From NCBI RefSeq assembly GCF_017939745.1, contig NZ_JAGKQQ010000001.1, positions 5,890,001 to 5,954,000 on the forward strand: DNA of 64,000 nt. Reading direction: 5' to 3'. Of this stretch, positions 1-64,000 are shown one piece after another. Each line of letters begins with the position of its first letter. Within the stretch, counting starts at the first letter, position 1. The notes beneath the pieces were generated by a model that searched no databases, was not told the DNA's origin, and saw only the letters and a program-made list of their open reading frames with translations. The translations under genes were made by a program, and so were the position numbers. The stretch comes from Gemmata palustris (lineage in GTDB: Bacteria > Planctomycetota > Planctomycetia > Gemmatales > Gemmataceae).

Positions 1-24
1 CAAGGCCTTCGAGGAGCTACCAAC

Positions 25-480
25 ATGATGAACCACACCCGCGAAAAAAGCAAGCCCGTGCGCCGCGACGTTGGTCACACGGTGCCGTCAGGACCGGTGC
101 CGTTCGCTCACCCGGATCACTCCCTTCAACTCAACTGGCCGTTCGCTCAGTACGCCGACGCGCTGCTCAAACTCGACGAGGCGAAAAAGCGCGAGTGGGC
201 CGCGACCGTCACGGGTGACCACAACGCGCGCGAGCTCGCATCTTTCGACATGCTCGAGGCACTGACCGAGGTTCAGAAGGTCCGCGACTCCGCGGGGCAA
301 CTCCTCGCATTCTGCCTGCGCGTCGCTCTCGAAGACGATCACGCTGGCACGTTCCGGGCGCTGCTCAACAAAGCCCTCGGCATGGACCATCTCAGGGCGC
401 GCCTCGATCAGCTCGAAGCACGGCTCGACGAAGTTGAAGACGGCGTGCTCGCGATCAACCGCGGGGAGGTGCTCGTTTGA
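25..480 (+). CDS. Hypothetical protein, first gene of the RepA-like operon
   Basis: A 151-residue protein with no recognised domain. The start at the first ATG follows a GAGGAG ribosome binding site at 11-16; a second ATG follows directly at 28. Residues about 55-115 look helical, and the C-terminus (about 120-145) has a heptad-like pattern of Leu and charged residues, suggesting a short coiled coil. The last four bases overlap the TTG start of the ATPase gene, so the two are translationally coupled. Such a small helical protein just ahead of a RepA-like ATPase may be an accessory replication or regulatory factor, but that rests on position only. Confidence 0.6.
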   Translation: MMNHTREKSKPVRRDVGHTVPSGPVPFAHPDHSLQLNWPFAQYADALLKLDEAKKREWAATVTGDHNARELASFDMLEALTEVQKVRDSAGQLLAFCLRVALEDDHAGTFRALLNKALGMDHLRARLDQLEARLDEVEDGVLAINRGEVLV

Positions 481-1865
481 ACGCCAATCCCAAAGGTCTC
501 AAACACAAACTGAGCACGCAAGGAGGCGTGCGCCTTCACCAGCCCGGGGCCGAAGCCCCGGCGCCGTCGGAACTGATCGTAACGCCGCTCACCGGGAAGA
601 AGGTCAAGCCCGTTCGGTACTTGATTCCGGGCCGAATCCCGTCCGGCAAGTTGATCCTGATTGCGGGGCGCGGGGGGAGCGGGAAAAGCACGCTGCTGAG
701 GTCCGTCGCCGCCGACCTGTCCGTGGGCCGGTGCGCGCTCGGGCTCACGTACCCCAATCCCGTTCGCGCCAAGACGCTTATCGTCGCGGCCGAGGACGGT
801 CCCGAGGACACGATCCTGCCGGGCCTGTTGGCCGAGGGAGCCGACCTGACGCGGATCGCGATCTTGGAGGGCGTGCGCCGCGGCAGCGCCAAGTCCGACT
901 TCACGCTCTCCCCGGAGCACGTGGAACTGGTCCGCGAGCAACTGAAGAAGTCGCCCGAGATCAAGTTGGTGACGATCGACCCGATCGCGTCGTTCGTGGG
1001 CCGCGCGAAGATCGACGACCACCGCGCGACGGAGCTGCGCCTGGTGTTGGACCCGTTGAGCGAACTGGCCGAGGCGAGCGGGGTGACGATCGCGATGGTC
1101 GCGCACCTGAACAAAGCCGGGGGCGGGGCCGGCACCGCGGCCGTGGACCGGATCGCGGGAAGCGCGGCGTATCGGGACGCGGTCCGGGCCGCGTACCTGA
1201 TCTGCGAGGACGCCGACGACGACACGCGCCGGTTGCTCATGCCGGTGAAAGAGAACCTGCCCGGGTTCGAGCACACCAGCATTCCGTTCGGCCTCGCTCC
1301 GCTGAGCGAGCCGGACGCCGATGCCGTGGTCAAGCGCGAGCAGTTCCGCCACCTCGAGGCCGACGACCTGGCCGCGGTCCGCGCGCAACTGCGCCGGGTG
1401 CGGTTCTTCACCGCGGTGAGCATGGACGCGGACACGGCGTTGAAGGCGAAGAAGCAGGACGGAACGAAGGTCGAGCGGTGCAAGGAATGGCTCAAGACGT
1501 TCCTCGCGAAGTACGCCTTTCCGTCCAACGAGATCATGGAAGCAGCGAAGAAGGCTTCTTTCACCTTCGACAACGTGAAGGAAGCAAAGTCCCAGCTCAA
1601 GAGCGAGGGCGCGTTGTGGAATCACAACCTGGGCAAAGTGCGTGGCGAATGGTGGTCAGGGTTGGGTGAGCCATTGAACTGGAAGCTCCGCCCCGAGCCC
1701 ACTCCCTTCTCTCCCCAGACTCCCTTCTCTCCCCCCTCTCCCTTCTCTCCCTTTCTTGGAAATACAAGCAGTTTTCAAGAAGGGGAAAGAAGGGAGAGAA
1801 GGGAGTCTGAGGAGTGTGGGGAGTCACCCCACATTGAACCCCCAGATAGCGAGGGGGTGCTATGA
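477..1865 (+). CDS. RepA-like AAA_25 family ATPase
   Basis: A 462-residue RecA-fold ATPase. Residues 64-72 form a Walker A loop (AGRGGSGKS). LIVAAEDGPED follows at about 97-107 and a Walker B strand (LVTIDPIA) at about 163-170, in the order seen in RepA/AAA_25 proteins, which are hexameric helicases or primase partners of plasmids and integrative elements. The start is TTG at 477, overlapping the upstream stop by four bases. The end overlaps the next ATG by four bases (ATGA). The conserved core ends near residue 400. The tail is a PFSP-repeat segment encoded by an inverted repeat at 1716-1809 and is probably disordered. It most likely served replication or maintenance of a mobile element. Confidence 0.8.
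   Translation: MNANPKGLKHKLSTQGGVRLHQPGAEAPAPSELIVTPLTGKKVKPVRYLIPGRIPSGKLILIAGRGGSGKSTLLRSVAADLSVGRCALGLTYPNPVRAKTLIVAAEDGPEDTILPGLLAEGADLTRIAILEGVRRGSAKSDFTLSPEHVELVREQLKKSPEIKLVTIDPIASFVGRAKIDDHRATELRLVLDPLSELAEASGVTIAMVAHLNKAGGGAGTAAVDRIAGSAAYRDAVRAAYLICEDADDDTRRLLMPVKENLPGFEHTSIPFGLAPLSEPDADAVVKREQFRHLEADDLAAVRAQLRRVRFFTAVSMDADTALKAKKQDGTKVERCKEWLKTFLAKYAFPSNEIMEAAKKASFTFDNVKEAKSQLKSEGALWNHNLGKVRGEWWSGLGEPLNWKLRPEPTPFSPQTPFSPPSPFSPFLGNTSSFQEGERRERRESEECGESPHIEPPDSEGVL
1716..1809. repeat. 18-bp perfect inverted repeat in a polypyrimidine/polypurine tract
   Basis: CAGACTCCCTTCTCTCCC at 1716-1733 is exactly complementary to 1792-1809. Related CTCCCTTCTCTCCC units also occur at 1701-1714 and 1738-1751. 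The tract lies inside the 3' end of the RepA-like gene, where it encodes PFSP repeats, and either strand reads as PFSPF in one frame. A stable RNA hairpin is expected. Confidence 0.85.
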
Positions 1866-2245
1866 CCACCGCAACCCTCACCGTTTCAGAGTTGCTCACC
1901 GACCTGAGCGTCGCCGGTGTTCGTCTCTGGCCGGAGGGACGGAACATCCACTACCGATCCCCGAGCCCGCTCAGTTTCGCGTTGAAAGAGGCCATCATCG
2001 GACACAAGCCCGAACTGCTGATCCGCCTTGCCGCATGGGACGCATCGGAAGCAATGCAGTTGGAACACGCGGCCGATGGCCTGGTCGAGTCGCTCGGCAT
2101 CTCCGGGAACGACCCCGTGATTCAGGAAGTTGCCGGCCGGTGCGTTCAGGCTCACCACCGCAATGACATGACGGGCGTGCGTGCGGCGTGCGCGACGATC
2201 GAAGATCGCGCGAGGAAGGTGGCAAAGGGCCGTAACGCCGCCTGA
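1862..2245 (+). CDS. TubC N-terminal docking-like domain protein
   Basis: A 127-residue protein. Residues 7-57 (SELLTDLSVAGVRLW, a YRSP strand, then ALKEAIIGHKPELL) match the pattern of the TubC N-terminal docking domain: a helix, a two-strand hairpin and two helices. That fold serves as a docking module in NRPS/PKS systems, but short stand-alone versions also occur beside replication or primase genes of mobile elements. The rest is a helical region without known motifs. The ATG overlaps the stop of the ATPase gene, so this is the third gene of one operon. A protein-protein adaptor role for the ATPase is an inference from context. Confidence 0.6.
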   Translation: MTTATLTVSELLTDLSVAGVRLWPEGRNIHYRSPSPLSFALKEAIIGHKPELLIRLAAWDASEAMQLEHAADGLVESLGISGNDPVIQEVAGRCVQAHHRNDMTGVRAACATIEDRARKVAKGRNAA

Positions 2246-2300
2246 GCCGCTCGCCCTGCCACGACGCAGCCGGGGCCGTTAGTCGCCGTCACAACCGGAC

Positions 2301-2438
2301 CGGCATCCGCGAACCAAGCGTGAGCAAACCAGTGTGGGCACCGGGTCAGGAACCCGTCCGAGGGCTTCACGGGTCCCTCCCCGACCCGATCCGCGGGGCA
2401 CCCCACGGGGAACAGTCGGGCTCGTACACAGAGTAGCG
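2301..2438. repeat. Long direct repeat, copy 1
   Basis: About 140 bp, roughly 80 percent identical by eye to 15986-16129 in the same orientation. Shared blocks include CGGCATCCGCGAACC, GGGCTTCACGGG and the ending GGGCTCGTACACAGAG. It directly follows the RepA-like operon. No coding potential was recognised. Confidence 0.75.
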
Positions 2439-2463
2439 GTGTGACACCAGGAGTTTGACAACT

Positions 2464-2890
2464 GTGACTCTCAGGGAATCGGATCTTCTGCTCGTGCGAG
2501 TACTTGGAGCGACTGACACGCTATTCCTTACGGTGCGCGACTGGCGCTTGGGAGTGAACGCGGCGCACCTCGGGCGCGCGATGTGCGCGAAGCGGGGCGT
2601 CTCGACACCCGTGAGCGGAGCGACCGCGGACCGGAAGGCTGGGGGGGAGTGGTTACTCACGGTTTGGCCGATGCGGGATTGCTCGTGGTCGCACGGGATC
2701 GGAGTGAGACGTTCCCCGGATGCCAACTCACGGCGGCCGGAGAAGCCCGCGCTCGCGCCTTGGTGTACTTACCCGGCGCGGCCAAGGGGCTGGCGTTCGG
2801 GGCGCGAGCAGGCCTTGCGGCACGCCGTGTGTTGGCGGAGGACGAGCTACGGTACCGACTCGCCGGACGAAAGCCGGTTCGTCGAGCGAG
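2464..2890 (+). pseudogene. Possible broken winged-helix gene
   Basis: Two frames in succession look protein-like. From the GTG at 2464 the first reads TLRESDLLLVRVLGA and later LGVNAAHLGRAM. After about 2600 a different frame reads WGGVVTHGLADAGLLVVA and then QLTAAGEARARALV, which resembles the recognition-helix-to-wing region of small DNA-binding regulators. A single frameshift near 2610-2640 would join them. No intact reading frame with a good ribosome binding site covers the stretch. It may be a decayed regulator of the upstream mobile genes, or chance; the assignment is weak. Confidence 0.25.
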
Positions 2891-3055
2891 TGTTGACCAC
2901 GGTCGCCACTTGACGGCAGCAGAGCCGGGACTTGCTGACCTTTCTGGCCAATGCCATACAGGCCGAAAGGGTCAAGGGCCGACCGCCAACTCTCCTCCTG
3001 CCGCAACTGTCGGCCACCGAAACTCTTTCCGGCAAAGGCCGAAGTGCAACTGGTT

Positions 3056-4096
3056 TCAGTAGCACGCGATCCAGGCCTGGGTCGTCTTCCCTTTGTGCTT
3101 AGCCCGCGCAACGACCTCACCCTTACGGTCTACCTTTAGCAGTTCCGACTCGGTCACGGCCCATGCGTGCCCGGTCCGTCGGTCCACATCAGCCGTCAGA
3201 GCCGGGATCTTAAACGTGTCACCCGGTTTACCCTCTGCAGTGAACCAACTCAACCCGCGTCGCTCGTTTACGACCCAGACGGCCCCGTCCTTCGGATCGA
3301 CGGAAACCCGAATCGGTTGCTTGTCCACCGCGCGGGTAACAAGGGACTTGCCGTCGGCGTCAAAGCCGAGCAACTCGTTCCGACCTTTCGTCCCGTCGTC
3401 ATACCCGCACGTAACGGCCCAGATCCCGCCGGTCCGCGGGTCTACCGCTACCGACATCGCGCAATACTCGGCAATGTCCTTTCGGACAAGCACCTTCCCA
3501 TCGAGCGAGACCTTCAACAACTGCTGCTCGACCAGCCAGAAGGCGTCACCCTTCGGGTCATGTGCGATGTCGTACCCGCGGAACTCATGGGTCGCGATGG
3601 ACCGGCCGTCGGGATTGAACACTTCGACCGATCCCTGTCCAATGGACTCATGGAGCGTTACCCATGCGTTCCCGGTCATCGGGTCGATCGCCACTGCGGA
3701 TGCCTTCACGTTGGGCACCTCGACCCGTCGCCCCCCATCGAAGTCGTAAGCGAGTAGCCGGGCGCGGACCGTTTCCGCGACCCACACGCGCCGGCGGTGC
3801 GAATCGACTGCCACCCGGTGCGGGGAGCCAATTTCCTCGCACACGTTCAGATCGGTGATCCGTTTCCGGAGCGTGCCTGCCCCGTCGAACAGTGAGAGAT
3901 TGTCTTCGTAGGCGTCCTTCCCATTGTAGATCGGATCACAATTGTCGAGGACGGCCACCCCGGTCGGCGGATTATCCGCTTTGGTTGGGGCTGCGGGGGC
4001 GAGCCTCGTCAACACAAGGGCGGCGGCCGGGGTAAGTGCGGCCGCGGCCAGTCCGACGAATTCGCGCCGGGTTCTGTGCTCAGAGCAAGTCAGCAT
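3056..4096 (-). CDS. Exported beta-propeller (NHL/SMP-30-like) protein
   Basis: A 346-residue protein with a Tat-like leader: RREFVG at residues 10-15, then an Ala-rich hydrophobic stretch to about residue 37. The mature part is built of repeating units of the type VAVDPRTGGIWAVT, seen at least five times (for example around residues 92, 130, 213 and 268), as in NHL or six-bladed propellers. Such domains bind ligands or partners outside the cytoplasm; no catalytic residues could be assigned. It reads away from a hairpin-rich gap at 4097-4509 and is last in a minus-strand run of secreted proteins. Confidence 0.7.
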   Translation of the reverse strand: MLTCSEHRTRREFVGLAAAALTPAAALVLTRLAPAAPTKADNPPTGVAVLDNCDPIYNGKDAYEDNLSLFDGAGTLRKRITDLNVCEEIGSPHRVAVDSHRRRVWVAETVRARLLAYDFDGGRRVEVPNVKASAVAIDPMTGNAWVTLHESIGQGSVEVFNPDGRSIATHEFRGYDIAHDPKGDAFWLVEQQLLKVSLDGKVLVRKDIAEYCAMSVAVDPRTGGIWAVTCGYDDGTKGRNELLGFDADGKSLVTRAVDKQPIRVSVDPKDGAVWVVNERRGLSWFTAEGKPGDTFKIPALTADVDRRTGHAWAVTESELLKVDRKGEVVARAKHKGKTTQAWIACY

Positions 4097-4245
4097 TTCG
4101 GCCTCTGATCCGAGTGAAAGTAGTGGGATTGCACCGAGTCTAACAAACGCCTTGACGATTTCCCAGGACGAAAGGCCATCGAAATTCAGATAGTCGGACG
4201 ACCGCTGCCCTAGGGTATCACTCCCACATTGGGCGGGACTTGCTT

Positions 4246-4449
4246 ACAGGCCCTGACAAAACCTCGAAAATGCCTTGGAAACGGTCCGAATCCGGGGTTT
4301 TGTCAGGGCCTGTTAAGACTTGTTGGCAAGGCTAAGAAGCTCCTACCAACAAGCCCGTTAGGGTCGCATGTACAGCGTGCCCCAGTGAACGGGTGCCTTT
4401 TTGTGGCCTACCTCCGGGTGAGCCAATGACTGGCTGGGGTAGGCTTTTT
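4246..4449. repeat. Cluster of hairpins in a 413-bp intergenic gap
   Basis: Three inverted repeats lie in tandem. ACAGGCCCTGACAAAACC at 4246-4263 pairs exactly with 4296-4313. CTTGTTGG at 4319-4326 pairs with 4346-4353. GCCTACC at 4406-4412 pairs with 4438-4444, encloses a nested AGCCA/TGGCT stem, and is followed by TTTTT at 4445-4449, so it resembles a plus-strand intrinsic terminator. No plus-strand gene is visible upstream of it. The rest of 4097-4509 shows nothing coding. Confidence 0.65.
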
Positions 4450-4509
4450 CTGGCCGCCCCCCTTTCCTGCCTCAGGCAGGAGGCGTCTGGGTTCTCGGCG
4501 CTCCACCGA

Positions 4510-5406
4510 TCATTCCGGGACGGTTACGACCTCTCCGCCCGCGCGGGTCGTCAGTGCGGAGATCACAGGTTCTGCCGAGTAACTTAGGAAGCGAACGGAC
4601 CCGTCGCCGAAGACAAAATTTGCACCGCCGCTGTGCAGGGACCAGAAGTGGAATACGTCACACTGGTTGTCAAACCGACCGGGGGCGAACGAAAACGGGC
4701 CAGCCGGGCAACCTTCACCGACGACGTTCCGTTCGGAAGCGCCGAGCAACATCTCGAGTGAGCCGTCCTGGGATTGCCCCCACCCGCGGTACCACCACCC
4801 GTACCGCAGGTCGGCTGCGGGTGGCCGTTCGCCAAGCATCAGCGTGTTGCTGGTCCCGTCGGTGACATCGATCATGCGCACAGCCGAGTCCCGGAACAGC
4901 ATGCCGTCTTTCGTATCCTGGTTTCGACCCTCCACTCCGAGGTACGAAGTGAAGGCGATCAGGCCGAACATACCGGGTTTCGGCCCTGGCAACCGTGGGT
5001 CACTCGGGCAGTTGAACAGCAGGACCGGCTTACCGAGCAATCGGTGGTGCGGCACGTGGCCGTAGAACTTTAACGGATCGGGATCGCTGTCGAACGCTTC
5101 CTCCACTTGACGCCACAAGTTCGCCTGCTCGATGTCCGGCAAGATTCGTGCTTCCCATCCCAGGAACGGCAAACGCGCCCCCTCGCTCTTCACGCTCAGG
5201 CCGGGAGGTAACTGTCCCCGGCGGTCGTGGTAATTGTGGAGCGCGAGGGCGAGTTGCTTCTGGTTGTTCTGACACTGGAGCCGGGCAGTTGCGGCTCGCA
5301 CCTTTTGGACCGCAGGCAGGAGGAGGCCGAGGAGCGTCGCGATGATCCCGATCACCACGAGCAGCTCGATCAGTGTGTACCCGTTTGGGCATTGGCGTCT
5401 GCGCAT
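4510..5406 (-). CDS. DUF1559 prepilin-like protein
   Basis: A 298-residue protein starting MRRRQCPNGYTLIELLVVIG. The GYTLIELLVVIGIIATLLGL segment is a type IV prepilin N-terminal cleavage and methylation motif with its transmembrane helix. It is followed by LLPAVQKVRAAT and LALHNYHD, which mark the DUF1559 family, greatly expanded in planctomycetes. The C-terminus contains FVFGDGSVRFLS, another family hallmark. The start at 5406 is preferred because GAGG lies just upstream and the longer frame would overlap the preceding gene, which ends at 5415. It is probably secreted or surface-anchored like a pseudopilin; no specific role is known. Confidence 0.9.
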   Translation of the reverse strand: MRRRQCPNGYTLIELLVVIGIIATLLGLLLPAVQKVRAATARLQCQNNQKQLALALHNYHDRRGQLPPGLSVKSEGARLPFLGWEARILPDIEQANLWRQVEEAFDSDPDPLKFYGHVPHHRLLGKPVLLFNCPSDPRLPGPKPGMFGLIAFTSYLGVEGRNQDTKDGMLFRDSAVRMIDVTDGTSNTLMLGERPPAADLRYGWWYRGWGQSQDGSLEMLLGASERNVVGEGCPAGPFSFAPGRFDNQCDVFHFWSLHSGGANFVFGDGSVRFLSYSAEPVISALTTRAGGEVVTVPE

Positions 5407-5414
5407 GACGTTCC

Positions 5415-6503
5415 TCAGGTGCGGCGACGGAGACGCGACCAGCCAAACACACTGAGCACCAATCCGACGAGAGCCAAGACGGTGTAAAGTGGCCAACTGG
5501 TCCCCGGCGGTTGTACCTCTCGGGCGGCGACGGCGGCCGATTTTTGAAGCGCATCGTCCAACTCCGCGCTGAGGTCCGTCCCGTTGAAATACCCGACCAC
5601 CCGATTCACCCGGTCGTCGATGACCATCGCCCCGGGAGGCATGTCCAGTCCTTTATAAGTGAATATGGCTTCGTCCGGCCGGACCGTGTAGTCGGCGTTG
5701 CTGATCTCGTAGGTAGACACCTTCGTTCCGGCACCGCTGTGTTCCTCTGCGGTAACACGGATGGGAAGCACGTCCTTTTCGTTCGCGTATTCGAGTCGGG
5801 TCACAACCCTGAGCTGCGGTTTGTCACGCGGATAGTGATACTCGTACCGACAGACGCGGAAATTTTCGGTGTCGCAAATCCAGTAGTGGAAATCGACTTC
5901 GGCAATATCGTGAGAGAAGATCACGTGCCAACACGATTTACCGTCCACCACCTCTTTCCCGACCGTCTTGGCGCTCCCGGCAACGTCAATTCCCAAGCAT
6001 TCGCTCAGCGAATAGGCCGGGGTGTACCCTCGGGCGATGCCGAGGGTGCGCACGTCAAAACACAAATAAGCCGATCCCTTCTCGTGGACGCGAATGTACC
6101 CGCCGAGTTGGTCGGCGTACTGCACTAACTTGCTCCCGTCGAACACCGACAGGGTTTTTTGAGTGACCAACTTGCCTAACCCCGCTTTGACCGCCGCGCC
6201 GGGGTCCCCCTTGTTGGCGCGGATTACGCGGTCCCGCTCCGCGGCCTGCTCGCTACGGGACTCGACCACACGCTCAACTTGAGTAAATCGCCACTTATCC
6301 CGGTCGAATTCGACATCGACCTCAAGAGCGCCTCTATTCTCGCCGGCTTTCGTCGCCCACTTCAGGTGGAGTTTACCGTGCAGCGGTTTCCTTGCCTGTT
6401 CTACTCCACGAAGGAGCGCGACCGGGTCCGCCGACTGGCCATACAAATCCGAACAAAGCAAAAAGCAGCACAGGCAAATGGTCAACCGAACTAGTGAGTC
6501 CAT
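5415..6503 (-). CDS. Exported protein with C-terminal membrane anchor
   Basis: A 362-residue protein with an N-terminal signal peptide (LTICLCCFLLCSDLYG, residues 7-22) and a C-terminal hydrophobic segment (about 337-354) followed by RLRRR, so it is likely held in the membrane with its body outside. The middle is strand-rich, including GKLHLKW and VDVEFDRDKW, reminiscent of the LolA/DUF2092 barrel fold, but no decisive motif was found. It ends nine bases before the start of the DUF1559 gene, which points to co-transcription. Confidence 0.65.
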   Translation of the reverse strand: MDSLVRLTICLCCFLLCSDLYGQSADPVALLRGVEQARKPLHGKLHLKWATKAGENRGALEVDVEFDRDKWRFTQVERVVESRSEQAAERDRVIRANKGDPGAAVKAGLGKLVTQKTLSVFDGSKLVQYADQLGGYIRVHEKGSAYLCFDVRTLGIARGYTPAYSLSECLGIDVAGSAKTVGKEVVDGKSCWHVIFSHDIAEVDFHYWICDTENFRVCRYEYHYPRDKPQLRVVTRLEYANEKDVLPIRVTAEEHSGAGTKVSTYEISNADYTVRPDEAIFTYKGLDMPPGAMVIDDRVNRVVGYFNGTDLSAELDDALQKSAAVAAREVQPPGTSWPLYTVLALVGLVLSVFGWSRLRRRT

Positions 6504-6787
6504 ATCGCTGACTTCCGCTGCGGGTCTGTGTGGTTATTCTGGGGGAGCGCCCTCTCCACCGGGGGCAGTTGTGCCGCGACGATATCTCAATCACGGAACT
6601 CGCTCGAAGATCTCGGAAGACTGTCGGTGCAGGCAACCGTTTTTTGGGATCAGCGGTCTGGAAGGGAGAGAGGACCGACCTTCCGGCTGGGTTATTACGT
6701 CGCGGCCCGACATTTGCGGACAAGCAGAGAACGAAGCCAAACTTCAACCCGGACTCCAAAGCCGCCATCGCGGAGCACCGGCGGCTT

Positions 6788-6819
6788 CACGTCGTAAAGT
6801 CGCGCGACTTTACGACGTG
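6788..6819. repeat. Perfect 32-bp palindrome
   Basis: Each half is 16 bp, the left half being CACGTCGTAAAGTCGC, with no central spacer. It sits in the 365-bp gap between two minus-strand genes (6504-6868), upstream of the anchored exported protein. It could be an operator for a dimeric regulator or a cruciform-forming site. Nothing else was recognised in the gap. Confidence 0.8.
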
Positions 6820-6868
6820 TGACCTTGCGATTTGCGGATCGGAAACTGCACGAGTCGTTCAAATTCAC

Positions 6869-7327
6869 TTACGGTGCCGTTGCCGTTGCACACTGACCGC
6901 CCTCGGGAAACGTGCCCAGTTCCGGTTTACTCGCCTGCACCCAAATTGTAGTCGTCGGGTTTTCCTGACACTTGGGGAGTTTTGCAGGGTCCCACATGCA
7001 CGTCACGGTTCGCGAACAATTCCTGAGCGGGGCGTTGCAAACCTTCTTATCGGTTGTTGACAAACAGGATTTTGGAAACATTTCTACATGCTCGCCTATC
7101 GTGTTCGCATCAAGTCCCTGCAAAAGATTGCACGCGTTTAGGTTGTCTTGGCCCTCACAGGTTTTCGCTGGCGATTTACAGGCCACCGTGGCCGCGTCCG
7201 GAACGGAACAACCGACGGTAACCGGTGTGGGCGCTGCTTGGAGAGCGGGCAACGCTTGGACACACAGCACGAGGCCACACGTCAGCGCGACGAACCCACA
7301 CACACCTAATGCGAACTGGCGAAGCAT
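6869..7327 (-). CDS. Small secreted Cys-rich protein
   Basis: A 152-residue protein with an N-terminal hydrophobic segment (residues 6-31) and a likely signal peptidase site after ALQA. The mature part contains ten cysteines in spaced pairs, suggesting disulphide bonds in the periplasm or outside. No family was recognised. It starts 18 bases after the DoxX/DUF1573 gene ends, so the two are probably one transcript. The upstream protein carries a MauE-like electron-transfer domain, so a link to thiol redox chemistry is possible but inferred. Confidence 0.6.
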   Translation of the reverse strand: MLRQFALGVCGFVALTCGLVLCVQALPALQAAPTPVTVGCSVPDAATVACKSPAKTCEGQDNLNACNLLQGLDANTIGEHVEMFPKSCLSTTDKKVCNAPLRNCSRTVTCMWDPAKLPKCQENPTTTIWVQASKPELGTFPEGGQCATATAP

Positions 7328-7344
7328 GTTGGTCTCCGGTCAGG

Positions 7345-8751
7345 TTAGGGGGCAAGGCGAAACACAGGGACAATCAGGTCGCGAGTCTCGTTCGTTCCGG
7401 GATCAGCGGACAAGGTGGTGCGGAAGCGAACTTCTGCACGAAAGCCCTGTCCCTTTGCGGGAGGAACCGTTACTCTGATAGTCCATCGACGATCCGATTG
7501 CTGCTCAGCGATTGCGGTCATCATCGCGCCCGTTGGGGTGACGCCATCAATACCGAACGGCTTGCCCCCCACCACGACGATCTCGCGTTCCACCGGTCCG
7601 ATCACATTCGACGCGATCACCAAACTGTCCGGTTCCACCGTGATTGGGGATCGGAACACAGCTCTGGCGAGGACTCGCACCGAAGGCCGATTCATGCTGT
7701 CGGTGACGACCTGGAGCGGAGTCTCCACCACTCCCGAGTTGGTCAGGCTCCGCCCGCAGAATCGCACCTCGACCTGCAGGTCGCCTTCGTCGCTCCGTGC
7801 GTCCAAAACTCGAACGGTGAAGGCAGGGTGGCTCGAGGTGACTTCTCGGATGCGAATGTCTGGTTTGCGATTCGGGCGCAACTTGAAAACCTTGATTACC
7901 GGCGCATCGGACTCGATCACCCCGAAATCCACAACAAGCGGACGAACCCAGTAATCCGGCTGGACTCTTGCGGTCACCGCTAACTCTTGAAAAAACGACG
8001 GGGGACTAGTGCTTCCGGCTGGTCGGCAGTAAAGCGTGATCCGACCGATCAGGTGGGTTTCGGATTCCCCCGTCTTCAGCGTGACGGGAATCACAAGCGA
8101 CTCCCCAACCTGGATCACACGGCCAGTCACATCCTTCACCGTCGTACAACCGCAGGTGGAACTCGTCTCCACCACTTCCACCGGGAGGGTTGTATTGTTG
8201 GTCAGGGTGAACTCGTGGGTCAGAATCTGATTCTGTTCGACCTCACCGAACTCGTGGCTTGTCGCGTCGAGCCTCAGCCCGCGGGACAACTCAGTCGCCG
8301 ATGCGTAAATCCTCATTTCGACACCGACAGCCAAAACCGCCAGAGCCAAAAGGAAGCAGGCGGGCACCAAGGGCCTGACGCGCTCAAACACGGGGACGCG
8401 GACCCAGCACAAGCCAGACACGAGCAACAGGTCAGCGGCCAGGGTGTACGCCGGGTGAACTGTCAGGTTCCCGAGGCACCCGCAGGACTCTTCCCCTTGG
8501 ATTAACTTGAACGCAGCAACACAGGAGAATCCCGCGAAACAAAGCGTCGCCACGGCGCGAACCGCTCGGGGCCAAACACCAGCGATCAGCCAAGCGCCGA
8601 CGAGGAGTTCGGCACCCACGGACACCGTTTGCAGCCACCAATCGGACGAGATCTTTTGCGGACTGACAGTGGTGTGCGCCAGCGCGTGCGCCTTCATTGC
8701 GCTCGCGAAAAGCATAATTGACCCAGCGACTATGAAGACGACTCTCTTCAT
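7345..8751 (-). CDS. MauE/DoxX-like membrane domain fused to DUF1573
   Basis: A 468-residue protein. Residues 1-150 contain four hydrophobic helices with the signature of MauE/DoxX-type membrane proteins, including a Cys pair in GEESCGCLGN at about 88-97. From about residue 158 on come DUF1573 beta domains (LDATSHEFGEVEQNQ, then STCGCTTVKDV with the CGC motif). DUF1573 domains are extracytoplasmic and often occur in planctomycete and Bacteroidetes envelope proteins. MauE relatives pass reducing equivalents across the membrane to disulphide-handling partners. The Cys-rich protein encoded just downstream could be such a partner. The start at ATG 8751 is supported by the good signal-like first helix. 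Confidence 0.75.
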   Translation of the reverse strand: MKRVVFIVAGSIMLFASAMKAHALAHTTVSPQKISSDWWLQTVSVGAELLVGAWLIAGVWPRAVRAVATLCFAGFSCVAAFKLIQGEESCGCLGNLTVHPAYTLAADLLLVSGLCWVRVPVFERVRPLVPACFLLALAVLAVGVEMRIYASATELSRGLRLDATSHEFGEVEQNQILTHEFTLTNNTTLPVEVVETSSTCGCTTVKDVTGRVIQVGESLVIPVTLKTGESETHLIGRITLYCRPAGSTSPPSFFQELAVTARVQPDYWVRPLVVDFGVIESDAPVIKVFKLRPNRKPDIRIREVTSSHPAFTVRVLDARSDEGDLQVEVRFCGRSLTNSGVVETPLQVVTDSMNRPSVRVLARAVFRSPITVEPDSLVIASNVIGPVEREIVVVGGKPFGIDGVTPTGAMMTAIAEQQSDRRWTIRVTVPPAKGQGFRAEVRFRTTLSADPGTNETRDLIVPVFRLAP

Positions 8752-9174
8752 TTCTCAGGATTCCAGGCTGTCGAAAGAATGTTTTGAGAGGTTAACGGCG
8801 CTGGCAATAATGAGCAAGACTATTTTCCGGAAATCACGTTCAGGCGGAGAGGCGTCGCGAAAGCTGTTGACAAATTTGTACATCGAAGGCGCACCGCGGT
8901 CTTTCAACAGTAACCTTCACTTATGTCAGATAATACACTCACTTTTTCCGCTCTGCTGCACATCGGAGCCGCTCCCACTTCGGGTGTGCCTCCCTTGGAT
9001 TCGTGGCGGTCTGAGATTACTTGGCGGCCGCGAAAATAGTCCAGAAGCCAGCGTAGCGAGCGCCTGCTCCGACAACAAATGTGACGCCTACGCTGCACTG
9101 CTCCAACCAAGCTGTACGTGCCCCCCCGGCGGGGCCGGGGGCAAGTTGCTCAGTAGCACGAGCGCCGCGACGAA
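8752..9174. other. Non-coding gap
   Basis: This 423-bp stretch lies between the divergently oriented DoxX/DUF1573 gene and the phage-like fragment. It is less GC-rich in its first part. No convincing reading frame, RNA gene or clear promoter was recognised. It must contain the promoter of the minus-strand group. Confidence 0.4.
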
Positions 9175-9558
9175 GGATCTGGTGAAGGAAGTCGAGGACG
9201 TAACCAGGGCGCTCCGGGAGCAGGCCGACACGTTCGGCCCAACTGCCGAGCAAGCGACCCTGTACAAGCGCAAGGGGTACGCGAGGAGGCACTCGCCGGG
9301 GCGCAGGTCGAGGTGGGGCGCATCGAGCTCCTGAACAAGTTGGCCGGGGCCGCCGACGCGATCGCGAACGGGGTGGCGTCGGCCGAGCGGCTCACGCTCA
9401 ACAGCCCGGGCACGTTCGATGCGGACAACGCGGCGCAGCGGTTCGGGAGCGACACGCTCGCGAAAAAGACGATCAAGGCCGCCGAGGAAACGGCGAAGAA
9501 CACGAACGCAATGGTCAAGGGGTTGGCGGAGTTGGCGAAGGGGCTCCGATTCAAGTAA
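9175..9558 (+). pseudogene. C-terminal remnant of a phage-like structural protein
   Basis: Two frames together read as one helical protein end. The first (about 9180-9275) gives VEDVTRALREQADTFG and EQATLYKRKGY. After a frameshift near 9275 the next reads EALAGAQVEVGRIELLNKLA and ends KNTNAMVKGLAELAKGLRFK. The low-complexity Ala/Lys helices and the ending resemble the C-terminus of phage tail tape-measure proteins, but this was not confirmed. No intact start exists. It precedes the sigma-like gene by about 40 bases, so both may come from one former prophage-like element. Confidence 0.4.
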
Positions 9559-9596
9559 TCGCCCGTCTCACCCCGTGCCCGGGAGGGCGCCGCAGC

Positions 9597-10157
9597 ATGA
9601 CCGCACCCGAGGTAAACGAACTCGTCGAACGATGGTGGCCCCTCGCCGGCGGGGTGGCGCGCAAGTGGGGCACCCGGTTCCCGTGGCTCGCGCACGATTT
9701 CGAGAGTGCGGCCGGGTACGCTCTGTGGCAGCTCGCGCGGAAGGTGAGTGGGGAGACCGACCCGGAGCGCGGCGGGCGGTTCGCCGGTCTGGTCCGCCAG
9801 GCGGTGCGATGGGCCGTCATCCGGCGACTCGAGCAGGAGCGCGCGAGCAACCCCGGGGCGTTCCAGTCGCTTCCGAGGGCGATCAATCCGGAGACGGGGA
9901 AGGCACGCGACCCGCTCACGAACGCGAAGGGGCGGGAGCGCGAGACCGGGGCCGCGCTCGCCGCTGCCGACGAGCTGGCCACGCTGTTCCGCCGGGCCGA
10001 GCTGTCCGAGCGGTACCGCGACGTGGTGATGCGCCGCTTAGGACACGAGGAGCCACGGGAAGAAATCGCGGCGGACCTGGGCGTCAGCGGAACAAGGGTC
10101 CGGGAAATGGTGACGATCGCGCGGGAGAAGCTCCGGGACGTGGCCGAAGTCGGATGA
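9597..10157 (+). CDS. Sigma-70-like RNA polymerase sigma factor
   Basis: A 186-residue protein. Residues 5-40 (VNELVERWWPLAGGVARKWG, then FESAAGYALWQLARK) resemble sigma region 2. Residues about 137-180 (LSERYRDVVMRRLGHEEPRE, EIAADLGVSGTRVREM, IAREKLR) form a typical region 4 helix-turn-helix. The ATG follows a GGGAGG ribosome binding site at 9581-9586. No anti-sigma gene is adjacent. Short sigma factors of this type in planctomycete elements may drive element genes. A strong hairpin terminator follows at 10183-10208. Confidence 0.75.
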   Translation: MTAPEVNELVERWWPLAGGVARKWGTRFPWLAHDFESAAGYALWQLARKVSGETDPERGGRFAGLVRQAVRWAVIRRLEQERASNPGAFQSLPRAINPETGKARDPLTNAKGRERETGAALAAADELATLFRRAELSERYRDVVMRRLGHEEPREEIAADLGVSGTRVREMVTIAREKLRDVAEVG

Positions 10158-10182
10158 GCGATGTGGTCGAGTGTGAACAGCG

Positions 10183-10208
10183 ACGGGCCGCCCACTGAGG
10201 CGGCCCGT
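10183..10208 (+). terminator. Intrinsic terminator after the sigma-like gene
   Basis: ACGGGCCGCC at 10183-10192 pairs exactly with GGCGGCCCGT at 10199-10208, with a 6-nt loop, followed by GTTCGTTTC. Confidence 0.7.
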
Positions 10209-10285
10209 GTTCGTTTCGAGCTGGTGTTCGCACTTGCACCGGACGCCGGATCGGTCATGCTGGGAGCAGTTCCAGGGGGCGACCG

Positions 10286-11005
10286 ATGACCGAGGCAGAA
10301 TGGCTAGCATGCGGCGACCCAGAGTTGATGATCTTCGACGTGCAGTTCGATCACAACGCAACTTTCGTTCTACGGGAAAGGAAGTTGCGTCTCTTGGGCT
10401 GTGCGTGCTGCCGACTCATGTGGCACGATCTGGTTGCCCCTCACGGCAGGGCTGCAGTAGAGATTGGAGAGCGCTATGCCGATGGCTTAGCGACATGGGA
10501 GGAAACCCGCGACGCACGGCACGCGATAGTGGAACGCCACCCTCCGACCCCGTCACGGCTCGTGGATTTTCAGAGACTACCCTCGGCGGAGCGGGTTGAG
10601 CGCTCTGCCGCCGCGTCCGCTCGCTCTGTTTGCCGCGCAGATGATGGGAGGAACTATGTGGATCACGCCCAAGACGTGATCAGGAAAACGCTGCAAGTCG
10701 CCAGGGACAAAGCATTCGGGTCAGGTGAAGGAGAAACGAGCGAAATCGTGATCAGCCTGATCCGGGACATCTTTGGTCCGCTGTCGTTCCGCTCGGTCAT
10801 CTTCTCCCCTTCATGGCGTACCTCCACCGCGGTCGCGCTCGCTTCGCAGATGTACGAGTCGCGGGACTTCAGCGCGATGCCGATTCTGGCCGACGCGCTC
10901 CAGGACGCGGGGTGCGACAGCGCCGAGGTGCTCGACCACTGCCGCGGACTGGGGCCGCACGTGCGCGGGTGTTGGGTTGTGGACCTCGTGCTCGGCAAGG
11001 AGTGA
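10286..11005 (+). CDS. MTEAEWL-family protein, copy 1
   Basis: A 239-residue protein that starts MTEAEWLACGDPELM and continues with KLRLLGCACCRLMW, the hallmark of a family common in Gemmata genomes with no known function. The C-terminal 70 residues (SPSWRTSTAVALASQMYESR through GCWVVDLVLGKE) match copy 2 almost exactly. They contain Cys and His residues (GCD, DHCRG, HVRGCW) that could bind metal. The N-terminal half is alpha-helical and more divergent. Copy 2 starts three bases after the stop, so the two are a tandem pair read from one message. Confidence 0.75.
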   Translation: MTEAEWLACGDPELMIFDVQFDHNATFVLRERKLRLLGCACCRLMWHDLVAPHGRAAVEIGERYADGLATWEETRDARHAIVERHPPTPSRLVDFQRLPSAERVERSAAASARSVCRADDGRNYVDHAQDVIRKTLQVARDKAFGSGEGETSEIVISLIRDIFGPLSFRSVIFSPSWRTSTAVALASQMYESRDFSAMPILADALQDAGCDSAEVLDHCRGLGPHVRGCWVVDLVLGKE

Positions 11006-11008
11006 ACC

Positions 11009-11710
11009 GTGACCGAAGCGGAATGGCTGACGTACCCAGATCCAAAGCAGATATTGGAGTGGTTACGGGATGGCGTCACATGCCGAAAATTAAGACTATT
11101 CGCCACCGGGAGCGTTCGCCAATTCTGGGATCTTCTCATTGACGAGAGGAGTCGCGAAGCGGTGCGGGTGGCGGAAGAAGTTGCCGACGGTAGGGAGAGC
11201 GAAGATGCACTGGACGCTGCCTACCGCCGAGCATGGGACGCGGTCCCTCAACTCCCGTCAGACCGCTATGCGCATGTTTCTGCGGCACGTGCGGCAGGAC
11301 GAACTGTGCAGAATGACAATGACGCATGGTATGCCAGCGACTTAACCGTGAATGAGACCTTTGGAGTCTACTGCGATTTACGTGAAGAAGAGGGTTCGTC
11401 GGACGACGAGCGGGCTTACCTTCAATGGGTGGGTGAGGCTGAGACAAAACGCCTCCTTTCCGGATTGCTCCGCGACATCTTCGGCAACCCGTTCCGCCCC
11501 GTGGCCTTCTCCCCTTCGTGGCGCACCTCCACCGTTCTGGCGCTCGCGTCTCAGATGTATGAGTCACGGGACTTCGGCGCGATGCCGATCCTGGCGGACG
11601 CTCTCCAAGACGCCGGGTGCGACAGCGCCGACATGCTCGATCACTGTCGCGGTCCCGGGCCGCACGTGCGCGGGTGCTGGGTCGTTGATGTGGTGCTCGG
11701 GAAGGAGTAG
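11009..11710 (+). CDS. MTEAEWL-family protein, copy 2
   Basis: A 233-residue paralogue of the preceding gene with a GTG start at 11009. The N-terminus MTEAEWLTYPDPKQILEWL keeps the family signature, but the middle has drifted: the CACC motif of copy 1 is absent (KLRLFATGSVRQFWD). The last 70 residues are nearly identical to copy 1 while the DNA differs mainly at third codon positions. A terminator-type hairpin follows at 11747-11770. Function is unknown. Confidence 0.75.
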   Translation: MTEAEWLTYPDPKQILEWLRDGVTCRKLRLFATGSVRQFWDLLIDERSREAVRVAEEVADGRESEDALDAAYRRAWDAVPQLPSDRYAHVSAARAAGRTVQNDNDAWYASDLTVNETFGVYCDLREEEGSSDDERAYLQWVGEAETKRLLSGLLRDIFGNPFRPVAFSPSWRTSTVLALASQMYESRDFGAMPILADALQDAGCDSADMLDHCRGPGPHVRGCWVVDVVLGKE

Positions 11711-11746
11711 CGGCGGTACCAATCGCTCGAAATCGTGAAACGACAC

Positions 11747-11770
11747 GGGCCAGGGATTGCTCCCTGGCCC
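11747..11770 (+). terminator. Terminator-like hairpin after the MTEAEWL pair
   Basis: GGGCCAGGGA at 11747-11756 pairs with TCCCTGGCCC at 11761-11770 around a 4-nt loop. The T-tract after it is weak. Between here and the promoter at 12232 no gene was recognised. Confidence 0.6.
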
Positions 11771-12231
11771 GCTCTGTTCCCGTGGTGTCTACTTCTCTTC
11801 CTGGGGCGCGGAACGCTCACGGCAACGCCAGCTCGCCGTGGCCGTCGGTGCCGACCCGAAACGCGCCACGATGAGCCGGCGGGCGACGATGTTCCGTGAG
11901 TGAACAGGGACGCGGGCGTCAGCCTCGGGCCGCGGGCGAAGATCGCTAGGGAAGCGGCGCGACCTGCCCGGGATCGGACCGCAGTGACGCCGGGGATGAT
12001 TGGGATTTCAAATAACACTTTTGAACTGCAGGCAAGAGCAAAATGCGAGAGAACGCAATCTCCACACAGACTATTTTTCACGCATAATTGATTCAATTGG
12101 CACTGCGCATCCCGCGCGCACGGCGCGCACAACAGTACCGCTACAAAGCCTGCGCGCGACACAACTCGCCCGCGCCGCGTTGCCGGCCGGCACTCTGTGA
12201 CTTATGATGAAGAAGGCCGCCGCAACCGAGG

Positions 12232-12260
12232 TTGACAACGGTTGCAACGGTTTTTACAAT
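12232..12260 (+). promoter_or_regulatory. Strong sigma70-type promoter
   Basis: TTGACA at 12232-12237 and TACAAT at 12255-12260 are separated by exactly 17 bp, close to consensus and unusual in such a GC-rich genome. It lies about 110 bp upstream of the three-gene cassette that starts at 12372. The surrounding DNA (about 12000-12370) is visibly richer in A and T than its neighbours. Confidence 0.7.
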
Positions 12261-12371
12261 GTGCGGCTTTTTTGCGTTTTGGCTATTGCGGCAATTACGC
12301 CCTTTTGCATCGTTCACAGCCCCGGTTTGGCTGGTGGCTTCTAACCCAAATGCGGGAAGGATGAACGTGCT

Positions 12372-12764
12372 ATGGCCGACGAACCAGGAGCGGTAGAGAA
12401 GCCAGATGATGCGTCCGATCAGATGGTCATCAATTACATAAAGAGTCACTACTTCCGGGTGATTCACTCGGATGGCGCGTGGGTCGGTCTAACCCCAAGT
12501 CTCGCGGTCAACATCGTTCTTTTCAGTGAGCGGTCCGCTATCCCACATGTGATGACGCACGAGATTGATTCTGCGGGTAATCTAGGCGCCGAAATAGTCT
12601 CAAAACGAGTGTGCAAAGACGGGCTGGTTCGGGAAATGGAGGCGTCCGTTGTCATACAGCCTGAGCGAGTGAAATCGCTGATAACCGTCTTGCAGAATAT
12701 GCTCAGCGAATTGGATCAAATTAACGCACGAGCGAATCCTAAGCCGAGTCGCCCCGATGAATAA
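12372..12764 (+). CDS. DUF3467-like hypothetical protein, cassette gene 1
   Basis: A 130-residue protein. Residues 19-55 (VINYIKSHYFRVIHSDG, AWVGLTPS) and 90-118 (SVVIQPERVKSLITVLQNML) have the alternating strand and terminal helix pattern of DUF3467-type proteins, whose function is unknown. Composition is less GC-rich than neighbouring genes. It follows the promoter at 12232-12260 and overlaps the next gene by eight bases. It is therefore the first gene of a compact cassette with the next two. Confidence 0.6.
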   Translation: MADEPGAVEKPDDASDQMVINYIKSHYFRVIHSDGAWVGLTPSLAVNIVLFSERSAIPHVMTHEIDSAGNLGAEIVSKRVCKDGLVREMEASVVIQPERVKSLITVLQNMLSELDQINARANPKPSRPDE

Positions 12765-13098
12765 GACTAAAATGGTAGTGCGAGCCTTACAAGTTGCCGT
12801 CGTGACTGAGACCCTGTCGCTCCCTCTCGAGCCACAGTTAGTTGCGGCGTCGAACGCGCCAGCTATTACCGTACAGCAAACGGGCAGCTCTCAGCGATTA
12901 GTTGACGTTCGCGCCATTGGGCAGACCACGGACGTTTTTGAAGAAGTTTCTCCGGCTCCGGCCGAGGATGTGCAAGAGGTCATAATCGCTCACACGTCTC
13001 GCGTCGCCACAACTGCTGAGGCGGCACGCGCGTGGGACGCGATTACTAGGCCAACGACTCGTACAATGATAGAGCTACCCTCAGACTTAGAGGGATAA
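12757..13098 (+). CDS. Hypothetical protein, cassette gene 2
   Basis: A 113-residue protein starting MNKTKMVVRALQVAVVTETL. It is rich in Ala, Thr and Val, with no cysteine and no recognisable domain. The sequence AITVQQTGSSQRLVDVRAIG suggests strands followed by a flexible linker and a short C-terminal helix (AEAARAWDAI). The start overlaps the stop of gene 1 by eight bases, and the next gene begins 18 bases after its stop. It may be an adaptor or an antitoxin-like partner; that is a guess from size and operon position. Confidence 0.5.
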   Translation: MNKTKMVVRALQVAVVTETLSLPLEPQLVAASNAPAITVQQTGSSQRLVDVRAIGQTTDVFEEVSPAPAEDVQEVIIAHTSRVATTAEAARAWDAITRPTTRTMIELPSDLEG

Positions 13099-13116
13099 GT
13101 TCTATCGAGTCGCTCA

Positions 13117-13830
13117 ATGGCAGACGAACAATTCTACCGCTCTCTCCCCCTGGAACCGGCCCAGGGGGAAATTTTTTCGGATGTGCCGCACATTCACCTC
13201 CGCCCTCCAGCTGATCAGCGAGCAACGATCAATGTTGTTCGCGAGGCGAATACTTCCAAACCTGATCGTCGCATATTTGGTCTTTATTCCTGGCCGCCGG
13301 CTGCTGGTGAATCGCCCGCTCTTCCCAAATCGTCCGTCCAAGGCGGTGCTTTTCACCTTGAACCACCAAACTCGGAAAATGTCTCAGCCTACTGTCAGAT
13401 AAGTAAAGCGATCGTTCTCAACCACGAGTGCGACCTCGTGCCAGGTCGGGTACCGAAGCATCGTTTCATTGCGATGATTCAACCTCTGTCAACCATTCGC
13501 GAGGATCAGACTGTTGCTACCGATTCTGGCCCGAGACTAGTGCGGGACATCATCCGTAAAAATCAAAACCAAGCAAGGTTCTTCCTGCCGGCTATCGATG
13601 GGCTATTGGAAGAGAGTTTTGTGGACTTGCGGCGGATGAGTTGCGTGGACCCGTGCTTCTTGCGGGATTCCTCAAAGGTAGCTTGCCTCAGCGAAGTTGC
13701 CTTTAAGGCGCTGATGGCGCAGATCATTTTCTTTCTAAGCCAACGCGACCCAGTGGCGCCGCCAACACCAACGCTTGGGGCGCTTCTTCGTCACTGGAAG
13801 AGCAAACTGCTTACCAAGAAGGGTTTGTAG
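13117..13830 (+). CDS. Hypothetical protein with HECDL motif, cassette gene 3
   Basis: A 237-residue protein. QGEIFSDVPHIHLRP at 16-30 and AIVLNHECDLVPGR near 104-117, followed by HRFIAMIQPLS, match a recurrent layout in uncharacterised bacterial proteins: a GEIF-like entry motif, then an I-S/N-x-x-CDL core. The His, Glu, Cys and Asp of the core could form a metal or catalytic site. The C-terminal third is helical and ends in Lys-rich residues. It ends the cassette, just before the attachment-like repeat at 13846. A role in defence or element maintenance is conceivable but unproven. Confidence 0.55.
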   Translation: MADEQFYRSLPLEPAQGEIFSDVPHIHLRPPADQRATINVVREANTSKPDRRIFGLYSWPPAAGESPALPKSSVQGGAFHLEPPNSENVSAYCQISKAIVLNHECDLVPGRVPKHRFIAMIQPLSTIREDQTVATDSGPRLVRDIIRKNQNQARFFLPAIDGLLEESFVDLRRMSCVDPCFLRDSSKVACLSEVAFKALMAQIIFFLSQRDPVAPPTPTLGALLRHWKSKLLTKKGL

Positions 13831-13845
13831 AAGGGTACAGGCATC

Positions 13846-13940
13846 TGACACCCGTTGACACCCGCGCGCGGGTGCGACGTAGGGCAACTGGTGTCACTGA
13901 GAAATGCAAAAACCCCGGGAATCCCAGGGTTTTAGTGCGA
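13846..13940. repeat. Attachment-region repeat with hairpin, copy A
   Basis: The segment holds TGACACCCGTTGACACCCG, GGGCAACTGGTGTC, GAAATGCAAAAA and a hairpin AAAACCC/GGGTTTT with inner GGGA/TCCC (13909-13934). A diverged copy occurs at 43068-43170 beside another integrase relic. On the minus strand the hairpin would act as the terminator of the tRNA fragment that precedes it. Confidence 0.65.
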
Positions 13941-13949
13941 CTTGATCGT

Positions 13950-13988
<39 letters not shown>

Positions 13989-14113
13989 AAACCCTTGCAA
14001 TCCTAGGCGATCAGCACCTTTCGGCCTTCTCGCCTTTCGGCCTTTGACACATGGTATCGTTTGGCCGTGGAGTCAGTTGGTGTAACAACTGACCCCGACA
14101 CCGTGACACCCGC

Positions 14114-15228
14114 ATGAAGAGCCGTCACATGTCTGAAGCGAATTCTACTCCCGGTGCGCCCGGTGGCAAGTCTCCCAAACCGAACAAACCCTACCCCGAA
14201 TTCCCACTGTTTCCCCACGCTGCTGGAGTATGGGCGAAGAAGATCCGCGGGGAGATGCACTATTTCGGCCCGTGGGTGCCCCCGACGGGTCGCTGGCCAA
14301 GTACCTCGAACAGAAGGACGCGCTCCACTCCGGGCGCAAGCCCCGCGAGGATAAGTCCGGGTTTACGGTGAAGGATCTGGCCAACCGGTTCCTGAACGCG
14401 AAACAGAATCTCGTCAACTCCGGCGAACTGGCGCAGCGCTCGTGGACGATTACAAGGCTGCCTGTGCGATCTATATCGATCACTTCGGCAAGAACCGGAT
14501 CGTCGCCGACCTCGGCCCCGACGACTTCGCTGAGCTGCGCGCGACAATGGCCGAGAAGTGGGGACCGGTCACGCTCGGGAACGTGATCCAGCGTATCCGA
14601 GTGGCCTTCAAGTTTGCGAGTGACAATGACCCGATCGACCGCCCGGTGCGATGCGGCCAGGCGTTCAAGCGGCCGTCCCGGAAAGTAGTCCGCGTCGATC
14701 GCGCCAAGAAGGGGCCGAAGCTGTTCGCGCCCGCGGTGATCCACCAGTTACTCGCGGTGGCCAACAAGCCGATGCGAGCGATGATTCTCCTGGGTATCAA
14801 CGGCGAGCTCGGGGACTCCGACTGCGGGCGGCTGCCACAAAGTGCCGTGAACCTTGGGACCGGGCTGATCGACTTCCCCCGGCCCGAAACCGAAAGATGA
14901 GTCCAATACGGATCTGGTGCTCATCACGAAGTACGGGTTGCCGTGGGCCAAGGACAGCGCCGATCAGACGCTCGCGAAAGAATTCGGGAAGTTGCTCCGC
15001 TCACTCAAGCTCGGCGGGCGAACGGGGCTCGGGTTCTACACGCTGCGCCACACGTTCCGCACCGTTGCCGACGAGGCCAAGGATCAACCCGCGGTCGATT
15101 ACGTGATGGCACACGAGTCCGGGCACATGTCGTCCCACTACCGTGAAACGATCAGCGACGAGCGACTCAGGGCCGTCAGCGACTTCGTGCGGAAGTGGGT
15201 ATTCGGGCCAGATGTTGTTGCAGCGTAG
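14114..15228 (+). pseudogene. Tyrosine recombinase/integrase, broken by frameshifts
   Basis: One integrase of the planctomycete type is spread over several frames: 14114 to about 14290 (KKIRGEMHYFGPWV), about 14290-14440 (SLAKYLEQKDALHSGRKPRE, core-binding SAM-like start), 14442-14900 (DDYKAACAIYIDHFGK; LLGIN, DCGRLP with the box I Arg) and 14917-15228 (LVLITKYGLPW; TLRHTFRTVADEA box II; HESGHMSSHYRE with the nucleophile Tyr). The catalytic Arg, Arg-His and Tyr are all still visible. About 25 codons between FPRPETER and the LITKYG strand appear deleted. At least three frame changes and one internal deletion make it inactive. It sits next to the tRNA-Asp half. Confidence 0.85.
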
Positions 15229-15316
15229 CGCAAGCCTTCAAAAGTGGTGAATGCCAAATGCGCTCACATTATGGAATACTTCGGCAACTACTCAGAAGGA
15301 GCTGGGGTGGCATTTT

Positions 15317-15868
15317 TCAGAGCCGGCAGTCGCGGACATTGGCCTCGATTAACTGGGTGAATCGCGCCCAAGTCTCGGGTTGCTCGAACGCCTTAACTGG
15401 CAGCAAGTAGAACTGCTGCTGCCTCGTGGCGAGCATGACCAACCCTCCAGCCCGCTCGGCGCGAATGATGATCGGCCACGTCATAAACCCCGAGAAACTT
15501 TTCCCTACTACCTCTATCCCGTCGTCCGTGAAGGTGTAGGTTCGCGGCTCCCGAAGTTCCTCAGCTGTCTCCCACCGCTTCCGAGCCGCAAAGTAGGTGG
15601 CAATTGGGGTGTACACAAAGACGGCGCCCGCGAGAAGAAGGGCGGGCACCGCGAAGGCGTATCCCTCCACTCCCTGTGGTAACTGGACCAAGTTCGGCTT
15701 TACCAACGCCATGAGAGGGACGCAAGCAAGCACGCCCAGCCAGAACAGTGCGATCAGCGCGACGAGCCTCATCCGGCGAATTCCAACCACCCAGTTCAAT
15801 CGCAGGAACTCGCGAAAGGTTGGGGTCACGCGCACCACGATCGGAACATCTGAGGACATGGGGGCCAA
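15317..15868 (-). CDS. YcxB-like membrane protein
   Basis: A 183-residue protein with two transmembrane helices (about 34-56 and 70-92) followed by a cytoplasmic domain with YTFTDDGIEVVGKSFSGFMT and WPIIIRAERAGGLVMLATRQ, which is the YcxB-like (PF14317-type) pattern: a pleckstrin-like strand domain after a helical hairpin. It ends FTQLIEANV. The function of the family is not established. It is transcribed toward the dead integrase and looks like a normal chromosomal gene at the border of the accessory region. Confidence 0.75.
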   Translation of the reverse strand: MAPMSSDVPIVVRVTPTFREFLRLNWVVGIRRMRLVALIALFWLGVLACVPLMALVKPNLVQLPQGVEGYAFAVPALLLAGAVFVYTPIATYFAARKRWETAEELREPRTYTFTDDGIEVVGKSFSGFMTWPIIIRAERAGGLVMLATRQQQFYLLPVKAFEQPETWARFTQLIEANVRDCRL

Positions 15869-15985
15869 TGGATCGAAGTTAAGCGAGGGATAGTTCCAAA
15901 GGATTGTATCCGGCGAGGGAAAAGTGTGACGCCCGGCTCCTTCTCGGGAGGCCTCTTCTTCGGGGCCGGCTTGGGCGGATCAGCC

Positions 15986-16129
15986 CGGCATCCGCGAACC
16001 GGGCATGAGCAAAACCGTGCGAGTACCGGTTCAGGAACCAGACCCGGGGGCTTCACGGGCCCTTCCCCCTCCGGTCCGAAGGGTGCCCCCCCCGGGGAAC
16101 AGTCGGGCTCGTACACAGAGCAGCGAGGT
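15986..16129. repeat. Long direct repeat, copy 2
   Basis: Same orientation as copy 1 at 2301-2438; see there for the shared blocks. It lies between the YcxB-like gene and the sensory cluster. The 150 bp that follow to 16283 show no convincing gene. Confidence 0.75.
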
Positions 16130-16283
16130 GATCGGGACCATATAACTCACCGCGGCCGTTTCCCGGAGCTGGGCTGGTACCGATGCCGATACTTTCCCCT
16201 TGCGAAGCAGTTCATTGAAATGGTCACGCCCGTCCAGGAGCGAGGGGCCAGCTACTTCAAAGCCGGTTGGTACCGCACATGAA

Positions 16284-19200
16284 TCACAGTTCCGCGAAGC
16301 ACGCACGCTGATCGAGAGCCGCGCGAACTTTGGCAGCGAGTACGGCGGGTGAGAACGGTTTAGGAAGGAACTGCTCGGATTCGTGCCGGATCCCGTGCTG
16401 GAGCAGGGCCTCGCCCGTGTAGCCGCTCATAAACAATACTTTGAACCCGGAGCGAACCGCCCGGAGCCGCTCGACGACCAGCCGTCCGTTGATCCCGGGT
16501 AAAACCACGTCGGTCAGGAGCAAGTGGATCGGCCCCGCGTGCGCGGTCGCAACTTTCAAGGCCCCGGCCCCGTCCGACGCCTCCAGGACGGTGTACCCCA
16601 GTTTGGTCAAGATCAGACGGGAGAACACCCTGACGCTTTGCTCGTCCTCGACCACTAAAACAGTTTCCGGGCCACCTTCGGGCCGCGGCGCCACGCTTTT
16701 TGTTTCCTCCCTCTGGACCGCTTCCGGTACGTGAGGGAGATAGATGTCGAATCGGGTTCCGACCCCGACCGAGCTCGTCACGGTCACGTGGCCGGCGCTT
16801 TGTTCGACGATGCCGTAGACGGTAGACAGCCCGAGCCCGGTCCCGCGCCCCGGTTCCTTCGTTGTGAAGAACGGCTCGAAGATCCGCTCCTTCAGTTCGT
16901 CCGTCATCCCGGTTCCCGTATCGGATACGGCCAGTAGCACGTGCGGCCCCGGGCGCGCCCCCGGGTGCTCCGCGGCGTGTTTCGTGCTCAGTTCCACGTT
17001 CCGTATCTCGACGGTCAGTGTGCCGCCGGTCGGCATGGCGTCGCGCGCGTTCACGGCCAGGTTCATCAGCACCTGCTCCATCTGCCCCGAGTCGGCCCGA
17101 ATCGGCCACACGTTCGGACCGGTTACCACCCGCAACTGGACCGCTTCCCCGAGCAGTTGGCGGAGCAATTTTTCTGACCCTTTTACCGTGGCGCTCAAAT
17201 CTAAAATCCGCGTGGCGAGCACCTGCTGCCGGCTGAACGCCAGGAGCTGACGGGTGAGGTCGGCCGACCGGTTCCCGGCGTGCTTGATCTCCTCGACGTA
17301 CTCCCGCAACGGGTTCTCGAGTGCGACTTCTTTCAGCAGGAGCGTACTGTACCCGTTGATCACGGTGAGCAGGTTGTTGAAATCGTGAGCCACGCTGCCC
17401 GCGAGCCGCCCCAGGGCCTCCATCTTCTGGGACTGCCGGAACTGTTCCTCCAAGTGGCGCCGCCGGGTCACATCGGTCTGCACGCCGACAAGGTGCGTCA
17501 GTTTGCCCGCCGCGTCCCGCACCGGGGAAATGGACAGTTCGTTCCAGAACGGGGTACCGTCTTTCTTGTAGTTGAGTAACTCGACGGTACAGGGCTCCCC
17601 GGCGCGAATCGCGGTCCGGAGCCGGGCGACGGCATCCGGGTCCGTGTCCGGCCCTTGTAGGAGCCGGCAGTTCCGGCCCAAAATGTCTTCGGCCGCGTAC
17701 CCCGTCATCCGCGCGAACCCCGGGCTGGCGAACACGACCGGATCGTCCCGCTGTTCGGCGTCGGAGATCAAGATCCCCTGGGTCACGGCCTGAATCGCGC
17801 GGTCCCGGAGTCGCAGTGCGTCCTCGGCCGAGCGGCGCGCCGTGACGTCCTGGGCCAGGCCCAAAAATCCAATGAATCTCCCGTTCTCGTCCAGTAACGG
17901 GGTATTGTGCCACTCGCACGTGATGACCCGTCCGTCCCTGGTCAGGTTGTCGTTGACGGAGTGGGCCGCCATGTCCCCGCTCCGAATGCGCCCGAGCAGG
18001 GTCTCGCCCTCACTTCGGAACGCGGGCGGTGCGAGATCAAACCCGCTCAGCCCAAGCGCCTGATGGCGCGCGTGCCCGAAGATTCGTTCCGCCGCCGGGT
18101 TCCATTCAATGACCCGTGCGTCCGCGTCGAATAACACGTACCCCAACGGCATGCGCTCGATCTGGAGCCGGAGGCGGGCCAGCAGAGCGTCGCGCTCGGT
18201 CGCCAGCCGGTTCCGCTCGGTCACATCTCTGGAAATTCCGATCACCCCGATGACGGCGCCGCTCGCGTCACGGTACGGGGCTTTGGTGACCGAGAACGTC
18301 CGGTGCTGGCCGCCCATGACGAGCGGCTCCTCGCTCGTCACCGCGCGGTCCGCTTTCATCACGAACTGGTCGTTGTCCCTCATGACCCCGGCGCTGCCGG
18401 CCTCGATCAGATCCGCGTCCGCGTGCCCCAGAATCTCCCCCGCGGGCCGCCCAATAAACGAAGCAGTCGCCGAGTTCGCGAGCAGGTACCGGCCGTCCCG
18501 GTCTTTAACGAACACCGCATCTGTAGTCCCTTCGACCACGGCTGCGAGCAGTTCGTTCGTCCGCCTCAGCTCCGCCGCCATGCGCTCCCGCTCGGTCACG
18601 TCTCGCACGATAAGGGTGCAGTACCGCTGCCCTCCCGTCGATCCGAACGAAACCGAGACTTCCAGGGGGAACTCGTCCCCGTCTTGGCGCACCCCGCGCG
18701 TGGGCAACGTCTGTGTCTCGAACCGGACCGGTTCGCTCGCGTCCGTTGCGGGCGAGAACTGGTCGGGGATGAAATCGGTAATCAGGCGCCCCAGCGCGCG
18801 GACCCCGGGGCACCGGAACATCTGCTCCGCGGCCGGGTTGAAAAGGGTTATTCGGCGGTCCAGACCGGTACCGATGATTGCGTCCTGGGCTGATGCGATG
18901 ATGCTCGCCAACTGTTGCGCGGTATGGATCTCCCCGAGCACCCGCCCGACGGCGTCCGGGAGGTAGTCGAGGTACTCCACCGATTTGGTGACGAAGTCTC
19001 GAACGCCGATGCGCAGCGCCCGGATGAGGGTCGCCTCGCTGCTGAACCCGGTTACAAGAATCACCGGAACGTCGTACCCGGCCTCCTTTATCCGAACGTA
19101 GAGGTCCAGCCCGTCAGTGGTATCGGGGAGCTGATAATCCAGGAGGATCAGATCGATTTCGGTGGCCGCGAGCGCCCCCAAGGCTTCGTCCGCTGTGGCG

Positions 19201-19373
19201 GCGACGACGGTCCGATAGCCCGCGTCGTCGAGCCGCACCCGCTCCAACTCGGCGATACCGGGGTCGTCTTCGACGATCAGCACAGTGGCGATCGGGGCGG
19301 CTATTCGGGCAGGTGAAGGGATCACGATCATCAGTAGAGGTCTCTGCGTTCGCACGTGGAGCGTCGTTATCAA
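16284..19373 (-). CDS. Hybrid histidine kinase with LOV (blue-light) domain
   Basis: A 1029-residue soluble kinase. Order: receiver (about 30-145; Asp79, Lys130), PAS (about 155-262), PAS (about 275-385), PAS (about 400-512), LOV (about 525-637), HisKA (His663 in VAHDFNNLL), HATPase (N-box Asn775, DTGTGM, GRGTGLGLS at 842-850) and a C-terminal receiver (Asp955, Lys1005). The LOV segment keeps GRNCRLLQG with Cys569, NYKKDG with Asn601, FWN with Asn611 and GVQ with Gln632, the residues that hold flavin and form the photoadduct in known LOV proteins. The TTG start overlaps the upstream kinase stop by four bases (TTGA); an ATG at 19331 is an alternative. No transmembrane helix was seen. Its phosphorelay target is not evident. 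Confidence 0.9.
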   Translation of the reverse strand: MITTLHVRTQRPLLMIVIPSPARIAAPIATVLIVEDDPGIAELERVRLDDAGYRTVVAATADEALGALAATEIDLILLDYQLPDTTDGLDLYVRIKEAGYDVPVILVTGFSSEATLIRALRIGVRDFVTKSVEYLDYLPDAVGRVLGEIHTAQQLASIIASAQDAIIGTGLDRRITLFNPAAEQMFRCPGVRALGRLITDFIPDQFSPATDASEPVRFETQTLPTRGVRQDGDEFPLEVSVSFGSTGGQRYCTLIVRDVTERERMAAELRRTNELLAAVVEGTTDAVFVKDRDGRYLLANSATASFIGRPAGEILGHADADLIEAGSAGVMRDNDQFVMKADRAVTSEEPLVMGGQHRTFSVTKAPYRDASGAVIGVIGISRDVTERNRLATERDALLARLRLQIERMPLGYVLFDADARVIEWNPAAERIFGHARHQALGLSGFDLAPPAFRSEGETLLGRIRSGDMAAHSVNDNLTRDGRVITCEWHNTPLLDENGRFIGFLGLAQDVTARRSAEDALRLRDRAIQAVTQGILISDAEQRDDPVVFASPGFARMTGYAAEDILGRNCRLLQGPDTDPDAVARLRTAIRAGEPCTVELLNYKKDGTPFWNELSISPVRDAAGKLTHLVGVQTDVTRRRHLEEQFRQSQKMEALGRLAGSVAHDFNNLLTVINGYSTLLLKEVALENPLREYVEEIKHAGNRSADLTRQLLAFSRQQVLATRILDLSATVKGSEKLLRQLLGEAVQLRVVTGPNVWPIRADSGQMEQVLMNLAVNARDAMPTGGTLTVEIRNVELSTKHAAEHPGARPGPHVLLAVSDTGTGMTDELKERIFEPFFTTKEPGRGTGLGLSTVYGIVEQSAGHVTVTSSVGVGTRFDIYLPHVPEAVQREETKSVAPRPEGGPETVLVVEDEQSVRVFSRLILTKLGYTVLEASDGAGALKVATAHAGPIHLLLTDVVLPGINGRLVVERLRAVRSGFKVLFMSGYTGEALLQHGIRHESEQFLPKPFSPAVLAAKVRAALDQRACFAEL

Positions 19374-21532
19374 GGAGCGGAGCCTGCGAGCTCTTGTGAG
19401 CGGGTGTGCGATCCGTCCTCGTCGAGCACCTGTCGCACCTTCAGGAGCAAATCGTCCACCTCGAACGGTTTTTGAAGGAACTCGGCGTCGATCGACGCGA
19501 TGCCGTGGCGGACTTTTGCGTCATCGGTGTACCCGCTCATGTACAAAAGCTTCAGATTCGGCTCCTGCTCGCGGAGAACTTCGGCCAGTTCCCGACCGTT
19601 CATCCCCGGCATGACGACGTCGGTCAATAAAAGGTGGACCGACGACTGGGCCCTGAAGAGTTCGACCGCGTCTTCGCCGCTCGCGGCTTCCAGCACCGTG
19701 TACCCGGCCCCGCGAAGTGCGAGCGCGGCCAGCGCGCGGATCGGGCGCTCGTCCTCGACGAGCAGGATCTTTTCTCCGCTCCGCGGGAGAAGCGGGGCGA
19801 TCGATTTCGACCCGGCGGGCGGCGCCGTTTGAACCGCGACCGGCAAGTGGATGGTGAACGCGGTTCCGGTCCCGATTGTGCTCTCCGCGGCGATGTGGCC
19901 GCCCGACTGCTTGACAATGCCGAACACGGCCGCGAGCGCGAGACCGGCCCCTTTACCGACCCCCTGCGGCGAAAAGAACGGCTCGAAAATCTGAGCTTTT
20001 ACGTCGGCCGTCAGGCCGTAGCCGGTATCGGTAACCGTGAGCCGAACGTACCGGCCCGGTGGCACGTCCGCGCGATCCCCCGTCGGGCCGGCGCCCACCT
20101 CCACCGCGTCCGTGGCTAATGTCAATCGGCCGCCCTGGGGCATCGACTCTCGGGCGTACACGCACAGGTTCATGAGAACTTGTTCGATCTGATCCGGATC
20201 GGCGGTGACGAGTTCGAGCCCCGGGGACAAAGAACAAACCAGCCGAACGCCTTCACCGACCACCTTGGCAAGCACCTTTTGGGCCTCCGTTATCAGCCCG
20301 TTCACGTTCAGTAAGTGGGGGCGGAGCACCTGCAAGCGCCCGAACGCGAGGAGCTGGCGGGTCAGGTTGGTGGCCCGCTCGCTCGCGTCGCGGATCTCCG
20401 CGAGCGCCTCCCCGTCTGGTGTGCCGTCGGGACAGGCGCCGGCCAACAACCGGGTGTAGCCGTTAATAATGGTGAGCAGGTTGTTAAAGTCGTGCGCGAC
20501 CCCGCCCGCCAGTTGGCAGATCGCGTCCATTTTTTGCACCTGGCGCACCTGGTCCCCGAGGCGCTGGCGCGCGGTCACGTCTTGCGCGAGCGCGAGCACG
20601 CCCTGAAACGCACCGGTGGCATCGAACAGCGGCGCGTTGTGCCACTCGCACGTGATCTCGCGCCCGCTTTTGGTGACGTTCTCGAAGAGCCCGTGCGCGT
20701 CCCGATCCCCGGTTGCGAGCCGGGCGAACGTACTTTCGGCGAGCCCCCGCTCTCGTGCGGGGACGATGACCTCGAACGGGCACTTGCCGACCACGTCGGC
20801 GCGCGCGAACCCGAACACCCGTTCGGCGGCGCGGTTCCAGTACGTGAACCGGTTGTTAGCGTCGCTTACGAAGTACGCGAGAGGCAGGTGCTCGATCTGG
20901 AGGGCGAGTTGTGCGAGCGGCGCCGGGCATTCGGACTCGCGACCCGGCTCAGACGTTACATCGGCGTGCAGGCCGACCCATTCCCGTACCGTTCCGTCTG
21001 CGTTCTGGAGGGGTATGCCCTGGACGGACATGCGATGGTACGTACCGTCCGTATCTCGAAGGCGGTACTCGATTTTAAACTCACGCGGGTCCGCGTTCGC
21101 GGACGCCCGGGCGTCCGCGAACGCGGACCGATCGTCCGGGTGAACGGTGTCCAGCCACCTTCGACCACGAAACTCGTCGGGCGCGTGGCCGGTGCTTGCG
21201 GCCCACTCCGGGGGCGCCGTTTCAAACGTTTCGTCTGCGCTCGCCCCCCACACGATCGCGGCCGTTGCGGTAACCAGTGCCTGGTAGCGCTCCGCGTTCG
21301 GCCGCAAGTCGTCCGCGATGCGAACGCGCTCCGCGATCTCGCGGCGCAGTTCGTCGTTGGTCGCAACTAGACTGGCGGTGCGCATCCGGAGGCGCACTTC
21401 AAGGGCTTCGTTCGCGAGCCTCAAACTCGTGGCCGCATGATCGCGACCTCGTACCTGGCGCCGGAAGAGAACGATCACGAGCCCTAAGAGGGCGAGAGAG
21501 GTCACGACCGCAACTATCAACGCGAGTGTCAT
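19370..21532 (-). CDS. Membrane hybrid histidine kinase with degenerate ATPase domain
   Basis: A 720-residue protein: one transmembrane helix (3-23), a coiled-coil linker, two PAS domains (about 80-193 and 205-320), HisKA (His347 in VAHDFNNLL), HATPase and a receiver (Asp638, Lys688). In the N-box the metal-binding Asn is Tyr459 (NLCVYARES instead of NLxxNAR), and the G2 box reads GKGAGLALA, with Ala532 where Gly is usual. The H-box and the receiver are intact. It overlaps the LOV kinase gene by four bases, so both are made from one message. It may accept phosphate or form mixed dimers with its partner rather than autophosphorylate. Confidence 0.85.
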   Translation of the reverse strand: MTLALIVAVVTSLALLGLVIVLFRRQVRGRDHAATSLRLANEALEVRLRMRTASLVATNDELRREIAERVRIADDLRPNAERYQALVTATAAIVWGASADETFETAPPEWAASTGHAPDEFRGRRWLDTVHPDDRSAFADARASANADPREFKIEYRLRDTDGTYHRMSVQGIPLQNADGTVREWVGLHADVTSEPGRESECPAPLAQLALQIEHLPLAYFVSDANNRFTYWNRAAERVFGFARADVVGKCPFEVIVPARERGLAESTFARLATGDRDAHGLFENVTKSGREITCEWHNAPLFDATGAFQGVLALAQDVTARQRLGDQVRQVQKMDAICQLAGGVAHDFNNLLTIINGYTRLLAGACPDGTPDGEALAEIRDASERATNLTRQLLAFGRLQVLRPHLLNVNGLITEAQKVLAKVVGEGVRLVCSLSPGLELVTADPDQIEQVLMNLCVYARESMPQGGRLTLATDAVEVGAGPTGDRADVPPGRYVRLTVTDTGYGLTADVKAQIFEPFFSPQGVGKGAGLALAAVFGIVKQSGGHIAAESTIGTGTAFTIHLPVAVQTAPPAGSKSIAPLLPRSGEKILLVEDERPIRALAALALRGAGYTVLEAASGEDAVELFRAQSSVHLLLTDVVMPGMNGRELAEVLREQEPNLKLLYMSGYTDDAKVRHGIASIDAEFLQKPFEVDDLLLKVRQVLDEDGSHTRSQELAGSAP

Positions 21533-21967
21533 TTTGAGGGTTCCACAAATCCACCATTGCCACTAATAGCATCTGAAAACGTAGAGCTGGAACCACGGCG
21601 AAGGTGTCAGGGAAACCCCTCATAATAGGCTCCAATGCCCGCTTTCGGCCCGTTTCCCAGTTGGTAGGTGGTCGCGCTTTCCGGAAACGCCTTCTGGCGC
21701 CCGGCCCCGGCACAGAAGAGCAAGATGGGAAGTTTCTGGTCAAGGATGAGTGGGCCGTTTGGAAGCTCACCGGCGTGGTGTCGCGCAGAGGCGGGAACGC
21801 GATTCTCAACGAAGCCCGGCCGACGAGACGGTCCGGGTTGATGCGGTTGCAGAAGGGGTTGTTCCGCTACTTGTGGCCGAAGTCGTCACACCGGGCGCGA
21901 GCGGGTAGCAGGCGCTTCTTGTCTGAACGCGAGAAATGTGGTGCGCATCGATCCGGGAGTAGACGGG
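21533..21967. other. Gap upstream of the kinase operon
   Basis: About 435 bp with no reading frame that looks coding. It should contain the promoter of the two-kinase operon, but no clear -35/-10 pair was identified. Confidence 0.35.
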
Positions 21968-22405
21968 TCACGGGCCGGCGCCCGGGCGCCCGACCAACTG
22001 GCAGTACGCGCCCCAATCCCGGGCCACGATTGGGGCTCCAAAGGCCACGGTGTAGTACCCCGTGATTTCCACTTCCGACTCGTCGAGAAACGCTCGGTAC
22101 ACCAGTGAAACGGTCGAAGAAACTCCGACCGCTGGCCGCGGTTGGTGCTCCGTACTACGCAAGAGTATGTCACCGTCGCGCCCCGGTGCGCTCTCAAGAT
22201 GAGCTCCCTCGGTGACCCGGAACTGGTTGGGAAAGCCGGCCTCGTTCCGGGGATCAACGACGAGGAAAACCGCACGACTCCCGAACTCCCGGTCCACGAA
22301 AAAGAACATGGGCGAGCGCCCGTGCGGCGAAGCGCTGCGCGGGCTCAAGAGGGTTCCAAATTGTTCGAGTAGCCGACGAGCGATCCGAGTAGTTCGTGTA
22401 AACAT
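21968..22405 (-). CDS. Hypothetical protein
   Basis: A possible 145-residue protein. Residues about 34-65 (FFVDREFGSRAVFLVVDP) and 95-135 (VSLVYRAFLDESEVEITGYY) look strand-rich and codon use is GC-biased at third positions, which argues for coding. No good ribosome binding site precedes the ATG at 22405, so the start is uncertain, and an internal start at about residue 33 is possible. No family was recognised. Confidence 0.35.
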   Translation of the reverse strand: MFTRTTRIARRLLEQFGTLLSPRSASPHGRSPMFFFVDREFGSRAVFLVVDPRNEAGFPNQFRVTEGAHLESAPGRDGDILLRSTEHQPRPAVGVSSTVSLVYRAFLDESEVEITGYYTVAFGAPIVARDWGAYCQLVGRPGAGP

Positions 22406-22569
22406 CGCACCAAAACATTCGTGTGATTCGGTCCCAAAAGGTACCGCGATTATGAGAAAGGGTGCGAGAGCGCCTCACCCGCCATCACTTCTGACTGCGT
22501 AAAGCCAGCCCGCGGGCGAGCGGTCGCGGCACGGACAACGGACCTCCTCGCGCAGCGAACCGCCCCTCG

Positions 22570-22827
22570 TCAGCAACGCGACTCTAAACTGAACTCACGC
22601 GCCTGGGATCTCTTCCCGTGCTCGGGATCGGGGTACCCGGTCGCGTCTGACGTAATGGCCTCGTCCGTAGTTCGGATCAGGTCATTGAGGCCGGCGATCC
22701 AATCCGCCGCGCGGTGCATCTTTGTAATTTGGCCCTTCCCCTCGAGCGAATCATTCGTGATTTGAATGGCGATGCCTTGGGCGATTGATTGGAGCAACCG
22801 CAAGGACAGCCGTTCGTACTCGGTCAT
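22570..22827 (-). CDS. Small hypothetical helical protein
   Basis: An 85-residue protein beginning MTEYERLSLRLLQSIAQGIA. A GGAGAGGG ribosome binding site lies five bases upstream of the ATG, which makes translation likely. The sequence is helical for its first 60 residues (LLQSIAQGIAIQI, ITKMHRAADWIAGLNDLI), then ends in a polar tail. It has no signal peptide or membrane segment and no recognised family. It stands alone between the sensory genes; the gap from 22828 to 23121 holds nothing recognisable. Confidence 0.55.
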   Translation of the reverse strand: MTEYERLSLRLLQSIAQGIAIQITNDSLEGKGQITKMHRAADWIAGLNDLIRTTDEAITSDATGYPDPEHGKRSQAREFSLESRC

Positions 22828-23121
22828 TTTCCCTCTCCGCGCGTGGGCGTTCGGTTGGAAGTGGTAGGGGCGTGCAAATCTGGCAGCGCCTGCGAGCCAT
22901 CTCTGTCAGGGAATCCCCCAAATCACCTCGCCAATGAGCGCCGGCCCCATTCGCTTCGCGTCGCGGTAGATAGGAACACGACGAGGGGCTCGCGCGGGTT
23001 TCGCACTGCAGCTACGCAATACACCGTTTCACTTTGACCTGCACAGAAGGTGCATCAATAAACATCGCTGGTAACAACTGCCGACGCCCCACTCGCCAGT
23101 GTGTGCCGGACGCGGTGAGGG

Positions 23122-23535
23122 TCACTCGGACGGGGCGACGGAACGGTTCCGAACCGAGCGGAACTGGTTCAAAAGTTGAATCAGGACAAACGGGTCCACC
23201 GGTTTAACCAAGTGCAGGTCGATGCCCGCGCCCTCGGACCGGTGGTGGTCACTCACGGTCCCGCGCCCGGTCATCGCGATGATGAACGGGGGGCGGCCCG
23301 ATGCGTCCGCGCGCAGTCGCCGCGCGACCTCCCACCCGTCCATGCCCGGGAGCCCGATGTCCAAGAGCACCACGTCCGGTGTCTCGGTCTGGGCCGAGGA
23401 GAGCGCGTCGGGGCCGCACGACGCAACCCGGGTCGTGTGCCCGCCCAAGGTCAACAAATCGACCCAGGACTGTGCCGTGTCGGGCCGGTCCTCAACAATC
23501 AGAACGTGTAGCGCAGAGCGCGCGGGCTCGCTCAT
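23122..23535 (-). CDS. Receiver-only response regulator (CheY-like)
   Basis: A 137-residue single receiver domain. VLIVEDRPDTAQSW supplies the acidic pocket, VVLLDIGLPGMDGWE the phosphorylated Asp, and LHLVKPVDP the conserved Lys. The ATG at 23535 (MSEPARSALHVLIVEDRPD) is preferred over the longer frame because the domain begins directly after it. There is no output domain, so it probably shuttles phosphate or acts by protein contact. The 909-residue hybrid kinase ends 89 bases upstream in the same direction, so they may form a pair. Confidence 0.85.
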   Translation of the reverse strand: MSEPARSALHVLIVEDRPDTAQSWVDLLTLGGHTTRVASCGPDALSSAQTETPDVVLLDIGLPGMDGWEVARRLRADASGRPPFIIAMTGRGTVSDHHRSEGAGIDLHLVKPVDPFVLIQLLNQFRSVRNRSVAPSE

Positions 23536-23623
23536 GGTTTGGTGGCGGGGCGGAACGTTGGTGGAAGCGATACCGCGGAGTTTATCTCGAGCGCGGACCG
23601 GATACAACAAAATCCCGACGGGC

Positions 23624-26353
23624 TCACGAGTGGGTTCCCGGCGGTCCCGGGTGGAACGGCTCGCCCGTGTCGAGCACCTCACGCACTTTGTGCCCCAGGG
23701 CCTCGGGGGAGAACGGCTTGTGGAGGAAGTTGACGCGCGCGTACTCGACCCCGTGGCGCACCACCGCGTCGTCCGTGTACCCCGACATGAACACGACCCG
23801 GACCCCGGGGCACCGGGCCGCGAGCCGCTCGGCCAGCACGCGCCCGTTCGCACCGGGCATGACCACGTCCGTCAGCAATAGGTCCACCGGGGCCGGGCTC
23901 TCGGCCGCGACCCGCAGGGCCTCTTCGGTTCCGCCCGCGACCAGCACCGTGTACCCGAGTTGCTGGAGCAACCGGTGCGTGAGTTTCCGGACCCGGGCGT
24001 CGTCCTCCACCAGGAGTACAGTCTCCCCACCGACCGGCGCGGCGCCCCCGTCGGCCCTCTCGTCGGCGACCACAGGGGCGTCGAACCCGGGCAGATACAC
24101 CCGAAACGTGGTCCCGCGCTCGGGGGCCGTTTCCACCTCGATGTGCCCGCCCGACTGCTTCACGATGCCGTACACGGTCGCCAGCCCGAGCCCGGTCCCC
24201 TTGCCCGGATCTTTGGTGGTGAAGAACGGCTCAAAAATGTGGTTCTTTACATCGTCCGACATGCCGGTGCCGGTATCCGTTACGGACAGCACCGCGTACC
24301 GGCCCGGAGGGACCTCGCGCCCGTCAGGCGCGCCCCCGACGACCACGTTGCGGGTCTCGACGGTCAGAGCCCCTCCGGTCGGCATCGCGTCGCGCGCGTT
24401 CACGGCCAGGTTCATGAGCACTTGACCGATTTGACCCGGGTCGGCACGAACCCGGAGCACATCGGAGGCCGGAACCGTGACCAGCTCGATGTCCTCGCCG
24501 ATGAGTCGGCGCAACATCTGGGTCACGTCCTGTAGGGCTTCGTTGAGGTCCAGGACTACGGGTTGAAGCACCTGCTGGCGCCCGAACGCGAGGAGCTGCC
24601 GGGTCAGGTCCCGTGCCCGGAGCCCGGCCTCCCGGACCTCTTGGACCATCGGGTACATCGGGTCGTCCGGGGCCAGGGTGGTCAACTGGATGGCGGCGTA
24701 CCCGTTAATAATGGTGAGCAGGTTGTTGAAATCGTGGGCCACGCCCCCCGCCAGTTGCCCCACCGCGTCCATCTTCTGCGACTGGCGCACCTGGGCTTCC
24801 AGGCGCTTGCGCTCGGACACGTCGGACACGAACCCCACCATGCGTTCGGTCAGCGCGCCGCTCGGGTTCGGGATAAAGTGCCCCTGGTCGTGGACCGTGA
24901 CGTAGCTCCCGCCCCGCCCGCGCACCCGGTACTCCATGCGGAACGGGCTCCGCGCCCGCGCGCACCGCTCGGCCTCGTGCTCGAACGGTTCCCGGTCCTC
25001 CGGGTGGACCAGCGCGGTCCAGCCCGCGAGTGCGTCCGGGAGTTCCGATTCCCGGTACCCGAGGGTGCTTTCGGAGTCCCCGCCCCAGGTCAGGCGGTTG
25101 GTCCCCACGTCCCAGTCGTAGAGCACCTGGCCGGTCGCCTTGACTGCGGCCTCGTACCGGGCCTTCCACTCGCCGAGTTCGTCCTCCACGCGCTTGCGCT
25201 CGGTGATGTCCTGGTACACCCCGAGCACCCCGACCACGGCCCCGGTTCCGTCCCGGAGCGGCACCTTGCTGGTGAGCAGAACGGTCCGGGCCCCGTCCGC
25301 CCGGGTAAGCGGCTCCTCGAACCCCAACAGAGCTTCCCCGGATTCCATCACGCGCCGGTCGCACGCGCGGAAGAACTCGGCCTCTGGTGCCGGGGTCCCG
25401 AGCTCGAAGTCGGTGTGCCCGACCGCGGCGGCCGCCCCCGGCAGCCCGTGGTTGCGGGCGAACAGATCGTTGCACCCCAAGTACACCGAGTCCAGGTCCT
25501 TCCAGAACACCGCACACGGGATGTGCGCGATGACCGTGCGCAGGAGCTCCTCGCTCCGCCGCAGAGCTTCTTCGGCGCCCTTTCGCGCGGTCACGTCGCG
25601 CGTGAGGATGGCGATTCCGTCCCCGGCCCGGACGACTTGGTGGTGGAGCCACAAGTTGCGCCCGTCGCCCGTGGTAATCGGGAAGTCCTCTTCCAGGGGC
25701 GCCCCGGTCTCGACCACACGCACGTACTTGTCGAAGAACCCCCCGGTGCGGTTTATCGGGAGCAGCTCGCACAGGCGCTGGCCCACCACCTGTGCCGGGG
25801 CCAGCCCGACCAGGTCCGCGCCGTTCCGGTTCACGTCCGTGAACACGAAGTCCACAACGCTCCCGTCCGGGGCCCGGTCGCACGCGAGGACGTAGACCGC
25901 GTCCAGGCTCCACTCCATCGCGGACCGGAGCGCGCCCTCGACCTCCCGGTGCCGAGTCACGTCCCGGTACGTAACGACCGCGGCCCCGATTCCGGGCTCG
26001 TGGAGCAGGTTGACGCCCCGAGCTTCGAGCCAGCGCCAGGTTCCGCTCCAGTGCCGTACCCGGAACGATTCGGCGAACGCAACGGTCGGGTCCGCCAGGT
26101 GAGCGCCGAATGCGGCCCGGACCCGGTCCCGGTCGTCCGGGTGCAGGTGCCCGAATCCGTCGGCCCCCGTTAGGGTGCCGGGTTCGTAGCCCAGGAGCCG
26201 GTCGCCGGCCGGCCCCGCGTGCCTGACGCCCCCGCCTGGACCGAACAAGATGACCGCGTCGGGACCGCTCTCCGCGCCTCGGCCGTTCTCCAGTGCGTTA
26301 CGATTCGGTTCGATAACGGCCCCCCGGTACCGTCGTTCTGAAATACTTGGCAC
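23624..26353 (-). CDS. Soluble hybrid histidine kinase with four PAS domains
   Basis: A 909-residue kinase without transmembrane segments. PAS domains span about 30-135, 145-255, 270-383 and 400-515. HisKA follows with His540 in VAHDFNNLL, then a complete HATPase (NLAVNARDAM, DTGTGM, GKGTGLGLA) and a C-terminal receiver (LLLTDVVMPGANGR; FLHKPFSPE). The third PAS contains HIPCAVFWKDLD; the second has DVNRNGADLVG. None has the LOV cysteine motif. The start is GTG at 26353, directly downstream of a very A/T-rich region that probably carries its promoter. The sensory input is unknown. Confidence 0.88.
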   Translation of the reverse strand: MPSISERRYRGAVIEPNRNALENGRGAESGPDAVILFGPGGGVRHAGPAGDRLLGYEPGTLTGADGFGHLHPDDRDRVRAAFGAHLADPTVAFAESFRVRHWSGTWRWLEARGVNLLHEPGIGAAVVTYRDVTRHREVEGALRSAMEWSLDAVYVLACDRAPDGSVVDFVFTDVNRNGADLVGLAPAQVVGQRLCELLPINRTGGFFDKYVRVVETGAPLEEDFPITTGDGRNLWLHHQVVRAGDGIAILTRDVTARKGAEEALRRSEELLRTVIAHIPCAVFWKDLDSVYLGCNDLFARNHGLPGAAAAVGHTDFELGTPAPEAEFFRACDRRVMESGEALLGFEEPLTRADGARTVLLTSKVPLRDGTGAVVGVLGVYQDITERKRVEDELGEWKARYEAAVKATGQVLYDWDVGTNRLTWGGDSESTLGYRESELPDALAGWTALVHPEDREPFEHEAERCARARSPFRMEYRVRGRGGSYVTVHDQGHFIPNPSGALTERMVGFVSDVSERKRLEAQVRQSQKMDAVGQLAGGVAHDFNNLLTIINGYAAIQLTTLAPDDPMYPMVQEVREAGLRARDLTRQLLAFGRQQVLQPVVLDLNEALQDVTQMLRRLIGEDIELVTVPASDVLRVRADPGQIGQVLMNLAVNARDAMPTGGALTVETRNVVVGGAPDGREVPPGRYAVLSVTDTGTGMSDDVKNHIFEPFFTTKDPGKGTGLGLATVYGIVKQSGGHIEVETAPERGTTFRVYLPGFDAPVVADERADGGAAPVGGETVLLVEDDARVRKLTHRLLQQLGYTVLVAGGTEEALRVAAESPAPVDLLLTDVVMPGANGRVLAERLAARCPGVRVVFMSGYTDDAVVRHGVEYARVNFLHKPFSPEALGHKVREVLDTGEPFHPGPPGTHS

Positions 26354-26480
26354 AATTATATTACTCCGAGCTAGTCATCCGCCATTCGTCAAAAAATAAT
26401 ATAACGCATGATGGCGTAAAATTGAAATCCAAGTTCATTATAATTATTGTAATATAACAATAATTTTGTAAGGAGACCGA
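26354..26480. promoter_or_regulatory. A/T-rich intergenic island
   Basis: This 127-bp segment is the most A/T-rich of the region. It contains TATAAT at 26439-26444 on the plus strand and several TATATTA-like runs. It separates the minus-strand kinase from a possible plus-strand short gene and probably carries divergent promoters. Correctly spaced -35 boxes were not found. Confidence 0.5.
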
Positions 26481-26591
26481 ATGGGTCCGTGGCCGATGCG
26501 CCCGGCTGAATCCGGGTTCCAAATCCCATTACAAATGGCACCGTATGCCACCCGAACGGCCGACAGCTTCGGCCATTTTTCGGGGCTCTAA
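26481..26591 (+). CDS. Possible 36-residue small protein or leader peptide
   Basis: An ATG at 26481 follows AAGGAG at 26470-26475 with six-base spacing, downstream of the A/T-rich island. The frame encodes 36 residues starting MGPWPMRPAESG and ending GHFSGL, then TAA at 26589-26591. A hairpin with a T5 tail (26558-26580) lies inside its last third. It may be a real small protein, a leader peptide with an attenuator, or chance. Confidence 0.35.
   Translation: MGPWPMRPAESGFQIPLQMAPYATRTADSFGHFSGL
26558..26580 (+). terminator. Terminator-like hairpin within the short frame
   Basis: GGCCGA at 26558-26563 pairs with TCGGCC at 26569-26574, followed by ATTTTT. It reads as a plus-strand intrinsic terminator. 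Confidence 0.55.
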
Positions 26592-26665
26592 TTTGGGACC
26601 GTCCCCTACTCGTTTCGGTCCCGTATTCGTGCTTGTATTGGGTCAAATTCAGAGCGCCGGCCGTG

Positions 26666-27928
26666 TCACTCGACCACGCGCACGTCCGGAACCCGGGGCG
26701 GGTTCTCTTTCAGGTCGATCGTGACCCCGCCGATCCCACTCGATGTGAGGGAATCTACGACGTAGGCGCCGCCCAGGATGTCCAACCCGATTGCCACGCT
26801 CCCGTTCAGGTCCACGTGCGCCGACCGCGCGTAGATCGCTCCGGTGATCGTGGTGAGTCCCAGCCCGGTGAGTGAGATGGGCTGCGCGAGCCCGCGGTTC
26901 TGGAAGAAGTTGAACCCCTGGTACGTGCCCGAGAGCGGGGCCGTCATAACCACCTTGCCCAACCCGGATACGGCGATCGGGCCGGACGCATAGGTCGGGC
27001 TCGTCGTGTTGTACACCATTGTGCCCAGCCCCAACACAGTTGCCAGGCCCTCCACCTGGAACCCGCCCCCCTCCATGATGTACACGCCCGGGGCCATAAC
27101 CACGGTGGACACCCCCTTGATCTTGATCCCGCCCTTGTACACCCCGGGCTGGAGCGTAGCCACGAGCCCGTTGACGACCTTCGGCGTCGGGCTCCGAACG
27201 GGGGCGCTGGCGGTGTCCGGGATCGGGAGGAACGCGAGCGGGTCCAGGGTCGGTCGGACCCCGGTCCGGACCTTCATCGTGAGTGACAACAGGCCCGTGT
27301 TCGAGACGCCCCCTGTCACGTCGATCCGGTTCAGGGACAGCATCACCAGGCTCGAGGACTTCAGGGCCTGGGGGCTGGACGAGTTCACGATGAGCGGGCG
27401 CCCGACGAGTGCGAACACGAGCGCGTTGTTGGTGAACGCCCCCGACATACTCGGATTCAGGGTGATGATCCCGAACTTGAGCGGCTCGCCCTTGCCGACC
27501 GCGCGGGCCGACACGGGCATGTTGGCCCCGGTGATGGCGCGCCCGAAGCTCGCCTGGAGCGTGGCATCGATCAGCACCTCGGCGTGGCCGGGCAGGCCGG
27601 TGTACGTGCCCGACTGTGGGGGGATGTTCACGGTCACGGCCGACGCCGGGTACCCGTTGGCGACCGCGATCTTCTCGGCCGCCGTGCGGGCCGTGCCGTA
27701 CACGTCCTTGCCCTTGTTGTCCCAGTAGTTCTCGTACAGGTCGGCGCCTGCGGCCAGGGCGGCGGCATCAGCCGTGGACTGTAACCGCCGGCGCTCGTCG
27801 TACATGCGCCCGCCGTCCAAATTTAGGGCCAAAATCCCGATCAGCACCGGCAGGCAAATTGCGACTTTAACGAGAACGGCGCCCGTGCGCCGGCGGGATA
27901 GCGAGTTTTTAAGGAACACAGTTCTCAC
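26666..27928 (-). CDS. TadG-like pilus/secretion protein
   Basis: A 420-residue protein. Residues 15-50 (RTGAVLVKVAICLPVLIGIL, then LNLDGGRMYDERRRLQSTAD) match the TadG/TadE-type N-terminus: one membrane helix followed by the RRRLQ-ADAAALA segment typical of Flp pilus assembly proteins. The rest is strand-rich, with GVYIMEGGGFQVEGLATVLG and similar Gly-rich repeats, resembling a planctomycete extension of the family. The first 110 residues are closely related to the truncated copy at 39357-39713. The gene lies apart from the tad operon and on the other strand. It likely acts outside the cytoplasmic membrane. Confidence 0.75.
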   Translation of the reverse strand: MRTVFLKNSLSRRRTGAVLVKVAICLPVLIGILALNLDGGRMYDERRRLQSTADAAALAAGADLYENYWDNKGKDVYGTARTAAEKIAVANGYPASAVTVNIPPQSGTYTGLPGHAEVLIDATLQASFGRAITGANMPVSARAVGKGEPLKFGIITLNPSMSGAFTNNALVFALVGRPLIVNSSSPQALKSSSLVMLSLNRIDVTGGVSNTGLLSLTMKVRTGVRPTLDPLAFLPIPDTASAPVRSPTPKVVNGLVATLQPGVYKGGIKIKGVSTVVMAPGVYIMEGGGFQVEGLATVLGLGTMVYNTTSPTYASGPIAVSGLGKVVMTAPLSGTYQGFNFFQNRGLAQPISLTGLGLTTITGAIYARSAHVDLNGSVAIGLDILGGAYVVDSLTSSGIGGVTIDLKENPPRVPDVRVVE

Positions 27929-28112
27929 GCTCCGTTACGAGGAGCTACGAGTTTAGTTCCTGACGGGAACAAAATTTGTCAGGTAAACTCCGCTACTTGC
28001 ACTGGGCGCCGGGTCAGACATGCTTACTTAAGGGGCTTCTCGATCAGAGCAGGTTTTCGGCGCGATGGGATCGCGAACCGCGGTACGGTCCGCTGTGCGA
28101 GCGGTTGCTTTC

Positions 28113-28157
28113 CGAGCAGGGCTCGGCTCCCGCGCACCGGGAGCCGAGCCCTGCTCG
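28113..28157. terminator. 20-bp perfect hairpin after the surface protein gene
   Basis: CGAGCAGGGCTCGGCTCCCG at 28113-28132 pairs with 28138-28157 around a 5-nt loop. It lies 90 bp beyond the 3' end of the surface protein gene and probably ends its transcript, although no T-tract follows on the minus strand. The rest of 27929-28245 shows no gene. Confidence 0.65.
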
Positions 28158-28245
28158 CAGAACGAGCAAACTACATATTGACACTTGTTGGAAATTGTCG
28201 TTTTGCCCGAACAGTCACAAGACTTATCAGCGAACCGGGGCCGAA

Positions 28246-30924
28246 CTAGCTCACACGGATCGCGCTCATGTCCGTCGTGTCCCAAGCGAAGTACGATTCC
28301 TCCGGGCTCCCGTCGCCCGCATCGAACTCTTGAATGTGAGCGTGCCCCCCCGTTCCGGCACCGGTGAGGATGGAGTTGTCACCGTCAGCGCTTACCACGA
28401 ACCCGACGTTCACGCCCCCACGGAACGTGGGAGCAAAGGCCAGGAACGAGCGAACAAGGCGCCCGGATGTTCCGTCGAACACGCTCACACGCGGGTCGGC
28501 GCCCGCACCGGCCCCGACGATCACTTCCGCGCGCCCGTCCCCGTTCACGTCGCCCGCGGTCACGGTCACCCCACCGGCGAAAGCCGGGCTGAAGGCGAAG
28601 AAGCTCTGCATGAGCGACTGATCGCGCCCGCTGAACACGCGCACGTGCGGCCCGGCCCCGGGGGCGGCTCCGACGATCACGTCCTCCCACCCGTCCCCGT
28701 TGACGTCGCCGCCGGCCACCGTCACGCCGCCCTTGAAGCTCGCGTCGAACGCCATGACGCTCATTTGCTCGGCGCCCGTGGCCCCGTCGAACACCTTGAT
28801 GTGCGGCGCGGACCCGGACGCGGCGCCAATAATCAGGTCGTCGAACCCGTCGCGGTTGACGTCCGCGGACGCGACCGCAACGCCCCCCTTGAATTTCGCA
28901 TCGAACGCCAGGAAACTGCGGATCAACTCACCCGTGGCCCCGTCGAACACCTTGACGTGCGGCCCGGCACCGGCACCGGCACCGACGATAATGTCATCGA
29001 CGCCGTCTCGGTTGATGTCTCCCGTCGCGACGCGAACCCCGCCCTTGAAGTTTGCGTCGAAAGCCAGGAAGTTGAACCGGACCGATCCGTCCGGGTTGTA
29101 CACGATCACACGCGGTTCCGCGCCGGAGCCAGCAGCCCCTGCGGAGAAGTGCAAGCTCGACCCGTCTGTTGGGCGTCCCGGCCCCTGGGGAGTGCCGGCG
29201 GTGGTACCTCCCGAGTTGGTGGTCCCGCCTCCGGTCCCGGTGCCCCCACCAGTCCCCGTTCCACCTCCGGTGCCACCCCCACCCGTGCCACCCCCACCCG
29301 TGCCACCCCCGCCCGTGCCGCCTCCATTCCCCCCGCCGTTGTTACCGCCGTTGTTACCGCCGTTATTACCGCCACCGCCGTTCCCACTCGAGGGAATCGT
29401 GACGTTCAGGTTCAGACCCGAGACCGAAAGTTGGAGCGGGTTCAGGTTCACATTTACCGTGCCCGTCCCACCCGCGGTCGCGCCCGACGGCACCTCCAGT
29501 TTGATCCGGAACCCGGTCGGAGATGACAGGTTGAGCACCGGAAGGCCGGAGAACGTGAAGTTCCCATTGGCGTCCGTTGTGATGGCGATCTCGGTCTGGT
29601 CCCGGAGCCCGTTGAGGTTCGCGTCGAGGTACACCGTGACCCCGGCCACGCCGTTGCCGGTCGTGGTGTCGGTCACCCGACCGTTCAGCACACCGGTCGT
29701 CACGGCAACAGTGGCGGAAGTCAGCGGCGACGAGGTAATCGTCGCCGCGGTCCCGAGCAGTGTGCTCCCGAGTAGGCCGACCACGCCTTGCGCGCCGAAA
29801 ACGGTGCTCTGGATGAAGTTCTGGAGGCCGCTCAGCGTCGCGCCCGTAAGGGACGAAATCCCCGCGACGGTGCTGTTCAGGAAGTTGTTGTTGCGGATGG
29901 TGGTCGAGCCCAAGTTCAACGAGAGCCCGACCCCGACCCCGATACGATTCGCACTGAACTGGTTGTTCTCGATGTCCACCACCGGCACCGATAGAACGGC
30001 CCCCTGCACGGACACACCGGCCGAGTCCGCGAGCCCCGTCGTGCCGAGGAAATTCTGGAACGTGTTCCCCTGAATGGTGACGGGGCCCGAGTCCTGCGCC
30101 CCGATCCCGACGTTGGCACGTATGCCCACGCCCTGGCCGAACAACGTGGTCCCGGTGACGGCGCCCGTTGCCCCGGAACCACTGTAGAGGATACCGTAAG
30201 TGTCGGTGTTCTGAATGAGGGAGTTCATGACCCGAACGTTCCCGTGGGCCACGAGTACCCCCGTACCCGCAGCCCCTCCCGTTGTACCCACGTTTTGGAC
30301 GATCACGTCGCTCAGGACACTCGTCACCGCGGTCCCCGAACCGCTGTTAGTGAACTTGACCAGAATCGGAACGTTCAGCCCCGATCCGGCCCCGCCGTCG
30401 AGCGTCATCGAACTGATGTTGAGTGCCACTCCGCGGTTCACGAGGAGCGCGGCCGAGGTGTCCGCGGTCGGGCTGCCGCTGCCGGTCTGCGTGTTGGAAC
30501 CCGCCCGAACCGTGGTCGTACCGGGACCGTACCCCACGAGGTCGAGGTTCTTTGTGATCGCGAGCTGCGAACCGCCGAGGGTATAGGTGCCCCCGAGCAG
30601 CCGAATCGAGTTCGATGTGTCCGCGTTGCCGTTGGCTGTTTGTACGGCGGAATCGAGGGTGTTGAACGCGGTGGTGCCGAAGGTGCAATCCGTGAACTGC
30701 GCGTTCGGCAGGGCGACGCGCACGGTGTCCCCCGCGCTGAGCCCGACGGGGCCGACGTCCTGAAGGATGCTCATTGCCCCCGCGGACGCGACCCAGAGTT
30801 GTGCCGGGGTCGAGCGGTCCTCAAGGGAAAGTAAGTCGAGTTGGAACCGCTGGGGCGTCTTGTGCGCGCGGGACGATTTTGAAGCGTTACGCGCGAAAAG
30901 TCGAACGAAAGATTTGGGCGTCAT
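28246..30924 (-). CDS. Large secreted surface protein: beta-helix, SdrD-like B domain, FG-GAP repeats
   Basis: An 892-residue protein. After a basic N-terminus comes FQLDLLSLEDRSTPAQLW (about 27-44), a motif of planctomycete surface proteins. Residues about 90-400 have right-handed beta-helix features (SIRLLGGTYTLGG, repeated N-rich turns). A Cna-B/SdrD-like domain (GRVTDTTTGNGVAGVTVYLD) follows at about 435-505, then a Gly-rich linker (GGTGGGGTGGG). Five to six repeats of the type DINRDGVDDIIVGAGAG fill the rest, each with Asp residues fit for calcium as in FG-GAP/VCBS domains. The start at 30924 follows GAGAGG; the longer frame lacks a leader. It probably sits on the cell surface and may mediate adhesion. 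Confidence 0.8.
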   Translation of the reverse strand: MTPKSFVRLFARNASKSSRAHKTPQRFQLDLLSLEDRSTPAQLWVASAGAMSILQDVGPVGLSAGDTVRVALPNAQFTDCTFGTTAFNTLDSAVQTANGNADTSNSIRLLGGTYTLGGSQLAITKNLDLVGYGPGTTTVRAGSNTQTGSGSPTADTSAALLVNRGVALNISSMTLDGGAGSGLNVPILVKFTNSGSGTAVTSVLSDVIVQNVGTTGGAAGTGVLVAHGNVRVMNSLIQNTDTYGILYSGSGATGAVTGTTLFGQGVGIRANVGIGAQDSGPVTIQGNTFQNFLGTTGLADSAGVSVQGAVLSVPVVDIENNQFSANRIGVGVGLSLNLGSTTIRNNNFLNSTVAGISSLTGATLSGLQNFIQSTVFGAQGVVGLLGSTLLGTAATITSSPLTSATVAVTTGVLNGRVTDTTTGNGVAGVTVYLDANLNGLRDQTEIAITTDANGNFTFSGLPVLNLSSPTGFRIKLEVPSGATAGGTGTVNVNLNPLQLSVSGLNLNVTIPSSGNGGGGNNGGNNGGNNGGGNGGGTGGGGTGGGGTGGGGTGGGTGTGGGTGTGGGTTNSGGTTAGTPQGPGRPTDGSSLHFSAGAAGSGAEPRVIVYNPDGSVRFNFLAFDANFKGGVRVATGDINRDGVDDIIVGAGAGAGPHVKVFDGATGELIRSFLAFDAKFKGGVAVASADVNRDGFDDLIIGAASGSAPHIKVFDGATGAEQMSVMAFDASFKGGVTVAGGDVNGDGWEDVIVGAAPGAGPHVRVFSGRDQSLMQSFFAFSPAFAGGVTVTAGDVNGDGRAEVIVGAGAGADPRVSVFDGTSGRLVRSFLAFAPTFRGGVNVGFVVSADGDNSILTGAGTGGHAHIQEFDAGDGSPEESYFAWDTTDMSAIRVS

Positions 30925-31294
30925 GGTCTCGGTCCTCTCTGTGGAGCCGCGGTCTTCAACAGAACCGGCGCGGTTCGAGCTTTGTCGGGACGAACGGCGG
31001 TCGCTGCCGCTTGGGAGCCCAACCTTAGACCGGTCGCGATCGCGAGCTTGTCGGGGAAAGCCCCAGAAATGAACCGGCGCGCGAGGGCGCAAGTGGGCCC
31101 GGAAGTACCGACGTGCGCGCGGGGCGCGGCCGAACAACGTTGCGTGGGAATTTGCGCGGGCGGCGTACAAGACGTGGGAGGCCGAGGCGTTCGGCTCTGC
31201 GACGATCGAGATGGGAGATCGGGCCGCATTCAACGGCGCCCTCGGATCACGTTCGATCGCGAGAGCGAGAGCGTTGCAGAGGTTCGGTGCGCGA
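30925..31294. other. Gap upstream of the surface protein
   Basis: About 370 bp between the surface protein and the NarL-like regulator. No gene was recognised. The promoter of the surface protein should lie here. Confidence 0.35.
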
Positions 31295-31957
31295 TCAGTC
31301 TTCGGGTAACGAGTCCGTCACCGCCTCGGGCGCGTTCAGTAGCCCGGCATCGAGACCGTACCGAACAAAGTCGGCGCGCGACTTGAGCCCCGTTTTCTCG
31401 CGCAACCGCGCGCGGTACGTCTCCACCGTTTTGACGCTCAGGAACAGCAGGTCGGCAATTTCCTGGTGCGTGTGCCCCTTGACGAGATGTTCGAGTACTT
31501 CCGTCTCGCGCCGGCTGAATTGAGGCAGCCCGGCCGGCGGGGGCGCGTCCTCGAGAACGCCCTGAAGGGCCGAGTCGATCACCCGCGCGCCGGTCGCGGT
31601 CGCTCGAATCGCGGCGAGCAGTTCGTGGGACGGTGAGGATTTCAGGAAGTAGCCGGCCGCACCCGCCGCGAGCGCGCTGCGAACATACGCCGGGTCGTTG
31701 TGCATGGTCAGCACCAGGACGCGGGTGCGCGGCGACACCTGGTTCACGCGCGCGATCGTGGGGCCGCTCCCCCACCCGGGCATCGACAGATCGAGGCAGA
31801 GCACGCGCGGTATCGTCTCCTGGACCCGGTCGATGGCCTCCAACCCCGTCGCTGCTTCGCCGACGACTTCCAAATCGGCTTGTATGCTAATCAGCGCGCG
31901 CAGCCCCTCGCGCAGGATCGCGTGGTCGTCGGCCAGAACCACTTTGGTACGGTTCAT
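31295..31957 (-). CDS. NarL/FixJ-type response regulator
   Basis: A 220-residue regulator. The receiver spans about 5-120 with ADDH at 9-12, phosphorylated Asp56 in LCLDLSMPG and Lys in YFLKSS near 108. The LuxR helix-turn-helix ([20 protein letters not shown], then [19 protein letters not shown]) spans about 146-205. The ATG overlaps the stop of the sensor kinase gene by four bases (ATGA), so kinase and regulator are a coupled pair. Likely DNA targets include promoters in the neighbourhood, such as those of the tad operon or the surface protein, but no binding site was identified. Confidence 0.92.
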
Positions 31958-33390
31958 CGCACTCCCTCAGAAATCGGAACTCGAACGTCGATCGTGGTGC
32001 CGCGCCCGGCGACCGACTCGACACGAAACGTCCCACCGAGCAAATGCGCGCGCTCCTCCATCCCTCTCAACCCCAGGCCGGTGGCGCCGTTCGAGCCACG
32101 GGGGGCCTGGAACCCGACCCCGTCGTCCGTGATCGACACGCGCGCGAACCCGTCGATCTCCAGAACAACGTCCACGGTTCGCGCGTGAGCGTATTTGGCG
32201 ACGTTCGCCAGAGCCTCTTGAACGATCCGATAGAGGGCCGACTCGACGTCTTTGGGGAGCCGCAATCCGTCCCCCTCGGGAACGAGTAGCTCCGCGCGGA
32301 CAGAGTGGACGCGAGTAAACGTTTCGGTGAGGCGCTTGAGCGCCGCGGTGAGCCCCATGTCGTCGAGTACGGTCGGGCGCAGCCCGTGCGCGAGGCGCCG
32401 GACCTCGTCCAGGCTCTCGGCCGCGATCTGGCGCAGGCGCGGCACGCGCTCGCACGTCACCTCGCCCTCAATCGTCGCCAGCCCGACGGCCAGCGAAACC
32501 AGCGCTTGCCCGATCCCGTCGTGCAATTCGCGCGCGATGCGCCCGCGCTCGTCCTCTTGGACGGTGAGTACACGCTGCAGTAGGCGCTTCCGCTCTTCCT
32601 CGCGCCGAACGAGCAGAGTGACGTCGCGCACGACAACGGCACACGTGGTGGAGTTGGTTCGGATCGGATTCGCACTTAAAAGGAAATGACTGTCAAGGAC
32701 CGGGTCGTGTTCGCGGGTCGTTGCGGTCGGGTCGGCGTCCGCGCGCGAGGAGAGTTGCTGGCGCGCCCGGATCGCGCCCCCCAGCTCCCCAGGGAACAGA
32801 TCCTCAACGAGTGCTCCGGCGAGTTGTGCGCGGGGTACTCCGGTGACCCGGGCGACGGCCTCGTTCGCGCGCACCACGCGCCCATCGCGATCGAGGATCA
32901 TGAGCATGTCCGGGCACGCATCGAACGTGGCCGCCCATTCGGACACGACCGATTCCAGGATGTGCTCCCGGCGCCGGGCGTGCGCGACCCGTGCCGCGCG
33001 CTCGATCGCCCAACACAGGGCCGCGGGATCGACCGGCTTCGCGATGTAGTCGAACGCCCCGCGCTGTATCCCGGTCACGGCCGCGCCGACGTCGGTCGTC
33101 CCGGTCATAAGAATGGGGACCACATCGATTTTCTGGTCCGCGAGTGCCGCGAGCAGGTCCAAACCACTTCGGCCCGGCATGTTCAGGTCGACGAGAGCGA
33201 CGTCGTAGCTCGCGCTCGCGAACCGGGCCAGGGCCTCGTTGACGCTCTGCACTTCTTCGATCACGTGCCCCGCAGCGGTCACGACCTTGGAGGCGAAGCG
33301 CCGGATGCGCTCGTCGTCGTCAACGATCAGAACGCGCGCGGGAACCGTATCTGGGGGACGAGCATCTCTGGGGCGGGGGCGCTCACTCAT
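31954..33390 (-). CDS. NarX-like sensor kinase with N-terminal receiver
   Basis: A 478-residue soluble kinase. The receiver covers about 18-130 (VDDDE at 23-27, Asp68, Lys118). A PAS-like domain spans about 150-258, HisKA_3 follows with [15 protein letters not shown] (His290), and a short HATPase covers about 370-475 ([16 protein letters not shown]). This is the class that pairs with NarL-type regulators, as here with the next gene. The N-terminal receiver suggests control by another kinase, so the pair may sit downstream in a relay. It is divergent from the tad operon, with a 414-bp gap between. Confidence 0.9.
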
Positions 33391-33804
33391 ACTTGTGCCA
33401 CCGGTACGAATCGCAGGGATCGCTCGATGCCGGGCAACTTTCTTAGAAAGTGGCCGGCATTTGAGCCGGTACGCTGGAAACCTCAGTTCTCGAACACAGT
33501 AGAACCGAGTTGCGCCGGGCGAGTTCGTAAGGGCAATTTGCTACGGCGTCCCGCAACAACTTCTTTCACAGCAATCTCAAGAATACCTAAAGCTGACGAT
33601 TGTCACAAGAATCCGGGGCGATATTTGCTTGTGCGATTGCGAGACGGGGTCCGGCCGCTTTTCGGGGTTTCCCCTACACGCTTCGCTGGGACCGGGCTCT
33701 ACGGTTGTGACGCTTACGGTCGCATCCGTCGCAGCGCCGTGTTTACGAACGTCAAAACTCGAACAGAACCGACTCGCCGGCTCCATTGAACAGGTTACCC
33801 CATT
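33391..33804. promoter_or_regulatory. Divergent intergenic region
   Basis: The 414-bp gap between the minus-strand NarX-like gene and the plus-strand tad operon must contain both promoters. Part of it (33540-33620) is richer in A and T. No convincing box pair or palindromic operator was identified. Confidence 0.4.
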
Positions 33805-35097
33805 ATGCCCACCCTACTCGTCGGCCCCACGCGGCAAAACTTGCTCCTGAGCCGGCTCGGGGATCTGCTCCAATCGCGCCCAGGGGTCGGGGGCCTCGAA
33901 CTCGTGACGTTCGACCGGGCCGCGGAGCGCGCCCAAAAGGGCGGGTTCGAGTTGGTGTTCGTAATTCTGGCGAGCGATTGCGTGGCCGAGTCGCTCGAAG
34001 TCGTCCGCGCCCTGCGGGCCACGGGCACCCACGTTCTCGTGGTGGGACCGGCGACCGACCCGAAACTGATCCTGGGGGCGATGCAAGCCGGCGGGGACCG
34101 GTTCCTGGACCAGGACGAACTGGAACCGGCCCTCGACAGCGAGCTCACCCGGTTGAACCTGACGAGCGGGGCCGAGGCCCGGCAGTTGATCGGCGTTCTG
34201 TCCGCGTCGGGCGGGTGCGGGGCGAGCACCATTGCGGTGAACCTCGCCGTTGTGCTCGCGAAAAAGTACGGGCGCTGCAACCTGATCGATCTGAACGTGA
34301 ACAAGGCCGATCTCGCGCCGCTCCTCGACCTGAAGCCCCAGTACACGCTCTCGAATCTTTGCCAGAACGAGGACCGGCTCGACCGGACGATGTACGAGAA
34401 GCTCTTGACGATCCACCCCTCGGGCACCGCGCTGCTCGCCGGGCCGCGGTTCCACGAAGAGGCGCGGGCCCTCACGATCTACGGAGTGGAACAGGCCGTT
34501 TCGCTCGCGTGCGAGGCCTTCTCCCAAGTCGTCGTGGACCTGGAGGACTGTATTCACGACGAGCAGGTCGCGGTCCTGGGACGCGCCGACCGGATCCTCC
34601 TCGTCTGCCGACTCGATTTCACCGCGATCCGGAACGCCCGGCGCGCGATGGACCACCTCGCCGCGCGGGGCGTTCCGCGCGACCGGATCGAGGTGGTTAT
34701 GAACCACACGGGCCTACCGAACGAGCTCTCCGTGGACGACGCGGAAATGGCACTCGGGGTGAAGGTGACGCACCTGATCCCGCACGCCCCCGGAGAAATG
34801 GGGTGGGCCACAAACGTGGGGATCCCGGCCGCGCTCAAGGACGACCGGGCGCCGGTGGTCCAGAGCATCGCCAAACTGGTCGGTCTGGACGCCCCGGTGC
34901 CCCCGGCCCCGGACCTGCGCGCCCGGTTCGGCGCGTTTTACCGCGAGCGCGTGCTGCCCTGGGTCCGCACCCTGCGCGCGCGCTTCAACAGCCCGGCCCC
35001 GGTCCCCGCCCCGCCGCTCGCGGCGGAAACGAAGGTGTGCTATGAACCGATTTCCCCCCCGGAGCCCGCTGCCGATTCCCGAGCGTGTGCGTTCTGA
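33805..35097 (+). CDS. cpaE: TadZ/CpaE-like ParA-family protein
   Basis: A 430-residue protein. Residues 1-125 form an atypical receiver-like domain. From about 135 a ParA/MinD-type domain starts with GVLSASGGCGASTIAVNLA. Its Walker A lacks the usual lysines (GGCGAST instead of GKGGVGKT), which is known for many TadZ/CpaE proteins. VVVDLEDC near 247 stands in for Walker B. TadZ localises the pilus machine at the pole or membrane. It is the first gene of the operon and overlaps cpaF by 56 bases. The C-terminal 60 residues are Pro/Ala-rich. Confidence 0.85.
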   Translation: MPTLLVGPTRQNLLLSRLGDLLQSRPGVGGLELVTFDRAAERAQKGGFELVFVILASDCVAESLEVVRALRATGTHVLVVGPATDPKLILGAMQAGGDRFLDQDELEPALDSELTRLNLTSGAEARQLIGVLSASGGCGASTIAVNLAVVLAKKYGRCNLIDLNVNKADLAPLLDLKPQYTLSNLCQNEDRLDRTMYEKLLTIHPSGTALLAGPRFHEEARALTIYGVEQAVSLACEAFSQVVVDLEDCIHDEQVAVLGRADRILLVCRLDFTAIRNARRAMDHLAARGVPRDRIEVVMNHTGLPNELSVDDAEMALGVKVTHLIPHAPGEMGWATNVGIPAALKDDRAPVVQSIAKLVGLDAPVPPAPDLRARFGAFYRERVLPWVRTLRARFNSPAPVPAPPLAAETKVCYEPISPPEPAADSRACAF

Positions 35098-36406
35098 CGC
35101 CCCCGTCGCGCAATCCGACGGATCGGACGACGTGCGCCGGTTCAAGGCCCAGTTGCACCGCCGGCTCGTGGTCGGGATGGACCTGTCCGCGCTCAACGCG
35201 ATGTCCCGCGACCAGCTCCGGCAGGAGGTGCGCCGGGTCGCGGAGGAACTGTGCCAGCGCAGCCCGAACCTGCTCAACCAGCAGGAGCGCGAGCGCCTGG
35301 TCAACGAGGTGCTGGACGAAACGTTCGGGCTGGGCCCGCTCGAAACCCTGATGCGCGACCCGACGATCAGCGACATCCTGATCAACGGCCCGCACACGGT
35401 CTACGTCGAGCGCGGCGGGCGCCTCGAACTGACCGACGTGAGATTCACCGACGCGGCCCACCTGCTCCACATCGTGCAGCGCATGGTCACCCAGACCGGG
35501 CGCCGCGTGGACGAAACGTGCCCGATGGTGGACAGCCGGCTCCCGGACGGGAGCCGCATCAACGCCATCATCCCGCCGCTCGCGCTGGACGGGGCGCTGG
35601 TCTCGATCCGCCGGTTCAGCGCGACGCCGATCCGCGCCGCCGACCTGGTCGCGAACCGGTCCGTGCCGCAGGAGATGATGGAGTTCCTCGAGGTGTGCAT
35701 CCGCGCCCGCCTGAACATCGTGGTGTCCGGCGGGACCGGGAGCGGGAAGACGACGCTCCTGAACGCGCTCTCCGCGTTCATCCCGGCCAACGAGCGGGTC
35801 ATCACCATCGAGGACGCGGCCGAACTGAAGCTCCAGCAGCCGCACATCGGCCGGCTCGAGACCCGGCCGAACAACATCGAGGGCGCGGGGGCCGTCGGGA
35901 CCCGCGACCTCGTGCGCAACGCCCTCCGGATGCGCCCGGACCGGATCGTGGTCGGCGAGTGCCGCGGGCCGGAAGCGCTGGACATGCTGCAGGCGATGAA
36001 CACCGGGCACGACGGGAGCCTGACCACGGTCCACGCGAACGACACGCGCGAGGCGCTCGGCCGGTTGGAGGTGATGGTCGGTATGGCCGGGTTCGACCTC
36101 CCAATGTGGGTGATCCGGCGCCAGATCGCCGCGGCCGTGAACGTCGTGGTGCAGGTGAGCCGCCTGGTCGGGGGGGCGCGGAAGGTGGTGAAGGTGTCCG
36201 AGGTGACCGGCACCGAGGGCGAGAACTTCGCAATGCAGGACCTGTTCGTGTTCAAACAAACCGGGGTGGACGGCGACCGCCGCGCGCAGGGGTGCTTCCA
36301 CGCGACCGGGCTGCGGCCCAACTGTATGGAGCGCCTGGAGGCGCACGGGTTGACGCTCTCAATGGACCTGTTCCGCAAGCGCATGCTCCAGCCCGGGGCG
36401 CGCTAG
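35042..36406 (+). CDS. cpaF: TadA/CpaF secretion ATPase
   Basis: A 454-residue PilT/GspE-superfamily ATPase that drives Flp pilus assembly. An N-terminal domain (about 30-180) contains RRVDETCPMVDSRLPDGSR. Walker A is GGTGSGKTTLLNAL near 232-245. The Asp box, Walker B (DRIVVGECRGPEALDML) and the conserved TVHAN stretch follow. Length and motif order fit CpaF. The ATG at 35042 follows a GAAGGTG ribosome binding site and overlaps the end of cpaE. It acts at the cytoplasmic face with TadB and TadC. Confidence 0.95.
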   Translation: MNRFPPRSPLPIPERVRSDAPVAQSDGSDDVRRFKAQLHRRLVVGMDLSALNAMSRDQLRQEVRRVAEELCQRSPNLLNQQERERLVNEVLDETFGLGPLETLMRDPTISDILINGPHTVYVERGGRLELTDVRFTDAAHLLHIVQRMVTQTGRRVDETCPMVDSRLPDGSRINAIIPPLALDGALVSIRRFSATPIRAADLVANRSVPQEMMEFLEVCIRARLNIVVSGGTGSGKTTLLNALSAFIPANERVITIEDAAELKLQQPHIGRLETRPNNIEGAGAVGTRDLVRNALRMRPDRIVVGECRGPEALDMLQAMNTGHDGSLTTVHANDTREALGRLEVMVGMAGFDLPMWVIRRQIAAAVNVVVQVSRLVGGARKVVKVSEVTGTEGENFAMQDLFVFKQTGVDGDRRAQGCFHATGLRPNCMERLEAHGLTLSMDLFRKRMLQPGAR

Positions 36407-36436
36407 AGCCGGCGCCGCGGCGCTGGGGAAGGCCTC

Positions 36437-37414
36437 ATGTTGCAGATCGGTATCTTCGTCGCGGTGACCGCCGGCTCGCTGACCCTGTTCCGGCTCGCGG
36501 CCGAGCGGTGGGCACCGGCACGGTCCCGGTTCCGCAGGCGCTTGGCCGAAGAGTTCCGCGGTGACGGCGCCCGAGACGTCCCGAGCCCGCTGTACAAGAC
36601 GCTCGACATCCTCGACGCCCCCGCCGGCGGGGACCAAGCGCCCGCAGGAACGGGCACCGGTGCGAACCGACCGGCCGACTCGTGGCGGGTGCGCGGGGAC
36701 GAGTTTTTGCGCCAGGCTGGCACCGCGCTGAGCGCGCGCCAGTTCCTCGGGATCGTTGTCTGTGCGGCCGCGGGCGGCGGGGTACTCGGACTCGTGTCCG
36801 GGGGCGCGGTGGTCGGGTGCGTAGCCGGGTGCGCGGGTGCGGTCGCTCCCCTCGTGGTCGCCAACGTTCGGCGGAAGGCCCGCCGCGAAAAGTACGTGGC
36901 GCAAATCGTCGGCGCGTTCGAGCTGATGGCCCGCGTGTTGCGCGCCGGGCAATCGGTCCCGGAGGCGTTCCGCGCCGCCGTGGAATCATTCGGCGACCCG
37001 CTCCGCGGGGAATTCGGCCGGTGCCTGCACCAGATCGAACACGGGCTGCGCCCGGAAACCGCGCTCCGCGAACTGAGCCAGCGGGCGGGAGTGCTCGAGC
37101 TCCAGATCTTCGTTGTGACTATGAACGTGCAGCGGCAAACCGGCGGGAACCTGTCGGAGGTTCTGGACCGGCTCGCGGGCGTGGTTCGCACGCGGCTCCG
37201 GATGCGCCAAAAGATCCGCGCGCTCACCGCGGAGGGGCGGCTCCAGAGCTTCACACTGACCGTGATGCCGGTGGTCACGTTCGGGGTGATGTACGCCCTG
37301 AACCGGGAGTACGCGGAGGCACTGTTCACACAGTGGCGCCTGCTCCTGTTGGCCGTGGCGTGCATGAGCGCGGGTACGTTCTGGATTCGGAACATCATGA
37401 ATTTCGAGGGCTAG
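36437..37414 (+). CDS. tadB: TadB inner-membrane platform protein
   Basis: A 325-residue protein with N-terminal hydrophobic segments (1-20, about 98-140) and a T2SF/GspF-type domain at about 155-285 (IVGAFELMARVLRAGQSVPE; VQRQTGGNLSEVLDRLAG, the family signature). Two C-terminal helices follow. TadB and TadC form the platform that converts the work of TadA into pilus growth. The gene starts 30 bases after cpaF and ends five bases before tadC. Confidence 0.92.
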   Translation: MLQIGIFVAVTAGSLTLFRLAAERWAPARSRFRRRLAEEFRGDGARDVPSPLYKTLDILDAPAGGDQAPAGTGTGANRPADSWRVRGDEFLRQAGTALSARQFLGIVVCAAAGGGVLGLVSGGAVVGCVAGCAGAVAPLVVANVRRKARREKYVAQIVGAFELMARVLRAGQSVPEAFRAAVESFGDPLRGEFGRCLHQIEHGLRPETALRELSQRAGVLELQIFVVTMNVQRQTGGNLSEVLDRLAGVVRTRLRMRQKIRALTAEGRLQSFTLTVMPVVTFGVMYALNREYAEALFTQWRLLLLAVACMSAGTFWIRNIMNFEG

Positions 37415-37419
37415 AATCC

Positions 37420-38340
37420 ATGCTCACGGTTGTGCTCGGGGCGCTCGCGTTCTTCGCCGTGACCGCCGGGGTCATGGTCGCCGGGCGCCACCTGGAATCC
37501 CGGCCGTCCAACGACCAGCGCCGGGCCGCGGACCGCTTGCGCGCGCTGGCCGACGGCCCCGGAGCGGGCGACGGGGACCCGCGCCGCGGGTTCCGAGACA
37601 CCGTCGCGCGCCTGGGCAGCCGGCTCGTGCCGCGGAACGGCGCGCGGGCCGCCGCACTCGCGTCCCGCCTGGCGCTCGCGGGCTACCGCGACCCGTCGGT
37701 GGTGCTGTACTACACCGCGTTCCAACTCGCCGCGGTGATCGCGTTGGCCGGGGCCGCGGGCGGCACATCGGCGGCCCTGGACACGGGGTGGAAGCGGGCG
37801 GCGATGTGGGCGCCCGTGGGGGGCGCGGTTGGGCTCATCGCCCCGACGTTCCTATTAACGTCCCGCGTGAACAAGCGCCAGCGCGCCATACGCAACGCCC
37901 TGCCGGACGCTCTGGACATCATGGTGCTGAGCGTGGAGGGGGGCGCCAGCCTCAACGCCGCGCTGAACTGGGCGGCCGAAGAAATTCAAACGGTTCACCC
38001 GGTTCTCGGCGCAGAACTCGTGGTTGTTCAGCGCGAAGTCCAATTGGGTCTTTCGACCGGGGAAGCGTTCCGAGCGTTCGCCGACCGGTGCGGGATCGAA
38101 GAGGCCCGGGACCTCGCAGCGGCGCTCCTTCAAACGGAGAAGTACGGGGCCAGTGTGGGGAAGGCACTACGGGCGTATGCGGATTCGGCCCGGCAGGAGC
38201 GCCAGGTGTGGGCCGAGGAAGTGGCACAGAAGGCCTCCGTCAAAATTGTGTTCCCGATGCTGCTGTGCATCTTCCCCGCGATCTTCATTGTGCTCCTGGG
38301 GCCGGCGGCGATGCAGATGTCGAAGATTTTCGCGCGCTAA
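37420..38340 (+). CDS. tadC: TadC inner-membrane platform protein
   Basis: A 306-residue protein. It has an N-terminal helix (2-22), two central helices (about 103-150) and a T2SF domain (LPDALDIMVLSVEGGASLNA; LLQTEKYGASVGKALRAYAD) with a C-terminal helix pair (VFPMLLCIFPAIFIVLL). The start at 37420, five bases after the tadB stop, is preferred; the much longer frame overlaps tadB and lacks sense. It partners TadB in the pilus platform. Confidence 0.92.
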   Translation: MLTVVLGALAFFAVTAGVMVAGRHLESRPSNDQRRAADRLRALADGPGAGDGDPRRGFRDTVARLGSRLVPRNGARAAALASRLALAGYRDPSVVLYYTAFQLAAVIALAGAAGGTSAALDTGWKRAAMWAPVGGAVGLIAPTFLLTSRVNKRQRAIRNALPDALDIMVLSVEGGASLNAALNWAAEEIQTVHPVLGAELVVVQREVQLGLSTGEAFRAFADRCGIEEARDLAAALLQTEKYGASVGKALRAYADSARQERQVWAEEVAQKASVKIVFPMLLCIFPAIFIVLLGPAAMQMSKIFAR

Positions 38341-38374
38341 GGGCGCCCCGAGAGTTGAGCAAAGGAGCCGAACT

Positions 38375-38800
38375 GTGGTCCGATGTACTCCCGAGTCGAA
38401 ACGCCCCCCTCGTGGGGCCGCGGCGGTCGAACTGGTCGTGCTCTTGCCCTTCTTGGCGCTGCTGTTCGCGGCCGGGGTCGATTTCGCGCGCGTGTTCCGG
38501 GCGACGCAAATCCTCCAGAGCGCGGCGAGTTCCGCCAGCTCTTACGCGACCGGAACCGCTTGGACGCCGGCCTCAACAACGACAACCGCGGACGCCGCGA
38601 AAGCCGCCGCCGTGACCCAGGGTGCGGCCCTCGACCCGCCACTGAACACGAGCCAGGTCGCGATCACGGCTACCAGCAGCACGGTGACCGTAACGGTGAC
38701 CTACGACTTCCCGCTGTTTTGCGGGTTCATCGTGCCCGGGGGTAAAGTTCAACTCCAGCGCACAGCAATCGCCCCGGTCGCTCTGCGTCCCGGTGATTGA
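38375..38800 (+). CDS. TadE-like pseudopilin
   Basis: A 141-residue protein with a GTG start at 38375 behind AAAGGAG at 38361-38367. GAAAVELVVLLPFLALLFAA at about 14-33 is the TadE-type processing site and membrane helix (Glu at +5 of the mature form). The outer part is Thr/Ala-rich with strands (TVTVTYDFPLF). TadE-like minor pseudopilins are cut by the prepilin peptidase and support Flp pilus assembly. It lies directly after tadC in the same operon. Confidence 0.85.
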   Translation: MVRCTPESKRPPRGAAAVELVVLLPFLALLFAAGVDFARVFRATQILQSAASSASSYATGTAWTPASTTTTADAAKAAAVTQGAALDPPLNTSQVAITATSSTVTVTVTYDFPLFCGFIVPGGKVQLQRTAIAPVALRPGD

Positions 38801-38851
38801 GTCGATCCGTAAAGAAACCGCGCGCCTCACAGTCAGACGAAAGGGACCGCA

Positions 38852-39334
38852 ATGTTACTCGCCCCTTCGCCCCGGCGCACCGGGGCCACGGCCGTCGAAA
38901 CCGCGATCGTTCTGAGCGTGCTTTTTTTACTGGTTTGCGGGCTGATTATCGGCGGGATCGGCGTCTTCCGCCACCAGCAGGTCACGTGTCTCGCTTGCGA
39001 GGGCGCGCGGTGGGCCAGTACGCACGGGGGGGAGTACGAGAAGGAGCCGAACACGAGTGCGGTGAGCCTGCAGCAAATCATCGATCAGGCGGTGACACCG
39101 AAGACCGTCGGGATGAACCCCGCAGACGTGAGCGTCAAGGTCGAGTGGATCGACCGCTCAACTGACACCGCATGGGACTGGGACTCGGCGCCGAGGGACA
39201 TGCGCTCGATCACCCCGATGGGAGAGTACGTCAGCAACACCGTTCGCGTCACCGTTACCTACCGGTGGCCCGCCGGAATGTTTTGGGGGACGACAACCAT
39301 GCAGAGCGTGTGCGAACTGCCCATGTCCAATTGA
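38852..39334 (+). CDS. TadE/TadF-like pseudopilin
   Basis: A 160-residue protein. GATAVETAIVLSVLFLLVCG at 11-30 is again a TadE-type cleavage and membrane segment. It is followed by ARWASTHGGEYEKEP and a strand-rich outer domain (VSNTVRVTVTYRWPAG) similar to that of the preceding TadE-like protein. It starts 51 bases after that gene. It is probably a second minor pseudopilin of the same pilus. Confidence 0.82.
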   Translation: MLLAPSPRRTGATAVETAIVLSVLFLLVCGLIIGGIGVFRHQQVTCLACEGARWASTHGGEYEKEPNTSAVSLQQIIDQAVTPKTVGMNPADVSVKVEWIDRSTDTAWDWDSAPRDMRSITPMGEYVSNTVRVTVTYRWPAGMFWGTTTMQSVCELPMSN

Positions 39335-39356
39335 GGCGCCGGTCGGCGAGGGAGCA

Positions 39357-39713
39357 ATGTACGCACGAACTCAGAAGTACCGGCGCGGGGCCGTTCTCGT
39401 TACGGTCGCGATCCGCCTTCCCGTTTTGATCGGTGTGATCGCACTGCACCCGGGCGGCAGGCGCATGTGCGACGAGCGCCGGCGCGCCCGGGCCGCGGCC
39501 GATGCTTCTGCGCGGGCCGCGGGCGCCGATCTGTACACGAATTACTGGACGAACCACGGAACGGACCCAACTGAGAGCCCCCGCGCCGCCGCCGCCGAAC
39601 AGGTAGCGCTCGCGAACGGCGACCCGGTGCCCGCCGTGACCGCGAACATCCCCCCGACTTCTGGAACCTACTCGGGGCACCCCGCCCCGCGTCGCCGACG
39701 TGCGCGCCGTTGA
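39357..39713 (+). pseudogene. Truncated TadG-like gene
   Basis: A 118-codon frame whose first 105 residues match the N-terminus of the TadG-like protein at 26666-27928: RRGAVLVTVAIRLPVLIGVI, then CDERRRARAAADASARAAGA, NYWTNHGTD and TSGTYSGHP. After TSGTYSGHP the match stops and the frame ends PRRRRARR, so about 300 residues are missing. Changes such as LHPGG for LNLDGG in the helix exit suggest decay. It sits where tadG is expected, at the end of the operon. Confidence 0.7.
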
Positions 39714-39750
39714 ATAACCCCCTTGATACCGTTGCCAGAGGGAGCACCCC

Positions 39751-41331
39751 ATGTGGAGCACCGCCGCGCTGGAAGCCGTCGAACCCGTGCTCGAAGAGTC
39801 CCCGGAGGTGCTCCGTTGGCAGTTCCTCCGGAACCTGCGTGCCAGCCGGTTGCTCTCGCCCGCGGACGTCGAGCTCATCGAGCGGGCGGCCCCGGCCGCG
39901 CGGGCCAGCGACATCCAGCAGATGCTGCTCGAACAGGGGCTCCTCACGGAGTACCAGTTGAGCCGCATCCGCGACGGGAACCCGCAGGGGCTGGTTCTGG
40001 GCCAGTACCGGATCCTCGACGAGATCGGCGGGGGCGGCTTCGGCCAGGTGTTCAAGGCCCAGCACATGGTGCTCGAGCGCACGGTGGCGCTCAAGCTGGT
40101 CACCCTCGACTACTGCCAGAGCCGGTTGTACCGGGACGTGTTTCGTCGCGAGGTCGCCGCCGTCACGCGGCTCAACCACCCGAACGTGGCACTCACGTTC
40201 GACGCTAATGAGATCGACGACGTACTGTTTTTGGCGCTGGAGTTCGTCGCCGGGGTGACGCTCCACACCTACGTTCACGAGAACGGTCCGCTGCCCATCC
40301 CGCTGGCGCGCGCGATCATGCTGCAGATCGCGCAGGGCATCTGGCACGCGCACGAGAACGGAGTGATCCACCGGGACATCAAACCGGCGAACGTTCTCAT
40401 TTCCGAGGGCTCGGGGCCGGCCGGTTCGACGAGCGCCGAGCCGGTCCGGGTGAAGGTGATCGACTTCGGTCTGGCGCGGTTGTACCCACGGGGCGACGAG
40501 CCGACCGGCACCCTACTCGCCGACGCGGGCGCGGTCGTCGGTACCCCGGCGTTTATGGCACCCGAACAAGCCCGGAACTTTCACGAGGCCGACGCGCGCT
40601 CGGACCTGTACAGCCTGGGGTGTACGTTTTACTACCTGCTAACGGCGCAACTCCCGTTCGAGGGCGCTACGTGCCGGCTCACGCTCGAAATGCACGCGAA
40701 CAAGGCCGTGAGATCGGTTCGTGACCTGCGCCCCGATGTCCCTCACGGATTGGCCGCGGTCGTCCAGCGCCTGCTCGCGAAGGACCCGGTCGATCGCTAC
40801 CAGAGCGCGGCGGACCTGTGCGCAGCGTTGAACGACGTTCTGCTCTCCGGAATGTTTGATGACGGGAACCGGGCACCCGGGATGCTGTCGAACTCGTGTT
40901 CCTCTACGCCCCCGGTCCTCCCGCCCCCAACGAGTCGTGTCGAACCGGAATCGGAAGTCACCGTTATTCGCGCCGAGGAACCCGCGCACGTGCTCCCGGC
41001 GGCGGCCCAGCGGCTCTGGTTAGAGTGGTGCGTGGTCGTTGAGGCGTGCGCTGGCGGTCAAACATTGAACATTTCGGACGTTCAATACGCCGAATTGTAC
41101 CGGGCGCTGATCTCGGCCCTCGGGCCAACTACGCCCGCCACCGCGGGTCGGACCACGGGGCCGTGCGACCAGATCGCGGTACTCGTCGAACCGTGGGTGA
41201 CACTGAAGGCGCTCCGCACCCTGGACCGGGCATCCGTCGCTGAATTGTGGCAGTTGTGCCAGCGCTACGACTCGTATTTTGCGCCCGCTTCAGCTCCAAA
41301 AGCGCGGCGGCGGTGGTGGCAAATGTTTTGA
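39751..41331 (+). CDS. Ser/Thr protein kinase (Hanks type)
   Basis: A 526-residue protein. An N-terminal helical region (1-80), common in planctomycete kinases, precedes the kinase domain (about 84-370): Gly loop GGGGFGQV at 93-100, Lys115 in VALKLV, HRDIKPAN with Asp209, DFG with Asp238 and APEQ near 273. All catalytic residues are present, so it should be active. The C-terminal 150 residues have no known domain, and no transmembrane helix is visible. GAGGGAG lies ahead of the ATG. It follows the tad genes by 37 bases and may be co-transcribed and modify pilus proteins; that is inferred. Confidence 0.9.
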   Translation: MWSTAALEAVEPVLEESPEVLRWQFLRNLRASRLLSPADVELIERAAPAARASDIQQMLLEQGLLTEYQLSRIRDGNPQGLVLGQYRILDEIGGGGFGQVFKAQHMVLERTVALKLVTLDYCQSRLYRDVFRREVAAVTRLNHPNVALTFDANEIDDVLFLALEFVAGVTLHTYVHENGPLPIPLARAIMLQIAQGIWHAHENGVIHRDIKPANVLISEGSGPAGSTSAEPVRVKVIDFGLARLYPRGDEPTGTLLADAGAVVGTPAFMAPEQARNFHEADARSDLYSLGCTFYYLLTAQLPFEGATCRLTLEMHANKAVRSVRDLRPDVPHGLAAVVQRLLAKDPVDRYQSAADLCAALNDVLLSGMFDDGNRAPGMLSNSCSSTPPVLPPPTSRVEPESEVTVIRAEEPAHVLPAAAQRLWLEWCVVVEACAGGQTLNISDVQYAELYRALISALGPTTPATAGRTTGPCDQIAVLVEPWVTLKALRTLDRASVAELWQLCQRYDSYFAPASAPKARRRWWQMF

Positions 41332-41379
41332 ATTTTACATATTTATAATAAACATAACATTACGACAAATTTATAGTCG

Positions 41380-41916
41380 CTATTTCAATTGGGACGATTC
41401 GTCGGCATCCAACATCTCGCGCACTTTTCGGGCGAGTGCGTCTTGGGTGAACGGCTTGTGAAGGAAATTCAATTGCTGCGGCCGGACCCCGTGAGGCGCC
41501 AAGGCGTCTCCGGGGTAACCACTGATGTAGAGCACCCGCGCCTCGGGGTGCGACACGCGAACCGCCTCCGCGACCTTGCGCCCGTTCATCCCGCCGGGCA
41601 TCACCACATCCGAAATCAGCAGATCGATTCGAGGACCATGTGCCAGAGCCGTGCGCCGCGCGTCCGGGCCGTCGCACGCTTCCAGAACATTGTACCCGTA
41701 GCGCCGGAGTACCCGCGTGACGAACGCGCGCACCGCGATTTCGTCCTCGACCAGAAGCACCGTCTCCCGCCCGTGCGGGGCCGGTTGTGGCTCGGGCACG
41801 TCCCGGCGTCGGACTTCGCCGGTTCGGGGAAGAAAAAGCTCGCAAGTGGCCCCTAGCCCCGGCTCACTGTGGAGCTCAACGAACCCACCAACTTGCCGAG
41901 CGAACCCGTACACCAT
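41380..41916 (-). pseudogene. C-terminal fragment of a hybrid histidine kinase
   Basis: The 178-codon frame begins inside an HATPase domain: MVYGFARQVGGFVELHSEPG is the segment that normally follows the G2 box. It then contains a complete receiver (VLLVEDEIAVRAF; LLISDVVMPGG; FLHKPFTQDA). The PAS, HisKA and most ATPase parts are missing, and no kinase-like sequence continues beyond 41916. The receiver alone could still fold if expressed. It lies after an A/T-rich spacer (41332-41379). Confidence 0.75.
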
Positions 41917-42399
41917 TGCGTGGTGATTTTGCCCCGCGTGTAAAAGCCTTGACCTCAGCAGCTAGCTAACGCGGAAGGGATTAGCCGAGGTTCGAGTGGT
42001 GCGTTGTAGGGGTGATCGAAAGGGATTTCAGGCACGGCCCCGTAGTGTTTAGGCGACCCAATGCGGCGGCTCCGCACGTTCTTGGCCGCTCTGGTCGGTT
42101 CGGCCAAGAGCACGACTCGCGAGGGTTCGAGCCGGTCATGAGCCGCGCCCGGCTCTCTCGCCGGCTCAAGCCCCGATACTGCGGCGGAATTTAATGCAGC
42201 GGGTTGAACCGGTCTGCCTAAGTGCAAGGGCGCCCGGCTCTCACGTCAAGCCGCTGTTGCGGCGGTAAGGCACGAGTAGCCTGCGGTTGGATCGCCGCGA
42301 CCTCGTCGGGGGAGCACTTGTCCCACTCCAGACGGCTCCGGCTCTCCTGTCGGGCACAGGAGCGGCGCTGCCAACTTATCCACGACCTCTGCGAGTCAT
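41917..42399. other. Non-coding stretch
   Basis: About 480 bp in which no gene, RNA or clear regulatory element was recognised. It joins the truncated kinase to the lipoprotein gene and is probably decayed sequence. Confidence 0.4.
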
Positions 42400-42852
42400 T
42401 CATTTAGAGGTGCTGTCCGTACTCACGGTCTTCCAAACCGGAGATGCCGCTTTTGATGGGTCTCCCTTAACCGCCGCGACATGAGGGGATGAAATCGGGC
42501 TTATCACATCTCTGGATGAAGGCGCGATCGGCAATCGAGAGACCCCGTACCACTCCAACGTGATTGCTTCCTCGCGCACCGGGAGCGCGGTAATCGGCGC
42601 TCCACTTGAGCCTTCGATTTGCGCCGGAACGAGTTCCGTGCGAGCGATCGAGGGCCGGGACGCCGGAGACTTTTGGCCCCACGATGAGGGGGGAAGGAAC
42701 GGGGACGGGAGGCCCAAAGCAGGTTCACCGGTGGTGACGGGAAACGGGGGAAGAGAACGAGTTCCTTCGACCCGTGAACCGGGTGCGGCACACCCCGGGG
42801 CCGTCATCCCGATTGCTGTGAGCCACGCGCTGCACAAGACACAGTATCGCAT
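42400..42852 (-). CDS. Small putative lipoprotein
   Basis: A 150-residue protein starting MRYCVLCSAWLTAIGMTAPG. The leader ends in APGC, which approximates a lipobox, so the Cys at 21 may be lipidated. GGAG lies eight bases upstream of the ATG at 42852, favouring this start over the longer frame. The mature part is Ser/Pro-rich and shows no domain. It would be anchored in the cell envelope. No functional link to neighbours is visible. Confidence 0.5.
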   Translation of the reverse strand: MRYCVLCSAWLTAIGMTAPGCAAPGSRVEGTRSLPPFPVTTGEPALGLPSPFLPPSSWGQKSPASRPSIARTELVPAQIEGSSGAPITALPVREEAITLEWYGVSRLPIAPSSRDVISPISSPHVAAVKGDPSKAASPVWKTVSTDSTSK

Positions 42853-43067
42853 CGGATGCGCTCCACGAGAGCCGTCCCAACCACCAGGCTTATCGACATT
42901 ACTCGCCATTTCAATTAAACCACTTTAGCCGATCCTGTTATGACGACTTGACCCATATTTTCAGATCAAGAGGAGCTTAACAAGCGGCTCCCTGTGTTCG
43001 GCAGCGCCTTTGGCAAATCGCACAGTGCAAACGAGCACAAGCACCGTCGAGAAGAGCATCAACACCT

Positions 43068-43300
43068 TCGGGCTGACACCTGTCGACACCCGCGCGCGGA
43101 GGTGATGAGGGGCAACTGGTGTCGGTTGGAAATGCAAAACCTCCAGGATGTCCGGAGTTTTGACGCGCTTTGACGCGCCGACGAGATTCGAGACGATAAG
43201 AAGCAACCCGTCGGGAAGATGCACGATTTCGGATCGTGAACCGATCCCGATAGGTAGGTCGCCAAGTACCTCGAGCAGTTCGGGGTCGCAGTTCTTCTGC
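43068..43300. pseudogene. Relic of integrase and attachment region, copy B
   Basis: 43068-43170 repeats the attachment-like segment of 13846-13940 (GACACCCGCGCGCGG, GGGCAACTGGTGTC, GGAAATGCAAAACC and a hairpin ending GGAGTTTT). 43213-43275 resembles the integrase start at 14258-14320, sharing for example GCCAAGTACCTCGA and an ATGCAC-ATTTCGG block. The frame is broken and no tRNA half is present here. The rest of the gap to 43430 holds no gene. Confidence 0.6.
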
Positions 43301-43430
43301 TTCGTGCCGACGAACGGCCACTTCTCGTCGAACGGGATCTCAGCGGTCTTGGGGAAAAACGGGACCAACTCGTCGCTCGGTTAGATTGGTGCGACATCGG
43401 TTTCCCGTTTTCGGCTCGAATCGGCCAACA

Positions 43431-43850
43431 CTACTCGGACGATCCGCTCCCGAGTTTCGTCGCGAGCCAGACCCCGAGCAACCCGGCCGCGACCGAACCG
43501 AACACGTAGGCCGCGGCGGTCCCCGGGCGCTCCGCGCGCATCAGTTGCAGCGTTTCCAGGCTGAACGTCGAGAACGTGGTGAACCCACCACAGAACCCGG
43601 TGCCGAGCAGCAGGTACCAACTCTTTCGCGACTCGTCCGGGTGGTTCAGGAACGCGGACGCGACGAATCCAAGAACCACCGAGCCCGACACATTAATGGC
43701 GAACGTGGCCCACGGGAACGCGACCGCGCCCGGGGGTAAGTAGCTCGCCACCAACTTGCCGAACCAGTAGCGGGCGTTCGCCCCGACACCACCCCCGACC
43801 GCGATCAACGTAGCCGGATGGGTTGCGAACGCGAGGAACCGATCGAGCAT
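43431..43850 (-). CDS. crcB: CrcB/FluC fluoride channel
   Basis: A 139-residue membrane protein with four helices. GGGVGANARYWFG near the N-terminus, AINVSGSVVLGF in helix 2 and GFCGGFTTFSTFSLE in helix 3 are the FluC hallmarks; the last contains the Phe and Thr residues that line the fluoride pore. It exports fluoride as a dual-topology dimer in the inner membrane. The start at 43850 gives the normal length; the longer frame would add an unrelated N-terminus. No fluoride riboswitch was recognised upstream. Confidence 0.93.
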   Translation of the reverse strand: MLDRFLAFATHPATLIAVGGGVGANARYWFGKLVASYLPPGAVAFPWATFAINVSGSVVLGFVASAFLNHPDESRKSWYLLLGTGFCGGFTTFSTFSLETLQLMRAERPGTAAAYVFGSVAAGLLGVWLATKLGSGSSE

Positions 43851-43907
43851 TGGGAACCGTGCGTGAGTGTGGCTCGCGGAGCGAGCATGTGTGGTTTTGG
43901 CTCGTGA

Positions 43908-44016
43908 GTGTGGTCCGCTCGCTCCGCGAGCGGCTTCACTGTGTTCGGGCCTCGCAAAGTAATGCTCGTCAGCCGATCGTGCGAGCCGCACCGCTCGCGG
44001 AGCGAGCGGACCACAC
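43908..44016. repeat. 26-bp perfect inverted repeat upstream of crcB
   Basis: 43908-43933 is exactly complementary to 43991-44016. Each arm also carries its own inner palindrome CCGCTCGC-TCC-GCGAGCGG. GGAGCGAGC-type motifs recur at 43878-43886. It lies between two minus-strand genes and may be a mobile miniature repeat or a double terminator. Confidence 0.7.
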
Positions 44017-44033
44017 GAATACGACCCGCACGG

Positions 44034-45539
44034 CTACTTCGCGCCGCCGACGAGCGGCACGCCCTTCAGTGCGAACGGCACCTCCACCGATTTCGCGTAA
44101 TGGCCCCAAAACACGAGTTTCGCGGGTGTGGTTGGTCCGTCCTTTGTCACGGGCAATTCGAGCTGCATCGTCAACACAATGCGCCGCTGACCGCGACCGT
44201 CGAAGTCGTTTGAGGCTTTCGCTAGCGATGCGTCAAACGCTCTGCCTTCGGAGTCGGTGATGCGTAGCCCGTGAACCGTTTGGTTCCCATTGGGTGCGGG
44301 CTTCACGTCTGGAAGTTCGTCGCTCGTTCGCACGGGGTCCACGCGCAGCGGATCGTAAGCCAGTTTCACATCCACGAACTGTTTGCCCTTCGCATCCGCC
44401 CGGAGCGCCGCCGTTACCTCGCAGCCGACGGGGCCGGTCGCCGTCACCGCGTCCTTCGCGCCGAGCGAGACCACGACGAGCGGTTCCGCGGGGGATCGCA
44501 CAAGCCCGTACACGGAGCCGACCAGTTCACTCGCGGCACTCGCGCCGGTCTTCAATTTGACGATCACTTGGCGCGCGTTGGGCGTGAAATTCGGTCCGAC
44601 ATCGAGCGGAGCCGTGGCGTTGAGGTTCACGAGGGTGACGGTGCCGTCCGCGTTGCGAACAACCACCACGCCCCCGTCTTTGAGGCGCTGAACTTGTGGT
44701 CGCGTAACTGTCGGCGTGAAGTCGGGCACGAGCTTGCGGCCCTCGGCGTCGGTCGCCTTCGTTACCTTCACGTCGGCCGCGGATTGCCACACGAGCTTCG
44801 GCTCCGGCCACACTTGAAGCACAACAGACGCAACCGTTTTCGGGGCCGCGATTTTGGGCACCTCGAACGCCTCGATCAGCGCCGCGCCGTGAACGGACGC
44901 GGGCCGGCTCTTGCCGTCACGGGCTTCCAGTATCACCGCCTTACTCGGGTTCGCGGCGACGCGCAGTGCGACTCCCGTACCCGCGCCCTTTTTGTCGAGG
45001 CGCGAAGTGTACGGCGCGGCACCCGGGGCAAAGAACCCACCGGCGCCGGCAATCTGAAGCTCCGCGGCGTCACACACTTTCAGCACCGCGGTCCAGAACG
45101 GCACCTTGCCCGTCGCGATCGTGACCTTTTTGCCCGCGAGTTCGCCGGCCTTCAACCCGCCGAGAACGACCTCGCCCTCGGCCTGTTTCGAGAGCGCCGC
45201 CAGCACCGTATCGAGCGGCTGGTCCTTCAGGTCGAGGTCCACGAGGGTCGGCGCGAGCGCGCGGTCGTTCGCCGCCCGGCGCTCGATCTTCCGCACGAGG
45301 TCTTTGGCGCGGTCGGCGATCTCGGCGTTCTCGGACTGGGTCGCGGCGCGGAGCTCACTGAGTGCGAGCAGACCCAGTTCGTCGAGGCGCTTGGTCGCGG
45401 CCTCGCGCTCGGCAAAGTCTTCGCTCCCGAGCTTCTCAATGAGGGGCGGCGCTTCGCGCGCGTTCGGTGGCGGCACCGGCGCGGCACCCGCGGCCGCAAC
45501 GAGGAGCGCGGAAACACACGAGAGGAGCGCGTACCGCAT
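44034..45539 (-). CDS. Secreted HEAT-like repeat protein
   Basis: A 501-residue protein with a signal peptide (MRYALLSCVSALLVAAAGAA). Residues about 25-80 (LIEKLGSEDFAEREAATKRL, LSELRAATQSENAEIADRA) form a HEAT-like unit often seen at the N-terminus of planctomycete secreted proteins. The rest is strand-rich with no recognised domain; ELVGSVYGLVRSPAEPLVVV suggests repeated beta modules. The start at 45539 excludes a long unrelated extension that overlaps the divergent vWA gene. Its role is unknown; a scaffold function outside the membrane is likely. Confidence 0.75.
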   Translation of the reverse strand: MRYALLSCVSALLVAAAGAAPVPPPNAREAPPLIEKLGSEDFAEREAATKRLDELGLLALSELRAATQSENAEIADRAKDLVRKIERRAANDRALAPTLVDLDLKDQPLDTVLAALSKQAEGEVVLGGLKAGELAGKKVTIATGKVPFWTAVLKVCDAAELQIAGAGGFFAPGAAPYTSRLDKKGAGTGVALRVAANPSKAVILEARDGKSRPASVHGAALIEAFEVPKIAAPKTVASVVLQVWPEPKLVWQSAADVKVTKATDAEGRKLVPDFTPTVTRPQVQRLKDGGVVVVRNADGTVTLVNLNATAPLDVGPNFTPNARQVIVKLKTGASAASELVGSVYGLVRSPAEPLVVVSLGAKDAVTATGPVGCEVTAALRADAKGKQFVDVKLAYDPLRVDPVRTSDELPDVKPAPNGNQTVHGLRITDSEGRAFDASLAKASNDFDGRGQRRIVLTMQLELPVTKDGPTTPAKLVFWGHYAKSVEVPFALKGVPLVGGAK

Positions 45540-45654
45540 TGGTAAGCCCCGGAGGGAGCGAAGCACCAAACGCCTCCAGAGTACCGGATGCGGGCCGCGC
45601 GGGGCAAGGGTTGGTTTGCGCACGGGCGCCTTGTCTCTCGTGTTCGCTTCGCGC

Positions 45655-46728
45655 ATGCTGGAGTTTATGCTCTCGTTCACGAACCCCGAATTCCTGTGGC
45701 TGACGCCGCTGGCCCTGGTCGTCGCGTGGTGGTGGCGCCGGCGCCGGCGGCCGGCGCTGCGCTTCAGCGACGTGAGCGGATTCGGGAACCGCACCGGTCG
45801 GCGCGCATCGGTCGCGAGTTGGGGCGGCCCGGTCCTGCGCGGGCTGGCGTGCGTGTGCCTCGTCGTCGCGTGCGCCGGCCCGCGCAGGCCGGACACGGAA
45901 ACGTCTCTTCCGTCCGAAGGGATCGCGCTCGTGATGGCGCTCGACGTGAGTGGCAGCATGGGCACCGAAGACGTCGCGTGGAACCTCAACAGCCCGCCGG
46001 TGTCGCGCCTCGATGCCGCGCGACGTGCGCTGAAGCTGTTCTTGGCCGGTGGGGACGCGCCCGACGGCACGAATTTCAAACCCCGCCCGGGCGATTCTGT
46101 GGGATTAGTGGTATTCGCCGCCGTCCCACAAACCGCGTGTCCACTCACACTGAACCACTCCGTATTCTTCAAGGTCGTGGACGGGCTCCAACCCAGGGGT
46201 GGAGTCGATGCCGGCACGAACATCGGTGATTCGCTCGCCGAGGCGATTATCCGCCTCGACGCGGTGGACAATCCGAAGAAGGCCCGTGTGCTGATCCTGT
46301 TGAGTGACGGCGAACACAACGTTTTCAAGGAAGACGTACCGGACGCGAAGAAGCCCGGCATCGACCGCACGCTGAAGCCGCGCGAGGCCGCACAGCTCGC
46401 CGCGAACCTAAACGTCAAGATTTACACCATTGATGCGGGCGGCGAACCGCCCCCCGGTTCCACGCCGGACATGGTCGCGCAGCGCAAGGCCGGGCGCCAG
46501 GCGCTCAAGGACGTGGCCGAGATGACCAACGGCAAGTCGTTCCAAGCGACCAGCGGAACCGACTTGCTCGCCGCGTACCGTGAAATCAGCACACTGGAAA
46601 AGGGGCCGGAGCTGGCCCCGATCTACCGCCAGTACTTCGAGTATTATGCGTGGTTCGCGGGGGCCGCACTCGTCTTAATTCTGTCCACTCACGCGCTCGA
46701 TCGCACCCTCTGGCGCGCGGTGACGTGA
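45655..46728 (+). CDS. BatA-like von Willebrand factor A membrane protein
   Basis: A 357-residue protein (353 if translation starts at the ATG at 45667, which follows GGAG closely). Two N-terminal helices (FLWLTPLALVVAWWW; VLRGLACVCLVVAC) precede a vWA domain from about residue 84 with an intact MIDAS motif (DVSGS; later TNIGDS and LLSDGEH). A C-terminal helix (FAGAALVLILSTH) follows. This is the BatA layout. Bat proteins are linked to aerotolerance and envelope stability in Bacteroides and Leptospira, but their exact task is unclear. It is the first of five bat-like genes. Confidence 0.85.
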   Translation: MLEFMLSFTNPEFLWLTPLALVVAWWWRRRRRPALRFSDVSGFGNRTGRRASVASWGGPVLRGLACVCLVVACAGPRRPDTETSLPSEGIALVMALDVSGSMGTEDVAWNLNSPPVSRLDAARRALKLFLAGGDAPDGTNFKPRPGDSVGLVVFAAVPQTACPLTLNHSVFFKVVDGLQPRGGVDAGTNIGDSLAEAIIRLDAVDNPKKARVLILLSDGEHNVFKEDVPDAKKPGIDRTLKPREAAQLAANLNVKIYTIDAGGEPPPGSTPDMVAQRKAGRQALKDVAEMTNGKSFQATSGTDLLAAYREISTLEKGPELAPIYRQYFEYYAWFAGAALVLILSTHALDRTLWRAVT

Positions 46729-46993
46729 GTGCGAATACGCTTTTGTGGGCGGCACAAGCTTAATGGATTTTCGTCCACTAAGTGCGTATAATTCCGTAAA
46801 TCCGAGCGATCGATCTCGGCAGATTCCGAAACTAAAGGTCGAAGACAGCGAGGTAGTGTTGGCGAATGTTAGTCGATGTCAGCCACCTGCGGCATTCGGC
46901 GGCGGTGCCGGATCGCTCCAAGTTCTAGAATTTCCGGCACTTGGTGGCGCGTCGAGCCGGTGCAATGGGTCCGCCGAGCGAAAATGTTAGCAA
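46729..46993. other. Gap between the two vWA genes
   Basis: About 265 bp of non-coding DNA with a short repeated word: AATGTTAG at 46865, 46983 and 46993, and a related GATGTCAGCCA at 46873. It interrupts an otherwise compact operon and may carry an internal promoter. Confidence 0.4.
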
Positions 46994-48115
46994 ATGTTAG
47001 CCACGGGCAATGACGGCCTTATGAATTTCTTCGGCACCTCCTCCGGGTTGAACGGGTTGCTGACCGACGGGCGCGAGTTCCTCGCGGTCGTGCGGCTGGC
47101 CCGGCCGGACGCGCTGTGGCTGTTGCTCCTGCTCCCGCTACTCGGGTTGTTGAACCGCTGGGCCGTGCGGCGCCGGAAGCACGCGGTCGCGACGATCGGG
47201 CGCCCTGCGGCGGTCGCCGGGCAGCTCACGCACCCGCGCCCGCCGCGCCGGTGGTTCGGCTTCACGTACCCGCTCGCGTGGGGGCTGCTCGTTCTGGGCA
47301 TCGCCGGCCCCCGGTGGGGCAAGAGCGACGAACCGGGCGTCGCGGTCGGGCGCGATGTGGTGATCGTGATCGACGTGAGCCGCTCGATGCTCGCGGAGGA
47401 CATGGCTGATCCGAGGGCGAAATCGCGCTGGGAAGGCGCCCGTGCCGGTGCCCTCGATTTGCTCGGCGCAATGGCCCGGCGCGGCGGGAACCGGGTCGGC
47501 GTGATCGTGTTCGCGTCGAAGCCGAAAGTGATCTGCCCGCTCACGACCGACTACAAGCACGCGCGAGCCGTGCTGGAAGACATCAACGGCAAGCTCCCCC
47601 CGCCGGAGTGCAAGGCCGGTGCGGACCCGAACATCACGTCCGGTACGCGATTCGGGTCCGCCCTGATCGCGGCCGTCGATACGCACGACGTGCGGTTCAC
47701 CGGTTCACAGGACATCTTCTTCATTTCCGATGGCGACGACCCGGACGAGAGCGACCGGGAATGGGTGCGCGGGGCGAACGCCGCCCGTGCCGCGAACATC
47801 CCCGTTTACACCGTGGGCGTCGGGCACCCGACCAAAGTAACCGTTCCCGAAGTCGATTCGGAGGCGGCGGACCCGTTCGGCACGAAGTTGCAGGAAGAGC
47901 TCTTGGAGCAGATCGCGCGGGAGACGTCCGGGGACTACGTCGCGTCCCGCACCAGTAGCCCGAAGCTCGGCGAGTTCTTCCACAACCGCATTGAGGGGCA
48001 GAAATCGCGAACGATCGTGGGCGAGGATCAGGTTCCGCAGCCGAAAGAGCGGTACCCGTGGTTTTTGGCCCCGGCGCTGGGGCTGTTCCTCGTGGGGTGG
48101 CTCCGCGGGCGGTAA
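46994..48115 (+). CDS. BatB-like von Willebrand factor A membrane protein
   Basis: A 373-residue protein; an ATG at 47021 is an alternative start. Two N-terminal helices (ALWLLLLLPLLGLL; PLAWGLLVLGIAG) are followed by a vWA domain with MIDAS motif DVSRSM and the later Thr and Asp positions (TSGTRFGSAL; FISDGDD), and a C-terminal helix (FLAPALGLFLVGWL). The Asp-x-Ser-x-Ser core is intact, so metal binding is expected. It probably pairs with the BatA-like protein. Confidence 0.85.
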   Translation: MLATGNDGLMNFFGTSSGLNGLLTDGREFLAVVRLARPDALWLLLLLPLLGLLNRWAVRRRKHAVATIGRPAAVAGQLTHPRPPRRWFGFTYPLAWGLLVLGIAGPRWGKSDEPGVAVGRDVVIVIDVSRSMLAEDMADPRAKSRWEGARAGALDLLGAMARRGGNRVGVIVFASKPKVICPLTTDYKHARAVLEDINGKLPPPECKAGADPNITSGTRFGSALIAAVDTHDVRFTGSQDIFFISDGDDPDESDREWVRGANAARAANIPVYTVGVGHPTKVTVPEVDSEAADPFGTKLQEELLEQIARETSGDYVASRTSSPKLGEFFHNRIEGQKSRTIVGEDQVPQPKERYPWFLAPALGLFLVGWLRGR

Positions 48116-48186
48116 GTAACGAGCCCTGGGAAAGCGGAACCGGATACGGGTACAATCGAGGCGGAAACCGCGAAACGGAGGGTCCA

Positions 48187-49071
48187 ATGGCAACATCGCG
48201 CTTCACGCGGTTCGCCTTTTGTCTTTTGCCCTTTGCCCTTTGTGTTCTTCTCAGCGCCGCGGCGCCACCACAAGCGGAAACGCCGGACGACCTCATTCGC
48301 CGGGCGAACGACGTGTTCCGCGCCGGGGACAAGGACGCGGCCGACAAACTCTACGCGACCGCCGAAGAGCGCGCGCCCGACCCGGGACTGGTCGCGTTCA
48401 ACCGCGGCGCGGTGCTGTTCGATCGCAAACAGTATCGCGAAGCCGAACAGCACTACGAGCGCGTGCTGAAGGACGCCGAGTGCCCGCCGGAGCGCGCGGC
48501 CCGGGCGTGGTACAACCGCGGCACCTGTTTGCTGTGGCGCGGCGGGTCCATTGAGGTGTACCGGGCGGCCATCGCGTGCTTCGAGCACGCGCTCGATAGC
48601 GCTGCGGCCGACAAGCCGCTCAAGGACCGCGCCGCGGACAACCTCGAACTCGCGAAGCTGCTGTGGAACGAGGAGCGGAAGAAGGAAGAGAACAAGAAGA
48701 AGTCGCCGAACACGGACGTGCCGCCGGAAGAGAACCCCCAATCGCGCCCGGACCCGGACCAGCAGGCCGGCGGTAATGACAATCCCGGCAGTGATTCCGA
48801 CCCCGCTCGTGCCGGCGCCAACCCGAAGAATGTCGGCACGCAACCGCAGCAATTGCCCAACGGCGCCAACAGCCCCACCCCGACCGAGCAGACGACGCCC
48901 GGGAACAACGCGACCATGCAACCGCTCGAAGACCGGACCGACGTTCAGCAGCTCAGCGAGCAGGACGCGCGGGCGAACTTGGCCGAAACCGCGAAGCGCA
49001 TCAAGCGCGAGCAGCAGTCGCTCCTGCGCACGCTCTACGGCCCCGAGCGCCCGAGCGTGCGGGACTGGTAG
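48187..49071 (+). CDS. BatC-like TPR protein
   Basis: A 294-residue protein with a signal-like helix (FAFCLLPFALCVLLSAAA). At about 35-165 come TPR units (LIRRANDVFRAGDKDAADKL; YREAEQHYERVLKDAE; AIACFEHALDSA), then a Lys/Glu-rich and Pro/Asn-rich disordered region (160-250) and a C-terminal helix (RANLAETAKRIKREQQSLL). The start at 48187 follows GGAGGG. In bat operons the TPR protein is thought to bind the vWA proteins on the outer face of the membrane. Confidence 0.8.
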   Translation: MATSRFTRFAFCLLPFALCVLLSAAAPPQAETPDDLIRRANDVFRAGDKDAADKLYATAEERAPDPGLVAFNRGAVLFDRKQYREAEQHYERVLKDAECPPERAARAWYNRGTCLLWRGGSIEVYRAAIACFEHALDSAAADKPLKDRAADNLELAKLLWNEERKKEENKKKSPNTDVPPEENPQSRPDPDQQAGGNDNPGSDSDPARAGANPKNVGTQPQQLPNGANSPTPTEQTTPGNNATMQPLEDRTDVQQLSEQDARANLAETAKRIKREQQSLLRTLYGPERPSVRDW

Positions 49072-49132
49072 CGGGGAACGCGCAATTGCAATCGGGCGAG
49101 ACGGGACAAGTGAATTGAGGAGCCGTACAGCG

Positions 49133-50137
49133 ATGACACAGCGACGCACACTTCACCCGCGCTCGCTTGTTGTCGGGTGCCTTTCCTTTTTCCTTTTCAC
49201 TTTTTCCTTTAGCATTGCGAATGGGCAGCCCGCCTTCTTCGAGCCGAAGGAAGACTACTACAAGGCGAAGGGGCGGAGCCTCCGCGTGAAGTGGGAGATC
49301 GAGCCGCCGACGGTCCAGGTGAGCAGCGATTTTAGAGCCACTCTTGTCATCACCGGCGCTCAGAACCCGACCGAGATCGTGAAGCCCGACTTGCGGAAAC
49401 TGAAGGCGTTCGACGTATTCAAAGTCACCGATATTGCCGACCCACCCCGGGACGCAAAAGAGGTGCGGTTCGCGTACAAGCTCGCGCCGCGAAACACGTC
49501 CGTGAAGGAAGTGCCCGAACTCAAGTTCCACTACTTCAATGCGTCCGCCGCACCGGGGCCGAAACAGTTCCCGTCCACGCGCGCGGAGGCCGTTGAGATC
49601 ACCGTAACGGAACCGCCGAAGATCGAGCGCCAGATCGTCCCGCTCGACGCCCCGGAGTTCCTGTTCCACCCCGTAACCGGCCAGGACGTGCTCGGGAGCG
49701 GGCCCTTCGTGCCGTGCCAGTGGGCGTGGCTCGCGGCGGCGTGCTTCGGCCCGCTCGCGGCCTTCGGCTGGCTCCTCGTGTGGCGCCGGGTGTACCCCGA
49801 TGCGGCCCGGCTCGCGCGCCTGCGCCGGTCCCGGGCCGCGCGGCGCGCGAACGACCTGATCCGCAAAGCGAGCCGCACCCCGGACCCGCCCGCGCTCATC
49901 GCGAACGCGCTGCTGGGCTACCTGCGTGCGCGGTTCCCGCTCCCCGAATCGGCCGCAACGCCCGCGGAGATCGCCACCGCCCTGAAGGACCAGAACGTGC
50001 CCGACGAGATCGCCGAACGGACGAGCGACGTGTTCCGCGCGTGCGACCGCGCCCGGTTCGCCCCCTCGGGTGACAACGAGTTGGCGCTCGCCGCGACCGC
50101 CGAGGCCGCCGTCACCCGACTGGAGGCGCTCGCGTGA
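49133..50137 (+). CDS. BatD-like protein
   Basis: A 334-residue protein with a signal peptide (CLSFFLFTFSFSIANG). The beta-domain part (about 45-180; SSDFRATLVITGAQNPTEIV, LKFHYFNASAAPG) resembles the N-terminal region of BatD. A central helix (WAWLAAACFGPLAAFGWLLV) is followed by a helical cytoplasmic domain. It is shorter than BatD of Bacteroides. GAGGAG precedes the ATG at 49133. It overlaps the next gene by four bases (GTGA). Confidence 0.7.
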   Translation: MTQRRTLHPRSLVVGCLSFFLFTFSFSIANGQPAFFEPKEDYYKAKGRSLRVKWEIEPPTVQVSSDFRATLVITGAQNPTEIVKPDLRKLKAFDVFKVTDIADPPRDAKEVRFAYKLAPRNTSVKEVPELKFHYFNASAAPGPKQFPSTRAEAVEITVTEPPKIERQIVPLDAPEFLFHPVTGQDVLGSGPFVPCQWAWLAAACFGPLAAFGWLLVWRRVYPDAARLARLRRSRAARRANDLIRKASRTPDPPALIANALLGYLRARFPLPESAATPAEIATALKDQNVPDEIAERTSDVFRACDRARFAPSGDNELALAATAEAAVTRLEALA

Positions 50138-50961
50138 ATCCGGCCACTCGGGATTACGGGCGCCGTTGGTTCGCTGTAGCCCTCGCCCTGCTCCTCTCGA
50201 CCGCGCCCGTGTCCGCGGCTTCGCCCGAAGACACGCTCGCGGCGACAGAACGAGCGTTCGCGGAGGGCGTGGAGGCGCGCGGCGATTCCGATCGCGCGAG
50301 GCCGGCGTTCGCGCGGGCCGCGTCCGGGTACGACGAGCTCTGGGCGCGCGGGTACCGCACGACCGACCTCGCGCTGAACCGGAGTCGCGCGCACCGGCTC
50401 GCCGGAAACCTCCCGCGCTGCATCGCGGCCCTGCACGACGGGTTGGCCGTGGCCCGGTTCGCGCGCGAGCTTCGGGTGGAACTCGAAGACGCCCGGTCGC
50501 GGGTGCTGTACCCGAGCGAGGGCGAACTCGCGCTCCAGGGCCGCCCGCGCCCGGTGCGCACCGTGAGCACGCGCCTGTCGCACGCGGATGCGTGGGTCGC
50601 GGCCGGGTTCGCGTGGCTCCTCGCGTGCGGCGGGGTGGTTCGTTTCGTGATGACGCGGAACGCCCTCTGGCTCGCCTTTGTCGCGCTCTGGGTGGCGGCG
50701 CTCGGGGCACTGGGGGCGCTGTGGGTCGAGGACTCGCGCCAGCGCGCCCGCGACGAATCGCTCCCGCTCTTGGTGGTGACGGACGAGGTGTACTTGCGAA
50801 GGGGCAACGCGACCGAGTACCCCACGCGAATCGAACCGGCACTCCCCAAGGGAGCGGAGGTGCGCGAACTGACACGGCGCGGCGGGTGGGTTCAGGTGCA
50901 GTTGCCCGGCGGCGTGGTCGGGTGGCTCCCGGAATCGGCAACCATCCCGTGCGGCGGGTAA
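50134..50961 (+). CDS. BatE-like protein with SH3b domain
   Basis: A 275-residue protein with a signal peptide (FAVALALLLSTAPVSAA). A TPR-like helical region (about 40-130), two membrane helices (about 150-195) and a C-terminal bacterial SH3 domain (VYLRRGNATEYPTRIEPALP; EVRELTRRGGWVQVQLPGGV) follow. This matches BatE, which closes bat operons. SH3b domains often bind peptidoglycan or peptides in the envelope. The GTG start overlaps the stop of the BatD-like gene. Confidence 0.75.
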   Translation: MNPATRDYGRRWFAVALALLLSTAPVSAASPEDTLAATERAFAEGVEARGDSDRARPAFARAASGYDELWARGYRTTDLALNRSRAHRLAGNLPRCIAALHDGLAVARFARELRVELEDARSRVLYPSEGELALQGRPRPVRTVSTRLSHADAWVAAGFAWLLACGGVVRFVMTRNALWLAFVALWVAALGALGALWVEDSRQRARDESLPLLVVTDEVYLRRGNATEYPTRIEPALPKGAEVRELTRRGGWVQVQLPGGVVGWLPESATIPCGG

Positions 50962-50988
50962 CACCGCAGTGCCACCCGGGAGCGTGAT

Positions 50989-51225
50989 TCACTCCGTGCC
51001 GAGGGTATCGCCGAGCGCGGCCCGCAGGCGCGCCTCGAACGCGGGCGGGAGCGCGCCGCACTTCGGGAGCGCGCGGGCGACGCTCACCGTGTGCCTGTAC
51101 GTCGCGACGAACACCTCGCACTTCTTGCACCCGCTGATGTGGACCGTGACGGTTTCGTGGTGCTCGACCACCAGTTCGCCGCCCAGGTAGTCCACCAAGA
51201 GCGCCGCCAGTTCCGTGCACGTCAT
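50989..51225 (-). CDS. Zinc-finger anti-sigma factor
   Basis: A 78-residue protein beginning MTCTELAALLVDYLGGEL. VHISGCKKC holds the His-x3-Cys-x2-Cys motif of zinc-dependent anti-sigma factors. There is no membrane helix, so it acts as a soluble partner, perhaps sensing oxidative change at the zinc site. It overlaps the sigma factor stop by four bases, which supports direct pairing. Confidence 0.85.
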   Translation of the reverse strand: MTCTELAALLVDYLGGELVVEHHETVTVHISGCKKCEVFVATYRHTVSVARALPKCGALPPAFEARLRAALGDTLGTE

Positions 51226-51788
51226 AGCGCATCCTTTTCTTCAAAGTGCGGGGCCAGCAGGTCGCGCATCCGCATTCGCGCCCGGTGCAGGCGGCTCTTC
51301 ACGGCGGGCACGCTCAGCCCGAGCATGGTGCCGATATCGGAGTTGGGCAGGCCCTCGACGTCGGCGAGCAGGTACACGTCGCGGAACGGTTCGGGCAGTT
51401 CGTTGATCGCCTTCTCGATGATCGCCTGCTGTTCGGCCGCGAGCACCGGTTCGTCCGGTGGCAGGTTCCAGCGCTTGACTTCCGTCTCCGGGGCGGCCGT
51501 CTCGAGCGCGTCGTCGGCCAGATCGCCGGACTCGTGCTTCTGCCGGTTCGCCCGCTTCGCGCGGTGGGCCAGCGCCGCGTTCACCGTCACGCGGTGCAGC
51601 CACGTCGAAATCTGCGAATCCCCGCGGAACGTGTCGAGCTTCCGCACCACCTGGAGCAGCACGTCCTGCGTCACGTCTTCGGCGTCGGCGTCGTTGCCGA
51701 GCATCCGACGGGCGAGGTTGAAGATGCGCGGGGCGTACTCGCGGAACACCAGTTCCGGCGTGAGTTTCTCGGGCAGCGGTGCGACCAT
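51222..51788 (-). CDS. ECF-type RNA polymerase sigma factor
   Basis: A 188-residue sigma factor of the RpoE group. Region 2 (FREYAPRIFNLARRMLGND, DAEDVTQDVLLQVVRKLDTF, ISTWLHRVTVN) and region 4 (LPEPFRDVYLLADVEGLPNS, IGTMLGLSVPAVKSRLHRAR) are complete. It is held by the anti-sigma factor encoded just downstream. The pair is divergent from the HAD phosphatase gene. Its target promoters were not identified. Confidence 0.93.
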   Translation of the reverse strand: MVAPLPEKLTPELVFREYAPRIFNLARRMLGNDADAEDVTQDVLLQVVRKLDTFRGDSQISTWLHRVTVNAALAHRAKRANRQKHESGDLADDALETAAPETEVKRWNLPPDEPVLAAEQQAIIEKAINELPEPFRDVYLLADVEGLPNSDIGTMLGLSVPAVKSRLHRARMRMRDLLAPHFEEKDAL

Positions 51789-51964
51789 GCGGGGGGCTCG
51801 CGGGCGAGGAGCGGGCTTCTCCCTACCATAGCAAGGAACGCAGAAGGGGCGAAAGGGTGAAGGGGCGAAAGGGCGAGAAGAACCCGCCTCCGGTACCCGT
51901 CCCGCGCGCCGTGCGCGTTCGTCCTTTTACCCCTCATACCCTTCACCCTTTGCCCCGTCACTGC

Positions 51965-52594
51965 ATGAAAGCTGCTCTTTTCGACTTCGACGGCACGCTC
52001 GCCGACAGCTTCGCCGCGATCACATCGAGCACCAACCACGTCCGGCAGAGCTACGGTTTGCAGCCGTTGCCCGAAGCCGAAGTGTGCGGGTTCGTTGGGT
52101 ACGGTCTGGCGAACCTCATGGCCGATCTCGTGCCGGGCGCGCCGGTGGACGAGGCCGTCACGCGCTACCGCGCGCACCACGCGGGCGTCATGGTCGCGGA
52201 AACGCGCCTCATGCCCGATGTCGGCGATACGATTCGTGCCCTCGCGCGGCGCGGGCTGAAGCTCGCTGTGTGCAGCAACAAGCGCGTCGAATTTACGCGC
52301 GAACTCGTGCGCGCACTCGGTTTAGCCGACTGCTTCGCCTGCGTCCTGGGACCGGACGACGTCGCGGACCGGGCAAAGCCCGACCCCGCCATGCTCTTAG
52401 AGGGGCTGACCCGTCTGGGGGTTTCAGCCGGCGACGCGATTTATGTCGGCGACATGGTGGTAGACGTGCAAACGGCGCGTGCGGCTGGGATTGCGGTGTG
52501 GCTCGTGCCGACGGGATCGACCGAGCCCAATGAGCCAGCGGACCGTGTCCTCACGTCGTTCGCGGAACTGCTGGAACTGTTGCCCGGCGCGTGA
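51965..52594 (+). CDS. HAD-superfamily phosphatase (phosphoglycolate phosphatase-like)
   Basis: A 209-residue HAD hydrolase. Motif I is FDFDGTLADS at 6-15 with the nucleophile Asp; motif II is CSNKR near 98; motif III Lys is in RAKPDPAML; motif IV is YVGDMVVDV. The small cap between motifs I and II (SYGLQPLPEAEVCGFVGYGL) matches the Gph/PGP subgroup, which hydrolyses phosphoglycolate or similar small phosphates. The substrate cannot be fixed from sequence. It stands alone ahead of the MITE-like element. Confidence 0.85.
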   Translation: MKAALFDFDGTLADSFAAITSSTNHVRQSYGLQPLPEAEVCGFVGYGLANLMADLVPGAPVDEAVTRYRAHHAGVMVAETRLMPDVGDTIRALARRGLKLAVCSNKRVEFTRELVRALGLADCFACVLGPDDVADRAKPDPAMLLEGLTRLGVSAGDAIYVGDMVVDVQTARAAGIAVWLVPTGSTEPNEPADRVLTSFAELLELLPGA

Positions 52595-52614
52595 GGCCCG
52601 GTTCTGGGCTCTCT

Positions 52615-52844
52615 GTAACGAGCCGCGACCGTAAGGGAGCGGGAAGCGCCTCCAGGGCCGTTTAATGTGTGAATATGGGGCGAGTGTGATTGGCTCCACC
52701 CGCTAGTTAGCACGCGCGGTTCACCCGAGCCTCTGGGCGAACCGCGCGTGCTAACGAGCGGGTGGTTGGCACCGTCTCTGACCACATCACACGTTAAACG
52801 ATCCCGGAAGCGCCTCCCGCTCCCTTGCGGTCGCGGCTCGTTAC
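52615..52844. repeat. MITE-like 230-bp imperfect inverted repeat
   Basis: Outer arms 52615-52651 and 52808-52844 match over 37 bp with about four differences (starting GTAACGAGCCGCGACCG). Inner arms 52696-52722 and 52739-52765 match in 26 of 27 positions. TTTAATGTGTGA and its complement lie between. The whole could fold into one long hairpin. There is no reading frame. It fills the 377-bp gap between the HAD gene and the Pro-rich protein. Confidence 0.75.
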
Positions 52845-52971
52845 TAGACTCAGTAACGAGACCCGCACTCCGTTTCCATTGATGTAACGCAGTAGGGTCA
52901 GTCGCAGAACGGCTAATCTTGCCGCTCCACGACCGACCCCACTGGTTCAAACGCGCACTTCTATTTCCACT

Positions 52972-55452
52972 TTACCGCGGCTTCTTCGCGGGTTTCCCGG
53001 CCGGTTGTGCCTTCGGCTGCACGGCCGGCGGTTGTGCTTTAGGTGGCTGAACCACCTTCATTGGCGGCGCGGTCGGGACGATTGCTGCCGGGCGCGGTTG
53101 AGCCACCGGAGCCGGCTGCGTCTTCGGCGGACCCACCGGCGCGACCGCGACCGGCTTGGGCTGCGGGTTCACAACGGGCACGACCGCGAGCGGTTTCGGG
53201 TCGCTCTTGGGCGGGGGCTTGGGATCGTTCCTCGGGGGCGCCGGCGGGTTACCCTTCGGCACCACCGGCGGAGTCACTGGCCCCTTCGGCAACGGGCTCA
53301 TCGGCGGGCTGACCGGGGGCCGCGGGTCAACTTTTGGAGGATTGACCGGGGGCTTGGGCTCAACCTTGGGCAGGGGAGTCACCGGCGGCTGCGTCGGCGG
53401 CTTAGGATCGACCTTCGGGACCACCGGCGGGTTCACCTTCGGCAACTCGACCTTCGGTGGAACCGGCGGATTGACCGGCTTCGGATCGACCTTCGGCGGT
53501 TCGGTCTTCGGCATCGGGATGACCGGCTTGGGCTCAACCATCGGTAAAGGCGTCACCGGCGGCTTCGGATCGACCTTGGGAAGCGGAGTCACCGGTGGTT
53601 TCGGGTCCACTTTCGGCGGTTCGGTCTTCGGCATCGGGTTGACCGGGGGTTGCGTGGGTGGCACGCCCGGCTTCACCGGTGGCTTCGGATCGATCTTCGG
53701 GTTGACCGGGGCCTTCGGATCGACCTTGGGCGGGTCGGTCTTGGGCATCGGATTCACCGGCGGGTTCACCGGAGTTTTCGGGTCCACCTTGGGAAGTGGA
53801 GTTCCCGGGGTTTTCGGGTCCACCTTCGCGCCGGGGGTGTTGACCGACCGGTGCGGGTTCGGCGGGGGCGCCTTCTTCTCGTCGGTGCTCACCGCGGCCC
53901 GCTGTGCGGCGACCTTCGGCACGTCCAGTTTGATCGTCTGCGGCTTGGCCGGCGGCTGAGTGGTGCCCGGCGTCGCCATCGGCTTGGGCTGGTTCACCGC
54001 GGCGGTTTCCAACTTGGTGCGCTGAACCGCGACCTCGCGAATCTGCTTCGCCGCGGTCGCCTCGTCGCGCCGGCGCTCGGCACTCACAGCCTCGAACTTG
54101 GTCCGCTGCAGATCGGGCGCGACCTTCAGCGGCGCGAGCATCGCCACGTTCGATACGTCGCGGTTGTTCACCGTCGAGGCGCCGTTCACCACCGTAATGT
54201 TGTTCGTCACGTTGGTGACGTTGGTCTTGGTGATGTTGTTGATGGTCCGGTTCTGTTGCACGAGCGTAACCGGCGGACGGGCCACGTCGCCGCGGTACCG
54301 GCCGGCGTACAGGTCGTTCACGCCCCCCTGCCAGCGCGGGGTGCTGCGGTAGTGGACGGAGTAGTAGCTCCACAGCGGATCGTAACCCCAGGTGCGGCCG
54401 GCGCCGAACCCGATAGCGAACCCGTTGCGGCCCACGGTCCCGCACCACGCGGTGTACCCGCCGGTCGCGTACCGGTTGTCGAAGTAGTCGCCGAAGTAGT
54501 AGTTCCCGTACCCGCGGCGCACGAACAATGCGCCCGTCATGCACGGCTCACTCACCACGTACACCGGCGTGTAAACGAACGCGCGCCGCGTGTAGACCGG
54601 GCGGGAGATCACGACCGGCGCGAACAGCACCCCGCGGGTGGCGAGGGGGTAGTCCCAGTACCCGTCGCAGAACACGTACCCGACCGGGGTCCAGTGGTAG
54701 CGCGCCGGCACCCACACCCAGTCGCGGCGATACTCGACCCACACGCCCGGGCGCCACACGTACTTGTTCCGCCACACCCACGACCCGGGCACGTACACGC
54801 TCGTGGTGTTAGGCGCTTCGACCGTGGGGCCGACTTCCAGTGTGACCGGCGGTTGCGGCAGGTACTCGATTTCGGGCTGTGCTTGCGGTTGCTGGGGCTG
54901 TTGCGGTTGCGGCGGGGTCAGTTCCTGCCAGAAGCCGGGAACGTACTGCCAACCGCCCCTCGCCTCGCGCCACGAACCCGGCACCCACACGCGCCCCGGG
55001 GGCGGTTGGCGCCAGAACCCGCTCACCCAGATGAACTGGCTGTTCTCTTCATCCCAGCCCCAGTAGCCGGGAATCCATTGCACGTTGTCGCCTTCCGGTT
55101 TCTGGTCCGGCGGCAGCTCTTCGATCGGGTCGGGCGGTTGCTTCGCGATGACGGGCGACGCGACAGGCGCTTCGGCAGTGGCCGCGAACGCCTCGTGAAC
55201 CGGTCCCTTCGCGAGCACCTCAATTCCTTCGCCTTGCGCCGGCTGAACCGGCTGCGCGGGTTCGACCGGTTGCCCCTGCTGCCCGGGTAACGGGAGCGGG
55301 AGGGGAACGGGGTCGGGCTGGCCCACCGGGAACCGACCGGGCGTAACGAGCGGGATCGGCTCTTGGGCGGGCGCGGTGTCAATGGCGACGAGCGTGAACG
55401 CGAGCGCGCCGAACACGCCGAGGGGCAGCACCTTCAGCACTCGTTCGGTCAT
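52972..55452 (-). CDS. YxWxPGxW-repeat, Pro-rich surface protein
   Basis: An 826-residue protein with a signal peptide (VLKVLPLGVFGALAFTLVAI). Residues about 125-260 carry at least six W-x-PG-x-W type repeats (VQWIPGYWGWD, VWVPGSWREA, YVPGFW, VYVPGSWVW, VWRPGVW). A Tyr/Gly-rich part and an Asn/Thr-rich part (TINNITKTNVTNVTNNITVV) follow. From about 510 on it consists of Pro/Lys repeats (KVDPKPPV and PMPKTEPPK), likely an extended wall-spanning or adhesive stalk. The start at 55452 follows TTGAGG. The family is typical of planctomycete envelopes; its role is unknown. Confidence 0.8.
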   Translation of the reverse strand: MTERVLKVLPLGVFGALAFTLVAIDTAPAQEPIPLVTPGRFPVGQPDPVPLPLPLPGQQGQPVEPAQPVQPAQGEGIEVLAKGPVHEAFAATAEAPVASPVIAKQPPDPIEELPPDQKPEGDNVQWIPGYWGWDEENSQFIWVSGFWRQPPPGRVWVPGSWREARGGWQYVPGFWQELTPPQPQQPQQPQAQPEIEYLPQPPVTLEVGPTVEAPNTTSVYVPGSWVWRNKYVWRPGVWVEYRRDWVWVPARYHWTPVGYVFCDGYWDYPLATRGVLFAPVVISRPVYTRRAFVYTPVYVVSEPCMTGALFVRRGYGNYYFGDYFDNRYATGGYTAWCGTVGRNGFAIGFGAGRTWGYDPLWSYYSVHYRSTPRWQGGVNDLYAGRYRGDVARPPVTLVQQNRTINNITKTNVTNVTNNITVVNGASTVNNRDVSNVAMLAPLKVAPDLQRTKFEAVSAERRRDEATAAKQIREVAVQRTKLETAAVNQPKPMATPGTTQPPAKPQTIKLDVPKVAAQRAAVSTDEKKAPPPNPHRSVNTPGAKVDPKTPGTPLPKVDPKTPVNPPVNPMPKTDPPKVDPKAPVNPKIDPKPPVKPGVPPTQPPVNPMPKTEPPKVDPKPPVTPLPKVDPKPPVTPLPMVEPKPVIPMPKTEPPKVDPKPVNPPVPPKVELPKVNPPVVPKVDPKPPTQPPVTPLPKVEPKPPVNPPKVDPRPPVSPPMSPLPKGPVTPPVVPKGNPPAPPRNDPKPPPKSDPKPLAVVPVVNPQPKPVAVAPVGPPKTQPAPVAQPRPAAIVPTAPPMKVVQPPKAQPPAVQPKAQPAGKPAKKPR

Positions 55453-55812
55453 GATTGTGTACCTCAATAAGCAGCGGTGCGATCACTTGGTCCGCTAAAC
55501 AACGCCGAACGGTGCGAAACTTGCGCGGCCCGACGATCTTCCAACGCTCATGCAAAGGGGATACCACATTCGCGGAATGTGATGTAACTCGAACGGCCCG
55601 CTGGAAAAAGGGCAAAATGGGCGATCAGTGAGGCGCGACGATCGCGATAGTGAATCCCGATGCAGCAAGCGTTCGGTGGCCCGCAGATCGCGTGAGTGTC
55701 GAGTGATTTAGAGGCATGATTTTCTCGTGCATGTGCTTGTGGATCTCGAATATCAGCTCCAAACTGACAATTGACATACGCTGAAAATGGACAAAAACGG
55801 ACGGAGTCGACC
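55453..55812. other. Gap upstream of the Pro-rich protein
   Basis: About 360 bp with no gene recognised. It is less GC-rich near 55700-55800. Confidence 0.35.
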
Positions 55813-56294
55813 GTGACAATTCGCGAAGCCAGCGAAAGTGACTGGCCGGATGTGTGGGCGCTGTTCCAGAGCGTTGCTGCGAGCGGCGATGTGTTCGCTT
55901 ACGACGAATCCACGACCGAGGCGGTCGCGCGGAAGTTGTGGTTCGATCTACCCGCGACGTGCTTCGTGTGCGAAGAGGGCGGCCGGTTCGCGGGGACGTA
56001 CTACGTTCGGCCCAATCACCCCGGGCGCGGGAGCCACGTCGCGAACGCGGGTTACATGGTCTCCTCGGACTTTCGCGGGCGCGGGCCGCGGTCGCGATGT
56101 GCCAGCACTCGCTCGAAACCGCGAAGCGCCTCGGCTTTACCGCGATGCAGTTCAACTTCGTGGTGAGTACGAATGCGTCCGCGGTGCGGGCGTGGGAGCG
56201 GTGTGGTTTCGCTGCGGTCGGCCGCCTGCCGGGGGCGTTCCAGCACAAGGAACACGGCTTCGTGGACGCGCTCGTCATGTTCCGCGAGTTGTGA
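55813..56294 (+). pseudogene. GNAT acetyltransferase with one frameshift
   Basis: From the GTG at 55813 the frame reads VTIREASESDWPDVWALFQS and continues to SSDFRGRG near 56085, the acetyl-CoA loop. The next frame then continues AVAMCQHSLETAKRLGFTAM, VSTNASAVRAWERCGF and ends VDALVMFREL. Together they make a normal GNAT N-acetyltransferase of about 160 residues. The break falls in a GC run (GGGCGCGGGCCGCGG), so it may be a real mutation or a sequencing error. Confidence 0.75.
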
Positions 56295-56298
56295 GCAC

Positions 56299-57393
56299 TC
56301 AGCCGATCACATCGATCACGTTTCCGTCGGCGTCGGTGATGTTTGACGGTTGTACTTCGAGCACGAAGTTGGGAAGTTCTGGCCAGGTGTACCGACCACG
56401 AACCGGCTGAAGATTCGCGCGGACGGCTGCGAGTGCGGTTGGGGTAAGGTCGATCGTCAGCACCGCGTCATCGGTCTTCCACCCGGCTGCGTCACGAGCA
56501 CAGAAGTTGACAGCCTGTTCGCGACCGATCAGCCGAAAGTCGCGACCGTGTGCAAGACGCGAACGCAACTTCGGCACCAGCGCCTGAACGCCCCGCGCGC
56601 CGAGAACGAGCACCGCAGTTCGTGACGCGCCTTTGCCCGCCGTCTCCCATTCGACGAACGTAACAAAGATGAGTGGGGACTGAGAGCCTTCGCGGTCGAT
56701 TCCGGTTTGAATTTGTTCCGCAACCGATGGGGTTTCGAGGGCCGAACGGCGATCCAGATCGGTCAGCAACAACGGATTGGCGCCTCGGAGGAGGTTCAGA
56801 ACGGGCGTCGTGTGCCAGTCGCCGCAGGCCCCGTGCTCGTCACTCGTGAGGCCAACGATTTGCAGGAATTTGACGCGCCCGTTCGGCGTGTCGATCGTGC
56901 CAAGTTGTGGGTCAGAGACGAGCGCGATTGCGCGAATCGCGGTGTCCGTTCCCAAAGCAATGGGGCCGTTCAGGTCCATTAAGTGTCCGGAGTCGAATGC
57001 GTTCCCGGACCGGCGAACGTACTTGCCCAAATTCATCAGGAAGTTGATCGCCCAATTGGGCGGCAGTTCCTCGGCCCCGCGTGCGAGCCGGAACGTCAAC
57101 TCGAAGCCCCACCCGCTCACGTCTGGGTCGTCGGATTCCTTCGCGTACAGCTCGCTGAACCCGTAGGTAACGAAGTGCCAGTGCGGAGCACTTTCGGTCG
57201 CGCGGTACGCACTGATGCCGTAAATGAGGCCGTCGCCGAACGGCGGGTGCGGGGCGGACGCGGCGTGGACCGGGTCCGGTTGATCGGGGTAGATCCGTTC
57301 GCACGCGGCATCGATTGCGTGCCAGCCGGGGGCATCGTCCGGCTCCTCGACGGGCGGAACCGGAGCCTGATTACCCTTCTTCTTCTTGGCCAC
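56299..57393 (-). CDS. SUFU (suppressor of fused) domain protein
   Basis: A 364-residue protein. After a Lys-rich and Pro-rich N-terminus, residues about 45-200 carry the SUFU domain pattern (FGDGLIYGISAYRATESAPH, WHFVTYGFSELYAKES, GWGFELTFRLARG, NLGKYVRRSGNAFDSG). In bacteria SUFU proteins occur in immunity loci of contact toxins and as stand-alone proteins; their role is mostly unknown. The GTG at 57393 has GGAG seven bases upstream and is preferred over the longer frame. No toxin gene is adjacent. Confidence 0.8.
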   Translation of the reverse strand: MAKKKKGNQAPVPPVEEPDDAPGWHAIDAACERIYPDQPDPVHAASAPHPPFGDGLIYGISAYRATESAPHWHFVTYGFSELYAKESDDPDVSGWGFELTFRLARGAEELPPNWAINFLMNLGKYVRRSGNAFDSGHLMDLNGPIALGTDTAIRAIALVSDPQLGTIDTPNGRVKFLQIVGLTSDEHGACGDWHTTPVLNLLRGANPLLLTDLDRRSALETPSVAEQIQTGIDREGSQSPLIFVTFVEWETAGKGASRTAVLVLGARGVQALVPKLRSRLAHGRDFRLIGREQAVNFCARDAAGWKTDDAVLTIDLTPTALAAVRANLQPVRGRYTWPELPNFVLEVQPSNITDADGNVIDVIG

Positions 57394-57459
57394 GACGTGT
57401 CTCCGCGAACGGTCCACGGAGGATCGCATTTCGCGGACAGCAGGTCAACAAGCTGCTGG

Positions 57460-58947
57460 CTATTTCAGGATGAGGTAGCCGACGAGTGCGGACAGGGTCA
57501 TCACCACTACGAGCAGGACCGGGGTCCAGTTAAACGAGCCCTCGCGGTTCTCGTCGCGTGCGCGCGGGGGACCGGACTTCGGCTTGCTGGTTTCGCGCGG
57601 GAGCGGTGGGGCGGGGTGCGCGCCGGACGCCCCGGAGTAGCTGTACGGGGCGGCCGATTTGTACGCCCCGCTCGACGGGATCGGGGGCGGCAACGGTTGC
57701 GATTGTTTGGATTGTGGGGTCGAGGGCGCGGGGGTGGGATTGGACCGGGAGACGGAACTCCCGGCCCGCAAGCGCGACGCGGACGAGCTCGAGCCGGTCG
57801 ACAGCGGGGCGCCGTAGTCGGTCGTTTCGTCCGCGCCGGGGGTGCGGGTCGGCGGCATCGTCAGCGCCGCGGGCGTCACGACGAGGTCGCGGAACTCCGG
57901 CACGCTGGAAAGCGGCGTAAACTGGCCGTTTTTCGTGCGGCTCACGAGCACGCCCGAGGGGTCGCCGAGCAGATTGTCTCGCAGCGCGTTACGGATGCCG
58001 TCGGTGCTGCCCTTGACCGTGTGCGCTTTGTCATTCTCGTCGCGGTAGACCAGGTACCACACGTCGACCGCGGGCGCTTGCGGTTGAGCGGGCTGCCCGC
58101 CGGCCGCGGGGGTCGAGCGGCTCTGGCCGGTCAGGTCTTCGAGGAACTCGCGGCAACTGGACGGCCGCTGGCCCGGTTCCGCGCTCATCGCCCGGCGGAT
58201 GGCCCAGTCCACGCGGTCCGAGATCGCGGGCTTCAGATCCTTCGGTGCCCGGAACTCGTTGCGGATCTTGCGCATCCAGCAGTCGAGCGGGCTGGCGTTC
58301 TCGAAGGGCACGACGCCGGTGACCATCGCGTAGAGGGTGGCGCCGAGGGAGTAGATGTCGCCCCGCACGTCCACGGTTTTGGCGTTGCGGAACTGCTCCG
58401 GGGCCATGAAGTGCGGGGTGCCCAGCCCGCGCCCGGTGCGCGTCAGGTTCAGGTCGCCTTCGACCTCCTTGACCAGCCCCATGTCGGTGAGTTTCGCGAC
58501 GCCTTCCTTGTTCACCAGGATGTTGTCCGGCTTCACGTCGCGGTGGACGAGGCCCTGTTTGTGGGCGCGCTGGAGCCCGTCGCACACCTGGGCGACGAGC
58601 CGCACGGCTTCCGCCTCGGGGTACGCGCCCTGCCGCTCGATCCGCTGGCCGATCGACATCCCGTCCACGAACTCCATCACGAGGAACGGGTGCGGCAGCG
58701 CGCCGCTGTACTCGATCGCTTTGACCACGTTCGGGTGGTCCAGCACCTTCGCGGCGAGGAACTCGCGCTCGAACCGCTGGAGCAGGATCGGGTTCTTGGC
58801 GGTGGCCGGCGCGATCACCTTCACGGCCACGATCTCGCCCGTGGTCCGGTGCTTGGCCTTGTACACGGTCCCCATCCCGCCCTCGGCGATCTTCGACACG
58901 ATGTCGTAGTTGCCGAGCTGGGTCGGGACGGGTGTTTCGACTGGCAT
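57460..58947 (-). CDS. Tail-anchored Ser/Thr protein kinase
   Basis: A 495-residue kinase. The domain (about 14-275) has AEGGMGTVYK, Lys43, HRDVKPDN with Asp137 and TDMG with Asp155, where Met replaces the usual Phe of DFG. APEQ follows near 185. Residues about 300-360 (VWYLVYRDENDKAHTVKGST, GVLVSRTKNGQFTPLSSV) resemble a GYF_2-like module. Then comes a Ser/Pro-rich linker, and the last 20 residues form a membrane anchor (TPVLLVVVMTLSALVGYLIL). The kinase thus faces the cytoplasm. It is divergent from the coiled-coil cluster. Confidence 0.88.
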   Translation of the reverse strand: MPVETPVPTQLGNYDIVSKIAEGGMGTVYKAKHRTTGEIVAVKVIAPATAKNPILLQRFEREFLAAKVLDHPNVVKAIEYSGALPHPFLVMEFVDGMSIGQRIERQGAYPEAEAVRLVAQVCDGLQRAHKQGLVHRDVKPDNILVNKEGVAKLTDMGLVKEVEGDLNLTRTGRGLGTPHFMAPEQFRNAKTVDVRGDIYSLGATLYAMVTGVVPFENASPLDCWMRKIRNEFRAPKDLKPAISDRVDWAIRRAMSAEPGQRPSSCREFLEDLTGQSRSTPAAGGQPAQPQAPAVDVWYLVYRDENDKAHTVKGSTDGIRNALRDNLLGDPSGVLVSRTKNGQFTPLSSVPEFRDLVVTPAALTMPPTRTPGADETTDYGAPLSTGSSSSASRLRAGSSVSRSNPTPAPSTPQSKQSQPLPPPIPSSGAYKSAAPYSYSGASGAHPAPPLPRETSKPKSGPPRARDENREGSFNWTPVLLVVVMTLSALVGYLILK

Positions 58948-59283
58948 AAGGGTGCGCTCCGACGGCCGCCGGCGGTACGTGGACCGGCGCGCGGGTATTA
59001 TACTTATAGTCCAAACGCGGGCCGCGTGCGCGGACAGTTCCGGTTACAGCGCCCGTTTGGTGCGCGTAGAATCTCTGAAAGGTTCTCCCACGGTCCCACA
59101 TAACCGGTAGGACCGACACGGCCTTTCCAAGTTTCCGATCTCCCGCGTTTTGTGTGAGTTCCGCGCTTGTCAAGGTCCGTGTTGTCCGCCAGAATCGCAT
59201 CTGGAAGCGCTCGAGCGCATGTGACGTAACTCCAAATGCTGGTTGGGTTCTCGCATCCCAACCCCGCAGGGACACGAACTGCC

Positions 59284-60531
59284 ATGAGACTGTTCGGCAT
59301 CCTGCTGATTGTTCTGATCCTCCTCGCCGGGGGCGGCTACGTCTACCTCGCGACCCAGGATTGGAAGGGCCGCCAGCAGATCAACGCGGCCGGGTTGCGG
59401 CACTTGCTGCTGCTCCAGGGGCTCCCCGTGGACGGCCCGGACTTCAGCACCGAGGACGAGACGCCCTTCGAGGTTCCGATGGCCGGCGGTGAGGTCACCA
59501 GCACGGTCAGCAAAAAATTGATCGAGTCCTACTTCCGCGACAACACCGCGGGCGCCGGCGCACCCGCCGGGGGTGCGGAGCCGGCCGCGGGCCGGGCCCC
59601 CCTCGCCGCGAACACGCCCGTCGCCAATCAGGTGGCCGAGGTGAAGCGCGTGCTCGGGCTCCTGAAGGCCGAGCTCGACAAGGCTCCCGACGCGGCCCAG
59701 AAGATCGCGCTCGTTCAGGGCTGGCTGCTGATCCAGGCCGAAACGATGAACGAGCGGATTCAGTACCAGGAGTGGGCCGCGCCCGGCGACAAGACCGGCG
59801 CGCCGAAGTCCGCCGAGAAGCTCGCGGCCGACGCGGATTCGTTGCTCCACGCTCTGGACCGCAAGTTCTACCGCGTCGCGCCCAAGCTCTACACGGGCGA
59901 GGGGGCCGCGCTCGCTCCGGCCAAATGGCAGGAGATGCAGAAGAAGATCGAGGAGGCCGGTGCGGACGCCGCGGCCGTGGCCCTGGTGAAGCCGCCCGTG
60001 GCGACGGACGAGGCCGATCGCCGCGCCCGGCTCGCACACCTGTTCGTCCACCTCGACCGGGACGCGGCGTGGCAGCGGCGGGTGGCCGTGGTCGTCGGGC
60101 TCCGGCGCTACGTGGCCGCGATCACCGCCCAGACCGTTCGGTTCCGCGAGATGCGCAGCCAAGTGGACCTGCCACTCGCCTCCGACCAGGCGAGCTTCCA
60201 GAAGGTTCAAGACTTCCTTCTGAACGAGGCGCGGCAGAAAGTGAGTCGGGCGCTGGTGATCGCGGACGAGAAGGCGAAGCTCGTCGAGCAGAAGACCTCT
60301 GCGGACGACGCCGTGAGCCGCCGGCAGACCCAGTTCACCGAGCTGCGGGCACAGCTCCAGAAGGTGCGGACCGAGGTGGACGAGCTGCTCGTTCGGCAGA
60401 CCGTGATCGAAAAGGAGCTGTACGAGACCCAGCGCGAGGTCGCGCTGACGCTCGAGGAAGTGTACCGGCTCGAAGCGCTCCTGATTCAAGTCGAGCGCGA
60501 GCGGTACGGGCTCCTGCCGCGCCAGCCGTAA
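59284..60531 (+). CDS. Membrane-anchored coiled-coil protein, cluster gene 1
   Basis: A 415-residue protein. One N-terminal helix (FGILLIVLILLAGGGYVYLA) is followed by a beta-like segment, a helical middle part and a long C-terminal coiled coil (about 325-400; FTELRAQLQKVRTEVDELLV, TQREVALTLEEVYRLEALL). Several Pro/Ala linkers separate them. No known family was recognised. It is the first of four genes with the same topology. Together they suggest a complex on the outer face of the cytoplasmic membrane. Confidence 0.75.
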   Translation: MRLFGILLIVLILLAGGGYVYLATQDWKGRQQINAAGLRHLLLLQGLPVDGPDFSTEDETPFEVPMAGGEVTSTVSKKLIESYFRDNTAGAGAPAGGAEPAAGRAPLAANTPVANQVAEVKRVLGLLKAELDKAPDAAQKIALVQGWLLIQAETMNERIQYQEWAAPGDKTGAPKSAEKLAADADSLLHALDRKFYRVAPKLYTGEGAALAPAKWQEMQKKIEEAGADAAAVALVKPPVATDEADRRARLAHLFVHLDRDAAWQRRVAVVVGLRRYVAAITAQTVRFREMRSQVDLPLASDQASFQKVQDFLLNEARQKVSRALVIADEKAKLVEQKTSADDAVSRRQTQFTELRAQLQKVRTEVDELLVRQTVIEKELYETQREVALTLEEVYRLEALLIQVERERYGLLPRQP

Positions 60532-60541
60532 TATGTTTCGC

Positions 60542-60565
60542 GGCACGGGCTTTCGAGCCCGTGCC
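60542..60565. terminator. 10-bp hairpin with TTCG loop between cluster genes 1 and 2
   Basis: GGCACGGGCT at 60542-60551 pairs with AGCCCGTGCC at 60556-60565 around TTCG. There is no T-tract, so it may set transcript levels or protect the upstream message rather than stop transcription. Confidence 0.6.
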
Positions 60566-60655
60566 CCTTATTGAACAGAACGGCGCCGGGCCAAAATCCC
60601 GCGCCACGAAGACTCGAACCGAAACGCGACTCGCTCAACTCGGCCAGGTGCGACG

Positions 60656-61408
60656 ATGACCGCAATCGGCAAGCTGATGGCTTTCCTGCTTCTCGCCGTT
60701 GGGCTCGCGATGATGACGTGGGCGGTGAGCGCGTACGCCCAGCGCCCGGGCTGGTTCGACCCGATCCCGGAGGGCGGCGTCGACAAGAACGCTCAAACGG
60801 CCACGTTCGCTCAACTCAAGGTCGAAATCGACGCCCTGAACCGCAGCGCGGGCGTCGCGAGCGACGTGTGGGGCACCAGCCTGAAAGAGCTGGAGGCGCG
60901 CGAGGCGCTCCGCGCCAACCGCCTCAAAGGGTTCGCCGATCGCAACCGCTGGGCGCGCAAGGGCAACCCCAAAGACCTGATCGACCCGGCGAACCCCCGG
61001 AGCGGCAAGGGGTTCTACGCCCCCACGATCGATCCGATCTTGAAGCTCCACGATCTGAGCGCGGACGCGACCGGTAAACCCAAGGGTGCGGCCATTCTCG
61101 GGAGCGACGAGCAACCGCTGCCCGGCATCGACACGCTGACCGACTCGGTGTCGAGCGACCTCAAAGAGATGCTGGAGCTGGCGGCGCAGATCTCCGAACA
61201 GCGGCGGAAGTTCGACGAACTCAGCGCGGACGTGGTCGCGACGCAGAAGAGCGCGGGCAAAATGAACACGATCCGCGACAGCGTACAGGCGGAACTGTTC
61301 TTCCTCTTCACGTTCGAGGTGAACGTGTACGAGACCCGCGAAACGGTCGCCCGGCGCCAGCAGCAACTGCTGAAGCGGCTGAAGGCGCTGGGCGTTGCCA
61401 ACCCCTGA
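60656..61408 (+). CDS. Membrane-anchored coiled-coil protein, cluster gene 2
   Basis: A 250-residue protein with an N-terminal helix (KLMAFLLLAVGLAMMTWAVS), a middle part rich in Arg and Pro (WFDPIPEGG; GNPKDLIDPANP) and a C-terminal coiled coil (about 165-245; LKEMLELAAQISEQRRKFDE, ETRETVARRQQQLLKRLKAL). It has no known family. Size, topology and order suggest it works with genes 1 and 3 as a heteromeric assembly. Confidence 0.75.
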   Translation: MTAIGKLMAFLLLAVGLAMMTWAVSAYAQRPGWFDPIPEGGVDKNAQTATFAQLKVEIDALNRSAGVASDVWGTSLKELEAREALRANRLKGFADRNRWARKGNPKDLIDPANPRSGKGFYAPTIDPILKLHDLSADATGKPKGAAILGSDEQPLPGIDTLTDSVSSDLKEMLELAAQISEQRRKFDELSADVVATQKSAGKMNTIRDSVQAELFFLFTFEVNVYETRETVARRQQQLLKRLKALGVANP

Positions 61409-61499
61409 TCGGCCCGGACCGGAAATCCGAAAGGCCGACGGGAATACCGACATCTGGATCTTGGTGGGGCGCGAAACAAGGTTGTGGGGAGGGCGTGGG

Positions 61500-62411
61500 A
61501 TGAGCTGGCTCGGAAAAATTCTGACGTTCCTGGTTCTCATCGCCGCACTCGTGTGGGCGTACTTCACCGTCAGCGTCTACGTGACGCGGACCAACTGGAA
61601 AGTGCGCGCCGACACCTACGCGAAGGCCCTGAAAGAGAGCGAGGACAACCGCCTCGCCGAGCTGACCAGCACGCGCGCGGAAAAAGAGCAACTGGTGCGC
61701 CAGTTGGAAACCGAAAAGAGCCGCACCACGGAACTGAACGGCAAGTACGAAGAGCTCGCCACGCTGAGCAAGAAGGGCGACGACGACTTCAAGAAGGCCA
61801 CGGACACGCTGCGGGCCACGGCCGCGATCGCGGCCCTGAAGGACGCGAGCGAGAAGGTGACCCTGAGCGAACTGACCGACACGCGCAAGCGGAACACCGA
61901 GCTCGAAGACAAGGTGGTCAAGCTCGTGCTGTCGGTGCAGACCGCCGAGCGCGAGCGCCTGCGCGCCGAGAACGATTCCAAGCTCCAGCGCGCCGTCGCC
62001 GAGGACAACGCCAAGAAGATCCTCGAGCTCACCGACCTCGTGGCCCAGTTCCGGCAGACCGGCGGCACCGGCACCGGGGCCGTGCTCCGCACCATTGATA
62101 AGGTTCCGCCCGCGCTGCCGGACAACACCCGCGGCACCGTCCTCCGCGACCTCGCCGGCGACTTCGTTCAGATCAGCATCGGCATCGACGCCGGGCTGGA
62201 GCCGGGCTCCCGGCTGGACGTGTACCGCGAGTCCGGCGGGGGCCAGTACCTGGGCACGCTCGTCGTGACCAAGTCGCTGTACCCGAAGGACGCGGTCGCC
62301 GAGTTCCGCCCGGCCCGCCGGGTGCCCGTCTCGCAGCTCCGCGCCGACGAGCTCCCGCGCAAGGGCGACACCGTGGGCATCATCTCGTCCGGCGGACCCA
62401 AGCTCCCCTAA
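61500..62411 (+). CDS. Membrane-anchored coiled-coil protein with C-terminal beta domain, cluster gene 3
   Basis: A 303-residue protein. The helix at 5-24 (GKILTFLVLIAALVWAYFTV) is followed by a long coiled coil (about 40-180) and a small beta domain (about 200-300; RGTVLRDLAGDFVQISIGID, GLEPGSRLDVYRESGG, YLGTLVVTKSLYPKDAVAEF) that resembles the strand domain at the end of FlgT-like proteins. GGAGGG lies six bases ahead of the ATG at 61500. It is probably the structural core of the putative complex. Confidence 0.75.
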   Translation: MSWLGKILTFLVLIAALVWAYFTVSVYVTRTNWKVRADTYAKALKESEDNRLAELTSTRAEKEQLVRQLETEKSRTTELNGKYEELATLSKKGDDDFKKATDTLRATAAIAALKDASEKVTLSELTDTRKRNTELEDKVVKLVLSVQTAERERLRAENDSKLQRAVAEDNAKKILELTDLVAQFRQTGGTGTGAVLRTIDKVPPALPDNTRGTVLRDLAGDFVQISIGIDAGLEPGSRLDVYRESGGGQYLGTLVVTKSLYPKDAVAEFRPARRVPVSQLRADELPRKGDTVGIISSGGPKLP

Positions 62412-62451
62412 CCCGCGCCGGGCGCCGACACACTCGCACGGAGACCGACCG

Positions 62452-62700
62452 ATGGCCAGAAGCCGGAACCGCGACGATAGCGACGACGACACCCCCAAGC
62501 GCCCGCAGCAGGTGCGGCGCGACGGTCCCTATGTGGTGATGCTGTTCATCACCCTGGTGGCGGTCGCGGCCGGGTGCGCGCTGCTGTACTTGGACAACGA
62601 TCAGTACGGCGGGAAGAGCCCGCCGAAAGAGGGCGCGCCGAACGTGCGCCCGCTCGGCCAGGAGCTGAAAGCCGATGCCGGGACGCCCCCGGCCCCGTAA
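62452..62700 (+). CDS. Small single-pass membrane protein, cluster gene 4
   Basis: An 82-residue protein. The N-terminal 25 residues are highly charged (MARSRNRDDSDDDTPKRPQQ), the helix spans about 27-47 (YVVMLFITLVAVAAGCALLY), and a Pro-rich tail follows. It lies 40 bases after gene 3 and ends the operon before a terminator. It could tether the other members or regulate them. Confidence 0.7.
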   Translation: MARSRNRDDSDDDTPKRPQQVRRDGPYVVMLFITLVAVAAGCALLYLDNDQYGGKSPPKEGAPNVRPLGQELKADAGTPPAP

Positions 62701-62734
62701 CCCCGGTCCCACGAATTGGTACCGCCCCCACCTG

Positions 62735-62760
62735 ACCCCGGCCCCGGCGCCGGGGTTTCT
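62735..62760 (+). terminator. Intrinsic terminator of the coiled-coil cluster
   Basis: ACCCCGGC at 62735-62742 pairs with GCCGGGGT at 62749-62756, followed by TTCTTG and T-rich sequence. Confidence 0.7.
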
Positions 62761-62865
62761 TGTTTCCCATCCCGCCAAGTTCGTCTTTTTTTCATCCCGC
62801 GGGGTCGCTAATGTCCGCGCCGTCGGGGCTGAATAGGTAGGTTTCTCAGGAAGGGGCGTGGCGTT

Positions 62866-63660
62866 ATGCGTCGAGCAACGGCGTGGGTCGTCGTGGTCGG
62901 CGTCGCTGTACTCGGGCTCACCGGGCCGGCGGCGGCCGCGGACGGGTTCTGGGTGTCGATTGCTACCGGCGTGGCGGGTTCGTCTACCCCCACCGGCTAT
63001 CAGGACTGGTGGTTCGAGACGCCCCACGGCCCGCCCCCGGTGGCGGTTACGGGCCTTACCGGGGGGACCGCCGAGGGGACCACCGGCGGCGGCAGCAGCT
63101 TCTTTACGGGCGGTGCGGTGCCGGTGGTACTGCCCACGACCGACGGGTACGCGTACCTGGCGGGTGGTGCGAAGCCGAGCGACCTGAGTGGCGCGCTCAA
63201 GCGGCAAACGGCGGGCGGCCAGGGATTGGCGAGTGGCGCGCCCGACGCGACCGCGACCGCCCCGCCCGAGAACGCGCTCCTTCTGACGGCCAACCTGGGC
63301 GACCCCAACGCGGCCGGCGCCCGCTCCCTGACCGTGGCCGTCACCGATCCGGCATCGAACCCGGTTGCCGGGGGAGTGGTGAGCGTGCCGGACGGCGGGT
63401 GGTGGGTGATCGGACTCGGGCCGGGCGACCAGGACCCGACCACGAACCCGGGCGGCGGGGACGGCGGAACGGGCGGGGGCACCGGTGGTGGAACAGGCGG
63501 GGGTACGGGCGGCGGAACCGGGGGAGGCACGGGCGGGGGTACGGGCGGCGACCCGACCGGTCCGGTCGCCACGCCGGAGCCGGCGACGGGCTTGCTCTTC
63601 GGCATCGGCGGGTTGGTCGCGGCCGGTTTACGAGCGGTCAACCGGCGCCGCACCAGATAA
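62866..63660 (+). CDS. PEP-CTERM secreted protein
   Basis: A 264-residue protein with a signal peptide (WVVVVGVAVLGLTGPAAAA), a strand-rich body and a Gly/Thr repeat linker (about 195-230; GGGTGGG units). The C-terminus VATPEPATGLLFGIGGLVAA plus RRRTR is a PEP-CTERM sorting signal, processed by an exosortase not seen in this window. It lies between two terminators, so it is probably transcribed alone. It is likely part of the cell surface or extracellular matrix. Confidence 0.85.
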   Translation: MRRATAWVVVVGVAVLGLTGPAAAADGFWVSIATGVAGSSTPTGYQDWWFETPHGPPPVAVTGLTGGTAEGTTGGGSSFFTGGAVPVVLPTTDGYAYLAGGAKPSDLSGALKRQTAGGQGLASGAPDATATAPPENALLLTANLGDPNAAGARSLTVAVTDPASNPVAGGVVSVPDGGWWVIGLGPGDQDPTTNPGGGDGGTGGGTGGGTGGGTGGGTGGGTGGGTGGDPTGPVATPEPATGLLFGIGGLVAAGLRAVNRRRTR

Positions 63661-63683
63661 CACGCAACTTCCCCGACACACGT

Positions 63684-63711
63684 GAAACACGGCTCCAAAG
63701 AGCCGTGTTTC
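63684..63711 (+). terminator. Intrinsic terminator of the PEP-CTERM gene
   Basis: GAAACACGGCTC at 63684-63695 pairs exactly with GAGCCGTGTTTC at 63700-63711 around a 4-nt loop; TGCTTTATT follows. Confidence 0.8.
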
Positions 63712-63873
63712 TGCTTTATTGGCGGGGTGTGCAGCGCGGGCGGATCGGCCCGCCCGATGCGTTCCCTTCGCGGCGCCCGCTGGAAACGGCCGTACCCATC
63801 CCTAATCATGTCTGCGGGGACCGGCGGGTGTGCCGGTCCGCGACCCAACGCTCTTAACGGGAGTAACTCACCG

Positions 63874-64000
63874 ATGCCGGCTCAAGTACAGAAGGAAGCT
63901 CCGGACTTTACCGCAAAGGCCGTGGTCAACGGCCAGATCACCCCGGACGACGCGCCCTACAAGCTGTCGAGCAACCGCGGGAAGTACGTCGTCCTGTTCT
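63874..64000 (+). CDS. Peroxiredoxin (AhpC/TSA family), 5' part
   Basis: The window ends inside this gene. The 42 visible residues (MPAQVQKEAPDFTAKAVVNG, YKLSSNRGKYVVLF) match the N-terminus of typical 2-Cys peroxiredoxins, which reduce peroxides. The peroxidatic Cys lies beyond the end of the window. GGGAG precedes the ATG at 63874. Confidence 0.85.
   Translation, partial: MPAQVQKEAPDFTAKAVVNGQITPDDAPYKLSSNRGKYVVLF

Follow-up and report, generated by a model that had tools for sequence, protein, structure and literature searches.

Organization of the locus

The window, a 64,000 nt stretch of the Gemmata palustris genome (contig NZ_JAGKQQ010000001.1, positions 5,890,001 to 5,954,000), carries two adjacent hybrid histidine kinase genes on the minus strand, designated K1 and K2 here (Table 1). 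In K1, Pfam recognized Response_reg twice and a PAS-type domain four times, together with HisKA and HATPase_c. The listed start codon of K1 is TTG, with an equally possible ATG at residue 15; K2 lies directly upstream and overlaps K1 by 4 bases if the TTG is used and not at all with the ATG. An earlier note on this DNA had placed a LOV domain within a 1029-residue kinase; it gave no strand, and the stretch concerned was found to be coding on the minus strand, where it is open across 116 residues of the K1 frame. The complete kinase with receivers at both ends that the note described was recovered by the Pfam matches, and its numbering of Cys569, Asn601, Asn611 and Gln632 was exact when checked, the phospho-acceptor being His663. 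Sequence, model and family evidence together support the view that this Gemmataceae-type planctomycete has a complete hybrid histidine kinase to which a predicted LOV domain is directly joined.

Table 1. Features of the K1–K2 locus (positions in the window)
Feature	Position	Strand	Basis
K1, LOV hybrid histidine kinase, 1029 aa, REC-PAS-PAS-PAS-LOV-HisKA-HATPase-REC	16284..19373	(-)	ORF list and Pfam
K1 N-terminal receiver, residues 31-133	18975..19283	(-)	Pfam Response_reg
K1 PAS 1, about residues 150-265	18579..18926	(-)	One of four Pfam PAS stretches; boundary set by the authors
K1 PAS 2, residues 281-388	18210..18533	(-)	Pfam PAS_4
K1 PAS 3, residues 400-510, without the LOV residues	17844..18176	(-)	Pfam PAS and motif table
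K1 LOV domain, residues 525-640	17454..17801	(-)	NCBIfam and PDB matches, model
K1 codon of Cys569 (TGC), predicted to form the flavin adduct; the G002 orthologue has TGG (Trp)	17667..17669	(-)	
K1 Asn601 codon, predicted flavin contact	17571..17573	(-)	
K1 codon of Asn611, predicted to contact the flavin; G002 has Ser	17541..17543	(-)	
K1 codon of Gln632, predicted to relay the signal; G002 has His	17478..17480	(-)	
K1 LOV-to-kinase linker; His663, the phospho-acceptor, lies 29 residues after Asp634 of the DVT motif	17385..17474	(-)	
K1 HisKA, residues 654-716	17226..17414	(-)	Pfam
K1 HATPase_c (residues 761-881); by eye, its N and G boxes are intact	16731..17093	(-)	Pfam
K1 C-terminal receiver, about residues 905-1017	16323..16661	(-)	Second Response_reg stretch; boundary set by the authors
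K2, hybrid kinase without LOV, 720 aa, N-box Asn replaced by Tyr	19370..21532	(-)	ORF list, Pfam and motif reading

Identification of the LOV domain

Three LOV motifs were intact in K1, namely GRNCRLLQG (with Cys569), NYKKDGTPFWN and VGVQTD, the first of which is a motif of the GxNCRFLQ type with the adduct Cys, by which a LOV domain is recognized. The four key residues aligned to solved LOV domains with no local gaps, and Asn601, Asn611 and Gln632 shared alignment columns with the two Asn and the Gln of these domains. PAS 3 of K1, which served as an internal control, reads GLSGFDLAP in place of GRNCRLLQG.

The earlier note had proposed a profile search against LOV and PAS families, and in such searches LOV-type models and the LOV chains of the PDB were the best matches for the domain. 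Queried alone against NCBIfam, it matched the YtvA-family model (1.2e-43), the blue-light-activated histidine kinase (LOV-HK) model (9e-42) and PRK13557 (3.2e-40), for each of which K1 lies below the curated whole-protein cut-off. Against the PDB, LOV chains ranked at the top, with 9vf7 (3.8e-43) followed by 6rhg from Chloroflexus aggregans (3.4e-37).

An AlphaFold model of K1 residues 513–650, built with ten aligned sequences, had a mean pLDDT of 92.2. Foldseek and VIA-align placed LOV structures at the top of the comparison with this model (9vf7, Z 21.7; 9vf8, Z 21.0); it superposed on 9vf8, the LOV domain of Meiothermus ruber, to 0.5 A across 105 residues, and identity to solved LOV structures was 41–60 % among the 50 matches listed. 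The model has the LOV-type PAS fold, which is not specific on its own: PAS domains of EAG channels also fitted the model well (Z 19.8–19.9, 27–28 % identity by VIA-align), and for this reason the key residues, rather than the fold alone, identify the domain as LOV. A longer model of K1 had a mean pLDDT of 74.6 and was weak in the linker, with blocks of 45–50 at residues 141–160. Chance occurrence of the signature in an ordinary PAS domain was ruled out by the NCBIfam, PDB and structure matches to LOV domains.

Kinase half, linker and relation to known systems

By eye, K1 retains intact H, N, G1, F and G2 boxes. For the kinase part, 5idj (7.3e-54) ranked first in the PDB; it is listed as Histidine kinase and is presumably CckA, and 5idm (CckA) matched at 2e-31. 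K1 has the layout of a LOV histidine kinase, that is, LOV, a helix predicted at low confidence, and HisKA plus HATPase_c with intact boxes. Whole-protein scores were 554.7 bits for NF010076/PRK13557 (cut-off 631), 154.9 bits for the Brucella LOV-HK model NF052306 (cut-off 450), 161 bits for the YtvA family NF052652 (cut-off 250), and 448.7 and 369.7 bits for the CckA equivalogs NF046020 and NF046026 (cut-off 1000). As every one of these cut-offs was missed, membership of PRK13557, LOV-HK, YtvA and CckA was rejected and K1 is filed by domain and layout only.

The closest solved domain to the K1 LOV is that of the histidine kinase Mrub_1259 of M. ruber (PDB 9vf7 and 9vf8), which belongs to another phylum and has all four LOV residues, as K1 does; identity was 59 % in a comparison covering the LOV domain. 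The LOV domain of Cagg_3753, a multi-sensor hybrid histidine kinase of C. aggregans (PDB 6rhg, CagFbFP variants), was 54–57 % identical to that of K1, again with the LOV domain compared. NF010076/PRK13557 was the best NCBIfam match, K1 residues 527–1022 spanning positions 36–535 of its 540-position profile, from LOV to C-terminal receiver, to which K1 adds the N-terminal receiver and three PAS domains. The likeness to the cell-cycle histidine kinase CckA (NF046020, NF046026; PDB 5idm) is in the kinase half, with K1 far below the equivalog cut-offs, whereas that to Brucella LOV-HK (NF052306; PDB 3t50 and 6ph4) is in the LOV domain, the best-matching stretch stopping at K1 residue 678, ahead of HATPase. 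In YF1, the engineered fusion of YtvA LOV and FixL (PDB 4gcz; 1.2e-53), LOV runs directly into HisKA/HATPase as in K1 and in the same heptad phase, with a linker 7 residues longer; unlike K1, YF1 presumably has neither receivers nor extra PAS domains.

K1 is of a known kind of predicted photoreceptor; LOV histidine kinases form a large known class. In a 2014 survey of 1390 bacterial LOV proteins, roughly half were histidine kinases, frequently carrying extra PAS domains; its phylum histogram of species with LOV and/or BLUF includes Planctomycetes, with a legend that does not say which of the two (PMC4844311). LOV domains, planctomycetes and histidine kinases were mentioned together in that survey and in a paper on photoactive yellow protein. 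Our literature search found no paper joining LOV histidine kinases as such with Planctomycetes and none joining Gemmataceae with phytochrome, and the matches for Gemmata obscuriglobus with blue light bore titles on other topics.

The 29-residue spacing from Asp634 to His663 recurred in 57 of the 63 LOV-type sequences described below. The six that did not give it were three sequences with an extra PAS between, two with HEIN rather than HDFNN, which the search pattern did not recognize, and L006, whose domain row starts late and whose DVS motif falls outside the pattern window. The spacing is not LOV-specific, as a non-LOV kinase of the window, K3, has it too. Natural LOV kinases can have either sign. 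When K1 was aligned with YF1, the stretch from LOV to HisKA showed just one gap, 7 residues long, so that the K1 linker is exactly one heptad shorter and in the phase of YF1. Variants of YF1 with 7n linkers are reported to be blue-light repressed (PMC6798134), and by this analogy K1 is predicted to be kinase-active in darkness and to be repressed under blue light, a sign to which we give even odds. The solved LOV–FixL chimeras share one FixL part and so do not lend independent support to the phase rule. The linker phase converts the architecture into a signed prediction (dark-on).

Predicted photoreceptors elsewhere in the genome

Six LOV domains at 1e-30 or better were found in the 9.23 Mb genome; all six retain the Cys and four retain all four residues. 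A bacteriophytochrome histidine kinase (PAS_2, GAF, PHY, HisKA, HATPase) was also present (locus L118, G000:C1:2662778-2663320). No match to the photosynthetic reaction centre (Photo_RC) was detected in the genome, in a search that gave a match in Synechococcus elongatus among 14 control genomes, which agrees with the non-phototrophic lifestyle assumed in the earlier note. BLUF likewise gave no match in the genome (control match in Escherichia coli). The photolyase family PF00875 reached 23.3 bits, below the cut-off of 26.6, in an ORF that Pfam left unmatched at 1e-5, and was treated as chance; the rhodopsin family search matched none of the control genomes and was thus uninformative.

The sixth LOV gene, at 5458-6537(+) of locus L121 (G000:C1, about 3.844 Mb), looks broken, a reading made partly by eye. 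Its match begins at LOV residue 29, the frame stops shortly past the HisKA motif, and kinase-like sequence continues beyond the frame end in an overlapping ORF of another frame. The region looks duplicated, because a nearby ORF (7883-8866) starts almost identically. The broken gene and two other LOV genes lie within about 26 kb. At 9357-13583(-) of the same locus (about 3.848-3.852 Mb) is a LOV hybrid kinase whose N-terminal domain is of the ethylene-receptor type (Pfam ETR1_N, 4.2e-34), and a LOV hybrid kinase of a related genome, G002 (L133, 4882-8565(-)), has the same D...Y..IP...CGTTH pattern. Both have a complete four-residue LOV; the combination of an ethylene-type and a blue-light input domain in one protein would be noteworthy.

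Distribution and variation of LOV domains in relatives

Among 95 Gemmataceae genomes, at least 29 matched LOV at 1e-30 and at least 28 had a Cys-bearing LOV, counts for which at most 48 candidates were scored in larger genomes. The two counts differ because the only match in G017 (L020) lacks the motif, reading GQTPRILQG. In a sample of the phylum, at least nine of 294 genomes, including that of the window, matched at 1e-33, with at most 15 candidates per genome scored and counted by score rather than motif.

The filter for the LOV set (at least 80 columns and 49 % identity) passed 65 rows, from which two non-LOV PAS domains were removed by motif; it removed no row with a LOV-type Cys motif and one borderline row without the Cys, L178. 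The resulting 63 different LOV-type sequences had the Cys in 58 cases and all four residues in 43. Leu stood in place of Gln in nine of the 58 Cys-bearing sequences. Around 350 glutamine-deficient LOV domains, mostly with Leu or Ile, are reported, one natural case of which signals (PMC9098866).

In the genome G110, three of the five LOV matches lack the adduct Cys (L160, Ala; L161, Pro; L162, Leu) and keep both Asn and the Gln; from their sequences these three are candidate natural photoreduction or redox LOV sensors. Ala also replaces the adduct Cys in L135 of G013, a genome of the same genus. The LOV tree (114 columns) was weakly resolved, with 15 of 62 inner branches well supported, and parsimony on it required the Cys to have been gained or lost at least four times, a count that gives no direction. 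The Cys was taken as ancestral because LOV domains of other phyla carry it. The Cys-less row of G002 was basal in the tree, beside the window row, which is read as an effect of the distant outgroup; were the rooting correct, the change could have run either way.

An orthologue with replaced LOV residues

Orthologues of both K1 (71.7 % identity over 1009 aa) and K2 (65.1 % over 699 aa) were present and adjacent in G002. The LOV domain of the K1 orthologue reads GRNWHLLQG and carries C569W, N611S and Q632H, the change from Cys to Trp requiring one base (TGC to TGG). Between the window and G002 the LOV domain was 74 % identical (dN 0.146, dS 0.61) and the whole of K1 72 % identical (dN 0.183, dS 0.75). 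The LOV domain of G002 stays constrained and is not decaying.

Exchange of the Gln for His alone is reported to have abolished light responses in YF1 and NmPAL, and His is also found among natural glutamine-deficient LOV domains (PMC9098866); LOV domains without the Cys are reported to be able to signal via photoreduction (PMC5645311). As both Cys and Gln are changed, the G002 protein is predicted from its sequence to be light-blind. Because this orthologue lacks the Cys, one Asn and the Gln, the locus can persist without light input. A predicted sighted and a predicted blind orthologue in the same gene order would provide a natural test of the role of a LOV domain after loss of its photochemistry.

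Proposed mechanism and alternative explanations

On the basis of its residues, fold, architecture, kinase motifs and linker length, all taken from the sequence or the models, K1 is best explained as a flavin-binding LOV hybrid histidine kinase that would be switched by blue light via the Cys569 adduct (probability about 0.87); the flavin, photocycle, sign and output we infer. In the proposed mechanism the LOV domain would bind a flavin nucleotide, and blue light would induce a bond between Cys569 and the flavin. Protonation at N5 would then pass via Gln632 to the beta-sheet, and the signal would leave the domain via the helix that runs from Asp634 into the HisKA dimerization helix. A change in helix twist would toggle the CckA-like kinase from its kinase to its phosphatase state or back, with phosphate travelling to the C-terminal receiver of K1 and on to a downstream partner. 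The N-terminal receiver and the three further PAS domains would supply other inputs. Blue-light two-component signalling in a planctomycete with no detected reaction centre is thereby placed on firm sequence and model ground. What is new here is the co-occurrence of six LOV domains and a phytochrome in a genome with no reaction-centre match, the G002 orthologue with replaced residues, the sign predicted from the linker and the possible pseudokinase K2.

The constraint on the G002 domain, which has lost its Cys, indicates that something besides the adduct can be selected, and the LOV domain of K1 might accordingly bind flavin and serve above all to sense redox state or oxygen, with light as a side input and the Cys photocycle not the selected function. 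The four or more changes between Cys and no Cys on the poorly resolved tree, and the retention of both Asn and the Gln in L160, L161 and L162 of G110, are in keeping with such a role, but the Cys is kept in all six LOV domains of the genome, with all four residues in four, and in 58 of the 63 relatives, and we consider this explanation unlikely. The loss of three of the four key residues from so close an orthologue could also mean that the K1 domain is a LOV-derived PAS that no longer binds flavin and whose motif is a relic, as in the related species. This is very improbable given that the four residues and all three motifs are intact in K1 itself and that the model is so similar to solved LOV structures among the matches listed.

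A further proposal adds to the light-switched LOV kinase rather than replacing it. K1 and K2 could form one light-gated unit, in which K2 as a pseudokinase is phosphorylated or held by K1 and the output runs via K2. The second Asn of the N-box binds Mg-ATP. The N-box region reads NLAVNARDAM in K1, NLCVYARESM in K2 and TLCVYAREAM in the K2 orthologue of G002, so that CVYARE of both K2 proteins stands against AVNARD of K1; both keep the His and the receiver, and the G2 box is GAGLAL in K2 of the window and GAGLGL in that of G002, against GTGLGL in K1. The Asn-to-Tyr replacement common to K2 and its orthologue suggests from these two sequences that K2 may be a pseudokinase. The direct succession of K2 and K1, overlapping with the TTG start, and the adjacency of the pair in G002 also favour a unit; on the other side, the comparison covers two K2 orthologues, the overlap disappears with the ATG start of K1, and neighbouring genes often merely share a transcript. 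We therefore advance the unit tentatively, with the odds against it. Slightly more doubtful is its extension to a two-gene light switch, in which K1 would drive or restrain the conserved pseudokinase K2 and the light input of the related species would have been disconnected (C to W, N to S, Q to H), the constrained domain presumably reading another signal. If true, this would be a natural example of a gene pair that stays as it is while its photoreceptor becomes a sensor of something other than light.

Other genes in the window

Several further genes of the window were assigned by eye. K3, a third hybrid kinase of 909 aa, lies at 23624-26353(-), and an ORF with receiver-like sequence at 23122-23853(-). 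An overlapping pair at 31295-33390(-) resembles a LuxR-type regulator and a sensor kinase. At 14442-15228(+), two ORFs in different frames resemble the halves of a tyrosine recombinase (LRHTFRT ... MAHESGHMSSHY) and possibly represent a decayed integrase.
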